Source: Bacilli bacterium (GTDB lineage: Bacteria; Bacillota_I; Bacilli_A; ML615J-28; CAG-313). From it: DNA of 57,660 nt. Below, one piece after another: positions 1 through 57,660 of this stretch. The first letter of the stretch is position 1. Every line of letters starts with the position of its first letter. Under the pieces are notes generated by a model. That model worked only from the letters and a program-made list of their open reading frames with translations. It ran no database searches and was not told where the DNA came from. The stretch spans positions 1 through 57,660 of the forward strand of contig JAFVWY010000016.1 of NCBI GenBank assembly GCA_017501465.1, given 5' to 3'. The translations under genes were made by a program, and so were the position numbers.

Positions 1-46
1 GAATTGTTCAACAAAAATAATGAGAAAGTGTTAAAAATTACAAACA

Positions 47-814
47 ATGAGTAAACTTGGAGATAAAATAAAAGAAATAAGAATAAATGAAGGATTAAGC
101 CAAGAAGCTTTTGCTAAAGAACTAGGTTATACTTCTAAATCAACTATTAATAAAATAGAAAAAGGTATTAATGAAATAAGTTATGATAAATTAATGCTCT
201 TAATTGATAAATATAATTTAACATTAGATCAAATATTTGAAAATAGTTCTAATAATATACCATTACCTAAAAATACTAATTCAAATCTATACATTTCTTT
301 TAGTGCAAGATCAAATGGAAATTCTGAAAATATAATAAAATATATGATGAATGATAACGATACATTTATTAGTTTTAAAGATTTGTTTATTAATCAATGT
401 AATAAATGTAATTATGAATGTATGACTATTAACAAATGTAAGTATCGACATGATGATATTTATTATCTTCTTAATAATTGCATTATGTATAATAAAATTA
501 TTTTCGTGGTTCCTATGTATTGTGGAAACCCATCTTCACTATATTTTACGCTTATGGAAAGAATGCAAGACTATTTTAATAATAATGAGACAAATTATCC
601 AACATTCATTAGTAAATTACATATTATAGGAATATATGGTTCAAACGAAGAAACACCATTATTTATTCCATTTATTTCTAGTATTTTAGATAATATAGAT
701 AAATGTTTGCCTATTCAAAGACATAAATATGAAATTAAAATGAATGATTTAGTAATTAATAATAAATATATATTAAGCTTGCTTGATACGTATAAAGTCA
801 AAATGGGATTATAA
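47..814 (+). CDS. XRE-family HTH regulator fused to a flavodoxin-like FMN domain
   Basis: The 255-residue protein has two parts. Residues 1-65 form an XRE/Cro helix-turn-helix (GLSQEAFAKELG, then KSTINKIEKG). Residues about 80-255 look like an NADPH-dependent FMN reductase/flavodoxin fold: an S-A-R-S-N-G-N-S phosphate loop at 86-93, four cysteines at 118, 121, 125 and 131 followed by DD, and PMYCGNPSS at 156-164, the order seen in iron-sulfur flavoprotein relatives. From family knowledge, the N-terminal part binds DNA and the C-terminal part binds FMN. A redox-sensing regulator is an inference. The RBS is weak and an in-frame stop at 32-34 excludes a longer start. A hairpin overlaps the stop codon. 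The fusion architecture is uncommon. Confidence 0.75.
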   Translation: MSKLGDKIKEIRINEGLSQEAFAKELGYTSKSTINKIEKGINEISYDKLMLLIDKYNLTLDQIFENSSNNIPLPKNTNSNLYISFSARSNGNSENIIKYMMNDNDTFISFKDLFINQCNKCNYECMTINKCKYRHDDIYYLLNNCIMYNKIIFVVPMYCGNPSSLYFTLMERMQDYFNNNETNYPTFISKLHIIGIYGSNEETPLFIPFISSILDNIDKCLPIQRHKYEIKMNDLVINNKYILSLLDTYKVKMGL

Positions 815-836
815 GAAAGACTTATAGTCCCACTCC
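805..836 (+). terminator. Hairpin overlapping the stop of the XRE-flavodoxin gene
   Basis: An 11-bp stem (GGGATTATAAG at 805-815 against CTTATAGTCCC at 821-831, one G-T pair) with a 5-nt loop. The following T-run is poor (ACTCCTTTT), so termination may be leaky. Confidence 0.5.
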
Positions 837-869
837 TTTTATAAAAAGATAGATATGGTAGCATTTAGG

Positions 870-1040
870 CATTAGAATGTTTCTATAAGTCATCAGATTT
901 ATAGTAATTATATAGAGGTTTTAAGCCTAATTTATAAGATTTTGTTCCATATTTGGAGCAATTTTTTATTTTCTATAGAAGTTACTAGATTTTTCAACTA
1001 AAGGGATTTCAATATAAGGTATTTTATAGTAGTTGAAAAA
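870..1040 (+). repeat. Copy 1 of a ~170-bp dispersed repeat
   Basis: This stretch is nearly identical to 2517-2688. It starts at CATTAGAATGTTTC and runs to GTTGAAAA, with only scattered substitutions and small indels. It contains a hairpin terminator (942-967). The first 35 bases match the last codons of the decayed gene at 2052-2551, but here an in-frame TAG lies just upstream, so nothing is encoded. No terminal inverted repeats or transposase are visible. It may be a duplicated gene 3' end or a small non-autonomous element. Confidence 0.8.
942..967 (+). terminator. Intrinsic terminator inside repeat copy 1
   Basis: TTGTTCC (942-948) pairs with GGAGCAA (955-961) with one T-G wobble and is followed by TTTTTT. 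Confidence 0.6.
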
Positions 1041-1043
1041 ATA

Positions 1044-1065
1044 GTCGGTTGATGAGATTTGAACC
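1044..1065 (-). other. tRNA-His 3'-end fragment, candidate attachment-site scar
   Basis: Read on the minus strand, this gives GGTTCAAATC, CTCAT, then CAACCGAC: a T-loop, the 3' half of the T-stem, the acceptor 3' strand and a discriminator C. C73 is characteristic of tRNA-His, and the layout matches the 3' end of Firmicutes tRNA-His. The 5' side of the T-stem does not pair and no other tRNA arms lie upstream, so it is only a 21-22 nt tail. It sits at the end of repeat copy 1. Such tails are typical attachment cores of integrative elements. No integrase is visible here. Confidence 0.45.
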
Positions 1066-1082
1066 AGTATTATATTAATTAT

Positions 1083-1112
1083 TTGACTTTTATAGGTAAT
1101 ATTTGGTATATT
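1083..1112 (+). promoter_or_regulatory. Strong promoter for a small RNA candidate
   Basis: TTGACT (1083-1088), an 18-nt spacer and TATATT (1107-1112) preceded by TGG, an extended -10. Transcription should start near 1119, with no ORF following before the terminator at 1200-1226. Confidence 0.65.
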
Positions 1113-1118
1113 ATATGT

Positions 1119-1226
1119 GTGGGAAAAAACTCATACTCTAAGATAGTTGTAATAATTACCTTAAAGTTTTTAGAGTTAAATAAGGAAATAAATTACTAGA
1201 CTCTCTTAGAAATAAGAGAGTTTTTT
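1119..1226 (+). ncRNA. Candidate small RNA of about 108 nt, family unknown
   Basis: It is bounded by a good promoter and a strong terminator, with no ORF between. Inside, ACTCTAA (1135-1141) can pair with TTAGAGT (1170-1176), closing a domain; a small inverted repeat GTAAT/ATTAC lies in its loop. The last segment is a 9-bp GAAA-tetraloop terminator. It ends about 130 nt before the next gene, so it could also be an attenuating leader. I do not recognise a known RNA class. The 5' end is an estimate. Confidence 0.5.
1200..1226 (+). terminator. Strong intrinsic terminator with GAAA tetraloop
   Basis: ACTCTCTTA (1200-1208) pairs perfectly with TAAGAGAGT (1213-1221), the loop is GAAA, and TTTTTT follows. 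Confidence 0.85.
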
Positions 1227-1359
1227 GCATTTATAACATATAATATAAATAACGGGATGTGTTACACATGATTAAGATATATTTAATGAATATGGTGATT
1301 ATCTTTGAAAATTAATTATTCAGTAATAAAGTTAATATGATTGAAAGGTGTGCTGTGAA

Positions 1360-1965
1360 ATGAAAAAGTTAATAATGATGTGCTTTATGTTAGTTATTGC
1401 ATTTGTGATGGTTGGCTGTAACAGTGAAGAAAATACTCATTTTAATAATAAACTAATTAAAGAAGAATTAAATAGTTACGTTAATGAAATTGAAAAATCG
1501 TTGATAATTCAGAATAATTTTTCGTATGTAAATGAGATAGTAAATAGTATTGATAATATGGAATTAAAAAAAGAGGATAATGAACAAATAATAGAAAATA
1601 TGAAAAAACAAATTGATGAAATAATATTAAACAAGGATTTAGAAGAAACAATTATAAATGATTATCAAAATAGCAAATATAAGGAAATATATAATAATCA
1701 GTTATACGAGAATTGTAGATGTTATGGATTATATAATGAAGCAGTAGTATTATTTATACCTTTAGAAGAACAAGCAGAGTTTACGATAGTAGTAGAAAGT
1801 TTTGAATTTTATTATCCAAATTTTTTTACAATTTTAGTGTGGTATAATAGTGTTTTTTATTCATTTGAATTCAATGATGATGTTAAAGAATTATTAGATA
1901 ATAATATTTTAAAAATTGATGATATTGAAAATATCAATAAAATTCATAAAAAATGGTCTAATTAA
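1360..1965 (+). CDS. Putative lipoprotein of unknown function
   Basis: A 201-residue protein. The N-terminus is a type II signal peptide (MKKL, then a hydrophobic stretch) with a lipobox VMVGC, giving lipidation at Cys20. The mature part is hydrophilic, rich in Asn, Glu and Ile, with probable helices at about 25-95 and a more beta-like, aromatic region at about 125-180. No family is recognised. ATG 1360 is preferred over an in-frame GTG at 1348 because that GTG lies within the RBS GAAAGGTG (1343-1350). It is isolated, downstream of the small RNA candidate. Confidence 0.7.
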   Translation: MKKLIMMCFMLVIAFVMVGCNSEENTHFNNKLIKEELNSYVNEIEKSLIIQNNFSYVNEIVNSIDNMELKKEDNEQIIENMKKQIDEIILNKDLEETIINDYQNSKYKEIYNNQLYENCRCYGLYNEAVVLFIPLEEQAEFTIVVESFEFYYPNFFTILVWYNSVFYSFEFNDDVKELLDNNILKIDDIENINKIHKKWSN

Positions 1966-2051
1966 AAATCATTATTATATTATAAGTACAAAATTAAATG
2001 TATAGTTCATAACATTTCAACATTAAATAAAAAATATATCAAGAAGAAAAA

Positions 2052-2551
2052 ATGAAAATTAAAAGTAAAAGGGTTCAAAATATTTATTATTTTTAGTAAT
2101 TAATTTAATTATTGGGATATTAATTGTTAGTAGTAATGGGCTAATTGTTCATGCTGATGAAAATACTGATAAATTTTATATTTATAACAAATATACTCCT
2201 GATGTTACTGATGATTTTGAAGAAAATAAGATTATTGTAACTTTAACCAAAGATGATAGTGATGTTAATAAGCCAATTAATTATATTGATTTTGAATCTG
2301 ATAGAATTATAACTATGCAAACAATTAATAGCTTAAACCTATCAGTTGAAAGTCAACAAGATAAAATAGTAATAAAAAATATTTATGACTTAACATATGT
2401 AAGTAATCCAAATATTTTTTTAGAACCGGAAGAATTTAGACAAATTTTTTCAATAGAGTTAAGGGATAATAATAAATGTGTTAATATTTGTATTATTCTG
2501 ATCTCGTCACCTGCATCATTAGAATGTTTCTATAAGTCATCAGATTTATAG
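2052..2551 (+). pseudogene. Decayed exported-protein gene with an N-terminal frameshift
   Basis: From ATG 2052 ten codons are read (MKIKSKRVQN), then the frame soon hits TAG at 2094. In another frame, from about 2075, a continuous ORF gives a hydrophobic segment ending in an SPase I-like site (VHA before DENTDK) and runs to TAG at 2549-2551. A one-base loss (or two-base gain) near 2070-2075 restores a normal signal peptide. The 3' end lies inside repeat copy 2. An intact ATG ORF begins only at 2315 (78 codons), without an RBS. Function unknown. Confidence 0.6.
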
Positions 2552-2688
2552 TGTAAATATATAGGTTTTAAGCCTAATTTATAAGATTTTGTTCCATATT
2601 TGGAGCAATTTTTTTATTTTCTATAGAAGTTACTAAATTTTTAAAACTAAAGGGATTTGAATATAGGGTATTTTAAGGGTGTTGAAAA
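2517..2688 (+). repeat. Copy 2 of the ~170-bp dispersed repeat
   Basis: It matches 870-1040 closely over its whole length. Here the first 35 bases are the last codons and stop of the decayed gene at 2052-2551, and the embedded terminator follows. Confidence 0.8.
2589..2615 (+). terminator. Intrinsic terminator inside repeat copy 2
   Basis: TTGTTCC (2589-2595) pairs with GGAGCAA (2602-2608), then a run of seven T. Confidence 0.65.
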
Positions 2689-2696
2689 TCATTAAA

Positions 2697-2785
2697 GTAT
2701 GTCTACAAGTCATATGATTAAGTGTAATTATATAAAGGTTTTGAAACCAATTAAAAAAAATTGTGTTCAAAAAAGATGTATTTTT
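2697..2785 (+). repeat. Degenerate third copy of the repeat
   Basis: GTCTACAAGTCATATGATTA, then AATTATATAAAGGTTTTGAAACC and a GTGTTC block, align with the first half of copies 1 and 2 at clearly lower identity. The rest of 2552-2921 holds only AT-rich sequence and the probable promoter region of the antiporter gene. Confidence 0.55.
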
Positions 2786-2921
2786 CGATGAAAATTTATA
2801 CTTTTATTATATCTATTCAGTTTGTTTCTCTTATAAAAAAATAAGGTTGTTTCATTTGAATTATGATTTTAATAGGAGTATAATATGTTACTGTATTTTT
2901 GTTTTAAAAAGAGGTTAGTTT

Positions 2922-4193
2922 ATGGGAAATGAAACAATATTAATAAGTTTATCAATTGCCTTAATTGTAGGATTATTGTTATCTAGACTTGCAAAGTTAA
3001 TAAAACTTCCAGCAGTTACTGCATATTTAGTTGCAGGGGTATTAATTGGACCTTATGTTTTAGGTTCTTTTGGGATTAAAGGTTTAGGTATTGTTTCTGA
3101 AGAAGTTGAATTACTCAAAATTATATCTGAATTGGCATTAGGTTTTATTGCTTTTTCAATGGGTAATGAATTTAGAATTAGTCAACTTAAACAAAACGGA
3201 AAAAAAGCAACAATAATTGGGATTTTTCAAGGTGTAATCACTTGTGTTTTCGTGGATGTAGCCTTAATTTCATTACATCTAATAAGACCAGATATCTTAT
3301 CAATAGAAGCGGCTATTATTTTGGGTTCAATTGCAACTGCAACTGCACCTGCTGCAACATTAATGGTTATTAAACAATATAAAGCAAAAGGTAAGTTAAC
3401 AGATATCTTATTACCAGTAGTTGCTTTAGATGATGCTGTAGGTTTAATTATTTTTGCAATATCTTTTGGAATAGCAAAATCGATGGGTAGTAATCAAGTT
3501 GTTATATTAAATATTATCTTGGAACCTTTACTAGAAATTATATTATCTATTTTATTAGGATCAATTCTAGGTTTAATCTTCAACGAATTTGAAAAACATT
3601 TCCAATCAAGATCAAAAAGAATGTCAGTTGTTGTTACATTTGTGATGCTTGCTGTTGGTTTATCAATGTTGAAATTTGATATTAAGGGTATTCATATTGG
3701 TTTTTCTTCACTTTTAACTTGTATGATGTTAGGAACTGTATTTTGTAATAAATGTGAGGTTTCTGATGAATTGATGAGTAGAGCTGACCGTTGGACGGCA
3801 CCCGTACTTGTCTTGTTCTTTGTTATTAGTGGCGCAGAGTTGGAACTTTCAATTTTTAAGAGTTTACCAATTGTAATTGTTGGTATTGTTTATATTTTAT
3901 CAAGAACAATAGGTAAATTATTTGGAGCAGGTCTTACTTCTAAATTAGTCCATTGTGATAGTGAAATAGTTAAATACTTGGGTATTACATTACTTCCACA
4001 AGCGGGTGTTGCACTGGGAATGGCTCTTAAAGCAACGGAAATTGGGCCACAAGGTAATATTGTGAGAAATATCACATTATTTGCAGTATTAGTATATGAA
4101 CTAATAGGACCATTCTTAACAAAAATTGCGTTAACTAAATCCGGAGATATTACAGAAGGAGAAGAGACTAACGCAAGAGGAGAACTTAATTAA
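2922..4193 (+). CDS. CPA2-family cation:proton antiporter
   Basis: A 423-residue integral membrane protein of the monovalent cation:proton antiporter-2 family (Kef/NapA fold). About twelve hydrophobic segments fill residues 5-400. Family landmarks are the early L-x-K-L-P-A-V-T-A-Y-L-V-A-G motif and LDDAVGLIIFA in the middle, where the DD carries the transport carboxylates. There is no C-terminal TrkA-N (RCK) domain, so this is the short antiporter form and not a regulated KefB/C channel. It probably exchanges Na+ or K+ for H+ at the cytoplasmic membrane. RBS AGAGGT lies 10 nt upstream. Monocistronic, with a terminator at 4274-4311. Confidence 0.85.
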   Translation: MGNETILISLSIALIVGLLLSRLAKLIKLPAVTAYLVAGVLIGPYVLGSFGIKGLGIVSEEVELLKIISELALGFIAFSMGNEFRISQLKQNGKKATIIGIFQGVITCVFVDVALISLHLIRPDILSIEAAIILGSIATATAPAATLMVIKQYKAKGKLTDILLPVVALDDAVGLIIFAISFGIAKSMGSNQVVILNIILEPLLEIILSILLGSILGLIFNEFEKHFQSRSKRMSVVVTFVMLAVGLSMLKFDIKGIHIGFSSLLTCMMLGTVFCNKCEVSDELMSRADRWTAPVLVLFFVISGAELELSIFKSLPIVIVGIVYILSRTIGKLFGAGLTSKLVHCDSEIVKYLGITLLPQAGVALGMALKATEIGPQGNIVRNITLFAVLVYELIGPFLTKIALTKSGDITEGEETNARGELN

Positions 4194-4273
4194 AAATATT
4201 TAAAAATTATTATAAGTAAGCTTATGTAGTGAAAATAATAATTGATCATTTTAAAAAGAATTAAAAAATTTAT

Positions 4274-4311
4274 AGGATTGAGCTCTATATCTATTAGCGC
4301 TCAGTCCTTTT
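4274..4311 (+). terminator. Terminator of the antiporter gene
   Basis: AGGATTGAGC (4274-4283) pairs with GCTCAGTCCT (4299-4308), one wobble, followed by TTTT. Confidence 0.75.
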
Positions 4312-4441
4312 AATATATCTTTAAATTTTTTTATATATAATTTATCTTATGTTATATTTTCCTAAAGATTTATGAAAAATTTTATGTTGATATTGAAGTT
4401 TTTATAAAAGTTAACTATTTTTTATTTAAATAGTTAAGTAA

Positions 4442-4975
4442 AAAAAATCAGGATGTACTGTATTCCTTGGTTGGTATATGGAAGCTTATAGTTCATATGG
4501 ATCTGAATATGTTTTAATTAGTGATAGTCAAACATTTACTTATGAAATAAAAGGGGATGTAAACGGTACATTATATGCTGTATGGACAACGGGTGAAAAT
4601 CCATTTATTAAAAAATATGTTGAAATAAGAAGTGAAAATGGATTTGTGTTATATTCTGGTGGAGAAGCTGGGCAAGTATTAGATAATGCTTATAATGTGA
4701 TTAGTGTTTCATATATGGGTAGATTACAAGTTTTCGATAATCCAACAGATGAAAATAATTACACTTTCTTTGAAATGACTTATAGATATGAATTAGAAGG
4801 TGAATTAATTTCTGACATTCGTGAATCATATATTGATGAAGATGAATATTATCCTGCAAATTTTTGGATTGATGATCCACAATATTCTTATCCTGATGGT
4901 GTAATTAATGTAAATGGTATCGATAATCCTTATGATACTCCAGAAGAAGGTATAGAAGAAGGTATAGTTGGTTAA
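4442..4975 (+). pseudogene. 5'-truncated Flg_new-repeat surface protein remnant
   Basis: The open frame begins right after a stop at 4439-4441. Its first residues are the second half of a Listeria-Bacteroides (Flg_new, PF09479) repeat, with FLGWY at the start and GTLYAVWT about 40 residues on; the first half of the repeat and any signal peptide are missing. The only early ATG (4478) is inside the repeat and lacks an RBS. The remaining 165 codons are acidic and beta-rich and end in the near-repeat EEGIEEGIVG. The gene looks beheaded by a deletion. The 4312-4441 stretch upstream shows nothing else. Confidence 0.6.
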
Positions 4976-5019
4976 TAATGATTATATAATTATAAATCAC
5001 ACTATATATTGATTATAAC

Positions 5020-5048
5020 TTGACATATATATTTATATATAATATAAT
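5020..5048 (+). promoter_or_regulatory. Consensus sigma-A promoter
   Basis: TTGACA (5020-5025), a 17-nt spacer and TATAAT (5043-5048): a perfect consensus promoter, the strongest in the window, driving the lipoprotein gene at 5110. Confidence 0.8.
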
Positions 5049-5109
5049 TGAACAGACAGCGGTCTTTTAAAAAATTCAAATTACTTTTTTGAAAGGAGTA
5101 TAAGTATAT

Positions 5110-5661
5110 ATGAAAAAAACATTAATTAGTTTATTTATATTACTATTAGAATTTTGTTTAGTCGGCTGTGTTGATAACCCTAAAGGACCTGGAACACCAG
5201 ATCCATATGGACGATATGATAGTACTAGATTGTATTCAAAATACCCTATGTTTGCAACACAGGAAGTAATAGATGATAAATTAAAATTTACTTTTACATA
5301 TGCGTTTAAAGATGGAGTAAATTCATGTGTTGTTAGTTTAGAAGATATTGTAAGTGATTATACGTTGCAGTTATTATTCAATGCACCTGTTGACGATGCC
5401 GCATTGAAAGAGAATTACGTTGCATTATATTTTATTAGAATAGAGCCCGTTCTTACAGAAAGTTTGCGTGATGTTTCTTATACCGATTTAGAAATTAAAG
5501 ATGGAAAAGTTGATGTTGCCTTAACATACAACAAGTATACTGATGAAGGATTTGCTGCTATTATGAGAATAGAAGGGTTAATTCTAGTTCCAAAAGATTG
5601 GGTTGAGTCACTTGATCAAGCGACTAACTTTGAAGTAAATTTTACTAAAATTAATAAATAA
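5110..5661 (+). CDS. Putative lipoprotein of unknown function
   Basis: A 183-residue protein with a type II signal peptide and lipobox CLVGC (Cys20). A Pro/Gly-rich linker (KGPGTPDPYG) follows, then a beta-rich domain of about 150 residues with alternating hydrophobic strands; no family is recognised. RBS AAAGGAG lies upstream of the ATG. It has its own consensus promoter and a strong terminator, so it is probably well expressed. It does not carry the His/Cys module found in the other surface proteins here. Confidence 0.75.
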   Translation: MKKTLISLFILLLEFCLVGCVDNPKGPGTPDPYGRYDSTRLYSKYPMFATQEVIDDKLKFTFTYAFKDGVNSCVVSLEDIVSDYTLQLLFNAPVDDAALKENYVALYFIRIEPVLTESLRDVSYTDLEIKDGKVDVALTYNKYTDEGFAAIMRIEGLILVPKDWVESLDQATNFEVNFTKINK

Positions 5662-5670
5662 GATAATACA

Positions 5671-5708
5671 AAAAGCCAGTTACCTTAAAGGTAAACTGGC
5701 TTTTTTTT
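5671..5708 (+). terminator. Terminator of the 5110 lipoprotein gene
   Basis: AAAAGCCAGT plus TACC pairs with GGTA plus ACTGGCTTTT, with a one-base bulge, then eight T. Confidence 0.85.
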
Positions 5709-5828
5709 ATTCAACCATTATCTTAATTGTCTGATTAATAAGTAGTGTTATAAATAAAAAAGAATAGCGTCAATAAGTAACTTTTATGACTAAGTTATTT
5801 TATCTTTATAAACAAATTGAAAATTTAT

Positions 5829-5848
5829 ACTTGAAATCGTTTTCAAGT
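5829..5848 (+). promoter_or_regulatory. cre-like (LacI/CcpA-type) operator
   Basis: ACTTGAAA and TTTCAAGT flank a TCGT centre. The core TTGAAATCGTTTTCAA fits the catabolite-responsive element pattern WTGNAANCGNWNNCW. It lies about 25 bp upstream of the likely promoter of the purine operon. No LacI-family gene is in the window. Confidence 0.5.
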
Positions 5849-5857
5849 ATTCATTTG

Positions 5858-5885
5858 TTGATTTATTATAAAAATATGATATTAT
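5858..5885 (+). promoter_or_regulatory. Probable promoter of the xpt operon
   Basis: TTGATT (5858-5863), a 16-nt spacer and TATTAT (5880-5885), placed just before the riboswitch. The -35 assignment is tentative. Confidence 0.5.
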
Positions 5886-5905
5886 ATAGGTGTAAAGTGA
5901 ATAGA

Positions 5906-5971
5906 TCCAATATATACCTTCATTAAATGGCGAAGGAGTCTCTACCGTATTGCCTAAATACGACTATTGGA
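5906..5971 (+). promoter_or_regulatory. Purine riboswitch aptamer, guanine class
   Basis: The three-way junction is visible. P1 is TCCAATA (5906-5912) with TATTGGA (5965-5971); P2 is CCTTC/GAAGG; J2/3 contains TCTCTACC; P3 is GTATT/AATAC with the loop GCCTA; and GACTAT closes it. The C in GACTAT is the specificity base for guanine, hypoxanthine or xanthine; adenine sensors have GATTAT. Ligand binding locks P1. Its 3' strand ACTAT could otherwise pair with ATAGT in the 5' arm of the following terminator, so purine should switch the operon off. Confidence 0.92.
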
Positions 5972-6016
5972 AAAAATATGAAAATGTGCATTTTCTTTGC
6001 GCAAATTTTTGTTTTT

Positions 6017-6046
6017 TTCGATAGTTAATATACTATCGAATTTTTT
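6017..6046 (+). terminator. Riboswitch expression-platform terminator
   Basis: TTCGATAGT (6017-6025) pairs with ACTATCGAA (6032-6040), followed by TTTTTT. It lies between the aptamer and the xpt RBS. Confidence 0.85.
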
Positions 6047-6062
6047 ATTTTGTGAGGCTTTT

Positions 6063-6629
6063 ATGAAAGAACTTGAACAAAGAATTCTTAAGGATGGACA
6101 ATTACTTGGAAATGACATTTTAAAAGTAGGAAGTTTCTTAAATCAACAAGTAGATACAGCTCTACTAGTCAAAATGGCACAAGAAGTAAAACGTTTATTT
6201 CCAGAAGAGATTACTAAAGTTTTAACAATTGAAGCGTCAGGTTTACCTTTTGCTTGTATGGTAGCTGTTGAACTTGGTGTACCATTTGTATTTGCTAAAA
6301 AGTCTAAAACATCTAATGTATCAGGAGATGTTGTTACTGCTAAAGTTCATTCTTTTACTCACAATATAGATAATATAATTAATGTACCAAAAGATTACAT
6401 TAAAGAGACTGACAAAATATTAATTGTTGATGATTTCCTAGCTAATGGAGAAGCTTTAAATGGATTAATTGAAATTGTAGAAAAATGTAAAGCTAGTGTT
6501 GTTGGATGCTGTGTTCAAATCGAAAAAGCATACCAAAATGGTGGTAACACTTTACGAAATCAAGGTTACAAAGTCATTGCTTTAGCAAGTATTAAAGAGA
6601 TGACTAGTAATATAATACAATTTAACTAA
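6063..6629 (+). CDS. xpt: Xanthine phosphoribosyltransferase
   Basis: A 188-residue type I phosphoribosyltransferase that converts xanthine and PRPP to XMP in the cytoplasm. Visible are the N-terminal LEQRILKDG typical of Xpt, EASGLPFACMVA near 57-68, and the PRPP loop ILIVDDFLANGEA at 119-131. Length matches the family (about 190). ATG 6063 follows GTGAGG; a longer frame upstream would run through the terminator hairpin and is rejected. As first gene after a guanine riboswitch, it feeds XMP to the GMP synthase encoded at the end of the same operon. Confidence 0.93.
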   Translation: MKELEQRILKDGQLLGNDILKVGSFLNQQVDTALLVKMAQEVKRLFPEEITKVLTIEASGLPFACMVAVELGVPFVFAKKSKTSNVSGDVVTAKVHSFTHNIDNIINVPKDYIKETDKILIVDDFLANGEALNGLIEIVEKCKASVVGCCVQIEKAYQNGGNTLRNQGYKVIALASIKEMTSNIIQFN

Positions 6630-6643
6630 CAAAGGGAGGAAAT

Positions 6644-7840
6644 ATGAAAAAGTTATTTAATGTATTAGTTTTAGTTTTAGTAGCTGTTTTTGCTGTAAAC
6701 TTAACAGCTTGTGGCGGTGGAAAAGATAAAGAATCTTTTAAAATCGGTCTTATTTGTTTACATGATGAAAGTTCAACATATGATAAGAACTTTATTGATT
6801 CAATGTATCGTGCTTTAGAAGAACTTAGATTAGAAGAAAGTCAATTAGAACTTGTTACTGGTATTGGTGAAAATGAACAATGTTACCAAAAAGCATCAGA
6901 ACTTGCTCAAACTTGTGATATTGTTTTTGCTGACTCTTTTGGTCATGAAGATTACATGATCCAAGCTGCTATGGAAAATGAAGATGTATGGTTCTGCCAT
7001 TCAACTGGTACAAAAGCTCATACTAAGAATTTAAATAATTATTTCAATGCCTTCGCTTCTATATATCAAGGTAGATACTTAGCTGGTATCGTTGCTGGTA
7101 TGAAATTACAAGAAATGATTGATAATGAAGAAATTACTGCTGAAGAAGCTATTATGGGTTATGTAGGTGCGTTCCCATATGCTGAAGTTGTTTCTGGTTA
7201 TACATCATTCTATTTAGGTGCTAAGAGTGTTTGCCCATCTGTTACAATGAAAGTAAGATATACTACAAGTTGGTATGATTACGATAAAGAAAAAGCTGCT
7301 GCAGAAGCTTTAGTTCAAACTGATAACTGTGTATTAATTAGTCAACATGCTGACTCTTACGGTGCTCCAGAAGCTTGCGAAACTTTAGGTGTTCCTAACG
7401 TTGCTTATAATGGTTCAACTGCTTCTAAATGTCCTAATACTTATTTAGTTGCTAGTAAAATTGACTGGACTCCATATTATGTAGAAATGATTAAAGCTAA
7501 AATGGATGGTAAAACTGTTTCTTCAAAAGATTATACTGGTACTTTAACTACTGGTTCTGTTAAATTAGATGCACTTGGACAAAACGTTGCTGCAGGTACT
7601 CAAGAAGCTTTAGATGCTGCAATTGAAGGATTAAAGAATGGTACTATTCATGTATTTGATACTAATAACTTTACTGTAGGTGGCCAAAAATTATCTAGCT
7701 ATTTAGCAGACGTTGATGATTTTGGTGATTTTGAAAAAGAAACTGAAGTAATTAGTGGTGGATATTTCCACGAATCAGAATATCGTTCTGCTCCATATTT
7801 TGATATCAGAATTGATGGAATTACTGAAATTAATGAATAG
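6644..7840 (+). CDS. BMP-family nucleoside-binding lipoprotein of an ABC importer
   Basis: A 398-residue substrate-binding lipoprotein. Signal peptide and lipobox LTAC put lipidation at Cys23, followed by a GGGKDKE linker. The mature protein follows the BMP/PnrA/TmpC pattern (FKIGLICLHDESS at the start, then GRYLAGIVAG, GYVGAFPYAEVVSGYTSF, TTSWYDYDKEKAAAEAL). Family members bind purine nucleosides. It sits 14 bp after xpt with a strong RBS (GGGAGG) and is followed by a partial terminator, as often seen where the binding protein must exceed the membrane subunits. The preferred nucleoside cannot be told from sequence. Confidence 0.9.
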   Translation: MKKLFNVLVLVLVAVFAVNLTACGGGKDKESFKIGLICLHDESSTYDKNFIDSMYRALEELRLEESQLELVTGIGENEQCYQKASELAQTCDIVFADSFGHEDYMIQAAMENEDVWFCHSTGTKAHTKNLNNYFNAFASIYQGRYLAGIVAGMKLQEMIDNEEITAEEAIMGYVGAFPYAEVVSGYTSFYLGAKSVCPSVTMKVRYTTSWYDYDKEKAAAEALVQTDNCVLISQHADSYGAPEACETLGVPNVAYNGSTASKCPNTYLVASKIDWTPYYVEMIKAKMDGKTVSSKDYTGTLTTGSVKLDALGQNVAAGTQEALDAAIEGLKNGTIHVFDTNNFTVGGQKLSSYLADVDDFGDFEKETEVISGGYFHESEYRSAPYFDIRIDGITEINE

Positions 7841-7850
7841 ATAAAATATT

Positions 7851-7880
7851 AAAGGCAGAATTAATTCTGCCTTTATAATT
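7851..7880 (+). terminator. Intra-operon hairpin after the binding-protein gene
   Basis: AAAGGCAGAATTAATTCTGCCTTT (7851-7874) is a perfect palindrome followed by ATAATTTTT. It probably acts as a leaky terminator or 3'-end stabiliser. Confidence 0.65.
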
Positions 7881-7908
7881 TTTAAAACAGATTTCATAGG
7901 AGTTTATT

Positions 7909-9489
7909 ATGGAAAATAAAGAAATTAAATTAGAACTAAGGAATATAAGTAAACACTTTAAAGGTGTTTATGCTAATAAAAATGTTAATATAAATTTGTA
8001 TAAAGGAGAGATTCTATCTATTCTTGGTGAAAATGGTTCTGGTAAAACTACACTAATGAATGTTTTATCAGGTATTTATACTCCAGATGAAGGTGAAATT
8101 TATATTAACAACCAATTGGCTCATATTCACTCTCCTAAAGATGCTTTTGAATATGGAATTGGTATGGTTCATCAACATTTTAAACTTGTTGATACCTTTA
8201 CTGCAATTGAAAATATTATCCTTGGTTTAAAAGAAAAAGTTACTTTAAAAGAAGCTTTAGATAAAGCTTCTGGAATTGCTGAACGCTATGGCTTTAAAGT
8301 AGACTTAAAAAAGAAAATTCACAACATGTCTGTATCTGAAAAACAAACTGTTGAAATTATTAAAGTATTATATAGAGAAGTAGATATTCTTGTTCTTGAT
8401 GAACCGACTGCTGTATTAACTCCTCAAGAAATTGAAAAACTATTTAATATTATCCGTAAAATGCGGGATGATAATAAATCAATCATCATTATTACACATA
8501 AGCTTAATGAAGTAATGAGTATTTCTGATCGTGTTTCTATTTTGAGAAAAGGAGAATATATTGGTACTTTAATCACTAATGAAACTAACGAACGAGAACT
8601 TACTAATTATATGGTCGGTAATAAAGTTGATTTGAAACTTGAACGATTAAAACTTTTAGCTACTAAACCTACTTTAGAAATCAGAGGGTTAAATGTTTTA
8701 AAAGATGATGGTACCCAAGCTATTCAGGATTTAAACTTCTTTTTAAGAGGTGGACAAATTCTAGGTGTTGCTGGTATTGCAGGATGTGGACAAAAAGAAT
8801 TATGTGAAGCAATTGTTGGTCTTAGAAGTTATAAAGGGGATATCACGCATTTTGGTGAATCGATTGTTGGTTACACACCAGAACATATTAAGGAAATAGG
8901 AATTAGAATGAGTTTTATTCCTGAAGATCGATTAGGATTAGGCCTTGCTCCTAATTTATCAATTGTTGATAATTTATTATTAAAAAGTTATCGTAAAACT
9001 AAGGGTTTATTTGTTGATCGTAAAAGTGCTAGAAAAGAAGCTTTAGAAGTAATGGAACGATATAATGTATCTGCTGAATCTGTTGATGCTCCTGTTAAAA
9101 ACTTAAGTGGAGGTAATATTCAAAAGATTTTACTTGGTCGAGAAATTGGCACTGATCCAAATGTTATTATAACTGCATATCCAGTAAGAGGTCTTGATAT
9201 TAACTCTTCCTATATGATTTATGATATCTTAAATGAAGAAAAAGCTAAAAATACAGCTATCTTATTTATTGGCGAAGACCTTGATGTTTTATTAACTTTC
9301 TGTGATAAAATTATGGTTTTGTGTGAAGGTCGTAATATGGGTATTGTCCATACTAAAGAAACAACTAAAGAAGAAATTGGTTTAATGATGACAGGAGCTA
9401 GAAATTTATTAGAAATGTATCCTGAAAAAAAATATGGTTTCGCTCCTGATTCATTAATTGACCAAAAGAAAGAAGAGGTGAATAAATAA
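7909..9489 (+). CDS. Nucleoside ABC transporter ATPase with two ABC domains
   Basis: A 526-residue duplicated ABC ATPase of the RbsA/NupO/YufO type. The first domain has Walker A GENGSGKTT at 40-48, signature VSEKQTVEII and Walker B ILVLDEPTA. The second has a degenerate Walker A (GIAGCGQKE), a signature LSGGNIQKILLGREI and a degenerate Walker B (VIITAYPVRGLDI), the usual asymmetry of this subfamily where only one site is fully competent. It energises nucleoside import with the two permeases downstream. Its last base overlaps the ATG of the next gene. Confidence 0.92.
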   Translation: MENKEIKLELRNISKHFKGVYANKNVNINLYKGEILSILGENGSGKTTLMNVLSGIYTPDEGEIYINNQLAHIHSPKDAFEYGIGMVHQHFKLVDTFTAIENIILGLKEKVTLKEALDKASGIAERYGFKVDLKKKIHNMSVSEKQTVEIIKVLYREVDILVLDEPTAVLTPQEIEKLFNIIRKMRDDNKSIIIITHKLNEVMSISDRVSILRKGEYIGTLITNETNERELTNYMVGNKVDLKLERLKLLATKPTLEIRGLNVLKDDGTQAIQDLNFFLRGGQILGVAGIAGCGQKELCEAIVGLRSYKGDITHFGESIVGYTPEHIKEIGIRMSFIPEDRLGLGLAPNLSIVDNLLLKSYRKTKGLFVDRKSARKEALEVMERYNVSAESVDAPVKNLSGGNIQKILLGREIGTDPNVIITAYPVRGLDINSSYMIYDILNEEKAKNTAILFIGEDLDVLLTFCDKIMVLCEGRNMGIVHTKETTKEEIGLMMTGARNLLEMYPEKKYGFAPDSLIDQKKEEVNK

Positions 9490-10667
9490 TGGTTGAAGAT
9501 AGAAAAGTTAGAACACCTTTATTCTCTATTGTAAAAAGAGATGATCTACCAAAATATAAAGCAATCATTATTCGAATCGCTACTTTCATCGCTACTTTCT
9601 TTTTTGCAATGTTAATCTGTTTCTTTGTTATAAAAGAAAATTATTTTGAAATAATTGGCACTTTATTTAAAGGCGCGACAGTAGTTTCCAAAGGTAAGAT
9701 TTTGCCTTGGCGTTTACTTATGGATACAGCTTTACTTTTAGCATTTGCAATAGCAATCGTGGCACCATTTAAAATGAAATATTGGAATATGGGAGCTAAT
9801 GGGCAAGTATTAGTAGGTGCTTTAGCTGCTATTGTTGTCATGTTTTTTATGGAAGACTTTGCTGTTAAGAGCACTTTTAATAATGTTATAGTTATAATAT
9901 TAATGTTATTAGCCAGTATTTTAGCAAGTGTTATTTGGGCCGTTATTCCTGCTATTTTTAAAGTATTTTTTAAAACAAATGAAACACTATTTACATTAAT
10001 GATGAACTATGTTGCATCAGGACTTGTAGGTTATGTTAATTATGTTTTAGCTCAAGGAAAAAAAGAATCGCCAGGTATAGTTAATGCTGACTCACAAGCG
10101 GGTTGGTTCCCAGTTATCGTGGATAAATATTTTCTTCCTATTATAATAATTTTACTTATTACTGTGGTGATTTATTTCTATATTAAGAAAACAAAACATG
10201 GTTATGAAATCAGTGTAGTTGGTGATAGTATCAATACTGCCAAATATGTTGGTATGAATACTAAAAAAATTATCATCAGAACTTTAATTGTTTCTGGTAT
10301 TATTTGTGGTATAATTGGCTTCATTTATTCATCAGCAATTAACCATTCTATTGACCCTAATACTTGTGGTTCTTTAGGTTTTACAGCGGTTCTAGTTGCA
10401 TGGCTTTCTAATTTTTCGCCAATTATAATCGCGGGTATTTCATTTGTATTATCTTTTTTAACACTAGGTACTTCAAAAGTTTCATCAACTTATCGTTTAG
10501 GAAACAATGATTTATCTAATGTAATTATTGGTCTTATTTTCTTTGCAATTTTAATTTGTGAATTTTTTATCCGCTTTAAATTAAAATTTAATCAAGAAAA
10601 TAATATGTATAAAGCAATTAAAAAACTTTTCAGTAAAAAAAGAAAGGGTGGTGTTGAAGAATGTTAG
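9489..10667 (+). CDS. Nucleoside ABC transporter permease 1
   Basis: A 392-residue BPD_transp_2-family permease (NupP/YufP type). It has about nine to ten membrane segments, with family landmarks WNMGANGQVLVGALAA near 98-113 and HGYEISVVGDSINTAKYVGM in the cytoplasmic coupling region. The start overlaps the ATPase stop (TAATG) and the end overlaps the next permease by 7 bp, which indicates translational coupling. Confidence 0.92.
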   Translation: MVEDRKVRTPLFSIVKRDDLPKYKAIIIRIATFIATFFFAMLICFFVIKENYFEIIGTLFKGATVVSKGKILPWRLLMDTALLLAFAIAIVAPFKMKYWNMGANGQVLVGALAAIVVMFFMEDFAVKSTFNNVIVIILMLLASILASVIWAVIPAIFKVFFKTNETLFTLMMNYVASGLVGYVNYVLAQGKKESPGIVNADSQAGWFPVIVDKYFLPIIIILLITVVIYFYIKKTKHGYEISVVGDSINTAKYVGMNTKKIIIRTLIVSGIICGIIGFIYSSAINHSIDPNTCGSLGFTAVLVAWLSNFSPIIIAGISFVLSFLTLGTSKVSSTYRLGNNDLSNVIIGLIFFAILICEFFIRFKLKFNQENNMYKAIKKLFSKKRKGGVEEC

Positions 10668-11626
10668 TTCCATTTTTAAGAGAAACAATTTCAATGGCTA
10701 TCACATATCTTTTTGGCTCAACTGGTGAGACTGTTATTGAAAAAGGTGGAAATCTAAACTTAGGTATTCCAGGTATTATGTGTCTTGGTGCTTTAGGTGG
10801 GGTTATTGGCGTTAATACATATATATCAATTTTTACTGTTAATAATATTATGGCATGGTTATTGATTATATTTGCTTTGATATTTGCCTTTATTTTTGCT
10901 GCATTTGGTGGTTTAATTTATGCAGTTTTAACAGTTACACTACAAGCAAATCAAAATGTTACAGGACTTGCACTTACTACATTTGGTGTTGGTTTAATGA
11001 AGTTTATTGGAGCAAACATCAATCAAGAAAATTTAACATTAGCAAGTAGAAGTATCAGTAAATTATTCAAACCTGAACTTTATCAAAAACTAGGATGGTT
11101 TGGTGAAATATTTTTATCTCATGGGGTTTTAGTGTATTTAGCAATTATTATTGCAATCCTAACAACTTTATTTTTAAATAAAACAAGAAAGGGATTATTT
11201 TTAAGAAGTATTGGTGAATCTCCACAAACAGCTGATGCTCAAGGTATAAATGTTACATTATATAAATATTTTGCTATCCTTGTTGGTTCTGGTATTGCAG
11301 GATTAGGTGGATTGTATTATGTTATGGATAGAAGTGGAGGTACAACTTTCGTTGAAGCATCAATTGAAGCTTTCGGCTGGATGGCAGTTGCACTAGTAAT
11401 CTTCTCAATGTGGAAACCAGGTATTGGTATTATTGGTTCCTTATTATTTGGTGGATTATACATTCTACCATCATTCTTAAAAATATCTAACGTTCAAATT
11501 AAGATATTTGATATGGTACCATATATTGTTACAATTATTGTATTAATTATCACATCGGTTGTTAATAGTAAAAATTCTCAACCACCAGCTTCGCTTGGGG
11601 TTAATTATTATCGTGAGGAAAGGTAA
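10661..11626 (+). CDS. Nucleoside ABC transporter permease 2
   Basis: A 321-residue BPD_transp_2 permease (NupQ/YufQ type), partner of the preceding one. Landmarks are GGNLNLGIPGIMCLGALGG near 28-46, SIGESPQTADAQGINV in the coupling loop and a C-terminal hydrophobic segment. RBS GGTGGT lies inside the end of the upstream gene. Start and stop overlaps across the three transporter genes suggest stoichiometric membrane subunits. Confidence 0.92.
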   Translation: MLVPFLRETISMAITYLFGSTGETVIEKGGNLNLGIPGIMCLGALGGVIGVNTYISIFTVNNIMAWLLIIFALIFAFIFAAFGGLIYAVLTVTLQANQNVTGLALTTFGVGLMKFIGANINQENLTLASRSISKLFKPELYQKLGWFGEIFLSHGVLVYLAIIIAILTTLFLNKTRKGLFLRSIGESPQTADAQGINVTLYKYFAILVGSGIAGLGGLYYVMDRSGGTTFVEASIEAFGWMAVALVIFSMWKPGIGIIGSLLFGGLYILPSFLKISNVQIKIFDMVPYIVTIIVLIITSVVNSKNSQPPASLGVNYYREER

Positions 11627-11631
11627 AAAAT

Positions 11632-12609
11632 ATGAATGATTTAAGAGATCCTAATTTTAAAAGAATCACAACATTAGAACTTGCTAATGAGTTTATTGAA
11701 AAATCTGTTAAAGAATTAAAAGAAAAGATTAAAGATGATCAAGTAATTCTTGCTTTATCAGGTGGTGTTGATTCTAATGTAGTAGCTGCTCTTTTAAACA
11801 AAGCAATTGGTAAAAATTTAATTTGCATTCATGTAAATCATGGATTATTAAGAAAAAATGAAAGTCAAGAAGTAATTGAAACTTTTAGAACAAAAATGAA
11901 TTTAAATTTAATCTATTTAGATGTTGAAGATTATTTCTTAGATAAATTAAATGGAGTAAGTGACCCGGAAGAAAAAAGAAAAATAATCGGACATGAGTTT
12001 ATTAATTGTTTTGTTAATGAGGCTAAAAAATTAAATGGTATTAAATATCTTGCTCAAGGCACTATTTATCCAGATATTACTGAAAGCAAAGGTATTAAAG
12101 CTCACCATAACGTAGGTGGTTTACCAAGTCATTTAAATTTTGAACTAATTGAACCAGTTAGATTACTTTATAAAGATGAAGTAAGAATGATTGGTAAAGC
12201 GCTAGGTTTACCGGATGAATTAGTTTATCGTCAACCATTCCCAGGTCCTGGTCTTGGAGTTAGATGTCCTGGCGCAATCACAAAAGAGCGTTTAGAACTT
12301 GTAAGAGAAACCGATTTTATCTTAAGAGATGAATTTAATAAATGTGGATTAAGTCAAAAAGTTTGGCAATACTTCACCATTGTTCCTGATTATCGAACAG
12401 TTGGTGTAAAAGATAATAAGAGAACGTATTTATACTTTGCAGTTATAAGAGCTGTAAATTCTGTTGATGCAACAACTGCAACTGTCGAAGAAATTCCATA
12501 TGATGTTTTATTTAGAATAAGAGATCGTATTTTAAATGAAGTAGATGGAATTAATCGAGTATTAGTAGATATTACTCCTAAACCAACAGGAACTATTGAA
12601 TGGGAATAG
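11632..12609 (+). CDS. guaA: GMP synthase ATP-pyrophosphatase subunit without glutaminase domain
   Basis: A 325-residue protein equal to the C-terminal two thirds of GuaA. It has the PP-loop ALSGGVDSN (SGGVDS at 43-48), IHVNHGLLRKNE, QGTIYPDITES, the GMP synthase core PFPGPGLGVRCPG and the terminal KPTGTIEWE. It aminates XMP to GMP. The usual bacterial enzyme is about 510 residues with an N-terminal class I glutaminase; that domain is absent and no glutaminase partner is nearby. The N-terminus is complete (RBS GAGGAAAGG, no upstream homology), so this is not a frameshift. It either uses free ammonia or a glutaminase encoded elsewhere. Last gene of the riboswitch operon. Confidence 0.9.
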   Translation: MNDLRDPNFKRITTLELANEFIEKSVKELKEKIKDDQVILALSGGVDSNVVAALLNKAIGKNLICIHVNHGLLRKNESQEVIETFRTKMNLNLIYLDVEDYFLDKLNGVSDPEEKRKIIGHEFINCFVNEAKKLNGIKYLAQGTIYPDITESKGIKAHHNVGGLPSHLNFELIEPVRLLYKDEVRMIGKALGLPDELVYRQPFPGPGLGVRCPGAITKERLELVRETDFILRDEFNKCGLSQKVWQYFTIVPDYRTVGVKDNKRTYLYFAVIRAVNSVDATTATVEEIPYDVLFRIRDRILNEVDGINRVLVDITPKPTGTIEWE

Positions 12610-12620
12610 TTAATAAATAA

Positions 12621-12649
12621 AAAGATAATAGAAATCTATTATCTTTTTT
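12621..12649 (+). terminator. Terminator of the purine salvage operon
   Basis: AAAGATAATAG and its complement CTATTATCTTT form a stem of about 11 bp followed by T-rich sequence. The remaining 12650-12820 stretch holds nothing recognisable. Confidence 0.8.
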
Positions 12650-12820
12650 ATTAATTATTTTATAGAATAAAGTATAACTAAATATCCTTATTATAGTGAT
12701 TTTGGTACATCATCATATATTGAGTGATTTTATCGTTGTTATGGTGATATATATATGTTGTGTGAAGTTAATATGTTTAAAAGATCATAAAACTATTACT
12801 TTTTGTAAAAAACAAAATTA

Positions 12821-12852
12821 AAAACCAGATAGAATATATCTGGTTTTTTTTT
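12821..12852. terminator. Bidirectional terminator
   Basis: AAAACCAGATA pairs with TATCTGGTTTT. T-runs follow on both strands. It ends the minus-strand gene at 12851-14332. Confidence 0.75.
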
Positions 12853-14332
12853 AATCTATTTGGATATACATAGCAGGTTTAATACCTACATATTTGTTAT
12901 TTATAGTAATAAATTCTTTATTTTCACAATCAACGATAATCCATTCACCATCATCATTAACATCTCTTACATAATATGTATAAAAATATTCATAATCAAA
13001 ATCAGCCATTTGATAGTCAAGCACTAAATGATCATTATAAGAAGAATCTTTTTTATTAAAGATTTGTGTATCTGTACAGTATTCTAACAACTCTTCTTTA
13101 CTTAATATAAATAATTTATCACTTACACTGAAAATATTTCCATTAATGTTAATTTCATAAGTATGAGTCTTAATTCTTGATAATTCTTCTTCAGTAAAGA
13201 AGTGCTCCATTCTACTTAATTCATTTCGGACGTTATTATTTTTTTGCCATGAACTTAGGGAATTAGAAGCAAGAGAAGTTAAAATAACATCAGATAATAA
13301 TAAAGCCTCCCCATTTTCTACTTTAATAACTGTCCAAGTAAGACCAACATTTTTTAATGAATCAGGTTTTTTAGCCTGTTCACCCATATGAACAACTTCA
13401 CCCACTTCTAAGTTTTTAAATTTAATAGAATTATAGATATCTTCTGAATCTTTATAATTAAATAAATCAATTAGGATTTCGCGTGCCTTTCTGTATTCTT
13501 CATTTTCTATGTATTCAATTGCTTGATTATAACTTTCTTCATTATTTTTTGGCATGATGCCAAATGATAAGAATGCAATTGCTCCCATAAGAACTATATA
13601 AATTAAGAATATAATAAGTGGGCGTGATTTGCGTTTTGAATAACATAAATTACTAATTAAAATGGTAATAGTACCAAGAATTGTTAACATTGATTGTAAA
13701 ACACCTAGTCCTACTACTGAATTTGTTTCCATAAATTGATTATAAAAACAAAGGTATACAGCAAAAGATCCAACAATTGTTAATATCGCAAAAATTAGTA
13801 GTAATTTATTCTTTCTTTTAATTGAATTTCTAATTAAAATAAAAGGATAATAATACATTGCATATGCGCAAGGGATTATAAAAGATATTAAAGTGACTTC
13901 AGTTGTTGATCCATTTGAATATAAGATCCAAAATGAACCAATAAAAATATTAAAAAGCACAAAAGCAAATGGTGCGATAAAGTTTTTAATAATCTTCTTT
14001 AGTATTCCACCACCGCCACTTAATAATCTTACTAAGTGATATGTTATAGGTTCATCATCTTTTTCAAAAAAAGAATATTCTTTATTTTTAACAATTGGTT
14101 TCAGAATTAATGCTAGAATAACCATTAATAGTGGTGATAAATATAGTAAAAATGCTAGTATCCCCATAAAAATTAAATGAGATGGAATACTAAATAACAT
14201 GATAAACATGCCGACAAATCCAAACAAATATAAGATAATTGCTCTTATTGTTAAACTATCAGCTGAACCCCCTTCTGCAGCTTGACCGTTTATCGTTAGG
14301 TTGACATTTAAATTAACAGTAATTTCATCCAT
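12851..14332 (-). CDS. Polytopic membrane protein with C-terminal DUF6273-like domain
   Basis: 493 residues. The N-terminal half has about eight hydrophobic segments (residues 25-265). A short helical stretch with EYIENEEYRKAREIL (about 275-300) resembles a TPR-like hairpin. The C-terminal domain (about 305-493) has the pattern of DUF6273: LTWTVIKVENGEALLLSD, SSWQKNNNVRNEL, FFTEEELSRI and VGIKPAMYI at the end. Function unknown; such domains are common on surface proteins of gut Firmicutes. No signal peptide apart from the membrane segments. RBS AGGAAA lies before ATG 14332. Confidence 0.7.
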   Translation of the reverse strand: MDEITVNLNVNLTINGQAAEGGSADSLTIRAIILYLFGFVGMFIMLFSIPSHLIFMGILAFLLYLSPLLMVILALILKPIVKNKEYSFFEKDDEPITYHLVRLLSGGGGILKKIIKNFIAPFAFVLFNIFIGSFWILYSNGSTTEVTLISFIIPCAYAMYYYPFILIRNSIKRKNKLLLIFAILTIVGSFAVYLCFYNQFMETNSVVGLGVLQSMLTILGTITILISNLCYSKRKSRPLIIFLIYIVLMGAIAFLSFGIMPKNNEESYNQAIEYIENEEYRKAREILIDLFNYKDSEDIYNSIKFKNLEVGEVVHMGEQAKKPDSLKNVGLTWTVIKVENGEALLLSDVILTSLASNSLSSWQKNNNVRNELSRMEHFFTEEELSRIKTHTYEININGNIFSVSDKLFILSKEELLEYCTDTQIFNKKDSSYNDHLVLDYQMADFDYEYFYTYYVRDVNDDGEWIIVDCENKEFITINNKYVGIKPAMYIQID

Positions 14333-14425
14333 ATTATTTCCTCTCCATTTTCAAATATTTATTATATAATATCATTTTTATAAATTAATTTCAACACATA
14401 AAAACTATATAAATTTAATATTATG

Positions 14426-14454
14426 TTGAAAAAAAGAAAGAAATTTGATATAAT
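14426..14454 (+). promoter_or_regulatory. Promoter of the leucine-rich-repeat gene
   Basis: TTGAAA (14426-14431), a 17-nt spacer and TATAAT (14449-14454) preceded by TGA (extended -10). Confidence 0.75.
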
Positions 14455-14477
14455 TAAAAAGAATTAGGAGGTACGCC

Positions 14478-15683
14478 ATGAAAAAGAACTATAAAATTAT
14501 TCTATTTGTTTCTGTGCAACTTGCTGTTGTTATGGCAATTATATTACTTGTTTTATTTGCAGGTAAAAAGTATTATACGGTTACTTTTGATTTAAATGGG
14601 GGTACCCTTATTAGTGGTAACTTAGTTCAAAGTGTACGTTATGGTCAATCAGCTAATCCGCCAGAAGTCACTAAAGATGGTGCTTTTTTTTCTGAGTGGA
14701 GCAAACCATATAATCACATAACAAAAAATGTGGAGATTTCGGCAGTTTGGGAATATGAAACATCTGCAGGTATTGACTTTGAATATACTGAAAATAGTAA
14801 CTATTGTTTAATTAGTGGATGTTATAAACAAATTTCTGGCGATATCTATATAGGCTCTTATTATGAGGGCAAAAGAGTGTTAGGTATTAAAGAAGGTGCT
14901 TTTAAGGATTGTGAAAACATTACAGGTATTTATTTACTTGATGGTATTATTTCTATAGGTGATGAAGCTTTTAGTGGTTGTATTAATTTAGAAACTATTG
15001 TTATACCTTCAACCGTTGAAACAATTGGAACAAATGTATTAAAAGATTGTAATAAATTAGAAAATCTTTCTTTATCATTTGTTGGTAATAATGCTTTTAA
15101 TAATACTAAACATTATTTAGGTTATTTATTTGGTGCAGCTGGTTCTACTGATCCATTTACAAATGTACCAAGTACTTTAAAAGAGGTTACTATAACAAGT
15201 GATTATGATATCTTAGAAGAGGCTTTTTATAATTGTCCAAGTATTGAAACAATTATTATAGAAGGAGATGTTGAAAGAATCGAGGATAATGCTTTTAGAA
15301 GTTGTTTTAATTTAGAAAATATTACTCTACCGGATTCTTTAAAAACAATTGGAAAAAAATGTTTTGCAGATTGCACTAAGTTATCTAGTATTGAATTACC
15401 AAAGGGAGTTAAAAGTATTGAGGATTATACTTTTGCCAACTGTTATGCTTTAACTAGTTTTAATATAACTCATGATATTGAAGAAATTGCTCTAAATGCA
15501 TTCCAAAATTGTGAAAGTCTTAAAACTTTTAAAGTACAAAGAGGTCATGATAATTTCTATTTAGAAGATGGCAATTTATATATAAGATCAAATAAAGATG
15601 ATACAGATGATGTACTTTATCAAATCTTAGATGAAGTGTTTGTCGATGAGTTAACAATTTTAAGACTTCCGGATAATATTTAA
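14478..15683 (+). CDS. Membrane-anchored BspA-like leucine-rich-repeat protein
   Basis: 401 residues. One N-terminal membrane segment (about 7-28) without a lipobox is followed by a Flg_new-like unit (YTVTFDLNGGTLISG to AVWEYE, about 34-93). A run of BspA/TpLRR (LRR_5) repeats covers about 130-360, with the pattern IxxGAFxxCxxLxxIxLPxxVxxI, for example IGDEAFSGCINLETIVIPS. From family knowledge such repeats mediate surface binding. RBS AGGAGG. It is followed after 28 bp by a membrane protein gene in the same transcript. Confidence 0.85.
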   Translation: MKKNYKIILFVSVQLAVVMAIILLVLFAGKKYYTVTFDLNGGTLISGNLVQSVRYGQSANPPEVTKDGAFFSEWSKPYNHITKNVEISAVWEYETSAGIDFEYTENSNYCLISGCYKQISGDIYIGSYYEGKRVLGIKEGAFKDCENITGIYLLDGIISIGDEAFSGCINLETIVIPSTVETIGTNVLKDCNKLENLSLSFVGNNAFNNTKHYLGYLFGAAGSTDPFTNVPSTLKEVTITSDYDILEEAFYNCPSIETIIIEGDVERIEDNAFRSCFNLENITLPDSLKTIGKKCFADCTKLSSIELPKGVKSIEDYTFANCYALTSFNITHDIEEIALNAFQNCESLKTFKVQRGHDNFYLEDGNLYIRSNKDDTDDVLYQILDEVFVDELTILRLPDNI

Positions 15684-15711
15684 AAATTAACTTAAAAAAG
15701 AGGTGATCGAT

Positions 15712-16467
15712 ATGCCGATGATGGCGATGGTTATTATATGCGTATTTGTATATTTTATATGCTTAATAGCAATCTTACTTTATAATGAACGCTTTAATAA
15801 AATGTATGTAAGATTATTTTTTACTATCGTTAATACTTGTTTATTTATTGGCTATTGTATAAATGAATACTACCGTAAAGGTTCATTTGAATTTTTGACC
15901 TTTGATCAAATTTCTCCTTTTATGTTTACGATGTTACCTCTATCTTATTTGATGGATAAAAGAGTTCGACACTATTATTTTTGTACTGCTGCTTTTTTAT
16001 CACTTGGTATGTTTGTAGCGATGTTAGTAAGTCCTCAAGAAGCATATTTGGTTGCATATAAAGCAGATGCTACTGTATTATATGTGCTAGATACATTATT
16101 ACATTTGAATTTTAGTTTATTCGGTATATATTTAATCTGTAGTGGAACAGTAAAACTTAAATTTAAACACTTTAAAAAAGCCATGATATTTATTTATACT
16201 GTAATTACATTTGTCGTTTTAGTTAATTTTATTTTTCATAAAAATTACTTTGGTATGGGCTATTATGGCAAATATGGTATATATATGATTAGAATATTTG
16301 AAACGTATTGGGCTACCTTAGCTGCATATATCTTAGGAGTATTCTTAGTTTTAGTTTTAGGTTTGATTTTTAATGGCGTTTTAGTTAAACTAAATGGACA
16401 TAACTTAAAAGAAGAAGTTAAAAATGTTAAATTTTTTGAATATGTTGATGATAATGAAACTCTTTAA
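15712..16467 (+). CDS. Integral membrane protein, possibly YwaF/TMEM164-like
   Basis: 251 residues with about seven hydrophobic segments. Residues about 60-115 (FLTFDQISPFMFTMLPLS followed by SLGMFVAMLVSPQ) and HLNFSLFGIYLI are reminiscent of the YwaF family, but the resemblance is weak. The start is ATG 15712, since an in-frame GTG at 15703 is part of the RBS AGAGGTG. Co-transcribed with the leucine-rich-repeat gene; the stop codon lies inside the operon terminator. Confidence 0.65.
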   Translation: MPMMAMVIICVFVYFICLIAILLYNERFNKMYVRLFFTIVNTCLFIGYCINEYYRKGSFEFLTFDQISPFMFTMLPLSYLMDKRVRHYYFCTAAFLSLGMFVAMLVSPQEAYLVAYKADATVLYVLDTLLHLNFSLFGIYLICSGTVKLKFKHFKKAMIFIYTVITFVVLVNFIFHKNYFGMGYYGKYGIYMIRIFETYWATLAAYILGVFLVLVLGLIFNGVLVKLNGHNLKEEVKNVKFFEYVDDNETL

Positions 16468-16486
16468 AAATAGAGTTTCATTTTTT
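16453..16486 (+). terminator. Terminator overlapping the stop of the 15712 gene
   Basis: AATGAAACTCT (16453-16463) pairs with AGAGTTTCATT (16472-16482), then six T. The stop codon is in the loop. Confidence 0.8.
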
Positions 16487-16522
16487 ATTAATATTTAAAA
16501 TCTTTTAAGAATATTCTTATTA

Positions 16523-16531
16523 TGATATAAT
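16523..16531 (+). promoter_or_regulatory. Extended -10 promoter of the dppA-like gene
   Basis: TGA-TATAAT (16523-16531). No good -35 is seen 17 nt upstream. Confidence 0.55.
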
Positions 16532-16551
16532 AAAAAAAAGAGGTGAAAAAA

Positions 16552-17349
16552 ATGAAAGTTTTTATTAGTTGTGATATAGAAGGAGTAAATAATATTATTA
16601 GTTGGGATGAAACAGGAGTTAATTCTAGTGAATACAACTATTTTAGAAAACAAATGACTGATGAAGTTAAATTTGCATCTTTAGGTGCAAAAGATGCAGG
16701 AGCTGATTTAGTTTTTGTAAAGGATGCTCATGATTGGGCTAGAAACCTAATATTAAGTGATTTACCTGAATTTGTAACTTTACATAGGGGTTGGGAAGGA
16801 TGCCCTTGTAGTATGATGGCAGGGCTTGATGAAACATTTGATGCTGTTATCTTTATTGGCTATCATAGTCCGGCTGGAAGCGATGGAAATCCATTAGCTC
16901 ATACAATGAACTTAAAAAATAGTTATGTAAAAATTAATGGCGTACTTGCTAGTGAATTCTATATAAATGCTTTATACGCTGCATATTTAAAAGTACCGGT
17001 AGCATTTTTAAGCGGAGATTTAAATCTTACTCAAATGGTAAAAGAAGTAAACGAAAATATTGCTACTGTTGCAACTAAAGAAGGAAGACATGGAGCTGTC
17101 GTAAGTCGTCATCCTAATATTACAAATGAGTTAATTAAAAAAGAAGTTAATAAAGTCTTACAAACAGATTTAAAAAATAATATTATTAAACTTCCACAAT
17201 CTTTTGAAGTAGAGATTAAGTATAAAAAATTTACAGACGCATATAATGCTTCTTTTTATCCAGGTTGTGAATTAATACAAAATGACACTATAATCTATAG
17301 AAATAATGATTATTATGAGGTTCTAAGAGCTTTAAAGTTTATTTTATAA
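16552..17349 (+). CDS. M55 family D-aminopeptidase (DppA-like)
   Basis: A 265-residue cytoplasmic zinc aminopeptidase of family M55. Metal ligands of DppA are recognisable: Asp8 and Glu10 in CDIEG, His60 in KDAHDW, the His of GYHSPAG and the later His of LAHTMN. DppA of Bacillus releases N-terminal D-amino acids from peptides and is linked to peptidoglycan peptide use. ATG 16552 is preferred over GTG 16543, which is part of the RBS AAGAGGTG. Monocistronic. Confidence 0.85.
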   Translation: MKVFISCDIEGVNNIISWDETGVNSSEYNYFRKQMTDEVKFASLGAKDAGADLVFVKDAHDWARNLILSDLPEFVTLHRGWEGCPCSMMAGLDETFDAVIFIGYHSPAGSDGNPLAHTMNLKNSYVKINGVLASEFYINALYAAYLKVPVAFLSGDLNLTQMVKEVNENIATVATKEGRHGAVVSRHPNITNELIKKEVNKVLQTDLKNNIIKLPQSFEVEIKYKKFTDAYNASFYPGCELIQNDTIIYRNNDYYEVLRALKFIL

Positions 17350-17370
17350 AACTTTTTATTAAAAAATAAT

Positions 17371-17387
17371 CGACTTCAGTCGTTTTT
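17371..17387 (+). terminator. Short terminator after the dppA-like gene
   Basis: CGAC/GTCG stem with a TTCA loop, followed by TTTTT. The stem is small. Confidence 0.5.
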
Positions 17388-17409
17388 ATTCGACAAGAAA
17401 AAAATGGTA

Positions 17410-17418
17410 TGTTATAAT
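17410..17418 (+). promoter_or_regulatory. Extended -10 promoter of the zinc-ribbon gene
   Basis: TGT-TATAAT at 17410-17418, about 42 bp before the ATG. Confidence 0.5.
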
Positions 17419-17458
17419 AATAATGTTTTTATAGTCTATAGTTAATGGAGGTTTTTTT

Positions 17459-18643
17459 ATGAAGGAATGTAAAAACTGTCAAAAAACATATGATGATAAT
17501 TCTATGTTTTGTACTGAATGTGGAGGAAGATTAGAAGAATCTGCGCCAAGAGGAAGTTTCTGTCCTAACTGTGGTACAGCATGTCCAGCAGGTGCTGCTT
17601 TCTGTACTAATTGTGGAACAAGATTAGGTGCTCCAGCTCAAGCTCCTGTTTATGCTCAACCAGCTCAAGCTCCTGTTTATGCTCAACCAGCTCCACAACC
17701 AGCACCACAAAGACTTGATGTAACTTTAACTGAAAGTGCTGATGATATTGAATCAGTTCCAGAAGAGTTCAGAGGCAAGCTAAAAAAAGCTAAAGCTAAA
17801 CATACTAGAAGTAAAGTTTTAGGTGGTATTAATAATGTAATTAATACATTATGTAGTATTTTCTGGATCATTTTATATGGCCTATGGGCTGCAATTACTT
17901 GCGTAGGAACAGGTATTGTATATTTCTGTGGCCTTATTACAATTCCTTGTGGTATTGTTCAATTTAAGAGTATTAAATTAGTATTCTCTCCTTTCAAAAA
18001 ACGTGTTGTTACTCATTTTGGTAAAAGAGGATTCTGGAATGTTATTTGGATTATCTTTGGTGGATTTGCTTTATTCTTAAGTACTAAGGTATTACAATTA
18101 GTATTCAATATTACATTTATTGGACGTCGTTTAGGTGCTCAATTTGGTAAACTTGCTAGTTTCTACCTTGCTCCATTTGGTGCTCAAATCATTGCTGATG
18201 ATGAATTCTCAAGTGAAGAAATTGAAAGAGATGTTTATACAAGACAATATATTTTAAGAAATCAATTTAATCCTGAATTCCAACAAGCTGCTGAACAATT
18301 AATGGCTGCATCTAAAGAAGAAAGTAAGAAGAAATTAGTAAAAGATATCGTATTTGCTGGTATTTTCTTAATGATCGCTATTATGTTCTTTGTAAGTGGT
18401 ATGTTAAGATTTATGGGATTTGTTATTTTAGGTCTTATCGCAATCGTTGCTTTAGATAGAGTATTAGATTGGTTAACTTCTGGCTATATGGAAAAATATG
18501 GTTATGGGACAAGAAGAGCTGTAATTGCAAGATTTGATCAAAAATCTCGTTTCCAAAAAATGTCTTTAGAACGCAAAGTTTGTAAAAAAGAATATCTAAG
18601 TATTGCTCCTTACGTTGAAGCTTTAATCATTGATGAAAAATAA
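17459..18643 (+). CDS. Double zinc-ribbon membrane protein
   Basis: 394 residues. Two zinc ribbons open the protein: Cys4, 7, 18, 21 and Cys35, 38, 49, 52 (CxxC pairs). A Pro/Ala/Gln linker with two perfect QAPVYAQPA units comes next, then a conserved-looking region with hydrophobic segments at about 125-165, 175-205 and 300-330. The middle resembles YccF-like small inner-membrane domains (GIVYFCGLITIPCGIVQF, then RRLGAQFGKLASFYLAPFGAQI). Function unknown; zinc-ribbon plus membrane proteins are common in this clade. Codon use is strongly biased and the gene has its own promoter and terminator, consistent with high expression. Confidence 0.75.
   Translation: MKECKNCQKTYDDNSMFCTECGGRLEESAPRGSFCPNCGTACPAGAAFCTNCGTRLGAPAQAPVYAQPAQAPVYAQPAPQPAPQRLDVTLTESADDIESVPEEFRGKLKKAKAKHTRSKVLGGINNVINTLCSIFWIILYGLWAAITCVGTGIVYFCGLITIPCGIVQFKSIKLVFSPFKKRVVTHFGKRGFWNVIWIIFGGFALFLSTKVLQLVFNITFIGRRLGAQFGKLASFYLAPFGAQIIADDEFSSEEIERDVYTRQYILRNQFNPEFQQAAEQLMAASKEESKKKLVKDIVFAGIFLMIAIMFFVSGMLRFMGFVILGLIAIVALDRVLDWLTSGYMEKYGYGTRRAVIARFDQKSRFQKMSLERKVCKKEYLSIAPYVEALIIDEK
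17639..17692 (+). repeat. Two tandem 27-bp repeat units within the zinc-ribbon gene
   Basis: Two exact 27-bp units (17639-17665 and 17666-17692), each encoding QAPVYAQPA. In-frame, so the linker length may vary between strains. Confidence 0.85.
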
Positions 18644-18651
18644 TGAATAGT

Positions 18652-18679
18652 AAAAAGGATACAAATGTATCCTTTTTTT
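18652..18679 (+). terminator. Terminator of the zinc-ribbon gene
   Basis: AAAAAGGATAC pairs with GTATCCTTTTT around an AAAT loop, followed by further T. Confidence 0.85.
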
Positions 18680-18848
18680 ATTGTTTTTTAAATATTATAT
18701 AATGATAGTAGAAGTTTTCATGGAGCTTTTATGAAGTATAATATTATTTATCAAAAAGCAAATGTAAAAATATACAACCCAATACTTTTGGATTGTTTTG
18801 TTTTGCATTTGAGATAAAATTTGTAGTATAATATAAACAGGTGATATA

Positions 18849-20411
18849 ATGAAGAAAAAAATAACAATATATGATCGAGGGAAAAAAATTACAAAAACAG
18901 TGAGCGTAATACCTTTTAGATATATTATTGCGGTGTTAATTTCGATATTAGAAATTTTAAGTATTATTGGAATTGTGGTTTTATTAACTATTTATATTCC
19001 TTATTTTTATATACTAATATATGCAACTATTATATTGTTAGTAATAGGGATTATAGGTTCTCATGATAATCCTGATTATAAAATCCCATGGATATTAGTA
19101 GTTATTCTTTTACCAATCATAGGTATGATGTTATATTTTATTTTTAATGAAAGAAAACTACCAAAGAGATTTTTGAAAAAATATCATAAGCATTTTAACA
19201 GTTTAATTTATGACGATAGTAAAAATCATCAAGAATTAGAAGAGACTGATAAGTTAATTTCAACTTACGCAAAAGGTTTATGTAAAATATCTGGTACCCA
19301 TTTATACAAAAATACTAAGTTAGAGTATTATAAAATTGGCGAAGAAATGCATCAAAGTATTTTAAAAGAATTGGAAAAAGCTCGAAAGTTTATATTCCTA
19401 GAGTTTTTCATAATTGAAAAAGGTGTTTTTTGGAATTCAATTTTAGAAATATTAAAAACCAAAGTACAAGAAGGTGTAGAAGTAAAGGTAGTTTATGATG
19501 ATTTTGGCTGTATGAATACTTTAAAAGGCAATTATTATAAACAATTAAGAGAATTTGGCATAGATTGTGTGTTATTTTCTAAGTTAAAAGCCGCAGCCGA
19601 TGGCGAATTTAATAATCGAAGTCACAGAAAAATATTAGTTATTGATGGATTGGTGGCATTTACTGGTGGAGTTAATATCGCTGATGAGTATATTAATGAG
19701 GTTACAAGATTTGGCCATTGGAAAGATACTGGTATTAAACTTGAAGGAGAAGCTGTTAAAGAGTTAACTAAATTATTTATTACAGATTACTATATCAACC
19801 TTAAAAAAGATGTTGAACTTGACTATTCTAAATATTATGTTCAAAACATTAAAAATGCTAATTCATATGTTATCCCTTTTGGCGATGGACCCAATCCTAT
19901 TTATGTTGAAAATGTCGGTAAAAATGTAATTATAAATATTTTAAATCAAGCAAAAGAATATGCTTATATTACAACTCCTTATTTAATAACAGACAATGAA
20001 GTTTTAAAAACAATTCAAAACACTGCATTAAGAGGAATTGACGTGAGAATTATTACTCCTCATATTCCAGATAAAAAAATTGTTTTTGAGTTAACTAGAA
20101 GTAATTATGATGTTTTAATACAAAGTGGCGTCAAAATATATGAATATGAGCCTGGATTTATCCACGCAAAATCATATGTTTCTGACGATACATTAGGCAT
20201 GATAGGGACTATAAATTTAGATTATCGTAGTCTTACACACCATTTTGAAAATGGAGTATGGATTTATAATGATGAAGTATTAATTGATATGAAAAATGAT
20301 TTCTTAGAAACTTTATCTAAATCTATTTTAATAGAACATAAAATGTTGAAAGTTTCACCAATTAGAAAATTATTTAGATCAATTTTAAAATTATTTTCAC
20401 CAATGTTTTAA
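18849..20411 (+). CDS. cls: Cardiolipin synthase
   Basis: A 520-residue phospholipase D superfamily enzyme with two N-terminal membrane segments (about 23-70 and 78-100), the Bacillus-type Cls layout. HKD motif 1 is HRKILVID (His259) and motif 2 is HAKSYVSD (His439), each followed by the expected Gly/Asn-rich stretch (GGVNIADEY and GTINLDYRS). It condenses two phosphatidylglycerols to cardiolipin and glycerol at the membrane. RBS AGGTGAT. TATAAT at 18827-18832 is the likely -10. Monocistronic. Confidence 0.92.
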   Translation: MKKKITIYDRGKKITKTVSVIPFRYIIAVLISILEILSIIGIVVLLTIYIPYFYILIYATIILLVIGIIGSHDNPDYKIPWILVVILLPIIGMMLYFIFNERKLPKRFLKKYHKHFNSLIYDDSKNHQELEETDKLISTYAKGLCKISGTHLYKNTKLEYYKIGEEMHQSILKELEKARKFIFLEFFIIEKGVFWNSILEILKTKVQEGVEVKVVYDDFGCMNTLKGNYYKQLREFGIDCVLFSKLKAAADGEFNNRSHRKILVIDGLVAFTGGVNIADEYINEVTRFGHWKDTGIKLEGEAVKELTKLFITDYYINLKKDVELDYSKYYVQNIKNANSYVIPFGDGPNPIYVENVGKNVIINILNQAKEYAYITTPYLITDNEVLKTIQNTALRGIDVRIITPHIPDKKIVFELTRSNYDVLIQSGVKIYEYEPGFIHAKSYVSDDTLGMIGTINLDYRSLTHHFENGVWIYNDEVLIDMKNDFLETLSKSILIEHKMLKVSPIRKLFRSILKLFSPMF

Positions 20412-20438
20412 AAAGAAAGTGTATCACTTTCTTTTTTT
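20411..20438 (+). terminator. Terminator of cls
   Basis: AAAGAAAGTG-TAT-CACTTTCTTT followed by a T-run. Confidence 0.85.
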
Positions 20439-20451
20439 TAATATTTAATTT

Positions 20452-20467
20452 ATTCAAACGTTTTCAT
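20452..20467 (+). promoter_or_regulatory. cre-like operator overlapping a -35 region
   Basis: ATTCAAACGTTTTCAT resembles a catabolite-responsive element (AACG/CGTT centre, AT-rich arms) with about two mismatches. It covers the -35 position of the promoter at 20482-20490. Confidence 0.35.
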
Positions 20468-20481
20468 AAAAAAATTAATAA

Positions 20482-20490
20482 TGTTATAAT
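20482..20490 (+). promoter_or_regulatory. Extended -10 promoter of the giant lipoprotein gene
   Basis: TGT-TATAAT (20482-20490). Transcription would start near 20497, which excludes an in-frame ATG at 20495 as the translation start. Confidence 0.6.
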
Positions 20491-20521
20491 AAGTATGAAA
20501 ATAAATGAAATGGAGAATTTT

Positions 20522-23500
20522 ATGAAAAAAACATTATTATTTGTCTTTTCTTTATTTTTAGGTTTTAGTCTTTTTGGTTGTCAAATGGGCGGATCTGGAA
20601 ATGGAGGCGGTGGTGATAGTTATATTCAAACACCATCATTAAAATTAAAAGAAGTTGAACCATTGAAAATTGGTGAAACAGTTGAATTAAAATGTACATT
20701 AACATTAATTAATGGTACAGTTGAATTTTCTAGTTCAAATGAAAAAGTAATTACTGTTTCAGATAAGGGAGTAGTAGAAGCAATAAGTTCTGGAACTGCA
20801 ACTATAACAGCAAAACTTACTACGACTGATAATTTAACTTATCAAGATGAAATAGAAATTATAGTTGAAAAGAATGAAGAAGAACATATTCATGAGTTTG
20901 TTGAAGGCAAATGTGAGTGTGGGGAAGTTGATCCTGATTATGTTCCACCAGTAGAGGATAAAGAAGCTCCAGTATTTAATAAAACGGGATCTTATAAAGA
21001 TGTTTATGAATTAAATTGGGGCAAGACTTTTGATCCATTTGAAGATGTTGATGTTGTGGATAATGTAGAAGGTAATATCAACGATAAAGTTGAAATTGTT
21101 ACTGATTTGAATAATAAGAAATATGGTGAATATACTGTAACTTATAAAGCAAGTGATGATAGTGGAAATGAAAGTGAATTAGTTAGAACAGTTAAAGTTG
21201 TTTGGAATTATGATGTTCAATTTATTGGCCATGCGGGAAGTTATTATGGCTTAATGAATTCAGAAGAAGCGGTATTATACGCAATTGAAAAATTACAATA
21301 CCAAGCAATTGAAGTAGATATCAAACAATCTAAAGATGGTGTATTTATCTTATGCCATGACGATACATTTGGTGGATATACTTTAGCTGAAACTAATTGG
21401 GATGTTTTAAAAGATGTTGAAGTAACATCAAGTAGAAACAGTGGTTATCCATCACAAAATGGAAGTGTTACTAATTCTCCATACACAGCAAAATTATTAA
21501 CATTAGAAAGATTCTTACAAATTTGTAAAGAGTATAATGTAAAACCTGTTCTAGAACTAAAAGCATCTAAAGGTATTACAAGTGGAGATCAATCTAGAAT
21601 GGATGAATTAATGGCTCTAGTAGAATCTAAGGGCGATTTAAATAATACTATTATTTTAACTTCACAATTAAATTGTTTAATTTGGTTAAGAAATAATGGA
21701 TATAATAATATAGAATGTCAATATTTAGTTAATTCGTTAGAAAATCAATCAACTCTTAATAATTGTAAGAATTATAATTTTACAGTTTCTATTAATGTAA
21801 CTGCTACTTATTCAAATAGTGATGAGTGGGTATTTAAATATCAAGATGCTGGTATTAAAATATCAACATATACATTTACACAATATGTAAACTATAGTGA
21901 AGTTCAAAAATGGATAAATATTGGTGTAGATTACGTTACTTGTGATTGGCATAAGATGGATGAATTAAATTTAGAACCATCACCTATTGAAAAATACACT
22001 GTTACTTTTAAAGACTATGATGGAGAAGTATTAGGTGTGTCAACTGTTGGTAAAAACGGAAGTGCAACAGCTCCTGCTAACCCTAAAAGACAAGGATATG
22101 AATTTACTGGTTGGGATAAGAGTTTTGATAAAGTAACTAGTAATTTGGTCGTTACTGCAACATATACTCAAGTTAAAAATGCGATTATCTATATTTATGA
22201 AGATGGTAGTCCAGAAGAATCTGTATGTACTTCAGTTCAAGAGTTTGCTGAAGTATTCTGGCAAGAATTATATACATGGAGTGGTTCAACTAAAGCATTC
22301 GAAACATTTAAATCTGAAGCTTTAGCAAAATGGAAAGCAGGTAATGCTTATAATGATGCTAAGGTATATTCACAAGGTGCAAAAGGTGAATTATTAGAAG
22401 GTTATTTTGTATCATCTAAAGCAAATTATGATAGATGGATGCCTTGGATGATGGCTTTTGATACTCAAGTAAATGCTATTAATAAAGATCAAACAGCTTG
22501 GGGAAGTACTTATGTTGGTTATTTAAGATTATATGCATTATTACAACAAAGTGCATCATATTGGACTGCTGCTCGTAATGAAGCAGTTTATTCTACAATG
22601 ACTAAGCGAGCTGTTTTACCTACAGAATATGTTACAGGTATTGAAATTGAAATCCCTGAATTATATGTTACTGATGGTAGAACATTCCTAGGTTGGTATG
22701 ATCAAAATGGTAATTTAGTTACAAAAGTTGGCGCTACACAAACTGGTCAAGTGATTTTAACTGCAAAATGGAGTGATTCAACTCGTGCAGAATCATTTGA
22801 AATTACCCAACCGGAAAGAATAGTTAAATTTGATTCTTATCAATTAGTGTGGTCATTTACTCCTAGTAATACAACTAATAAGAAAGTTAAATTTAATTCT
22901 AGTGATAATAGCATTTTATCTATCAATGAAGATGGTGTTATTACAACTTATAAAGAAGGGGTAGTAACTATTACAGTTGAAGTATTAGATAATCAAGCTT
23001 TTAATAAAGTTTGGGAAGTCGAAGTATATTTTGACCCATTTATTGATGGAAGCTATAATGATTCTTCAGTTATGAAAATTGGTGATTCACAAGTACTTGA
23101 TGCAACTTTATATGGTTTAAGTGATTCACTAGTTTGGACTTCTCTAAATCCTAGTATTGCTACTGTTAATAATGGTGTTGTTACTGGTATTGCAAAAGGA
23201 TATGCAGAAATAAAAGTAAGTGCAGCAACTAATAGCAATGTTTATTTTGTTTTTGGTATCACTGTTGTTGATGAAGAAGATGATGCTTTCTTTAGTATTA
23301 TTAATGATGCTCATAATGCAGAAACTCATGTTACGCGTGATTTGCATGTTGCCTATGACTATTTCACTGATGTATTCGTAAGTGCTTCTGATTTATTATT
23401 TAATTGGGAATACTATGTAGATAGAAGTTTTGAAGATTCAAGTTATACTAACCACTCTGGCAAAATGTCAAGTGTAGAATTTATCACAGTTCACTATACT

Positions 23501-24388
23501 GCTGGTACTTCAACAGGTAGCAATGCAAAAGCTACAGCTAACTATATGGCAGGTAACTCAAGTGTATCAATTCACTATACTACTGGTAATGATGGTATTT
23601 TTAGTGTATTAGATGATTCATTAAAAGCATGGCATGCTGGCGATGGTACTGGTACTGTCTTTGAATGGATTCCAACAGGTGTTACAGCAAGTGAAAATGT
23701 AAAACCTGAATGGGGTGTAATTGCAAATAATTCATCTTCAACTGGTTATTATTTTACATTAAATGGTAAAGCAACAACAATTGAAGTTCCAATGACGGGA
23801 ACAACATCAAGTGGAGCTACAAAGACTTTAACTAATCCTGGAGAAAGATTTACATATTATGGTCCTGCTTGGAAAGTAGTTAATGGCGAGTATTATATGG
23901 GTACTACTTGGGTATGTTTCACACAAGTTTGGGAAGGTGCTATCTCTAGTAGAGGCGGTAATAATAACTCGATTGGTATTGAGTCAGCATGTAATAAAGG
24001 TTCTGACTTATGGTACACTTATCAAATAACAGCACAACTAGTTGCTCATTTAGTTGAACAAAATAATTTAGATTTAACAAGAGTAGTAGGACATAATATG
24101 TTCTCAGGTAAAGATTGTCCTCAAACTTTACTTGCAAATAATGGCGAACTTTGGGAAATCTTTATGGAAGCTGTTGAAGCTGAATATAAGATGTTAACTC
24201 AAATGAGTGATTATTCTATCACTTGTAAATCTAATAATCCTGATATCTTATCAGATAATGGTAGAATAGTATCTATTCCTAGATATTCAACTACAGTTAG
24301 TTATACTGTAACAGTTACAAATAATACAACTGGTGTTTCTAAGACTAATACTTATTCAACAATTGTTCATGGTGAATATACAGAATAA
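20522..24388 (+). CDS. Giant lipoprotein: GDPD domain fused to N-acetylmuramoyl-L-alanine amidase
   Basis: 1288 residues, lipid anchor at Cys20 (SLFGC). In order: Big_2 Ig-like domain (about 40-115), one HxH/CxCG module (122-140), DUF5011-like Ig domain (about 148-230), GDPD domain (about 232-490) with His237, Glu264/Asp266 and His279 in the family positions (HAG replaces HRG), Flg_new units (about 492-550 and 700-755), a helical insert, two further Big_2-like domains (about 760-925) and an Amidase_2 domain (about 980-1215) with His991, Glu1154, His1191 and Cys1199. It should cut glycerophosphodiester bonds and the MurNAc-L-Ala link outside the membrane. ATG 20522 follows GGAG. Monocistronic, one step after cls. 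Confidence 0.85.
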   Translation: MKKTLLFVFSLFLGFSLFGCQMGGSGNGGGGDSYIQTPSLKLKEVEPLKIGETVELKCTLTLINGTVEFSSSNEKVITVSDKGVVEAISSGTATITAKLTTTDNLTYQDEIEIIVEKNEEEHIHEFVEGKCECGEVDPDYVPPVEDKEAPVFNKTGSYKDVYELNWGKTFDPFEDVDVVDNVEGNINDKVEIVTDLNNKKYGEYTVTYKASDDSGNESELVRTVKVVWNYDVQFIGHAGSYYGLMNSEEAVLYAIEKLQYQAIEVDIKQSKDGVFILCHDDTFGGYTLAETNWDVLKDVEVTSSRNSGYPSQNGSVTNSPYTAKLLTLERFLQICKEYNVKPVLELKASKGITSGDQSRMDELMALVESKGDLNNTIILTSQLNCLIWLRNNGYNNIECQYLVNSLENQSTLNNCKNYNFTVSINVTATYSNSDEWVFKYQDAGIKISTYTFTQYVNYSEVQKWINIGVDYVTCDWHKMDELNLEPSPIEKYTVTFKDYDGEVLGVSTVGKNGSATAPANPKRQGYEFTGWDKSFDKVTSNLVVTATYTQVKNAIIYIYEDGSPEESVCTSVQEFAEVFWQELYTWSGSTKAFETFKSEALAKWKAGNAYNDAKVYSQGAKGELLEGYFVSSKANYDRWMPWMMAFDTQVNAINKDQTAWGSTYVGYLRLYALLQQSASYWTAARNEAVYSTMTKRAVLPTEYVTGIEIEIPELYVTDGRTFLGWYDQNGNLVTKVGATQTGQVILTAKWSDSTRAESFEITQPERIVKFDSYQLVWSFTPSNTTNKKVKFNSSDNSILSINEDGVITTYKEGVVTITVEVLDNQAFNKVWEVEVYFDPFIDGSYNDSSVMKIGDSQVLDATLYGLSDSLVWTSLNPSIATVNNGVVTGIAKGYAEIKVSAATNSNVYFVFGITVVDEEDDAFFSIINDAHNAETHVTRDLHVAYDYFTDVFVSASDLLFNWEYYVDRSFEDSSYTNHSGKMSSVEFITVHYTAGTSTGSNAKATANYMAGNSSVSIHYTTGNDGIFSVLDDSLKAWHAGDGTGTVFEWIPTGVTASENVKPEWGVIANNSSSTGYYFTLNGKATTIEVPMTGTTSSGATKTLTNPGERFTYYGPAWKVVNGEYYMGTTWVCFTQVWEGAISSRGGNNNSIGIESACNKGSDLWYTYQITAQLVAHLVEQNNLDLTRVVGHNMFSGKDCPQTLLANNGELWEIFMEAVEAEYKMLTQMSDYSITCKSNNPDILSDNGRIVSIPRYSTTVSYTVTVTNNTTGVSKTNTYSTIVHGEYTE

Positions 24389-24390
24389 TA

Positions 24391-24424
24391 AAAAAATGTA
24401 GATACTTTGGTATCTACTTTTTTT
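24391..24424 (+). terminator. Terminator of the giant lipoprotein gene
   Basis: GTAGATAC (24398-24405) pairs with GTATCTAC (24410-24417), then seven T. Confidence 0.85.
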
Positions 24425-24462
24425 AAAACATTTAATTACTTTAAGACAATATTTATTAATTG

Positions 24463-24471
24463 TGATATAAT
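24463..24471 (+). promoter_or_regulatory. Extended -10 promoter of the MBL-sda-alkD operon
   Basis: TGA-TATAAT at 24463-24471, 23 bp before the ATG. Confidence 0.6.
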
Positions 24472-24493
24472 AATACTAAGAAGAGGTGTGAAA

Positions 24494-25690
24494 ATGAGTA
24501 GAAGAAACCATCGAACAAGTTCTTTTAAAAATCTAATTGTTTCTTTATTATTTTTGATAATATTAGGAATTATAGGGTATTTTGTTTATCCTATAGTGGT
24601 TGAACTTTTACATGAACATGGCTTTATAGAAGGTAAATGTGAATGTGGGGAACTTGATCCGAATTATGTTCCACCACATATTCATGAATATATAGATGGA
24701 GTATGTAGTTGTGGGAAACTTGATGAAAGTACATCAGTTATTCAAAGTGATACTTTAAGTATACATTTTATGGAACTTGGAAATAAATATACTGGTGATT
24801 CTATATATATTAAGGCTGGGGAAACAGATATTTTAATCGATGCTGGTTCACGCGGTAATAGTGCTGATGATATTACAAATTATCTTAATCAATATGTAGA
24901 AGATAATACATTAGAATATGTAATCGCCACACACGCTCATCAAGATCACATTGCTGGCTTTGTTGGTACGAGTCAAATTAAAGGAATTTTTGATGAATTT
25001 ATCTGTGAGGTTATTATCGATTTTTCTTTAACTAATGCGACTAGTAAAGTTTATCAAAATTATGTTGAAAAAAGAGATTTAGAAGTGCAAAATGGCGCGA
25101 CACATTATACAGCATTAGAATGTTATAATAATCTTAATGGTGCATCAAGAAAATTTGAATTATCTGATGGAATAGAATTAGAAATACTTTATAACTACTA
25201 TTATGAAAATAAAACATCAAATGAAAATGATTATTCTGTTTGTTTAATGATTAATCAAAATGATAAACATTTCTTATTTACGGGTGATTTAGAAGATAAA
25301 GGTGAAGAAAAACTAGTTGAATATAATGATCTACCTGAGGTTGAATTATTTAAAGCAGGACATCATGGTTCTTATACAGCGAGTACGCTTACTTTATTAG
25401 AAGTAATTAAGCCTAATATTGTTTGTGTGTGTTGCTGCTGTGGTAGTGATGAATATACTGATGTTATTGATAACATGTTCCCTTCACAAGCTTTTATTTC
25501 AAGAGTATTAAAATATACCGAAAAAATTTATGTGACTTCAATTATATCAGATAATGAAGATGGTTTTACATCGCTAAATGGAAACATTAATATTATATCT
25601 GATGGTAAAGAGGTTATAGTTAATTGTTCAAATAATAATACTGTTTTCAAAGATACTGAGTGGTTTAAAGAAAACAGAAAATGGGAGTAA
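24494..25690 (+). CDS. Membrane-anchored ComEC/Rec2-like metallo-beta-lactamase protein
   Basis: 398 residues with one N-terminal membrane segment (about 13-35) instead of a lipobox. Two HxH/CxCG modules follow at about 40-80. Then comes an MBL-fold domain like the C-terminal part of ComEC/ComA: HAHQDH at 147-152, FTGDLEDKGE, and KAGHHGSYTAS. An unusual cysteine run, CVCCCCGS, stands where ComEC relatives have a shorter strand-turn. The fold is a metal-dependent hydrolase; in ComEC it is implicated in degrading the non-transported DNA strand, but no channel domain is present here. ATG 24494 follows AGAGGTG; a longer frame would start inside the upstream terminator. Confidence 0.82.
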   Translation: MSRRNHRTSSFKNLIVSLLFLIILGIIGYFVYPIVVELLHEHGFIEGKCECGELDPNYVPPHIHEYIDGVCSCGKLDESTSVIQSDTLSIHFMELGNKYTGDSIYIKAGETDILIDAGSRGNSADDITNYLNQYVEDNTLEYVIATHAHQDHIAGFVGTSQIKGIFDEFICEVIIDFSLTNATSKVYQNYVEKRDLEVQNGATHYTALECYNNLNGASRKFELSDGIELEILYNYYYENKTSNENDYSVCLMINQNDKHFLFTGDLEDKGEEKLVEYNDLPEVELFKAGHHGSYTASTLTLLEVIKPNIVCVCCCCGSDEYTDVIDNMFPSQAFISRVLKYTEKIYVTSIISDNEDGFTSLNGNINIISDGKEVIVNCSNNNTVFKDTEWFKENRKWE

Positions 25691-25696
25691 TAATTT

Positions 25697-26881
25697 ATGG
25701 ATTCAATTAAAAATATCTATAAAACAGGACGTGGTCCTTCATCATCACATACGATGGCTCCACAAAATGCTGCTACTATTTTTAAAAGTAAATATCCTGA
25801 TGCAGCTATGTATTCTGTGGAACTATATGGCTCTTTAGCTTTAACTGGCAGAGGGCATTTAACTGATAAGGTTATTCTAGAAACCTTAGGCAGTGATAAA
25901 ACTAAAATTATTTTTAACTATGATGAAGTTTTTAAATATCATCCTAATGCTATGAAGTTTAAAGCTTATAATGAAGATGGAACTCGAATTAGTAAATGGT
26001 TGGTTTTTAGTGTAGGTGGTGGTGAGTTAAAGGAAATGAATGAACCACGTGATGAATCGCTTGAAGAAATTTATTTTGAGTCAAATATGGAAGAAATATT
26101 AGAATGTTGTCGCGATGATAATATTTCATTAGTTGAATATATTGATAAATATGAAAACCTTAATGAATATTTAAATTATATTTGGACGGTGATGCAAACA
26201 ACTATTTTAAAAGGGCTAGAAACTAGTGGTGTGCTACCTGGAAAACTTCAAGTTAGAAGAAAAGCTAAAGAGTTCTATGAACAATATAAAACGAAAAAAC
26301 TAAAAGAAATATATTCTTATGCGGCAGCCCTTGCTGTTTCTGAAGAAAATGCAAGTGGTGGAATAGTTGTTACCGCGCCTACTTGTGGAGCAAGTGGAGT
26401 TGTTCCGGCTGTTTTAGCATATGCTAAAGAAATTGATGGAGCTAAAGATGAGGCTATTATTAATGCTTTAAAGGTTGCTGGTTTAATAGGTTTACTTGCT
26501 AAAAATAATGCATCGATTAGTGGAGCAGAAGTTGGATGTCAAGGAGAGGTTGGTGTGGCTTGCAGTATGGCAGCGGCTGCTTATGCTTATTTGATTGGTG
26601 GTACTAATGAACAAATAGAATATGCGGCAGAAATTGCATTAGAACACCACCTAGGCTTAACTTGTGACCCTGTCAATGGAGAGGTTCAAATTCCTTGTAT
26701 TGAAAGAAATGCTATTGCCACATCTAAAGCAATCACAGCTGCAAAATATGCTATGTTAACGGATGGAAGTCACTACATTAGTTTAGATCATGTTATTCAA
26801 ACAATGAAAGAAACTGGTCTTGATTTATCGAGTAAGTATAAAGAAACATCAAAAGGTGGCCTTGCTTTAAGAGATAAATAA
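25697..26881 (+). CDS. L-serine dehydratase, iron-sulfur type, single chain
   Basis: A 394-residue fusion of beta and alpha parts. The beta part begins GPSSSHTMAP; the alpha part has APTCGASGVVPA, GCQGEVGVACSMAAAA, LTCDPVNGEVQIPCIERN and KAITAAKYAM. The cysteines in these motifs are the [4Fe-4S] ligands of the family. It deaminates L-serine to pyruvate and ammonia in the cytoplasm and is oxygen-sensitive, fitting an anaerobe. It is shorter than E. coli SdaA (454 residues), mainly in the beta part. Six bases separate it from the MBL gene, and its last base overlaps the next ATG. Confidence 0.92.
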   Translation: MDSIKNIYKTGRGPSSSHTMAPQNAATIFKSKYPDAAMYSVELYGSLALTGRGHLTDKVILETLGSDKTKIIFNYDEVFKYHPNAMKFKAYNEDGTRISKWLVFSVGGGELKEMNEPRDESLEEIYFESNMEEILECCRDDNISLVEYIDKYENLNEYLNYIWTVMQTTILKGLETSGVLPGKLQVRRKAKEFYEQYKTKKLKEIYSYAAALAVSEENASGGIVVTAPTCGASGVVPAVLAYAKEIDGAKDEAIINALKVAGLIGLLAKNNASISGAEVGCQGEVGVACSMAAAAYAYLIGGTNEQIEYAAEIALEHHLGLTCDPVNGEVQIPCIERNAIATSKAITAAKYAMLTDGSHYISLDHVIQTMKETGLDLSSKYKETSKGGLALRDK

Positions 26882-27558
26882 TGAAAACATACAAAGAAGA
26901 ATTATTAATATTAAGAAGAGAAAAGTTAAAAGAATTTAATAAAAACTTAATACCTAATTTAGATAAAGAACTAATTGGAGTATCTAATCCAAATATTAAG
27001 AAACTTTCAAAAAATGTAGATTATGAATTCTTAGAAAACTTGCCTCATAAATACTATGAAGAAGATATTTTACATGGTTATATGTTAGCTAATTTAAATT
27101 TAGATTTTGATAAAACAATAGAAGAAATTGAAAAGTTTTTACCTTATGTTACTAATTGGGCTGTTTGTGATACAATGTGTAAAAATATAAAAGCTTTTAA
27201 AAATGATAGGAAAAAATTGTTTGATAAAAGTCTTGAGTGGTGTCGAACAAACAAAACTTATTATATAAGATTTGGCTTATCTATGCAGTTAAGTTATTGT
27301 TTAACTGATGAATTTATTGATGATATCATTGATAACATTTATACAATTTCTAACCATGATTATTATTGTGATATGATGATTGCTTGGTTACTTGCAACTA
27401 TAATGATTAATTATGAAAACAAGGTTTTTGATGCTTTAAAACAGAATAAGCTAAATGTTTTTATAAAAAGAAAAACCATATCCAAAGCCATTGATAGTTT
27501 TAGAATTAGTGATAATACAAAGATGAAATTAAAAGAATTAAGAAAGTTCTTATTTTAG
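26881..27558 (+). CDS. AlkD-like DNA alkylation repair protein
   Basis: 225 residues, all helical, matching the DNA alkylation repair (AlkD, HEAT-like) family: NPNIKKLSK near the start, NWAVCDTMC near 97-105, then YIRFGLSMQLSYC and YYCDMMIAWLLATI. The Trp and Asp in NWAVCD correspond to the region that holds the alkylated base in AlkD. It removes positively charged alkylpurines such as N7-methylguanine. One-base overlap with the serine dehydratase gene; the terminator overlaps its stop. Confidence 0.85.
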   Translation: MKTYKEELLILRREKLKEFNKNLIPNLDKELIGVSNPNIKKLSKNVDYEFLENLPHKYYEEDILHGYMLANLNLDFDKTIEEIEKFLPYVTNWAVCDTMCKNIKAFKNDRKKLFDKSLEWCRTNKTYYIRFGLSMQLSYCLTDEFIDDIIDNIYTISNHDYYCDMMIAWLLATIMINYENKVFDALKQNKLNVFIKRKTISKAIDSFRISDNTKMKLKELRKFLF

Positions 27559-27572
27559 AACTTTCTTTTTTT
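27541..27572 (+). terminator. Terminator overlapping the alkD-like stop
   Basis: AGAAAGTTCT (27541-27550) pairs with AGAACTTTCT (27557-27566), then a T-run. Confidence 0.85.
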
Positions 27573-27603
27573 AAAGCAAAAGAAGATTGCAAGTGCAATT
27601 TGT

Positions 27604-27632
27604 TTTACAAATATATATTATTTTGATACAAT
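27604..27632 (+). promoter_or_regulatory. Promoter of the ABC exporter operon
   Basis: TTTACA (27604-27609), a 17-nt spacer and TACAAT (27627-27632) with TGA before it. Confidence 0.65.
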
Positions 27633-27659
27633 AAATATGTTATTTAAGGATGTGATATT

Positions 27660-29405
27660 ATGACTAGAAAAAAACGTACAAATGTTTTAAGATATCTAAG
27701 ACCTTATTGGTGGATCGCATTACTTGCTGCCTTAGCAATGGTAGGAGAGGTAATTTGTGATCTAGAATTACCAATGCATATGGCTAAAATTATAGATATC
27801 GGTATCAAAAAAAACCAAATGAGTGTTATTTACGAACATGGCATTTATATGTTATTGATTGCTATAGCTGGGAGCATTGGTGGGTTCTTATCTGCTTTAT
27901 TTGGATCAATATCATCTAGAAAATTTGGTAATAGTCTAAGAAAAGCTACATTTAAAAAAGCTCTAAATTTTTCTTGGGAACAAACAGATAAAGTAACAAC
28001 TGGCTCATTAATTACTAGAATTACTAATGATGTTATGACTTTACAAATGTTAGTGTCAATGAGTGTAAGAATGTTTGTTCGAACTATTATGTTATTCTGT
28101 GGTGGAATAGGTTATATGGTAAGAATTAATCCTAAATTTGGTTTAATCTTATTAATTGTATTACCAATTGAAATATTAGTAATCTTTATTTTCCTAAGAA
28201 AAGTAAATCCAATGTTTGTGCAAGTTCAAGAAAGTTTAGATTCTGTTAACGAAGTAATGCAGGAAAATGTTAATGGTTCACGTGTGGTTAAGACCTTTAC
28301 TAATGAAGAAAAAGAATCAAATAGATTTGATAGAGTTTCTAAAAATTTATCAAATAAATCTATTAGAGTATCTAAATTACTTGCCTATATGTCACCTTTC
28401 CAAATATTATTTTTAAATATTACAGTTATTTCTATTTTGTATATTGGGGGAAATGAAGTATTAGCTGGTACTGGTATGCAAATAGGGGAAGTTAGTGCAT
28501 CCCTTACATACATTACACAAATATTAAATGCCGTCATGAGTATGGGTCACTTATTCCAAACTGTTGCAAGAGGAATAGCAAGTGGAAGAAGAATTCAAGA
28601 TATTCTAAATACAGAACCAACAATTGTTTCAGGCGGTACATCTTTAGATATTTTAGGTAATGTTGAATTTAAAGATGTTTGTTTTAAATATCGAACTTCT
28701 TCCAATGATATCCTAACTAACATTAACTTTGAAGTAAAACAAGGAGAATCATTAGCTATTTTGGGTGCGACAGGTAGTGGTAAAACAACCATTGTTAATC
28801 TAATACCTCGTTTTTATGATTGTTATAGTGGTAGTGTTTTAGTAGATGGGGTTGATGTTAAAGAATATGATTTGAAATCTTTAAGACAAAGTATTAGTTT
28901 GGTATTACAAAAATCGGAATTATTTACAGGTAGTATTTTTGATAATATTAGATGGGGTAAACCAGATGCTACCCTTGAAGAAGTAAGAGAGGCTTGTAGA
29001 ATTGCTCAAGCAGATGATTTCATTATGAGCTTTAATGATGGGTATGATACAATCATTGGCGAAAAAGGGTCAAGTTTAAGTGGTGGTCAAAAACAAAGGG
29101 TTTGTATTGCTAGAGCAATACTAAAGAAACCTAAAATTTTAATCTTTGATGATGCTACTAGTGCTCTTGATTTAAATACAGAAGCAAGACTTTATAAAGC
29201 ATTGAAAGAATATATGAGTGATGTAACAATTATTTTGATTGCTCAAAGAGTAGCCTCAGCTAAAGGAGCGGAAAAAATAATGGTTATTGATGATGGTGAG
29301 ATTAAAGGTATTGGTACAAACGATGAATTATTAAAAACTAATGAGGTTTACCAAGATATTTATTATTCACAATTAAAGGCAAATGGAGGTGAAGATGATG
29401 AATAA
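27660..29405 (+). CDS. ABC exporter half-transporter with degenerate ATPase site
   Basis: 581 residues: six membrane segments (about 15-310) plus an ATPase domain with Walker A GATGSGKTT (about 370), signature LSGGQKQR and Walker B ILIFDDATSALD. The catalytic glutamate after Walker B is Asp, and the switch histidine is Gln (IAQRVAS). This is the pattern of the degenerate-site subunit in heterodimeric exporters such as BmrCD, LmrCD and TM287/288. Its partner is the next gene, which overlaps it by 8 bp. Likely a multidrug or lipid exporter; the substrate is unknown. Confidence 0.9.
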   Translation: MTRKKRTNVLRYLRPYWWIALLAALAMVGEVICDLELPMHMAKIIDIGIKKNQMSVIYEHGIYMLLIAIAGSIGGFLSALFGSISSRKFGNSLRKATFKKALNFSWEQTDKVTTGSLITRITNDVMTLQMLVSMSVRMFVRTIMLFCGGIGYMVRINPKFGLILLIVLPIEILVIFIFLRKVNPMFVQVQESLDSVNEVMQENVNGSRVVKTFTNEEKESNRFDRVSKNLSNKSIRVSKLLAYMSPFQILFLNITVISILYIGGNEVLAGTGMQIGEVSASLTYITQILNAVMSMGHLFQTVARGIASGRRIQDILNTEPTIVSGGTSLDILGNVEFKDVCFKYRTSSNDILTNINFEVKQGESLAILGATGSGKTTIVNLIPRFYDCYSGSVLVDGVDVKEYDLKSLRQSISLVLQKSELFTGSIFDNIRWGKPDATLEEVREACRIAQADDFIMSFNDGYDTIIGEKGSSLSGGQKQRVCIARAILKKPKILIFDDATSALDLNTEARLYKALKEYMSDVTIILIAQRVASAKGAEKIMVIDDGEIKGIGTNDELLKTNEVYQDIYYSQLKANGGEDDE

Positions 29406-31233
29406 TAATCGTTTTCAACCTAATAGAAATATGCGTTTTGGTAGAGGTCCAAGACATTTATTTAGAGAAAAACCAAAAGATACTAAAGGAGCTTTAAAAA
29501 GATTAATTAAATATTTAGGTGGATTTAAAAGTTTAATTATTAGTTTATTATTTGTTATTTTAATATCTACTGCGTCATCAATTGCCTCACCAATTGTTCA
29601 AAGTGAAATTACCAATGCAATTAACTTTGGTAATAAAGAAACTTTTATTATGTTACTATATGTACTAGCAGTTTGTTATATCTTAAATATTTTTTGTTCT
29701 TTATTTAGAGGTTTAATTTCTGCTTATCTTTCTCAAAGAACAGTTCTAAAAATAAGAAAAGAATTATTTGATAAAATTGTTTATTTACCAATTAGTTTCT
29801 TTGATAATAATCCTCATGGGGATATTATGAGTAGAATGACAAACGATGTTGATTCAATATCTAGTACAATATCACAAAGTGTAGCCGCTTTACTTTCAAC
29901 TGTTATGATTATTCTAGGTGCAATTACAGTTATGTTATTATTTAGTCCATTGCTTGCTTGTGTGGCTTTATTTATAGTGGGACTTACATTAGTATTCTCT
30001 CGTTTTATGTCTAGTAAGATGCGTAAGTATTTTAAAATCCAACAACAAATGTTAGGTGATATTAATAGTAAAGTTGAAGAAAGCATTACAGGTCAAAAAA
30101 CTGTAAGTGCATATACTAGAGAAGAAGCAATAGAAAAAGATTTTAACGAAACAAGTGATTTATTAGAAGGATATGCCATTAAAGCTCAAATTTATGGAGG
30201 AGCGATGGGACCAGTTATGAATGTAATTGGTAATTTTGGTTTCTTACTTGTAGTAGTTTTTGGCGCCATTTTCCATAACTTAGAAATTGGTGCTGGGTTG
30301 TTTGGTCCCATTGAAATTGGTACAATCATTTTATTTACTAATTGTAGTAGACAAATAAATAGACCACTAAATGAAGTGGCCCAATTATATGCTCAAATTG
30401 AAACAAGCTTAGCGGCAGCAGAAAGGGTATTTGCTGTTATGGATGAAGAGGTTGAAAATGATGAAGGTACTATTACTTTAGATGAAGATTTTGAAGTAGA
30501 GACAATTAGTTTTGAACATGTATACTTTTCATATGTCCCTGATGAACCCGTTTTAGTAGACTTTAATTTAGAAATAGAAAAGGGTCAAAAAATTGCATTA
30601 GTTGGTGCAACAGGAAGTGGTAAAACAACTGTTGTTAATCTATTGATGAGATTTTATGATATTGATGCAGGTAGTATCAAAATTAATGGTATTGATATTA
30701 GAGATATTAAAAAACAAGATTTAAGAAATATTATTTCAATTGTTTTACAAGATACTGTACTATTTACAGATTCTATCGAAAATAATATTAAATATGGTAA
30801 AACTGATGCTACTGATGATGAGGTAAAAGAGTCATCTAAACTGGCTAATTCTCATCGTTTCATTAAACATTTACCAGATCAATATAAAACTCATCTAGCT
30901 AATTCTGGTTATAACTTATCACAAGGTCAACGTCAATTATTAACAATTGCGCGAGCTGCAATCACTAATCCTTTAATTTTAGTACTTGATGAGGCTACTT
31001 CATCAGTTGATACTAGAACTGAAAAAAATATTCAGGATGCTATGGTAAATTTAATGAAAAACAGAACTAGTTTAATTATTGCTCATAGACTATCTACAAT
31101 TAGAGATGCAGATAAAATTGTTGTAATGGAAAAGGGTAAAGTTAAAGAAATTGGTAATCATTTTGAATTAATTAAATTACAAGGAATTTATTATTCTTTA
31201 TACCAAACACAATTTTCTGGTAATACAATATAG
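29398..31233 (+). CDS. ABC exporter half-transporter, partner subunit
   Basis: 611 residues with six membrane segments and an ATPase domain with Walker A GATGSGKTT, signature LSQGQRQL, Walker B LILVLDEATSSVD and switch IAHRLST. Glu and His are both present, so this subunit supplies the canonical catalytic residues. The signature reads LSQGQ instead of LSGGQ, a variant also known in heterodimer partners. GGAGGTG at 29385-29391 favours ATG 29398; ATG 29395 is also possible. Confidence 0.9.
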   Translation: MNNNRFQPNRNMRFGRGPRHLFREKPKDTKGALKRLIKYLGGFKSLIISLLFVILISTASSIASPIVQSEITNAINFGNKETFIMLLYVLAVCYILNIFCSLFRGLISAYLSQRTVLKIRKELFDKIVYLPISFFDNNPHGDIMSRMTNDVDSISSTISQSVAALLSTVMIILGAITVMLLFSPLLACVALFIVGLTLVFSRFMSSKMRKYFKIQQQMLGDINSKVEESITGQKTVSAYTREEAIEKDFNETSDLLEGYAIKAQIYGGAMGPVMNVIGNFGFLLVVVFGAIFHNLEIGAGLFGPIEIGTIILFTNCSRQINRPLNEVAQLYAQIETSLAAAERVFAVMDEEVENDEGTITLDEDFEVETISFEHVYFSYVPDEPVLVDFNLEIEKGQKIALVGATGSGKTTVVNLLMRFYDIDAGSIKINGIDIRDIKKQDLRNIISIVLQDTVLFTDSIENNIKYGKTDATDDEVKESSKLANSHRFIKHLPDQYKTHLANSGYNLSQGQRQLLTIARAAITNPLILVLDEATSSVDTRTEKNIQDAMVNLMKNRTSLIIAHRLSTIRDADKIVVMEKGKVKEIGNHFELIKLQGIYYSLYQTQFSGNTI

Positions 31234-31258
31234 AAGACATCAAATGTCTTCTATATTT
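31231..31258 (+). terminator. Hairpin at the end of the ABC exporter operon
   Basis: TAGAAGACAT pairs with ATGTCTTCTA across CAA. The T-tract is interrupted (TATTTAATTTT), so strength is uncertain. Confidence 0.5.
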
Positions 31259-31376
31259 AATTTTAAGGCCTAAAAAACGCTTATTTTGACATTTTTTTAA
31301 TAATTATGACTAATTATTCATTTTCGTTTCCTTTTACTTTTTTTAATAAATAAAGTATAATAAAAGTGGTGATAAT

Positions 31377-32609
31377 ATGGGAAAAAATAACAAAAAGAAA
31401 AAAGAAAAGATTTTAATGCCTGTATGGCTTAATATAATATTTACCCTAGGTTCTAAAGTAATATTATTGTTTTTAACCAAAATTAAACATAATAGAAAAG
31501 CTTTAAAAAATCACAAAGAAGGTTTTTTACTATTATATAATCACTATTCTAATAAAGATCATTTTATTATTAAGGATGCTTTAAATTTTAGAAGAGTAAA
31601 TTATGTAGTAGCAAGTTCTTATTTATTAACTAAACCAGTAGGTCCGATTCTTAGAATGGCAAGAGCCATTAGTAAGGAACAATTTAAACCAGACTTGGTT
31701 GCGATTAGAAAAATTAAAAAATCGATTGATCAAAAAGGAATAGTTGCGATTGCTCCTACTGGTCAAACAACAGTAGATGGTAATCCATCATTTATGCCTG
31801 ATACAATTGTTAAACTAATTAAACTTGTTAAATCTGATGTAGTTGCTTTAAAAAGTAAGGGAAGCTATTTATGTTTTCCAAAGTGGCGAGGATCTAAAAG
31901 AAAATGTCGAATCCAAACAGAATTTGTTACAGTATTAAAAAAAGAAGAACTTAAAACTTTATCAGATCAAGAAATTTTTGAACGTGTATATGATGCTATT
32001 TATGTTAGTGAAGATGCTGATCAATTAACTTTAAAAAGAGTTATTAAAGGCAAAAGTTTAATACAAGGATTAGAAAATATTTTTACAGTTTGTCCTAAGT
32101 GTAATAATAGACATTCTTATATATCAATTGGTAATAAACTTATTTGTGAAAAATGTAAGAATGAAATAACTATGGATAAGTATGGTTTCTTACATCCATT
32201 AAAAGATAGTGATATTTGTTTTGATACGGTAAGTAAGTGGCTATCTTGGGAGAAAGATTTTTTAGGTAAGGAATTTATTAATGGATATATTTATCAAGAA
32301 GATGTAATTTTGAAATCTAATTTAAAAGATCCACTTAAGATGGAAGAAATAGGTAGTGGTAAAATTATTTTATCTAAAGATGAATTTAAACTAGTTGGTA
32401 AAATTTTAGATCAAGATGTGGAAAAAGTATATAAAATGGAACAAATTCCTCAATTACCATTTGATCCAGGAGTACGTTTTGAAATCCCTAATGAAGAAAT
32501 GTTCTTGCGAGCATATCCAAATGATCCTAAATCAGTAATGGATTATGTTTTAATATTTGACTATTTAAATGATTTAAAACTTATTAAGGAAAATAATCAT
32601 GAAAATTAA
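31377..32609 (+). CDS. PlsC-like acyltransferase with C-terminal zinc ribbon
   Basis: 410 residues. The N-terminal half has a hydrophobic helix (about 15-38) and an LPLAT-like domain: NHYSNKDH is an H-x4-D motif and AIAPTGQTT sits where PlsC has its FPEGTR motif. From about 235 the protein departs from PlsC: a CPKC...CEKC zinc ribbon (about 240-263), then about 145 residues of unknown fold. An acyl-CoA or acyl-ACP lysolipid acyltransferase is the likely base activity. The last 11 bp overlap the next gene, an RNA methyltransferase. Confidence 0.7.
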   Translation: MGKNNKKKKEKILMPVWLNIIFTLGSKVILLFLTKIKHNRKALKNHKEGFLLLYNHYSNKDHFIIKDALNFRRVNYVVASSYLLTKPVGPILRMARAISKEQFKPDLVAIRKIKKSIDQKGIVAIAPTGQTTVDGNPSFMPDTIVKLIKLVKSDVVALKSKGSYLCFPKWRGSKRKCRIQTEFVTVLKKEELKTLSDQEIFERVYDAIYVSEDADQLTLKRVIKGKSLIQGLENIFTVCPKCNNRHSYISIGNKLICEKCKNEITMDKYGFLHPLKDSDICFDTVSKWLSWEKDFLGKEFINGYIYQEDVILKSNLKDPLKMEEIGSGKIILSKDEFKLVGKILDQDVEKVYKMEQIPQLPFDPGVRFEIPNEEMFLRAYPNDPKSVMDYVLIFDYLNDLKLIKENNHEN

Positions 32610-33927
32610 TACAACTAAATTAAATGATTTTTTTCAATCTCCTATTGAAATATCTGGAAAAACTTATTTTTTAAATAATGTTTTAGAAAATGAAACATTA
32701 GAAGTAAGTATCAATAAGGAAAAAAGAACCATTAAAATTGATAAAATTATTAATGCTTCTAAATATCGAATCAAACCAAAATGTGATATTTATGAAACGT
32801 GTGGTGGATGTAAATTACTACATGTTGAATATAATCACCAATTATATTTAAAAACTGAAATGGTTAAAAGACTATTTAAGGAGAATAATATAAAAGCAAC
32901 CGTTTTAGACACTTTAGGTATGGATAATCCAACGGAATATCGTAATAAAAATCAAGTTGTTTTTGGTTATAATAATCAAAGAAAAGTAGTAAGTGGTTTT
33001 TATGAAGAAAATACACATAAAATAGTTAATTTTACTACATGTTATTTACAAGATAAAGTATCTGATAAAATTGTCAACACTATTAAAGATTTAATGATGA
33101 AAATGCGTATAATGCCATATGATGAGGATAAACAAAAAGGTTTAATTCGCCATGTAATGGTTAAAAGAAGTAAACTATTAAATGAAACAATGGTTATTAT
33201 AGTTACATCTAGTGATGTTTTCCCGGGTAGAAATAATTTCTTAAAAGCTTTACTTGCTTCAAATAAAGAAATTACTACGGTTATTCAAAATATAAACTCT
33301 AGAAAAACAACTCAAGTTTTAGGAGATAAAGAGATTGTTCTTTTTGGAAAAGGCTATATTAATGATTGTTTATGTGATAAGAAGTTCAAAATCTCTTCTA
33401 AGTCTTTTTATCAAATAAATCCAATCCAAACGAAAGTTTTATATCAAAAAGCATTAGATAACGCACACTTATCAAAAACGGATGTTTTACTAGATGCTTA
33501 TTCTGGTGTTGGCACTATTGGTATTATTGCCAGTGATAAAGTATCAAAAGTAATTAGTGTAGAACTTGAAAAACAAGCTGTTAATGATGCGATTATTAAT
33601 GCAAAATTAAATAATATTAAAAATATTCATTTTTATAATGATGACGCGACGCGATTTATTAATAATTTAGTAAACAAAAAAGAAAAAATTGATGTTGTTG
33701 TAATGGATCCACCAAGAAAAGGAAGTACAGAGAGTTTCTTAAAGGCTGTCCTTAAATTAAAACCTAAGAAGATTATTTATATCTCATGTGATCCTCATAC
33801 TCAAGTTGTTGATTTAAAGTCATTAGTTAATGATTATAATATAACTTATGTTCAACCTGTTGATATGTTCCCTCACACTCAACATGTCGAAAATATTGTT
33901 GTTTTAAATCACAAACATTATATTTAA
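32599..33927 (+). CDS. TrmA/RlmD-family 23S rRNA (uracil-5-)-methyltransferase
   Basis: 442 residues. A CDIYETCGGCKLLH cluster (C-x5-C-x2-C, about 55-70) matches the [4Fe-4S] motif of RumA/RlmD. The SAM domain has DAYSGVGTIGIIAS, VVMDPPRKGS and the nucleophile loop ISCDPHTQ. A clear N-terminal TRAM domain is shortened. It methylates a uracil C5 in 23S rRNA; the exact position (RlmD or RlmCD type) cannot be told. The 11-bp overlap with the acyltransferase gene suggests translational coupling. Confidence 0.9.
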   Translation: MKINTTKLNDFFQSPIEISGKTYFLNNVLENETLEVSINKEKRTIKIDKIINASKYRIKPKCDIYETCGGCKLLHVEYNHQLYLKTEMVKRLFKENNIKATVLDTLGMDNPTEYRNKNQVVFGYNNQRKVVSGFYEENTHKIVNFTTCYLQDKVSDKIVNTIKDLMMKMRIMPYDEDKQKGLIRHVMVKRSKLLNETMVIIVTSSDVFPGRNNFLKALLASNKEITTVIQNINSRKTTQVLGDKEIVLFGKGYINDCLCDKKFKISSKSFYQINPIQTKVLYQKALDNAHLSKTDVLLDAYSGVGTIGIIASDKVSKVISVELEKQAVNDAIINAKLNNIKNIHFYNDDATRFINNLVNKKEKIDVVVMDPPRKGSTESFLKAVLKLKPKKIIYISCDPHTQVVDLKSLVNDYNITYVQPVDMFPHTQHVENIVVLNHKHYI

Positions 33928-33944
33928 TTTAGTGAATATTAATT

Positions 33945-33980
33945 AAGGTAGAATTTAAATTCTACCTTTTTTTATTTTTT
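33945..33980 (+). terminator. Terminator of the 31377-33927 operon
   Basis: AAGGTAGAATTTAAATTCTACCTT is a perfect palindrome (33945-33968), then a long T-run. Confidence 0.85.
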
Positions 33981-33982
33981 TA

Positions 33983-33991
33983 TGATATAAT
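33983..33991 (+). promoter_or_regulatory. Extended -10 promoter of the degV operon
   Basis: TGA-TATAAT at 33983-33991, inside the T-rich tail of the preceding terminator. The leader is about 85 nt; I see no riboswitch in it. Confidence 0.55.
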
Positions 33992-34085
33992 AATAGTGCT
34001 TTTTGTAAAAAAAGGATATTTTATAATTTATTGTAGGAGATAAACAATTATATGTAATATTTTTATAGAAAAGGAGATGAAGAAA

Positions 34086-34955
34086 GTGTATCAATTATTT
34101 ACTGATACAAATACTGATATTACACCAAAACTGGCAGATGAATTAGGTTATAAATTAATAAGTATGCCATATTCATTTGATGGGACTAATGAAATATATC
34201 CATATATTGATTTTGAAACATTTGATTATAAGACTTTTTATGACACACTAAGAGGTGGGGTTATTCCTAAAACATTTGGTATTTCACCTCAAACTTATAT
34301 TGATTATTTTGAACCATATTTTAAAGAAGGTAAGGACGTTATTTATGTTCATTTTTCTTCTAGTATGAGTGGAACATTTAATGCTTTGAATGTTGCACGT
34401 GAAATGTTACAAGAGGATTATCCTGAACGTAATATTTATACTGTTGATACAAAAGGGGTAAGTATTTGTAGTTATAATATCGTTTATGAAATATCTAAAC
34501 TTGCAAAAGCAAATAAAACAATTGAAGAAATTTTAGATTGGGCAAATAAAGAAGTTGATAAGTTTGCTGTATATTTTTATGCTGATGATTTAAATTTCTT
34601 TGCTCATAGTGGTAGAGTAAGTAATTTATCTAAATTCTTTGGTAGTATGATTGGTATTAGACCAATTATTAATATTAATAGTGATGGAGTAATGAATTCA
34701 ATTACAAAAGCAAAGGGTAGAAAAGGAGCAATTAGAAAAATATTAGAGTATGTAGCAACATTACAAGAAAATATGAAAGATTATAAAGTAATGATTGGCC
34801 ATGCTGATAGTATTGAACTTGCTATTGAATTAGAAACAAAATTAAAAGAAATCTATGGGGATTTAGACACAGAAATTCATGTGGTTAATCCGACTATAGG
34901 AAGTCACTGTGGTCCAAATACGGTAGGAGTATGTTTTCACGCAAAAAATAGATAA
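34086..34955 (+). CDS. DegV family fatty-acid-binding protein
   Basis: 289 residues from GTG 34086 (292 from ATG 34077). DegV fold: TDTNTDITPKLADELG at the start, SPQTYIDYF, HFSSSMSGTFNALNVARE, VDTKGVSICSYNIVYE and IGSHCGPNTVGVCFHAK near the end. DegV/FakB proteins bind a fatty acid and, in FakAB, present it for phosphorylation; no FakA is in the window. AAGGAG directly abuts ATG 34077 but is 9 nt from GTG 34086, which favours the GTG. Confidence 0.88.
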   Translation: MYQLFTDTNTDITPKLADELGYKLISMPYSFDGTNEIYPYIDFETFDYKTFYDTLRGGVIPKTFGISPQTYIDYFEPYFKEGKDVIYVHFSSSMSGTFNALNVAREMLQEDYPERNIYTVDTKGVSICSYNIVYEISKLAKANKTIEEILDWANKEVDKFAVYFYADDLNFFAHSGRVSNLSKFFGSMIGIRPIININSDGVMNSITKAKGRKGAIRKILEYVATLQENMKDYKVMIGHADSIELAIELETKLKEIYGDLDTEIHVVNPTIGSHCGPNTVGVCFHAKNR

Positions 34956-34966
34956 GAAGGTATTTT

Positions 34967-36085
34967 ATGGAAATTAGAGAGGTTAAAACTAAGAAGGATC
35001 AAAGAGAATTTGTCAATTTCCCTCTTAGATTATATAAAAATAATGAATATTTTGTTCCACCACTATATATGGATGAAATGGCATTATTTAAAAAAGATAC
35101 TGTTTATAATGAACAAGCCGAATCGGTTTTTTATATTGCAGTAAAAGATGGTATAACAGTTGGTAGAATTCAAGGTATTCTACAAAGAGTTAGTAATGAA
35201 AAATGGAATCAAAAAAGAGTAAGATTTACTAGATTTGATTCTATTGATGATCAAGAGGTCGCTAATTGTTTATTTAAAAGAATCGAAGATTGGGCAAAAG
35301 AAAGACAAATGGATGAAATTGTTGGTCCACTTGGCTATTCTGATTTAGAGCGTGAGGGCTTACTAATTGAAGGTTTTGATGAATTATCTACTTTTGAAGA
35401 ACAATACAATTATCCATACTATCAAACATTAATTGAAAATTACGGTTTTCAAAAAGAGGTGGACTGGGTAGAATCTAAACTATACGCACCTAAAGTTATT
35501 GATGAAAGATTAGAAAGAATCTCTTCAAGAATGATGGAAAAATATGGTCTTCATTTAGGAATGGCCAAAAACAGAAGAGAGTTTGTGAAAAAATGGGGTC
35601 AAGAATTCTTTGATGTTTTAGATGAAACATATGTTGATATTTATCAATCAGTTCCATTTACTCCTAAAATGAAACAAGAATTAATTAATAATTTTAAATT
35701 AATTTTAAATGTTAATTACGCTACAGTTATTTTAGATAGTAACGATAAGATTGTTGGATTTGGTATTGCTTTTCCATCAATTAGTAAAGCTGTTCAAAAA
35801 AGTCAAGGAAAACTGACAATTCCTGCGATTTTTAGAATCTTAAAAGCTATCAAAAATCCAGAAGTAATTGATTTATGTTTAATTGGGGTTATTAATGAAT
35901 ATCGTAATAAAGCAATTGCAACGTCTATCATTGATGGTATGGTTAAAATGTTAAGTGATGGTAAAATTAAATATGCTGAAACTAATCTTAACTTAGAGAC
36001 TAATAATGAAATTAGAAATCAATGGAAAGCTTTTGAAAGTGTCCAACATAAAAGAAGAAGAAGCTTTGTTAAAAAAATCAATTAG
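34967..36085 (+). CDS. GNAT-like acetyltransferase family protein
   Basis: 372 residues. The N-terminal half (EIREVKTKKDQREFVNFP, NNEYFVPPLYMDE, then GRIQGILQ) and the C-terminal half (IVGFGIAFPSIS, LCLIGVINEYRNKAIATSII) look like two GNAT domains, the second with the better acetyl-CoA-like beta-strand and loop. Proteins of this plan are annotated as N-acetyltransferases of unknown substrate. It lies 11 bp after degV with RBS AGAAGG. Confidence 0.7.
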   Translation: MEIREVKTKKDQREFVNFPLRLYKNNEYFVPPLYMDEMALFKKDTVYNEQAESVFYIAVKDGITVGRIQGILQRVSNEKWNQKRVRFTRFDSIDDQEVANCLFKRIEDWAKERQMDEIVGPLGYSDLEREGLLIEGFDELSTFEEQYNYPYYQTLIENYGFQKEVDWVESKLYAPKVIDERLERISSRMMEKYGLHLGMAKNRREFVKKWGQEFFDVLDETYVDIYQSVPFTPKMKQELINNFKLILNVNYATVILDSNDKIVGFGIAFPSISKAVQKSQGKLTIPAIFRILKAIKNPEVIDLCLIGVINEYRNKAIATSIIDGMVKMLSDGKIKYAETNLNLETNNEIRNQWKAFESVQHKRRRSFVKKIN

Positions 36086-36098
36086 AAAGGGAATCTTT

Positions 36099-36302
36099 AT
36101 GAAAGTTTTTAATATTTTATATATGGGAGCATGTTTATCAATGATATGTGGTAGTGTTTTTTCAATTATTAATACTACATCGGAAAAAGAAATTTTCCCA
36201 AGCTGGCTATTAGTAACTTTATTTTCTATTGCATTAGTTGGTTATGTTTCTAAAATTGTAGTAACAATTGCCACTTCTAAAAAGGCAAAGAAAGATGAAT
36301 AA
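36099..36302 (+). CDS. Small two-helix membrane protein
   Basis: 67 residues with two hydrophobic segments (about 5-24 and 34-55) and a basic tail KKAKKDE. RBS AAAGGG lies upstream of ATG 36099. No family recognised. It is embedded in the degV operon and its last 8 bp overlap the fRMsr gene. Confidence 0.65.
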   Translation: MKVFNILYMGACLSMICGSVFSIINTTSEKEIFPSWLLVTLFSIALVGYVSKIVVTIATSKKAKKDE

Positions 36303-36741
36303 TCTTTTAATAGAAAAATGTCGTAACTTGGTAGATAAAGATTTACCACTGGTTTCTAATCTTGCTAATATTTCTCGTTTAATTTACGAAGAAATAAATA
36401 ATACTTGTTGGGCAGGATTTTATATGTGTGATAATTTAAAACAAGTAATGTATTTAGGCCCATTTCAAGGGCCAGTTGCTTGTACTACAATATCTTTTTC
36501 AAAAGGTGTATGTGGGGCTTGTGTGAGATCAAAAAAGCCAGTCCTTGTTCCTGATGTTCATCAATTCCCTGGTCATATTGCATGTTATAGTTTAACTAAT
36601 TCTGAAGTGGTTGTGCCAATCATTCATGATGATTTAGTAATAGGTGTAATAGATTTGGATAGTACTAATTTTAATAATTATACAGAAGAGGATATTAAAA
36701 CCTTAGAAGAAATTGCTAAAATTGTTTCAAGTTTATTATAA
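36295..36741 (+). CDS. Free methionine-(R)-sulfoxide reductase (GAF domain)
   Basis: 148 residues, a single GAF domain. GPFQGPVAC, GVCGAC and FPGHIAC carry Cys63, Cys73 and Cys97; the 10 and 24 residue spacings equal those of the catalytic cysteines in fRMsr. It reduces free Met-R-sulfoxide in the cytoplasm. Start ATG 36295 lies inside the end of the small membrane protein gene. Last gene of the operon. Confidence 0.92.
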   Translation: MNNLLIEKCRNLVDKDLPLVSNLANISRLIYEEINNTCWAGFYMCDNLKQVMYLGPFQGPVACTTISFSKGVCGACVRSKKPVLVPDVHQFPGHIACYSLTNSEVVVPIIHDDLVIGVIDLDSTNFNNYTEEDIKTLEEIAKIVSSLL

Positions 36742-36745
36742 AAAT

Positions 36746-36773
36746 AAAGCCGTTTTATTAAAAACGGCTTTTT
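36746..36773 (+). terminator. Terminator of the degV operon
   Basis: AAAGCCGTTTT pairs with AAAACGGCTTT around ATTA, then T. Confidence 0.88.
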
Positions 36774-36828
36774 ATATATTTCCAAAAACAAATTTTTTAT
36801 TACTCTTCATAAAAAAAACAATTAAAAG

Positions 36829-36837
36829 TGATATAAT
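36829..36837 (+). promoter_or_regulatory. Extended -10 promoter of the RNase-GH3 operon
   Basis: TGA-TATAAT at 36829-36837. Confidence 0.55.
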
Positions 36838-36862
36838 TATAGCAATTAAAGAGGTATTAAAA

Positions 36863-38230
36863 ATGAAATTTCAGAAAGTATGTTTCTTAATGGTGGTAGT
36901 TCTTTTACTAATTGGTTGTACTCCTATTAAAAATCCTAATAAAGATCAAACCCCTCATGAACATGAATATATTGAAGGTAAGTGCGCTTGTGGTGCGATT
37001 GATCCAAATGAGGTGGTTCATGTACATAAATATGTTGATGGTGTTTGTAGTTGTGGTAAAATAAAACCAATTATTCCAGATCAAGAAGATAAACAAGAAG
37101 ATATTTATAAAGATGTAGTAATTAATATTTCTATCAATCAAGATACTTATTATGAAAATGATAATATTATTGTTGACATTGATGTTAATATGAAAGAATT
37201 AATTAATCATATTGATTTAAAAGTCACTGATGGAACATGTGAATATGAAATTGTAAAAAATGTCATTATTCCAAAAACTGTTGGAAGATTAAAAGTAATT
37301 GCTGAATTTAAAAATATTAAAAGTAATGAATTAATAATTAATGTCGAAGAAAGTATATATGTTACTAATTATTATGATAATATGACAAGAGATGACTTTT
37401 ATGATAATTTTTTTGAAGCTATAAATTATCAAGATGTTATTCTTCGAAATAAAAAAGGATTTATGTCAGGTGATATTAATACACCAGATGAAGAGCCACT
37501 ATTAGCGTCATATCAACCAAAAAACAGTGGTAAATATTTAAGAAATATCAATACTTATTATTCTAGTGATTTATCTACTTATTATATTACTGATGCTTAT
37601 GGTGAAATTGTTGATATGGTATTTAAAGAGGCTGGATATATTTCATTAGACGAGGTGGCAGCTCACCTATTAGCTTTTGGGATGATTCCTGCTAATTATA
37701 ATGCCAGTAAAAAAGCAAGTCCTAGTAGTAGTATTTGGAAAGAGTATTTAAGAGTAAATAATACTAAATTTAGTGGTAGTACTAGTAAATATCCATATGA
37801 ACCAGCCCTTCCAAATATTAGTGGTTGTGGTGGAAGTTTACAGTATTATGAAATTGATTTTGGTACAACAGGGACTACCTGTGATTCAAGTTATAATATT
37901 ACAATCTATAATAATGGCAGTAAAATTACACGAGGTGCTGCAAGATTAGTTTATACAAGTTATGATATCAATAATAATAAAACATTAGATGCTAATGAAA
38001 GATATGTATTTTATACATATAATCATTATAATGATTTCCAAGAGTACTTGAACTATCAAGGTGGTTGGGGTGAAATGTTTGGTAATATTACAGGTGGAGG
38101 GTCTTTATCTAGTAAAACTAATTACAATCCAACTCCATATGTAGAAACTATTAAAGATGATTTTTCAAGACCATTAGAACTTGAAGTAATCTTCCCTAAT
38201 ATGATGGTTTATAAAAAAGATGATGAATAG
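36863..38230 (+). CDS. Lipoprotein with barnase-like ribonuclease domain
   Basis: 455 residues, lipid anchor at Cys19 (LLIGC). Two HxH/CxCG modules lie at about 32-70, then an Ig-like domain (about 80-170). The C-terminal domain (about 205-450) resembles barnase/RNase N1: YITDAYGEIVD early, then Glu330 in YEIDF, Arg357 and Arg361 in R-G-A-A-R-LVY (same spacing as barnase Arg83 and Arg87) and His388 in NHYNDF (barnase DHYQTF). It should cleave RNA outside the cell. No barstar-like inhibitor gene is adjacent, consistent with secretion. ATG 36863 follows GAGG. Eleven bases before the GH3 gene. Confidence 0.75.
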   Translation: MKFQKVCFLMVVVLLLIGCTPIKNPNKDQTPHEHEYIEGKCACGAIDPNEVVHVHKYVDGVCSCGKIKPIIPDQEDKQEDIYKDVVINISINQDTYYENDNIIVDIDVNMKELINHIDLKVTDGTCEYEIVKNVIIPKTVGRLKVIAEFKNIKSNELIINVEESIYVTNYYDNMTRDDFYDNFFEAINYQDVILRNKKGFMSGDINTPDEEPLLASYQPKNSGKYLRNINTYYSSDLSTYYITDAYGEIVDMVFKEAGYISLDEVAAHLLAFGMIPANYNASKKASPSSSIWKEYLRVNNTKFSGSTSKYPYEPALPNISGCGGSLQYYEIDFGTTGTTCDSSYNITIYNNGSKITRGAARLVYTSYDINNNKTLDANERYVFYTYNHYNDFQEYLNYQGGWGEMFGNITGGGSLSSKTNYNPTPYVETIKDDFSRPLELEVIFPNMMVYKKDDE

Positions 38231-38241
38231 GAGAATTTAAG

Positions 38242-39789
38242 ATGAATTTAAAAAGTGTTAAAGATATGACTTTAAAAGAAAAACTTGGTCAATTAATTTT
38301 ACCAGGTTTTCATTCAACAGAATACGATGAACATATTAAAACATTAATTGAAGATTATCATGTTGGTAATGTTATTCTATTTACTAGAAATTTTGTAGAT
38401 GGTGCTCAAATTAGAAAATTAACAACTAAAATTCACGAAGAAGTAATTAAACATACAGGTCATATTCCGTTTATTGCTATAGACCAAGAAGGTGGTTTAG
38501 TTACAAGAATGATGAAAGATGTAACATTTGCACCTGGACCAATGACGGCATCAGCAAGTATTGAGGATGCTACATATTATACTGGCAAAATGTTAGCAGA
38601 AGATATGATTAGACTTGGTATGAACTTAAATCTAGCACCAAGTCTAGATGTGAATAACAATCCAAATAATCCCGTTATAAATGTTAGAAGTTATTCAGAT
38701 GATCCAAAAGTTGTTGCTAGATTAGGTAAAAGATTCATTGAAGGTTCTAGTGAATTTGGTGTACTTACATGTGCAAAACATTTCCCTGGACATGGTGATT
38801 GTGAGGTTGATTCACATTTAGGGCTTCCTACTATTAATTATGATTTAGATAGAATTCATAGTGTTGAAATGTATCCATTTAGAGAAAATCTTGATGTACC
38901 TGCCATTATGAGTGCTCATATCATGTTTCCAATATATGATACAGTTCCAGCTACTTTATCAAAAAAAGTTTTAACTAATGTTTTAAGAGAAGAAATGGGT
39001 TATCAAGGCTTAATTTTAACCGATTGTTTAGAAATGAAAGCAATTTCTGAAATGTATGGTACAAGCAATGGTGCATTAATGGCAGTGTTAGCTGGTGCTG
39101 ATATTTGTGATATCTCTCATACTTTAGAATATCAAATTAAAGCTTTAGAATTACTAGAAGAAGCTGTTTTAGATGGTAGATTATCAGTTGGTGAACTTGA
39201 TAAAAAAGTTGAAAGAATACTAAAATTTAAAGAAAGAACGCTACCTTATTTAGAAAAATATTTCTATAATCAAGAAATGGTTTATAGCCAAGAAAATAAT
39301 GAGCTTTCGCAAAAGATTGTAGATAATTCACTTACTTTAGTAAAAGGGGAAAATGTTAAAGTTAATAATAAGACTTTAGTAATTGCTCCTGTTGCTTTAG
39401 CAAAAACAATTATTGAAGATGAATTTGATGACAGAAATATAGCTAAAGTATTAAAGAAAGAATTTAGTGATTTAGATGTTAGAGAACTTGTCAATACTAC
39501 TTCTTTTAAAGAACAAGTATTAAAAGATGTGAATAATTTTGATCAAGTAATTGTGTTTAGTTATAATGCAGCTACTAATAAAGATCAAGTATCATTTATT
39601 AATCAAATCTTAAATATTAAAGAAAAAGTAACGGTTATTTCATTAAAGGGTCCAATGGATTTTAATAAATATAATAATCTTCATAATTACTTATGTCTTT
39701 ACGAATACACACCAAATTCTATTAGAACTGTTGTCAAATACTTTAAAGAAGAACTAACACCAAAAGGTAAATTAACAATTAAACTTTAA
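38242..39789 (+). CDS. Beta-N-acetylglucosaminidase, GH3 (NagZ-like), cytoplasmic
   Basis: 515 residues, no signal peptide. GH3 NagZ signatures: LGQLILPGF, FIAIDQEGG, KHFPGHGD (His184), the Asp190-His192 acid/base dyad in DSHLGLP, and the nucleophile Asp261 in LILTDCLEM. A C-terminal GH3-like domain (about 345-515) ends with LYEYTPNSIRT. It removes GlcNAc from GlcNAc-anhydroMurNAc or GlcNAc-MurNAc peptides. Bacillus NagZ is secreted; absence of a leader here points to recycling inside the cell. Operon with the RNase lipoprotein. Confidence 0.9.
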   Translation: MNLKSVKDMTLKEKLGQLILPGFHSTEYDEHIKTLIEDYHVGNVILFTRNFVDGAQIRKLTTKIHEEVIKHTGHIPFIAIDQEGGLVTRMMKDVTFAPGPMTASASIEDATYYTGKMLAEDMIRLGMNLNLAPSLDVNNNPNNPVINVRSYSDDPKVVARLGKRFIEGSSEFGVLTCAKHFPGHGDCEVDSHLGLPTINYDLDRIHSVEMYPFRENLDVPAIMSAHIMFPIYDTVPATLSKKVLTNVLREEMGYQGLILTDCLEMKAISEMYGTSNGALMAVLAGADICDISHTLEYQIKALELLEEAVLDGRLSVGELDKKVERILKFKERTLPYLEKYFYNQEMVYSQENNELSQKIVDNSLTLVKGENVKVNNKTLVIAPVALAKTIIEDEFDDRNIAKVLKKEFSDLDVRELVNTTSFKEQVLKDVNNFDQVIVFSYNAATNKDQVSFINQILNIKEKVTVISLKGPMDFNKYNNLHNYLCLYEYTPNSIRTVVKYFKEELTPKGKLTIKL

Positions 39790-39804
39790 TTAAAAATTAA
39801 TAAT

Positions 39805-39840
39805 AATCAGTTGTACAAAATTTCTGGACAACTGATTTTT
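39805..39840 (+). terminator. Terminator of the GH3 gene, overlapping the next promoter
   Basis: AATCAGTTGT (39805-39814) pairs with ACAACTGATT (39828-39837), then T. The 3' arm contains most of the -35 of the following promoter. Confidence 0.7.
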
Positions 39841-39853
39841 GTTTTGTTATAAT
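39825..39853 (+). promoter_or_regulatory. Promoter of the amidase-gdhA operon
   Basis: TGGACA (39825-39830), a 17-nt spacer and TATAAT (39848-39853) with TGT before it. Confidence 0.7.
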
Positions 39854-39869
39854 AAAATAAGGTGATAAG

Positions 39870-40925
39870 ATGGAAAAAGCAATTAATTTTATTAAAAGTG
39901 TAATTAATAAAGAAATTATTGAAAAAAGAATAAGAGTTTATGGCTGGCAAAAAGAATATGAACATTTATTGATTAGTAGTGTTTCTAAATTTTTATTTGA
40001 AGATTTTTTTATTATTGATAATTTAACTCCCCTTACTAATGAAAATAGACCTGGTAATATTAAACCTAAATTTTATATAACTGTTCATGATACAGGTGAT
40101 AGTGATATAACTCACACAGCTTTGTTTTGGTCAAATACAGTAAAAAATGAATACTGGGAACAAGGTAAGTATGCTTGTAGTTACCAATATGTAGTAGGAA
40201 ATGATGGAACATATCAACAAATTCCCGATAATGAAGTAGCTTGGCATGCAGGAGATACAACTAAATTTGATTATGCTTTATATGATTCAAACGTTATGGG
40301 GTCTAATCCTAATCCCATAATTACCATAAGTAGTGATGGATATTTTGAAATTGATGGAAAAAAGAGCCAAATTTTAGCTCCTAGAGTTAAAAAAGAAAAA
40401 GATGGCAAGGTTATAATTGATCGTATTCCAACCACAAGCGATATTAACGATCAAGGCATTTTATGTAAATTAATTGATGGTAAATATTATTTAGGAGAAG
40501 TTTATTTTAATGAAACATATATGTTAATTGCCAATCGTGGAGGTAATAATAATTCTATAGGAATTGAATCTTGTATTAATGAAAATACAGATATTTATTA
40601 TACTTGGCAAAAAACAGCTAAACTTGTTGCCAATTTACTATATAAACATAATTTAACATTTGATGATGTAAAACAACATCATTATTATAGTGGTAAAAAC
40701 TGTCCTCAAACAATTAGAATGAATGGTTTTTGGCCACATTTTATGGAATTAGTAAAAGCCGAATACCAAGCAATCGAACTATTAAAAGAAGGGTATAAGT
40801 TTAGATTAATTAATAGAAATAATAACATTTTAGAAACTGGTCGGGTTATTGAAAATAAAGACATAGTTTTTTCAGTCGAAATTATTAAAGATAATAAAAA
40901 AATAATTTTAGATTTTAATCTATAA
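39870..40925 (+). CDS. N-acetylmuramoyl-L-alanine amidase (Amidase_2), no signal peptide
   Basis: 351 residues. Zinc and catalytic residues fit Amidase_2: His73 in TVHDTG, Glu233 in SIGIES, His270 and Cys278 in HHYYSGKNCPQ. The stretch from NRGGNNNSIGIES to the end of the domain is strikingly similar to the amidase domain of the giant lipoprotein (SRGGNNNSIGIES, GHNMFSGKDCPQ), so the two are paralogs. The N-terminus (MEKAINFIKSVINK) is amphipathic, not a leader. It probably cleaves the lactyl-peptide bond of internalised muropeptides in the cytoplasm, an AmpD-like role. Followed by gdhA after 17 bp. Confidence 0.85.
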   Translation: MEKAINFIKSVINKEIIEKRIRVYGWQKEYEHLLISSVSKFLFEDFFIIDNLTPLTNENRPGNIKPKFYITVHDTGDSDITHTALFWSNTVKNEYWEQGKYACSYQYVVGNDGTYQQIPDNEVAWHAGDTTKFDYALYDSNVMGSNPNPIITISSDGYFEIDGKKSQILAPRVKKEKDGKVIIDRIPTTSDINDQGILCKLIDGKYYLGEVYFNETYMLIANRGGNNNSIGIESCINENTDIYYTWQKTAKLVANLLYKHNLTFDDVKQHHYYSGKNCPQTIRMNGFWPHFMELVKAEYQAIELLKEGYKFRLINRNNNILETGRVIENKDIVFSVEIIKDNKKIILDFNL

Positions 40926-40942
40926 TTAAGAGGAGTATATAT

Positions 40943-42286
40943 ATGACTAATAAATATTTAGTTAATGTATTTGAAAAAGTAAAACAAAAAAATCCTTATG
41001 AATTAGAATTTCAACAAGCAGTATATGAAGTTTTAAATTCAATTGAACCATATGTTAATGAACATAAAGAAATTGAAGAACTAAATATTATTGAAAGATT
41101 AGTTGAACCAGAAAGAATTATTACATTTAGAGTCCCTTGGCTTAACGATGAAGGTAAAGTATGTGTTAACCGAGGGTATCGTGTTCAATTTAATTCAGCA
41201 ATTGGCCCTTATAAAGGGGGTCTTAGATTTCACCCTAGTGTTAATCAAAGTATTATTAAGTTTTTAGGTTTTGAGCAAACTTTAAAAAATTCATTAACTG
41301 GGTTATTTATGGGAGGAGCCAAAGGAGGAAGTGATTTTGATCCTAAAGGTAAATCTGATAAGGAAATAATGAGTTTTTGTCAAAGTTTTATGACAGAATT
41401 ATATCAACATATTGGACCGGACACTGATATTCCAGCAGGTGATATTGGAGTTGGTAAAAAAGAAATTGGTTATTTATTTGGCCAATATAAAAGAATTACT
41501 AATACATTTGTTGGGACGATTACTGGTAAACCTTTAGAGTTTGGTGGTTCTTTAGGTAGAACTGAGGCTACTGGTTATGGTTTAGCATACTATACTAGTA
41601 AAATGTTAGAAGAAATGTCTAATACTAACTATAAAGATAAAAAAGTAATAATTTCTGGTTCTGGGAATGTTGCTTTATATACTTTAGAAAAAGTAACTAA
41701 TCTTGGTGGTAAAGTAATCGCAATGAGCGATTCGAATGGCTATATTTTAGATGAAAATGGTATTGATTTTAAAGTTTTACAAGAAATTAAAGAAGTTAAG
41801 AAAGAAAGAATTTCGAAGTATGTAGAAACTATTAAAACAGCTAAGTATTTTGAAAATGCTAAACAAATGTGGACTATCAAATGTGATATCGCTTTAGCCT
41901 GTGCAACTCAAAATGAAATTGATTTAGATTGCGCTAAAATATTAGTAGCTAATAATGTTATTTTAGTTGGAGAAGGGGCTAATATGCCTTGTACAATTGA
42001 GGCTACTAATTATTTTATTGAAAACAAAGTATTATTTGCCCCTGCCAAAGCTGCCAACTGTGGTGGTGTAATGGTTTCTGGGTTTGAAATGAGCCAAAAC
42101 TCATCAAGAACTATTTGGAGCAAACAAGAAGTTGATGATAAATTAAAACAACAAATGGAAAATATCTTACATGAAGTCTTAGCTTGTGCAAAACACTATG
42201 GGAATCCATATGATACAGTATTAGGTGCCAATATTACTGGATTTAAAAAGGTTGCTAATGCGATGATTTCACAAGGAGTCATTTAA
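40943..42286 (+). CDS. gdhA: Glutamate dehydrogenase
   Basis: 447 residues, the hexameric bacterial type. GPYKGGLRFHPSVNQ, GLFMGGAKGGSDFDPKGKSD (catalytic Lys in GGAKGG), PAGDIGVG, and the dinucleotide fold IISGSGNVALYTLEK are all present. It interconverts glutamate with 2-oxoglutarate and ammonia; this group is mostly NADP-dependent, which cannot be proved here. RBS GAGGAG. Its last base overlaps the next gene. Confidence 0.95.
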   Translation: MTNKYLVNVFEKVKQKNPYELEFQQAVYEVLNSIEPYVNEHKEIEELNIIERLVEPERIITFRVPWLNDEGKVCVNRGYRVQFNSAIGPYKGGLRFHPSVNQSIIKFLGFEQTLKNSLTGLFMGGAKGGSDFDPKGKSDKEIMSFCQSFMTELYQHIGPDTDIPAGDIGVGKKEIGYLFGQYKRITNTFVGTITGKPLEFGGSLGRTEATGYGLAYYTSKMLEEMSNTNYKDKKVIISGSGNVALYTLEKVTNLGGKVIAMSDSNGYILDENGIDFKVLQEIKEVKKERISKYVETIKTAKYFENAKQMWTIKCDIALACATQNEIDLDCAKILVANNVILVGEGANMPCTIEATNYFIENKVLFAPAKAANCGGVMVSGFEMSQNSSRTIWSKQEVDDKLKQQMENILHEVLACAKHYGNPYDTVLGANITGFKKVANAMISQGVI

Positions 42287-42714
42287 TGAAAGATAAGAAC
42301 TTAGTAGTGGTTGTTTTAGGTAATCGATTAAATGATGATGGAACTATTACCAAAATTCAAGAAGAACGCCTATTAATGGCTCTAGAAATTGAAAAAACCT
42401 TTAAACCTAATTATTATATTTTGACAGGAGGCCCAGCCAATCCGATTCCTAATAAAACAGAAGCAGAGGCCATGTATGAATATCTTGTTGAAAAAGGTAT
42501 TGAAAAGGAAAGATTAATAAAAGAAATGAAGTCTTTAACGACTGTGGAAAATGCTTTTTATTCTGCTTCGATTATTAAAGAATTAAAAGCAGATGTTTGT
42601 ATGATTTGTACATCAAGTTACCATCTTGCTAATCCTATTCATAAAGCAATGGAGTCATTTACCAAAGAGTTAAAAGATTCAAATATTATTTTAATGACTT
42701 ATACAAGACCATAA
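42286..42714 (+). CDS. YdcF/ElyC-like DUF218 protein, soluble form
   Basis: 142 residues: VVVLGNRLNDDGTITKIQEERL, ILTGGPANPIPNKTEAEAMYEYL and SLTTVENAFYSA are the DUF218 signature blocks. No membrane segment, unlike SanA/ElyC. Function poorly known; some relatives act in envelope polymer metabolism. Overlaps the gdhA stop by one base. Confidence 0.85.
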   Translation: MKDKNLVVVVLGNRLNDDGTITKIQEERLLMALEIEKTFKPNYYILTGGPANPIPNKTEAEAMYEYLVEKGIEKERLIKEMKSLTTVENAFYSASIIKELKADVCMICTSSYHLANPIHKAMESFTKELKDSNIILMTYTRP

Positions 42715-42747
42715 AAAAGAACTTACCTTTTAAAGGTAAGTTCTTTA
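42713..42747. terminator. Bidirectional terminator between convergent genes
   Basis: AAAGAACTTACC pairs with GGTAAGTTCTTT, with A/T runs on both sides. It serves the DUF218 gene and the nitroreductase gene. Confidence 0.85.
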
Positions 42748-43254
42748 TTTTATATAATGGACATAGTTTTCATTATATTGAGTTCTTTCTTCTTTTTCTT
42801 CAGCGGGATATCCTACATGAATTAAAGCCATTGGTATAACATCACTTGGACACTTTAGGAGTTGTTTAATTTTATTACTTCTTTCAATTACTGGATATAA
42901 ACCACACCAAACAGTACCCAGATTTAGTGAAGTTGCTGTTAGGAGAATATTTTCTACAGCACTTGAACAATCTTGAATCCAAAAGTCGTTATCGTTTTTT
43001 GTAATACTTCTAGAAGTATTGCCACAAACTACAATCATTAAACTAGAGTTATAGTTAAAATAAGAAACAAAGCTTCTAATTTCATTCATAATGGAGTTAT
43101 TTGTAATAACATAAAATTCCCATGGCTGCATATTTCTAGCACTAGGAGCTGCCATGGCTGCTTCTAATAGTTTCAAAATATCTTCATCTTTAATTTTGGT
43201 ATCTTTAAATTTTCTAATACTTCGTCTTTTTAATATTGTCTCATATGTGTTCAT
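42745..43254 (-). CDS. Nitroreductase family protein
   Basis: 169 residues, FMN-dependent. KRRSIRKFKDTKI at the start binds the FMN phosphate; APSARNMQPWEFYVI and LGTVWCGLYP are family motifs. It reduces nitro compounds or quinones with NAD(P)H; the substrate is unknown. A -10 TATAAT with TGA on the minus strand lies at 43271-43279, and GAGGTGA is the RBS. Confidence 0.9.
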   Translation of the reverse strand: MNTYETILKRRSIRKFKDTKIKDEDILKLLEAAMAAPSARNMQPWEFYVITNNSIMNEIRSFVSYFNYNSSLMIVVCGNTSRSITKNDNDFWIQDCSSAVENILLTATSLNLGTVWCGLYPVIERSNKIKQLLKCPSDVIPMALIHVGYPAEEKEERTQYNENYVHYIK

Positions 43255-43337
43255 AAAATCACCTCATTTAATTATATCATTTTTTTAAATTTTAATATTA
43301 AAAAACTTATATTATATTTTAATAACTTAACTTTTTT

Positions 43338-43346
43338 TGATATAAT
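43338..43346 (+). promoter_or_regulatory. Extended -10 promoter of the nitrilase operon
   Basis: TGA-TATAAT at 43338-43346. Confidence 0.6.
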
Positions 43347-43364
43347 TAAAGTAGAGGTGAGGTT

Positions 43365-44252
43365 ATGTGTTTACTAAAGATTGCATTACTACAAATTTCT
43401 TCATGTGATAATATAAAAGATACTATTAAAAAAGGGATAAAATATTGTATTGAAGCAAAAGAAAAAGATGCAGATATTATTTTATTTCCGGAAATGTTTA
43501 GTAATGGTTATGATATTTACAAAAGAAGTTTTGAAGAATGGAAAAAGGATGCTATTTTATTAGATAGTGAATATATCAAGACGTACCAAAACTTAGCAAA
43601 GGAGTTAGAGGTAAGTATTGGCATTACTTTTTTAGAAAAGACTAATACACTGCCAAAGAATAGTATCGTATTATTTGATCGCTTTGGTAAATTGGTACTT
43701 CATTATTCCAAAGTTCATACTTGTGATTTTAGTGTAGAAGCTAACCTTTCACCAGGAGATGATTTTTACGTAGCTGAACTGGATACTAAAAAAGGGAAGG
43801 TCAAAGTCGGTTCGATGATTTGTTATGATAGAGAATTTCCAGAATCAAGTCGTATCTTAATGTTAAAAGGCGCTGAATTAGTCTTAGTACCAAATGCGTG
43901 TCCAATGGAAATAAACAGATTATCACAATTAAGAGGAAGAGCATATGAGAATATGTTAGCAATTGCTACATGTAATTATCCAAAAACGGTTGATGATTGT
44001 AATGGACACTCATCTTGTTTTGATGGTGTTGCGTATTTAGAACACCTTGAAGGTTCAAGAGATACTTGTATTTTAGAGGCTAGTGAAGAAGAAGGAATTT
44101 TCATTGCTGAACTTGATTTGACTCAGTTACGATTATATCGAAGTCAAGAAATTCATGGTAATTGTTTTAGAAAACCTAGTAAATATCATCTTTTAATTGA
44201 TGAAAAAAAAGAAGAACCATTTATTAGAAAAGAGTTTAGGGGTAATTTATGA
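43365..44252 (+). CDS. Carbon-nitrogen hydrolase (nitrilase superfamily)
   Basis: 295 residues with the catalytic triad Glu43 (FPEMFSNGY), Lys116 (YSKVHTCDF) and Cys153 (SMICYDREFPES). It hydrolyses an amide or N-carbamoyl substrate; the closest-looking branch is the omega-amidase/N-carbamoylputrescine group, but specificity cannot be assigned. It ends in TGA, overlapping the next ATG, which confirms TGA as a stop codon. The adjacent pyroglutamyl peptidase suggests amidated or peptide-derived glutamine products. Confidence 0.88.
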   Translation: MCLLKIALLQISSCDNIKDTIKKGIKYCIEAKEKDADIILFPEMFSNGYDIYKRSFEEWKKDAILLDSEYIKTYQNLAKELEVSIGITFLEKTNTLPKNSIVLFDRFGKLVLHYSKVHTCDFSVEANLSPGDDFYVAELDTKKGKVKVGSMICYDREFPESSRILMLKGAELVLVPNACPMEINRLSQLRGRAYENMLAIATCNYPKTVDDCNGHSSCFDGVAYLEHLEGSRDTCILEASEEEGIFIAELDLTQLRLYRSQEIHGNCFRKPSKYHLLIDEKKEEPFIRKEFRGNL

Positions 44253-44779
44253 AAATATTAGTTACAGCATTTAAACCGTTTAATATGTTAAATAATAATT
44301 ACTCAGAAGAAGTTTTAAAATATATTAAAAATGTAGATAAATACGTGCTTGATGTAGTATATGATAAATGTTTTTTGGAACTTAAAGAGCATTTTAATTT
44401 AAATGAGTATGATTTTATAATTGCTTTGGGTGAGGCAAGAAGTAGAACTGATATTATGTTAGAAACTACTGCGTTAAATCTTAGTAGTTGTAGTATTAAA
44501 GATAATCTAGGCATTTTAAAACAAAATGAAACGATTGATTTTAATGTTTGTGATAAATTAAATACGTTAGTTGATATTAAAAATTTGGAAAATTTAATCA
44601 AGTTTTCAAATGATGCTGGTAAATTTGTTTGTAATAATTTATATTTTCATTTGTTAAAAGAATATCAAAAAAAGGCACTATTTATTCATATTCCAAATTG
44701 TTTTGATCAAGTGGATGAATATCAAAAGTATGCCTCATTAATAGAAAAAATAATAAATATTTTAAAAGGAGAACATTAA
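44249..44779 (+). CDS. Pyroglutamyl peptidase I (C15 family)
   Basis: 176 residues, a little shorter than the usual 200-215. Catalytic triad visible: Glu62 (ALGEARSR), Cys128 (DAGKFVCNNLYF) and His147 (FIHIPNC). The N-terminus ILVTAFKPFN matches the GF-x-PF motif with Lys instead of Glu. It removes N-terminal pyroglutamate from peptides in the cytoplasm. Overlaps both neighbours (ATGA and a one-base overlap). Confidence 0.85.
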   Translation: MKILVTAFKPFNMLNNNYSEEVLKYIKNVDKYVLDVVYDKCFLELKEHFNLNEYDFIIALGEARSRTDIMLETTALNLSSCSIKDNLGILKQNETIDFNVCDKLNTLVDIKNLENLIKFSNDAGKFVCNNLYFHLLKEYQKKALFIHIPNCFDQVDEYQKYASLIEKIINILKGEH

Positions 44780-46098
44780 TGAAAAAAATATTTTCTATTT
44801 GTTTAGTGATATTACTACTAATTTGTAGTGGATGTGATAATGGAAAACATACGCACGAATTTGTAGATGGCATTTGTAGTTGTGGAAAAACTGATTCGAC
44901 ATATGATCCTAATATTTTAAAAGCTACTAGTAGTAAAGGTATATTAAGTGTTGAGTATAATAAGGAGATTTGTTATACTCAAAGAGGTTTATTAAAAGTT
45001 AGCAGTATATATGAAGATGATGAAATAACTATTCGTAATCTATCGACTATTTTATATGTTGATGATGAAGCAACTGATGATTATATTTTACTTGCTAAAG
45101 GAATTGGTGAAGCCAAGATTCAAGTTGTTAGTAAATATCAAGATAGTATTACGCTAACAATTAATGTTATTGAAACAGAGGAGTTTAGTGCAATCAAAGA
45201 GATTAGTATCGGTATTAAAGAAGAAGGACCATATTATATGGGTAGAACATACCATTTAGATTTAAATATTAATCCAGCTAATTATATTGATAAGTTTGAA
45301 TTTTTAAAATCAGATGAATATATTTTAAATTTAGATACTATGGAAATTATGTTTAAACACTCAGGTAAAAGTGTCATTTCTTGTTATGCTGAACAAAGAA
45401 AAATAAGAGTTAATCAAGAGTTCAATATTTTAATTGATCCAGAAATTGAATCATACGAAATTTTATTTATAGGTAATAGTTTAACTTATGTTGAAGACAT
45501 TCCTAACATTATTTATAATATGATTACACATGATGGAGCATATGTAAGTTATCTTCAAGATACTGTTGGCGGAAGTTATTTAGACTCACACCAAGATAAA
45601 TTTAATGAATTTATCTCAAAACATAATTTTACTCACATTATTCTTCAAGAACAAAGTGCCGGCACTATTACAAATTATAATCGTTTTATTGATGCGGTAT
45701 TATATTATAATGATTTAGTAAAAGATCGTGATTTAGAAGTTATTTTATACCAAACATGGGGATATGATTATCCAAATGGTTGGAATGGTTATTCAAAACA
45801 TGAAATGACTGAAGTTATTAAAGAAGCATATGATGAAGCTGCTTCAATGATCGGTGGTAAAGTTAGTAGAAGTGGAGAAGCTTTTACTTTATATGAAACA
45901 ATGTATGAAGATTTACCATCACTTTATAAAGATGTTAATCATCAATCAATATATGGAGCTTATTTATCTGCATGTGTTCATTATGGTACAATAACTGGCA
46001 AAAAAGCAGTTGATAATACATATCAATTTGTAGGGATCGATAAAGATATAGCACAAATTATTCGTGAAATTGCTGATAAGGTAGTTTTTAAAGAGTAG
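44779..46098 (+). CDS. SGNH-hydrolase lipoprotein
   Basis: 439 residues with lipid anchor at Cys19 (ICSGC). One HxH/CxCG module (about 24-40) comes first, then a Big_2-like domain (about 50-135), a second beta domain and an SGNH hydrolase domain (about 225-435). The latter has the nucleophile Ser234 in FIGNSLTY, GGSYLDSH, ILQEQSAG and Asp385-x-x-His388 in DVNHQSIYGAYL, as in DUF4886/esterase relatives. Likely a surface deacetylase or esterase on glycans. Third gene of the nitrilase-pcp operon, preceded by AAAGGAG. Confidence 0.82.
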   Translation: MKKIFSICLVILLLICSGCDNGKHTHEFVDGICSCGKTDSTYDPNILKATSSKGILSVEYNKEICYTQRGLLKVSSIYEDDEITIRNLSTILYVDDEATDDYILLAKGIGEAKIQVVSKYQDSITLTINVIETEEFSAIKEISIGIKEEGPYYMGRTYHLDLNINPANYIDKFEFLKSDEYILNLDTMEIMFKHSGKSVISCYAEQRKIRVNQEFNILIDPEIESYEILFIGNSLTYVEDIPNIIYNMITHDGAYVSYLQDTVGGSYLDSHQDKFNEFISKHNFTHIILQEQSAGTITNYNRFIDAVLYYNDLVKDRDLEVILYQTWGYDYPNGWNGYSKHEMTEVIKEAYDEAASMIGGKVSRSGEAFTLYETMYEDLPSLYKDVNHQSIYGAYLSACVHYGTITGKKAVDNTYQFVGIDKDIAQIIREIADKVVFKE

Positions 46099-46112
46099 CA
46101 ATTTTTAATTAG

Positions 46113-46142
46113 TAGACAACATAGTGGATTTTATGATATAAT
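46113..46142 (+). promoter_or_regulatory. Promoter of the 46161 acyltransferase-like gene
   Basis: TAGACA (46113-46118), an 18-nt spacer and TATAAT (46137-46142) preceded by TGA. Confidence 0.6.
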
Positions 46143-46160
46143 TATCATGAGGAACTAATT

Positions 46161-46850
46161 ATGAAAAGAATTAATCGGAATCCGTTTTGGAGATTTTTAT
46201 CAAGTATTATTAGAGTATTTACCAAAAAACCTAAATATGTTTTTTTGGGTGAAGAATTTAAAGATCAATCCTTGTATGTTTCTAACCATGTGGGAGCTAA
46301 GGTGCCTCTCGCATTAGAATTATATTTCCCAAAATTATTTAGATTTTGGGGTGTTCATAGTATGAATGATAATTTTAAAGCACGTTACAAATATTTATCT
46401 ATTACTTATTTCCACGAAAAAAAGCATATGAATAAAACTTTAGCTAGAATTATAGCTGTGGTTGCTACACCGGTTTTAGGTGTCTTTTATTGGGGTATTC
46501 GTTTATTGCCAACATATAACGATGCAAGACTTATTCCTACCATTAGAAAAAGTATTGATATTTTAAAAGAAAATCAAAGTATTGTTATTTTTCCAGAAGA
46601 TTCTAGTAATGGTTATCATGATGTCTTAACACATTATTTTCCAGGTTTTGTTTTATTAGCAAAAAAAGCATTTCAACAAGGTATTGATTTAGATATTTAT
46701 AATATGTATTTTCAAAAGAAACATCGTAGATTTATTGTTGATAAGCCGATTAAATATTCAGAACTTATAAAACAAAATATAAGTGGTGATGAAATTGCTG
46801 AAATGTTTAGAGTAAGAGCAAATGAACTTGGCCAAATGACAGAGTTTTAA
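46161..46850 (+). CDS. Divergent LPLAT-like acyltransferase
   Basis: 229 residues. SNHVGAKVPLALELY corresponds to the PlsC NH-x4-D region and VIFPEDSSNGYHDV to the FPEGTR region. The catalytic Asp of H-x4-D is not in its usual place (His followed by VGAKVP), so activity is uncertain. One or two hydrophobic stretches (about 95-118). It may acylate a glycerolipid or be a catalytically altered paralog. Confidence 0.6.
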   Translation: MKRINRNPFWRFLSSIIRVFTKKPKYVFLGEEFKDQSLYVSNHVGAKVPLALELYFPKLFRFWGVHSMNDNFKARYKYLSITYFHEKKHMNKTLARIIAVVATPVLGVFYWGIRLLPTYNDARLIPTIRKSIDILKENQSIVIFPEDSSNGYHDVLTHYFPGFVLLAKKAFQQGIDLDIYNMYFQKKHRRFIVDKPIKYSELIKQNISGDEIAEMFRVRANELGQMTEF

Positions 46851-46878
46851 AAAGAGAATTTTTTAATTCTCTTTTTTT
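46851..46878 (+). terminator. Terminator of the 46161 gene
   Basis: AAAGAGAATT (46851-46860) pairs with AATTCTCTTT (46865-46874) around TTTT, then T. Confidence 0.8.
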
Positions 46879-46891
46879 ATTTTTTTAAAGG

Positions 46892-46900
46892 TGATATAAT
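46892..46900 (+). promoter_or_regulatory. Extended -10 promoter of the second GH3 gene
   Basis: TGA-TATAAT at 46892-46900. Confidence 0.55.
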
Positions 46901-46924
46901 ATATTTGGTAAAAGAGGTATTAAA

Positions 46925-48463
46925 ATGATTAATTTAAAGATTAAAAATGTTGATGAAATGAGTATTGAAGAACTAGTAGGTCAAGTTATTATGGTAGGGC
47001 TTCCTACTACTTATTTAGATCAAGAATATAAAAAGTTTATTAAAGATTATAAGATTGGCAACTTTATTTTATTTGCTAGAAATTATCAAAATACATTACA
47101 AATGAAATCATTCATGAAAGATTTATATCAACATGCAATAAACGTCACTGGTAGTTATCCTTTGGTTTCAATAGACCAAGAAGGTGGCATGGTTGTTAGA
47201 TTATTTAAAGATGTAACATTTCCAGCCAGTCCTATGACTTCCTCATCTACTAGTATTAAAGATGCTCCATATATTTGTGGGTATATTATTGCTAAAGATA
47301 TGTTAAAAATGGGAATCAATTTAAATTTAGCTCCTTGTTTAGAAATTAATGAAGATTTAATCAATCCAGTAATGAATGTTAGAAGTTATGGAGCTAATAA
47401 AGAAATTGTATTAAAAAATGCATCTTTATTTGTTAGAGGTTTACAAGATAATGGTGCTCTTGCTTGTATTAAACATTATCCAGGAGCAGGATCAACAACT
47501 AAAGACTCTCATTTAGAACTACCGATAATTGATGAGCCTAAAGAAAAGTTATTAAACTATAACATGTATCCATTTTTTAATTTATTAGAAAGTAAAGCAT
47601 TAATGACAAGTCATTGTGTTTATAAATCATTTGATGAATTGCCTTCTACATTATCGTATGAACTATTAACTAATACTTTAAGAAAACAAGCGGGTTTTAA
47701 TGGACTTATAATTTCCGATGGCATGGAAATGCATGCAATATTAGATAATTATGGCATTGGTCAAGGAACTGTTATGGCTCTTAAGGCAGGATGTGATTTA
47801 TTACTTCTATGTCATGAATATGAGTATCAAAAAGAAGCGCTAGATGCAGCAATTAAAGCATGTAAGAATGGTGAATTATCGATTGAGATTTTAAAGGATA
47901 AGGTTAGAAGAATAAATGAGGCTAAAAAATGGCTTTTAGAGTCTTTATCTAAAAACTTTACAGATGATGAATATATTATTAATCAAGAGGAACATCAACT
48001 AATGCAAGAAATAGTAGATAATTCTTTTACTTTAATTAAAGGTAAAGCTCCTATTTTAAAAGAAAATAGTTTAATAATTGCTGCAACAACAAAAGTTGCA
48101 AGTATTGTAGAAGATGAATTTGATGATTATAATTTAGCTAATTCTTTAAAGAAAAGATTTGTAAATCATGATGTTTATGAGTTTAATGAGGTTAGTATAA
48201 ATCAAAATGTTGATAAATACGATAACATTATCCTATATTCTTATGATGCATTTAATAACCAACATCAACGAATCGTTATTAATGAATTATTAAAATCTAA
48301 TAAAGAAGTATTTGTAGTTTCTTTAAAAGGGTCTCTAGATTATCATACATTTGATAATTTAACTAATTATTCATGTCTTTTTGAATACACACCAAATAGT
48401 ATTAGAACGATTATTAAACAATTAAATAATGAAATTTTGTTAAATGGTATACTACCTAAATAA
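46925..48463 (+). CDS. GH3 glycosidase, divergent NagZ paralog, cytoplasmic
   Basis: 512 residues, no signal peptide, co-linear with the GH3 protein at 38242-39789 down to the shared C-terminal EYTPNSIRT. It keeps VSIDQEGG, KHYPG, the acid/base dyad Asp194-His196 (DSHLELP) and the nucleophile Asp265 (IISDGMEMH). The conserved PGHG is PGAG here (Ala188 where the paralog has His184), so substrate contacts or rate may differ. Probably a muropeptide or other beta-N-acetylhexosamine hydrolase. Monocistronic. Confidence 0.85.
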   Translation: MINLKIKNVDEMSIEELVGQVIMVGLPTTYLDQEYKKFIKDYKIGNFILFARNYQNTLQMKSFMKDLYQHAINVTGSYPLVSIDQEGGMVVRLFKDVTFPASPMTSSSTSIKDAPYICGYIIAKDMLKMGINLNLAPCLEINEDLINPVMNVRSYGANKEIVLKNASLFVRGLQDNGALACIKHYPGAGSTTKDSHLELPIIDEPKEKLLNYNMYPFFNLLESKALMTSHCVYKSFDELPSTLSYELLTNTLRKQAGFNGLIISDGMEMHAILDNYGIGQGTVMALKAGCDLLLLCHEYEYQKEALDAAIKACKNGELSIEILKDKVRRINEAKKWLLESLSKNFTDDEYIINQEEHQLMQEIVDNSFTLIKGKAPILKENSLIIAATTKVASIVEDEFDDYNLANSLKKRFVNHDVYEFNEVSINQNVDKYDNIILYSYDAFNNQHQRIVINELLKSNKEVFVVSLKGSLDYHTFDNLTNYSCLFEYTPNSIRTIIKQLNNEILLNGILPK

Positions 48464-48491
48464 AAAAAAGCATTTTAAAAAATGCTTTTTT
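48464..48491 (+). terminator. Terminator of the second GH3 gene
   Basis: AAAAGCATTTT pairs with AAAATGCTTTT, then T. Confidence 0.8.
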
Positions 48492-48570
48492 ATTTTCTTT
48501 ACATATATTTATTATATTTCTATTCATTTTTTAATAAATAGTGTATAATTATGTTATATTGGAGGAATTT

Positions 48571-50871
48571 ATGAATAGAACTTTTAAAACTGTTTTAACT
48601 TTTGTATTTGTTGTTTTATCAACATTTGTTCTTACATCTTGCGAATTACCTGAAAATCCATATGAAGGTACTGATAAACATTTCCATGAATATGTAAATG
48701 GTAAGTGTGAATGTGGTAAACAAGATCCTTATTGGCATGTTCATAAATATGTTAATGGAGAATGTTCATGTGGTGAGAAAGATCCAAATTATCAAGAACA
48801 TCAACATAAATTTGTAGATGGTAAATGTAGTTGTGGTGAAACTGATCCTAACTACGTTGCACCTCATAAACACGTATTTGTTGAAGGCAAATGTGAATGT
48901 GGAGAAACTGACCCTAATTATCAACCTAGTGAAGATATTAGAAATGGTTATGATGTAATAACTATTCAAGAAGCGATTAAAATCGCTCAAGAAGCAGGGG
49001 AAGTACCATCTAGTGAATATTATGTATATGGAATTATTACTGAAATTAGTAGTTATTTATATGGTGCGATGACTATTGAAGATGAAACTGGTTCAATTTA
49101 TGTTTATGGTGTATATGGTTTAGATGGAACTAGATTTGATACCTTAACTGAAAAACCAGCTGTGGGTGATGAGGTTGTATTAAAGGCGACTCTTAAAACA
49201 CATAATGGTGAACCTGAAGTTGATAAAGGTTATTTAGAAGTATTTAAACATAACGAAGTAGAAGTAGATGATTCTTCATATACAGAACATACTATTAGTG
49301 AAGTTAGAGATTTAAATCTTGGTGAATTAGTTAAAGTAACAGGTGTTGTTGCTCAAGTCACTTATGCTTTCGGCTATAATCCAAATGGTATTTACTTAGT
49401 TGATGAAACAGGTTCAATTTATGTTTATGGTGCAGAAGTTGCAGGAACAGTTGAAATTGGTAATGAAGTTACTATTATTGGTTCAAAAACTTACTATGTT
49501 TTAGAATCAGAACAAGGAAACGCTGATAAGTTTGGTTATAAAGGCTGCTGCCAAATTGAAAGTGCAAAAGTAGTTTCTAACGATAAAGGAAAACATGAAT
49601 ATAATAAATCATGGATTACTGAATCTACTGTTAAAGATATTTATGAAACTCCTATTACTGAAAATATCACTACAAATATTTATAAAGTAACTGCATTAAT
49701 TAAAAAAGTAGAAGGAACTGGTTTTACTAATTACTATATCAATGATATTGATGGTTATACAGGATCTTATGTTTATACTGCATGTAGTGGTGGTGATTTT
49801 GCTTGGTTAGATCAATATGATGGTAAGATTTGTACTGTTTATTTATCACCAATCAACTGTAAGTCAACATCATCTGGTTGTTTCTATCGCTTTATTCCAA
49901 TTGAAGTTATTGATGAGGGTTATAAATTTGATGAAACTAATGCTCCATCATATGCATTAAAATATCATGCTGTAGATCAATTTTTACCATCATATAATGC
50001 AAATCCGGAATTATTAGTATTAAGTACAGTTTCAAGTGAATTACTAGGTTTAACTGATATTAGCTTATCTTATTCTAGTTCTAATCCAAATGTAATTTAT
50101 TTTGAAGAAACTTCTGAAGGATTAGTATTTAATACAAAGGATCCAGGAACTTCTGTCATTACAATTACTGCTGAATATAAAACTTATAAAGCAACTGCAA
50201 CTGTAGAAATTACTGTTAATGAATTAGAAGAATATGATACAATTACTGTTAATGATGCTATTCAACAACTTGATGGTACTACAGTTACAGTAAAAGGTGT
50301 TGTTTTGTCTTCACTTGTAAATCAAACAGGTTTCTATTTAATTGATGATACAGGCGTTATTGCTGTTACAACATCTGAAGAAGAAGTTAAGTTATTATCT
50401 GTTGGTGATGAAGTTGTCATTAGAGGTATCAAGAGCCATAAGATTAAAGATGGTTATACTGGTAAAGGTCAAATTAATATTTATAATTCAACTGTTTTAG
50501 TTAATTATTATGGTAATCATGAATATTCAACAGACTTATTTGATAAGACAAAAGACTTAGCTTATTTATATGGATTAAATGTTAATGAAGACCATACTAC
50601 TGAACTATATGTTGTTGAGGCAGTTATTCAAGTAGTTGAAGATGCTCATTTTACTACAATTAAGATTGTAAGTGTTGATGGTGCTACTTCATTATCTTTA
50701 TATTGTTCTAGCGCAAATCAATATTCATTCTTAAAACCTTATAATGGCCAAAAAGTAACATTAGAACTTGCAATGTGTAATTGGAATAGTAAATCTTACT
50801 ATACAGGTTGTGTAATTTCTGTTACTGTCGATGGCGTAAAAACAATGAATACTTTAAATTTTAATGGATAA
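48571..50871 (+). CDS. Lipoprotein with four His/Cys modules and repeated OB-fold domains
   Basis: 766 residues, lipid anchor at Cys24 (VLTSC). Four HxH/CxCG modules in tandem fill 37-120. Then follow OB-fold-like units of the YhcR/nucleic-acid-binding type: about 127-225 (TIEDETGSIYVYG, VGDEVVLKA), 240-340 (LVDETGSIYVYG, IGNEVTIIG), a weaker one at 345-440, and about 560-645 (LIDDTGVIAVTT, VGDEVVIRG). A Big_2-like domain lies at about 470-555, and a last OB-like unit ends the protein. No catalytic domain is recognised. It may bind nucleic acid or polysaccharide at the surface. RBS GGAGGA; monocistronic. Confidence 0.78.
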   Translation: MNRTFKTVLTFVFVVLSTFVLTSCELPENPYEGTDKHFHEYVNGKCECGKQDPYWHVHKYVNGECSCGEKDPNYQEHQHKFVDGKCSCGETDPNYVAPHKHVFVEGKCECGETDPNYQPSEDIRNGYDVITIQEAIKIAQEAGEVPSSEYYVYGIITEISSYLYGAMTIEDETGSIYVYGVYGLDGTRFDTLTEKPAVGDEVVLKATLKTHNGEPEVDKGYLEVFKHNEVEVDDSSYTEHTISEVRDLNLGELVKVTGVVAQVTYAFGYNPNGIYLVDETGSIYVYGAEVAGTVEIGNEVTIIGSKTYYVLESEQGNADKFGYKGCCQIESAKVVSNDKGKHEYNKSWITESTVKDIYETPITENITTNIYKVTALIKKVEGTGFTNYYINDIDGYTGSYVYTACSGGDFAWLDQYDGKICTVYLSPINCKSTSSGCFYRFIPIEVIDEGYKFDETNAPSYALKYHAVDQFLPSYNANPELLVLSTVSSELLGLTDISLSYSSSNPNVIYFEETSEGLVFNTKDPGTSVITITAEYKTYKATATVEITVNELEEYDTITVNDAIQQLDGTTVTVKGVVLSSLVNQTGFYLIDDTGVIAVTTSEEEVKLLSVGDEVVIRGIKSHKIKDGYTGKGQINIYNSTVLVNYYGNHEYSTDLFDKTKDLAYLYGLNVNEDHTTELYVVEAVIQVVEDAHFTTIKIVSVDGATSLSLYCSSANQYSFLKPYNGQKVTLELAMCNWNSKSYYTGCVISVTVDGVKTMNTLNFNG

Positions 50872-50872
50872 T

Positions 50873-50899
50873 AAAAAGGCGGATAATCCGCCTTTTTTT
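50873..50899. terminator. Bidirectional terminator
   Basis: AAAAAGGCGGA pairs with TCCGCCTTTTT across TAA, between convergent genes. Confidence 0.88.
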
Positions 50900-51893
50900 A
50901 TACGACTAGATCACAAATAGACTCAATATCAATATTCTCATAATACTTTTCTTCTAATGGTATCCATTCTTTGATAAAACGATCTTTCAATTTTCTTTGA
51001 TTAACTCTTTCTAATTGAGTATTTTTATCAACATATAGATAAATGATTTTATCAATTAGATCTCTAAAATAAGGGTGTGTCGAATAGACCCCTTCTAAAA
51101 TTATTAAGTCTTTCAATAAAATTGTTTTATCATAGTATATTTCTTGACTACAATCGTATGCTTGATAAGTAAATTCTTTTTGATTTAAGCTGATTGCTTT
51201 CTTTAGGTTTGAAAGTGTTAGTTTTATTAATTCATAATCGATATTTCCACCAATTTCATCTAGTCTTTCAACAGTTTTTTTCTTAATTGGTAAAAAGAAA
51301 TCATCGACATGAATTACTGTATAGTCACTTTCTAAAGTTTTTGATAAAGTAGTTTTACCACTACAACATCTGCCTTCAATTGAGACTATCATATGTTTTT
51401 TTAAGTTCTTTAAATAATTTCGAATTTGAATTTCTTTGTGTTGTAAGGTTAAATAAGATGATTTGATAATTCTATAATGTGGTAAATATTGTTCATTATA
51501 AATCATAGAATGATGAACAGGGGTATAGTCATAATCTTTTAAATCACTAGATTCAAAATATTGATTAAGATTTTTTATTAATAAATCATTGTTTATAAAT
51601 TCGTTATTAGATTTAATAAACATATCTAAAAATAGATCAAAATCTAATTGATACTTTTGATATGTGTGAATATTCATTCTAATATAATTTGAACCAATAT
51701 ATTCATATAAGTTTTCGTTTGGATTTTTTGGTTTGTTTAATTCTTCTAAAATATAAGACTTGATTTTATTTAAATCCATGTGATTTATGATATGAGTTGG
51801 ACCCATGGTTTCTTGATAAATTAGTTTGATAATATCTTGTTTTGTCATATTAGGATATTTTCTTAAATGATATTTGACAAATATTTTATTCAT
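50898..51893 (-). CDS. P-loop nucleoside/uridine-kinase-like protein with N-terminal extension
   Basis: 331 residues. Residues about 180-331 form a uridine kinase-like P-loop domain: Walker A EGRCCSGKTTL, DDFFLPIKK (as DDFY in uridine kinase) and LIILEGVYSTHP. The first 175 residues are helical (MTKQDIIKLIYQETMGPTHI...) and not recognised; they may be a regulatory or second-substrate domain. Likely phosphorylates a nucleoside or similar small molecule. The start at 51893 is favoured by GAGGT upstream; an in-frame start further upstream lacks an RBS. Confidence 0.7.
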   Translation of the reverse strand: MNKIFVKYHLRKYPNMTKQDIIKLIYQETMGPTHIINHMDLNKIKSYILEELNKPKNPNENLYEYIGSNYIRMNIHTYQKYQLDFDLFLDMFIKSNNEFINNDLLIKNLNQYFESSDLKDYDYTPVHHSMIYNEQYLPHYRIIKSSYLTLQHKEIQIRNYLKNLKKHMIVSIEGRCCSGKTTLSKTLESDYTVIHVDDFFLPIKKKTVERLDEIGGNIDYELIKLTLSNLKKAISLNQKEFTYQAYDCSQEIYYDKTILLKDLIILEGVYSTHPYFRDLIDKIIYLYVDKNTQLERVNQRKLKDRFIKEWIPLEEKYYENIDIESICDLVV

Positions 51894-51982
51894 AAAAGTT
51901 ACCTCATATAATTTTAACATTTAATTTAAATTAATACAATCTTTTTGTTTTATGTAGAATAAAAAAACAAAGTCATAATATG

Positions 51983-52011
51983 TTGAAAATAATTATAAAT
52001 TGTGTTATAAT
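51983..52011 (+). promoter_or_regulatory. Promoter of the TPL-like lyase gene
   Basis: TTGAAA (51983-51988), a 17-nt spacer and TATAAT (52006-52011) preceded by TGT. Confidence 0.75.
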
Positions 52012-52049
52012 AATAAAGTCATACAAAATTTTACATAATAGGTGAAGAA

Positions 52050-53498
52050 ATGTCAAATATTAAATTTTTCAAAGAAAACAATTTACCTTTGGAAATGCAT
52101 AAGGTAAGAATAGTACAAAAATTAAATTTATTACCAATTGACGAAAGACTAAAAGCTATTCAACAAGCTGGTAATAACACTTTTTTATTAAAAAATAGAG
52201 ATGTTTATTTAGACATGTTAACAGATAGTGGAACTAACGCAATGAGCGACCGTCAACTTGGTGCTATGATGATTGCTGATGATTCATATGCCGGGTCAGA
52301 AACTTTCTATCGTTTAGAAAAAGCAGTACAAGCTTTCTTTGGTAAAGAATATTTTTTACCAGCTCACCAAGGAAGAGCTTGTGAAAATATTTTAGCCAAA
52401 ACTTTAGTTAAACCTGGTGATGTTGTTCCTATGAACTATCATTTTACTACTACAAAAACTCATATTAATATGTGTGGTGGTAGAGTAGAAGAAATTTTTA
52501 AAGATGAGGCAATTGAACTAGTTAGTACAAATCCATTTAAAGGAGATATGGATTTAGGAAAATTAGAAAGTCTAATTAATGAAGTAGGAAGTGAACATAT
52601 TCCATTTGTACGTATTGAAATGGGTACAAATTTAATTGGTGGACAGCCTGTTAGTTTACAAAATGTTATCGACGTTGCTGAAGTTTGTAAAAAACATCAT
52701 ATTTTATTAATGATTGACGCATCATTAATGACAGATAATTTATATTTTAATAAAGTACGAGAAGAAAAATGTAAAGACATGAGTATAGCTGAAATTGCTA
52801 GAGCAATTAGCGATTGTGCTGATATTATCTATTTTTCTGCTAGAAAATTAGGTAGTGCAAAAGGTGGCGGTATTGTTGTTAACGATAAAGCTTTATATGA
52901 TGCAATGAAGGTTTTAATTCCAGTATATGAAGGATTCTTAACATATGGTGGTATGTCTACAAGAGAAATGGAAGCTGTTGCAATTGGTTTAGAAGAAGCA
53001 ACTGATATAGATATGATTTCACATGGACCAGAATTTATTCATGAATTTGGACGCTTATTACAAAGTTATAACGTACCAATTGTTACACCAACTGGAGGTC
53101 TTGGAATTCACTTGAATGCTAGAGAAATTGTTGGACATATTCCTGGTGAACAATATCAAGCAGCCGCTCTTGCAGCAGCAATTTATATTGTAAGTGGTGC
53201 GCGTGGTATGGAAAGAGGAACTTTAAGTGAAGAAAAGAATCCAGATGGATCAGAACATATCGCTGCATGTGAATTAGTTCGCCTTGCTCTTCCTAGAAGA
53301 GTATTTACCCTATCTCAAATTAGATTCGCTGCTGATCGTATTGCATGGCTTTATGAAAATCGTCATTTAATTGGTGGTTTGAAATTTGTTGAAGAACCAA
53401 GTGTTATGCGTTTCTTTATTGGCAGATTAGCTCCAATTGGTAATTGGCAAGAAGAACTAGTTAAGAAATTTAAAGAAGATTTTGGAGAAAGTTTATAA
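52050..53498 (+). CDS. Beta-eliminating lyase, tyrosine phenol-lyase/tryptophanase family
   Basis: 482-residue PLP enzyme, co-linear with TPL and TnaA: ERLKAIQQAGNNTFLL, LTDSGTNAMSD, YAGSETFYRLE, HQGRACEN, NLIGGQPVS and LPRRVFT. The PLP lysine is Lys269 (SARKLG). Substrate-side residues look TPL-like: Thr133 (FTTT) matches TPL Thr124, and Arg389 (MERG) matches Arg381; TnaA has Asp and Ile there. However, the Arg next to the PLP-binding Asp (TPL DATR) is Leu226 here (Asp223-A-S-L), and the residue after the lysine is Leu instead of Asp. It should release pyruvate and ammonia from an aromatic amino acid; which one is uncertain. Monocistronic, no permease beside it. Confidence 0.85.
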   Translation: MSNIKFFKENNLPLEMHKVRIVQKLNLLPIDERLKAIQQAGNNTFLLKNRDVYLDMLTDSGTNAMSDRQLGAMMIADDSYAGSETFYRLEKAVQAFFGKEYFLPAHQGRACENILAKTLVKPGDVVPMNYHFTTTKTHINMCGGRVEEIFKDEAIELVSTNPFKGDMDLGKLESLINEVGSEHIPFVRIEMGTNLIGGQPVSLQNVIDVAEVCKKHHILLMIDASLMTDNLYFNKVREEKCKDMSIAEIARAISDCADIIYFSARKLGSAKGGGIVVNDKALYDAMKVLIPVYEGFLTYGGMSTREMEAVAIGLEEATDIDMISHGPEFIHEFGRLLQSYNVPIVTPTGGLGIHLNAREIVGHIPGEQYQAAALAAAIYIVSGARGMERGTLSEEKNPDGSEHIAACELVRLALPRRVFTLSQIRFAADRIAWLYENRHLIGGLKFVEEPSVMRFFIGRLAPIGNWQEELVKKFKEDFGESL

Positions 53499-53502
53499 AA
53501 AT

Positions 53503-53533
53503 AAAAGAAGTAGGTACACCTACTTCTTTTTTT
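53503..53533. terminator. Bidirectional terminator between convergent genes
   Basis: AAAGAAGTAGGT and ACCTACTTCTTT form a long stem with T-runs both ways, serving the lyase gene and fucO. Confidence 0.88.
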
Positions 53534-54680
53534 ACATTAGTGATAAATAAAGTTCTTTGATTTCTTCAATGCTTGTTTCTCTTGGGTTTCCTGGACGACA
53601 TGCATCATTATATGCAGATTCTGCTAAGAAATCAACATCTTCAACTTTAACGATTTCTTTAAGACTTTGAGGAATACCTACATCTTGTGATAACTTTTTA
53701 ACAGCATCGATAGCTGCTTTAATGTATTCTTCTTTAGACATTTGATCAACATTTTTAACACCCATTGCACGAGCTATTTCTTTATATTTTTCACCACAAC
53801 TTACAGCATTATATTCCATAACTGTTGGTAAAATAATAGCATTTGCAATACCATGAGGAGTATCATATAAAGCTCCTAATGGGTGAGCCATTGAGTGTAC
53901 AATACCAAGTCCTACATTAGAAAAGCCCATACCGGCAACATATTGACCTAAAGCCATATCTTGACGACCTTCTTTAGTATTAGCAACAGCACCTCTTAAA
54001 CTTCTCGCAATAATTTCTATAGCTTTTAAATGGAACATATCAGAAAGTTCCCAAGCACCTTTAGTAATATATCCTTCTATAGCATGTGTCAAAGCATCCA
54101 TACCTGTAGCTGCAGTTAACATTTTAGGCATTGTTTCCATCATATCAGGATCAACAATTGCAACAACTGGAATATCATGAGGGTCAACACATACAAATTT
54201 GCGATTTTTTTCTACATCAGTGATTACATAGTTAATAGTCACTTCAGCGGCAGTACCAGCAGTAGTTGGCACAGCAATAATTGGTACACATTTATTTGGA
54301 GTATTAACAGCCCCTTCTAAACTTCTAACATCAGCATATTCTGGATTGGCTATAATGATAGCAATACCTTTGGCTGTATCAATAGCACTACCTCCACCAA
54401 CTGCAATTACGTAGTCAGCTTTACTATTCTTATAAGCTTCAACACCTGATTGTACGTTTTCGATAGTTGGATTAGGTTTAATGTTAGAATAAACTTCATA
54501 AGCAAGGCTTGCGTCTTCTAACACTTTTAATACTTTTTGAGCAATACCAAGTCTAACTAGGTCTGGGTCAGCACAAACTAGAGCTTTATTAAGTCTTCTA
54601 GCTTTTACTTCATCTGCTATTGCAAAAATAGCACCACTTCCATGATAAGAAGTTTCATTTAAGATAAAACGATTTGACAT
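53532..54680 (-). CDS. fucO: Lactaldehyde reductase (iron-containing alcohol dehydrogenase)
   Basis: 382 residues, end-to-end similar to E. coli FucO and of the same length. It begins NRFILNETSYHG; GGGSAIDTAKG binds NAD; AVPTTAGTAAEVTINYVITD, KFVCVDPHDIP and GMDALTHAIEGYIT follow; the iron ligands are the Asp and His of MDALTHAIE and the two His of HSMAHPLG and TPHG. It reduces L-lactaldehyde to 1,2-propanediol in anaerobic fucose or rhamnose fermentation. No fucose pathway gene is beside it, so a broader aldehyde role is possible. Confidence 0.93.
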   Translation of the reverse strand: MSNRFILNETSYHGSGAIFAIADEVKARRLNKALVCADPDLVRLGIAQKVLKVLEDASLAYEVYSNIKPNPTIENVQSGVEAYKNSKADYVIAVGGGSAIDTAKGIAIIIANPEYADVRSLEGAVNTPNKCVPIIAVPTTAGTAAEVTINYVITDVEKNRKFVCVDPHDIPVVAIVDPDMMETMPKMLTAATGMDALTHAIEGYITKGAWELSDMFHLKAIEIIARSLRGAVANTKEGRQDMALGQYVAGMGFSNVGLGIVHSMAHPLGALYDTPHGIANAIILPTVMEYNAVSCGEKYKEIARAMGVKNVDQMSKEEYIKAAIDAVKKLSQDVGIPQSLKEIVKVEDVDFLAESAYNDACRPGNPRETSIEEIKELYLSLM

Positions 54681-54709
54681 ATTGTAACTCCTTTTCTATT
54701 CATACTTAT

Positions 54710-54740
54710 AATATACCACATTTTACAAAAATATGTAAAA
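54710..54740 (-). promoter_or_regulatory. fucO promoter with overlapping inverted repeat
   Basis: On the minus strand, TTTACA (54734-54739), an 18-nt spacer and TATATT (54710-54715) preceded by TGG. The inverted repeat TTTTACA-N6-TGTAAAA (54721-54740) covers the -35 and spacer, a likely repressor site. Confidence 0.55.
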
Positions 54741-54859
54741 TATTTTGAACTTTTTTTAATAAAAAAACATATAAAATCATAAGAATAAATATATAGTATA
54801 TTTAATTAATAATTGACAAACTTATCCATTTATGATAAAATTATAATGTTTAATATCCC

Positions 54860-54963
54860 AAAAGGGGAGTAGCGTATAGTTATACTATGTTGTATTCGTC
54901 AACACGTCGTATTTAATACACCGGATACAATATAACGATGATATCGTTAATGCAAGACCTTTT
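54860..54963 (+). promoter_or_regulatory. yybP-ykoY (manganese) riboswitch
   Basis: The conserved blocks of this class appear in order: AAAGGGGAGTAGCG at the 5' side, CGTCAACACG, the ACCGG segment, a small ACGATGATATCGT hairpin and ATGCAAGACC at the 3' side. P1 is AAAAGG (54860-54865) with CCTTTT (54958-54963). The 3' strand is shared with the terminator that follows, so Mn2+ binding should disrupt termination and turn the gene on. It precedes a P2A ATPase, a known target type of this class. Confidence 0.88.
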
Positions 54964-54989
54964 ACTAATTTAATTAGTGGGGTCTTTTT
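54954..54989 (+). terminator. Riboswitch-controlled terminator
   Basis: AAGACC with GGTCTT closes a stem extended by ACTAAT/ATTAGT, followed by TTTTT. Mutually exclusive with the aptamer P1. Confidence 0.82.
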
Positions 54990-55010
54990 ATTTGTTTATG
55001 GGAGGTAAAA

Positions 55011-57629
55011 ATGTTAACAAAGAAAAGTTTTGAACAGGTTGCAAATGAATTGCAAACAAATATTGAAACAGGTCTATCAACAAGTGAGGCTACCAAACGT
55101 TTAGAACAATATGGACCTAATGCTTTAAAGGAAAAAAAGAAAACTCCTTTAATTGTTAGATTTCTAGCTCAATTTAAAGATTTTTTAGTAATTATCTTAT
55201 TAATTGCGGCTATTATATCTGTTGTTATTAATCCAGAAGAATGGATTGAAAGCTTGATTATTTTAATCGTTGTCATGATTAATGCTATCCTTGGTACTTG
55301 GCAAGAAAGTAAAGCAGAAAAATCATTAGAGGCATTAAAGAAATTAAGTACTCCTAATGCTAAAGTATGGCGTGATGGAGAAGTTATTAGTGTAAAATCT
55401 AGCGATTTAGTTCCTGGTGATATTATTAATATTGATGCCGGTGACTTTGTTCCTGCAGATTGTCGTTTAATTGAAGCTGCTTCATTGGTAGTTGATGAAT
55501 CTGCTTTAACTGGTGAATCGGTTCCTGTTACAAAAGAAACTGGTATAATTGAAAAAGAAGATGTATCACTTGGTGATATGCACAACTGCTTATTCTCATC
55601 TACTTATGTTACATATGGCCGTGGTAAAGCAATCGTTACTGGTACTGGTATGGAAACAGAAATTGGTAAAATTGCCTCATCTCTAATGGAAGGTGAAAAA
55701 GAAGTTACACCTCTACAATTAAAATTAGATCAAATTGGCAAGTTTATAGGTTTAATTTGTATTGTTGTATGTTTAGTAGTTCTTGGTATGGAATTATTAT
55801 CAGGTGTGAAATTTGCTGATGCTTTTATGACTGCTATTGCTTTAACTGTTGCTTCAATTCCTGAAGGTTTAGCTACAGTTGTTACTGTCGTTTTAGCAAT
55901 TGGTGTTGAAAAAATGGTTAAAAAACAAGCAATTGTTAAGAAATTACCAGCTGTTGAAACATTAGGTTGTGCTTCAGTTATTTGTAGTGATAAAACTGGT
56001 ACTTTAACTCAAAATAAAATGACTGTTGTTGAATTCTACAATAATGGTGTTCATGCTATTACAGATCCATTAACTGAAGAAGCGTCTAAAATGCTTGAGT
56101 TCTTTAGTATTTGTACTGATGCTTCATCTACAGTTGTAGATGGTGTTAGAAAAGATATTGGTGACCCAACCGAAGTTGCTTTGATAGTTGCATGTCAAAA
56201 TTTTGTTAAAGAACCTGTATATGCGAAATATGCTAGAATTGAAGATTTACCATTTGATTCTGATCGTAAAATGATGTCTGTTATTCTAGATTACGAAGGT
56301 AAATATTTAGTTATTACAAAAGGTGCACCTGATGTAATCATGTCTCATTGTCATAATAGAGCTGCTGAAGAAGCTAATATGTTAGAAGCTAATAATTTGA
56401 TGGCTTCTAAAGCTTTACGTGTACTTGGTGTTGGTTATAAAGTATTAGATAAATTACCAACAGAAGTTACAATTGAAACAATTGAAAATGATTTAACATT
56501 CTTAGGTTTAGTTGGTATGATTGACCCAGCAAGACCAGAAGTTAAAGAAGCTATTAAATTGGCTGCTCATGCTGGTATTAGAACAGTTATGATTACTGGT
56601 GACCATGTTTCTACAGCTAAAGCAATTGCTAAAGAATTAAATATCTTAAGAGATGGCGATATTGCTTTATCAAGTGCTGAATTAAAGGCTTTATCTGATG
56701 AAGAATTATATGAAAATATAGAAAAATATTCTGTTTATGCACGTGTTGCACCAGAAGATAAAGTTCGAATTGTAAAAGCATGGCAAAGTAAAGGTCATGT
56801 TGTAGCGATGACTGGTGATGGTGTTAATGACTCTCCAGCTTTAAAAAGAGCTGATATTGGATGTGCAATGGGTATTACTGGTACAGACGTTGCTAAAGAA
56901 GCAGCCGATGTTGTATTAGTAGATGATAACTTCCAAACTATTGTTAGTGCTGTTCATCAAGGTCGTGGAATTTATGCTAATATCAAAAAAGTTGTTAAAT
57001 ATTTATTATCAAGTAATATTGGTGAAGTATTAACTATTTTCTTAGCATCACTTATTTCATTAATAAGCACTAATATTGACTTTGGTGTACCGCTTCTTGC
57101 AATTCATCTATTATGGGTTAACTTAATTACAGATAGCTTACCTGCTTTTGCACTTGGTACAGAAGAACCTGAAGATGATGTAATGGATGAAAAACCTCGT
57201 CCTAAAAATGAAAGTTTCTTTGCAAATGGTATGGGTCTTACAATTGTATTAGAAGGTATTATGATTGGTTTAATTACTTTAACTGCTTATATTATCGGTC
57301 ATACAATGTCACCATATAGTGCACTTGGCCAAACAATGGCGTTTGTAACATTATCTAGTGCACAATTAGTACACTCATTTAACGTTAAGAGTGATCATTC
57401 TATTTTTAGTAAAAAGACATTTAATAACAAATTCTTAATTGGTTCATTCACATTAGGTATGTTATTACAATTTGCTATTATTTATATTAAGCCATTCGCA
57501 ACTATCTTTAAAGTTCAAGCATTATCAATTGTTGAATTAGGTATTTGTTTAGGTTTATCTTTTGCTACTGTCGTTATTGTTGAAATCGGTAAATTAATCG
57601 GTAGACAAAAAAAGAAACACAATAAATAA
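55011..57629 (+). CDS. P2A-type cation-transporting P-type ATPase (Ca2+/Mn2+)
   Basis: 872 residues. Actuator TGES motif (ALTGESVPV), ion-site motif VASIPEGLAT in the fourth membrane helix, phosphorylation site DKTGTLTQ with Asp327, KGAPD, TGDGVNDSPALKRADIG and the C-terminal helices with WVNLITDSLPAFALG. PEGL and the last motif place it with SERCA/PMR1-like pumps. It exports Ca2+ or, given the manganese riboswitch, probably Mn2+, from the cytoplasm. RBS GGGAGG. A hairpin begins directly after the stop at the window edge. Confidence 0.93.
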   Translation: MLTKKSFEQVANELQTNIETGLSTSEATKRLEQYGPNALKEKKKTPLIVRFLAQFKDFLVIILLIAAIISVVINPEEWIESLIILIVVMINAILGTWQESKAEKSLEALKKLSTPNAKVWRDGEVISVKSSDLVPGDIINIDAGDFVPADCRLIEAASLVVDESALTGESVPVTKETGIIEKEDVSLGDMHNCLFSSTYVTYGRGKAIVTGTGMETEIGKIASSLMEGEKEVTPLQLKLDQIGKFIGLICIVVCLVVLGMELLSGVKFADAFMTAIALTVASIPEGLATVVTVVLAIGVEKMVKKQAIVKKLPAVETLGCASVICSDKTGTLTQNKMTVVEFYNNGVHAITDPLTEEASKMLEFFSICTDASSTVVDGVRKDIGDPTEVALIVACQNFVKEPVYAKYARIEDLPFDSDRKMMSVILDYEGKYLVITKGAPDVIMSHCHNRAAEEANMLEANNLMASKALRVLGVGYKVLDKLPTEVTIETIENDLTFLGLVGMIDPARPEVKEAIKLAAHAGIRTVMITGDHVSTAKAIAKELNILRDGDIALSSAELKALSDEELYENIEKYSVYARVAPEDKVRIVKAWQSKGHVVAMTGDGVNDSPALKRADIGCAMGITGTDVAKEAADVVLVDDNFQTIVSAVHQGRGIYANIKKVVKYLLSSNIGEVLTIFLASLISLISTNIDFGVPLLAIHLLWVNLITDSLPAFALGTEEPEDDVMDEKPRPKNESFFANGMGLTIVLEGIMIGLITLTAYIIGHTMSPYSALGQTMAFVTLSSAQLVHSFNVKSDHSIFSKKTFNNKFLIGSFTLGMLLQFAIIYIKPFATIFKVQALSIVELGICLGLSFATVVIVEIGKLIGRQKKKHNK

Positions 57630-57639
57630 GATAACAAAG

Positions 57640-57660
57640 TGAAAATATTTTATATTTTCA
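57640..57660 (+). terminator. Hairpin after the P-type ATPase gene, cut by the window end
   Basis: TGAAAATA (57640-57647) pairs with TATTTTCA (57653-57660); any T-run lies beyond the window. Confidence 0.45.

Follow-up and report, generated by a model that had tools for sequence, protein, structure and literature searches.

The window, by which we mean the whole 57,660-nucleotide stretch analysed here, is contig C12 of a 1.56-Mb MAG (22 contigs, 97% complete). The host is a gut member of the Bacilli, of Acholeplasmatales type and related to the mycoplasmas, and its relatives in the genome collection are MAGs from gut and rumen that carry the labels Acholeplasmatales, Anaeroplasma, Bacilli or Erysipelotrichaceae. 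Positions 20522-24388 of the forward strand form a single uninterrupted frame, stop codon included, encoding a predicted lipoprotein of 1288 residues (Table 1). The enclosing ORF (20495-24388) contains 1297 open codons, and the preferred start is the ATG at 20522, which has the Shine-Dalgarno sequence GGAG seven bases 5' of it. A sequence-only reading of this DNA had placed a glycerophosphodiester phosphodiesterase (GDPD) domain and an Amidase_2 domain on one chain with Ig and Flg_new spacers. This organisation is borne out by the open frame and by Pfam matches that all exceed the curated cut-offs: three stretches of Big_2 (E 1e-18), two copies of Flg_new (E 3e-9), and Bact_surface_Ig, GDPD and Amidase_2.

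At the N-terminus, LFGC at residues 17-20 is lipobox-like when read by eye, with Cys20 as the candidate modified residue and an atypical Phe at position -2. The H-x-H-x-F-x2-G-x-C-x-C-G motif that follows the first Ig domain recurs in other surface proteins of the genome, including further proteins of the window. A lipoprotein without a Pfam match at 48541-50871 carries four tandem copies of H-x-H-x-F/Y-x2-G-x-C-x-C-G, a motif that may bind metal. A second lipoprotein without a Pfam match (36713-38230) has a C-terminal part that, as a hunch by eye, resembles a barnase-type RNase (YYEIDF...ARLVY...YNHYNDF).

Table 1. Features of the fusion gene and its immediate flanks (positions in the window).
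Feature	Position	Strand	Basis
Terminator-like hairpin between cls and fusion gene	20410..20436	+	12-pair stem and T run
Promoter-like site TTTTCA-18-TATAAT, extended TG	20461..20490	+	Consensus scan only
Fused GDPD/Amidase_2 lipoprotein gene	20522..24388	+	Open frame, Shine-Dalgarno, Pfam
Signal peptide and lipobox-like LFGC, residues 1-20	20522..20581	+	Read from sequence
N-terminal Big_2-like Ig domain, ~residues 40-116	20639..20869	+	Pfam Big_2/Big-like
H-x-H-x-F-x2-G-x-C-x-C-G motif, residues 122-145	20885..20956	+	Self-similarity search of genome
Bact_surface_Ig-like domain, residues 163-226	21008..21199	+	Pfam E 4.5e-10
GDPD TIM-barrel domain, residues 231-487	21212..21982	+	Pfam, alignment, predicted structure
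Flg_new repeat 1, residues 492-546	21995..22159	+	Pfam
Unannotated helical spacer 'Hel', residues 553-700	22178..22621	+	Alignment; low model confidence
Flg_new repeat 2, residues 701-752	22622..22777	+	Pfam second stretch, homologues
Two Big_2 Ig domains, residues 753-945	22778..23356	+	Pfam
Amidase_2 domain, residues 984-1201; H991, Y1019, E1154, H1191, K1197, C1199	23471..24124	+	Pfam, alignment, fold match
84-residue insertion inside Amidase_2, residues 1061-1144	23702..23953	+	Alignment with XlyA and phage amidases
Conserved C-terminal tail, residues 1219-1288	24176..24385	+	Homologues among amidase relatives
Terminator-like hairpin 3' of fusion gene	24398..24417	+	

The promoter-like site and the terminator-like hairpins on both flanks suggest that the fusion gene is a single-gene unit; four terminator-like sites were observed in the scanned region against 0.9 expected. 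The cls gene directly upstream had been offered as a functional link, which is not upheld. A terminator-like hairpin and the promoter-like site lie between the two genes, and their adjacency is not kept in relatives: the cls orthologue of the sister species G001 is on another contig, and in none of four relatives inspected does cls stand beside such a gene. With its own promoter-like site and bounding hairpins, the fusion gene thus has no obvious partner in cls. Two genes 5' of cls lies a Peptidase_M55 D-aminopeptidase gene (16543-17349), whose product could process the D-Ala peptides of peptidoglycan. On the other flank, between the fusion gene and a serine dehydratase gene, 24407-25690 encodes a protein of metallo-beta-lactamase fold that has a membrane segment at its N-terminus and carries the motif H-x-H/C-x-C-G twice; this gene is absent from that position in G001.

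The GDPD domain matches the PF03009 profile over residues 244-475 (39.9 bits against a cut-off of 23.6, E 7e-10). In a fold search its predicted barrel, with pLDDT mostly above 85, matched 2pz0 at Z 27.4 (rmsd 1.8 over 226 residues), phage K gp155 at Z 25.9 and B. subtilis GlpQ (5t9b) at Z 25.8. GlpQ is an exolytic wall-teichoic-acid hydrolase, or teichoicase, whose catalytic set comprises two histidines and three acidic metal ligands (PMC7086022). The same His/His and Glu/Asp/Glu set is found in the window protein, where H237, E264, D266, H279 and E345 are invariant in all 28 rows of the family alignment, as is the lysine of the ELK motif. GlpQ differs in being a single-domain enzyme. The phage K gp155 / phi812 central spike (9f5m, 9eul) has its GDPD barrel at the end of a multi-domain, envelope-contacting protein; the spike is a virion protein, and its GDPD part alone was compared.

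The Amidase_2 domain matches PF01510 at 66.1 bits (cut-off 26, E 5e-18), and its model, of moderate confidence (mean pLDDT 66), shares the fold of B. subtilis XlyA (3rdr, 3hmb) with a TM score of 0.87 on the target and an rmsd of 2.4 against 3rdr. H991, E1154, H1191, K1197 and C1199 are invariant in 28 of 28 rows, and the zinc ligands H991, H1191 and C1199 align with those of XlyA and PlyL together with the catalytic E1154. The domain is split by an 84-residue insertion, unmentioned in the sequence-only reading, which is typical of the family (including a 351-aa paralogue encoded at 39870) and missing from XlyA and phage amidases. XlyA is moreover a phage-type endolysin, whereas the window protein is a predicted anchored surface protein. 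At 38242-40925 a GH3 glycosidase gene is followed at once by a small Amidase_2 gene of the same family, an arrangement that recalls a muropeptide-recycling pair.

The catalytic positions given for both domains before this analysis (His237, Glu264, Asp266, His279, His991, Glu1154, His1191 and Cys1199) were correct, and none of them varies in the 28-row alignments. E345, the third metal ligand of the GDPD domain, had been left out. Checked by fold and sequence alignment rather than by coordinates, neither domain is without its residue set. Alignment and fold search agree that both sets are kept, the departure being an alanine, Ala238, in place of a GlpQ arginine, to which we return below.

Surface Amidase_2 proteins occur in 40 of the 43 genomes of the order, at up to 15 per genome, and surface GDPD proteins in most genomes of one of its families and several of the other. 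Of ~36 surface GDPD genes (a few of them cut by contig ends) that came from the order's 43 genomes and from scanning 84,980 species genomes, only that of the window shares an ORF with an amidase. The wide scan started from the window's own GDPD subfamily, and GDPD domains of other types may therefore be fused to amidases elsewhere. Fifteen Pfam-scanned amidase relatives contained no second enzyme domain above cut-off. The literature searched yielded no single chain with both enzymes; the one paper that mentions both, a survey of enterococcal phage tail lysins, has them as separate proteins. An origin from phage or plasmid was rejected, as the whole protein drew only weak single-domain matches in tblastn. 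Viral contigs contained distant amidases, and relatives of the window GDPD subfamily were not found in them.

We lean, with moderate confidence, towards a cell-anchored enzyme of chimeric origin that digests foreign envelopes. A lipid-modified Cys20 would tether the protein outside the membrane, with ~200 residues of Ig stalk preceding the GDPD barrel and ~500 residues of spacer preceding the amidase. The GDPD domain would hydrolyse glycerophosphodiesters, whether deacylated phospholipids that lysed cells release or the wall teichoic acid of other Firmicutes where this is poly-glycerolphosphate, and the zinc amidase would cut the MurNAc-L-Ala bond, so that together they would digest the envelopes of other bacteria for nutrients. 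Glycerol-phosphate polymer and peptidoglycan, the joint targets first proposed, would make a chemically sensible pair.

That such substrates would be foreign is suggested by what the genomes lack and what they keep. The Glyphos_transf (TagF) family is absent from 42 of the 43 order genomes, including that of the window, where an LtaS-type sulfatase was likewise not found (the best candidate is an 18-bit partial match below cut-off). Judged from these two families only, polymeric self-substrates for the GDPD domain look absent; the standard teichoic-acid pathway is predicted to be absent in related orders, and peptidoglycan genes are present in 40-60% of Anaeroplasmataceae genomes (PMC10868615). 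Eleven genomes, each at least 90% complete, have no PBP/transpeptidase match and 0-2 Mur-ligase matches, and nine of these keep 7-15 amidases; the peptidoglycan cut in those species would have to come from other bacteria. Amidase counts in walled and wall-less relatives do not differ significantly (p 0.07 at 90% completeness, 0.28 at 85%). An amidase excess in wall-less genomes was rejected as a claim, being a tendency only; at p 0.07 we claim retention and not expansion. PMC5165256 (citing Robinson 1975) and PMC8941964 report Anaeroplasmataceae as bacteriolytic. We also count towards foreign-envelope digestion the GH3 hydrolase that adjoins another amidase in the window, and the D-aminopeptidase.

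A second reading, which we hold to be quite possible if the less favoured, is that two independent scavenging activities sit on a common anchor, with no coupling between them and with the GDPD domain taking glycerol-3-phosphate from deacylated phospholipids rather than from teichoic acid. The two enzymes are encoded by separate genes in every other genome found, and GlpQ-family enzymes generally take varied head groups (PMC10404611, PMC7086022). Nonetheless, the fused frame has stayed open with both catalytic sets intact, and teichoic acid is physically joined to peptidoglycan in many Gram-positive walls.

It seems rather unlikely that the protein is directed at its own producer, the amidase remodelling or recycling a thin wall and the GDPD domain recycling the cell's own phospholipid head groups. 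The window genome keeps two transpeptidases and four Mur-ligase matches, which makes the producer's wall a possible substrate of the amidase, and the GH3/amidase pair could be taken in the same sense. Many amidases, however, are kept in the relatives without PBPs and with 0-2 Mur matches, most walled relatives have 4-13 such proteins, and the TagF and LtaS families are missing from the window genome.

We judge it more doubtful still that the activity of the GDPD domain is lost or altered, such that it would form a cyclic-phosphate product, for instance, or only bind. Arg44 of GlpQ contacts the substrate phosphate (PMC7086022), and this position, the arginine of the HRG motif, is Ala238 in the window protein; among the 28 subfamily rows it is Ala in 21, Gln in 4, Gly in 2 and Arg in 1. 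Activity or specificity may therefore differ from that of GlpQ. Against outright loss, both histidines, the ELK lysine and the three acidic ligands are invariant, a degree of conservation not expected of a dead enzyme. Despite Ala238, the domain is, on its profile match and modelled fold, a variant member of the GDPD superfamily.

The chimeric origin in our preferred reading, that of an anchored enzyme digesting foreign envelopes, is drawn from comparison with G001, where the two halves are two genes. The sister GDPD lipoprotein (790 residues; contig C32, L028:3835-6207) aligns over its full length to residues 1-752 at 57% identity and has the same domain order (Ig, surface-Ig, GDPD, Flg_new, Hel, Flg_new), but stops after the second Flg_new repeat without an amidase, and its gene has neighbours that differ from those in the window. 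The sister amidase protein (1296 residues; contig C4, L029:3789-7679) aligns to residues 513-1286 at 52%, although its N-terminal half consists of Ig and Flg_new repeats without GDPD and the front half of its amidase domain is only ~39% identical. Compared in stretches of 40 residues, the window protein tracks the G001 GDPD gene at ~50-85% identity over residues 121-560; residues 560-680, in the helical spacer, resemble both genes, and residues 680-1288 follow the amidase gene. Furthermore, the fusion gene occupies the G001 amidase locus, with the downstream order SDH-alkD-ABC-ABC-acyltransferase-methyltransferase (serine dehydratase, DNA-alkylation, two ABC, acyltransferase and RNA-methyltransferase genes) kept bar single-gene insertions. 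The switch in identity and the position at the amidase locus point to a recombinant of two paralogues through a common spacer, and the fusion gene thus looks like a chimera of a GDPD and an Ig/Ig/Amidase_2 surface-lipoprotein gene. In a tree of the Flg_new repeat 2/Big_2 spacers the window and the G001 amidase gene group together (support 98/96), whereas their amidase cores do not; the catalytic cores therefore seem to have been exchanged too.

Hel is the probable recombination site. It stands between the two Flg_new repeats, has invariant Phe, Trp, Gln and Arg residues, and recurs in the order's surface proteins, those with GDPD and those with amidase alike; recombination would have run through this helical and Flg_new spacer common to both families. 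Hel has no Pfam match, and the sole matches in a PDB sequence search were antibody chains, none better than E 0.02, which we rejected as noise; the fold search barely probed it, because matches to the GDPD barrel fill the result list.

An artefactual join of two real genes during assembly is very improbable. In its favour, the source is a MAG and the sole genome of its species, the parts are two genes in the sister species, and the upstream gene order is unlike that of the G001 amidase locus. Against it, the genome holds no second, almost identical version of any part of the gene (the best is 94% over 47 bp), the longest exact repeat, against the other own-genome amidase genes fetched, is 29 bp, GC content does not jump inside the gene, and no dangling halves were seen. 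Moreover, flanking genes on either side, a Na/H exchanger (2922) and the downstream block (25697-33927), have their counterparts within a single 20-kb stretch of contig C4 in G001. A dangling amidase half was sought beside the FeoB-like gene that neighbours the amidase gene in G001; the 50% match on contig C21 of the window genome has no amidase fragment adjoining it.

A bolder proposal, which we consider rather unlikely, is that the fusion represents a new envelope-digesting architecture. Here the anchored phosphodiesterase would strip a foreign wall of its teichoic acid and the amidase would then cut that same wall; the arrangement would have arisen by domain exchange in a bacteriolytic lineage, some of whose members have no wall and feed on bacteria that do.

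Taken alone, this is one fusion in one genome. It illustrates how surface enzymes can be rebuilt by module swaps through common spacer domains, and the protein could serve as a bifunctional wall-degrading enzyme. Across the order, 7-15 surface Amidase_2 proteins are kept by genomes that lack PBPs and have few Mur-ligase matches or none, and this suggests that wall-less gut Bacilli live by digesting peptidoglycan. Rumen Anaeroplasma has been described as bacteriolytic; the literature searched names no lytic enzymes for it, and the window protein family offers concrete candidates for enzymes of this type. Retention of the family in relatives without peptidoglycan synthesis makes the idea of wall feeding directly testable: wall-less gut bacteria with surface amidases would feed on the walls of other bacteria.
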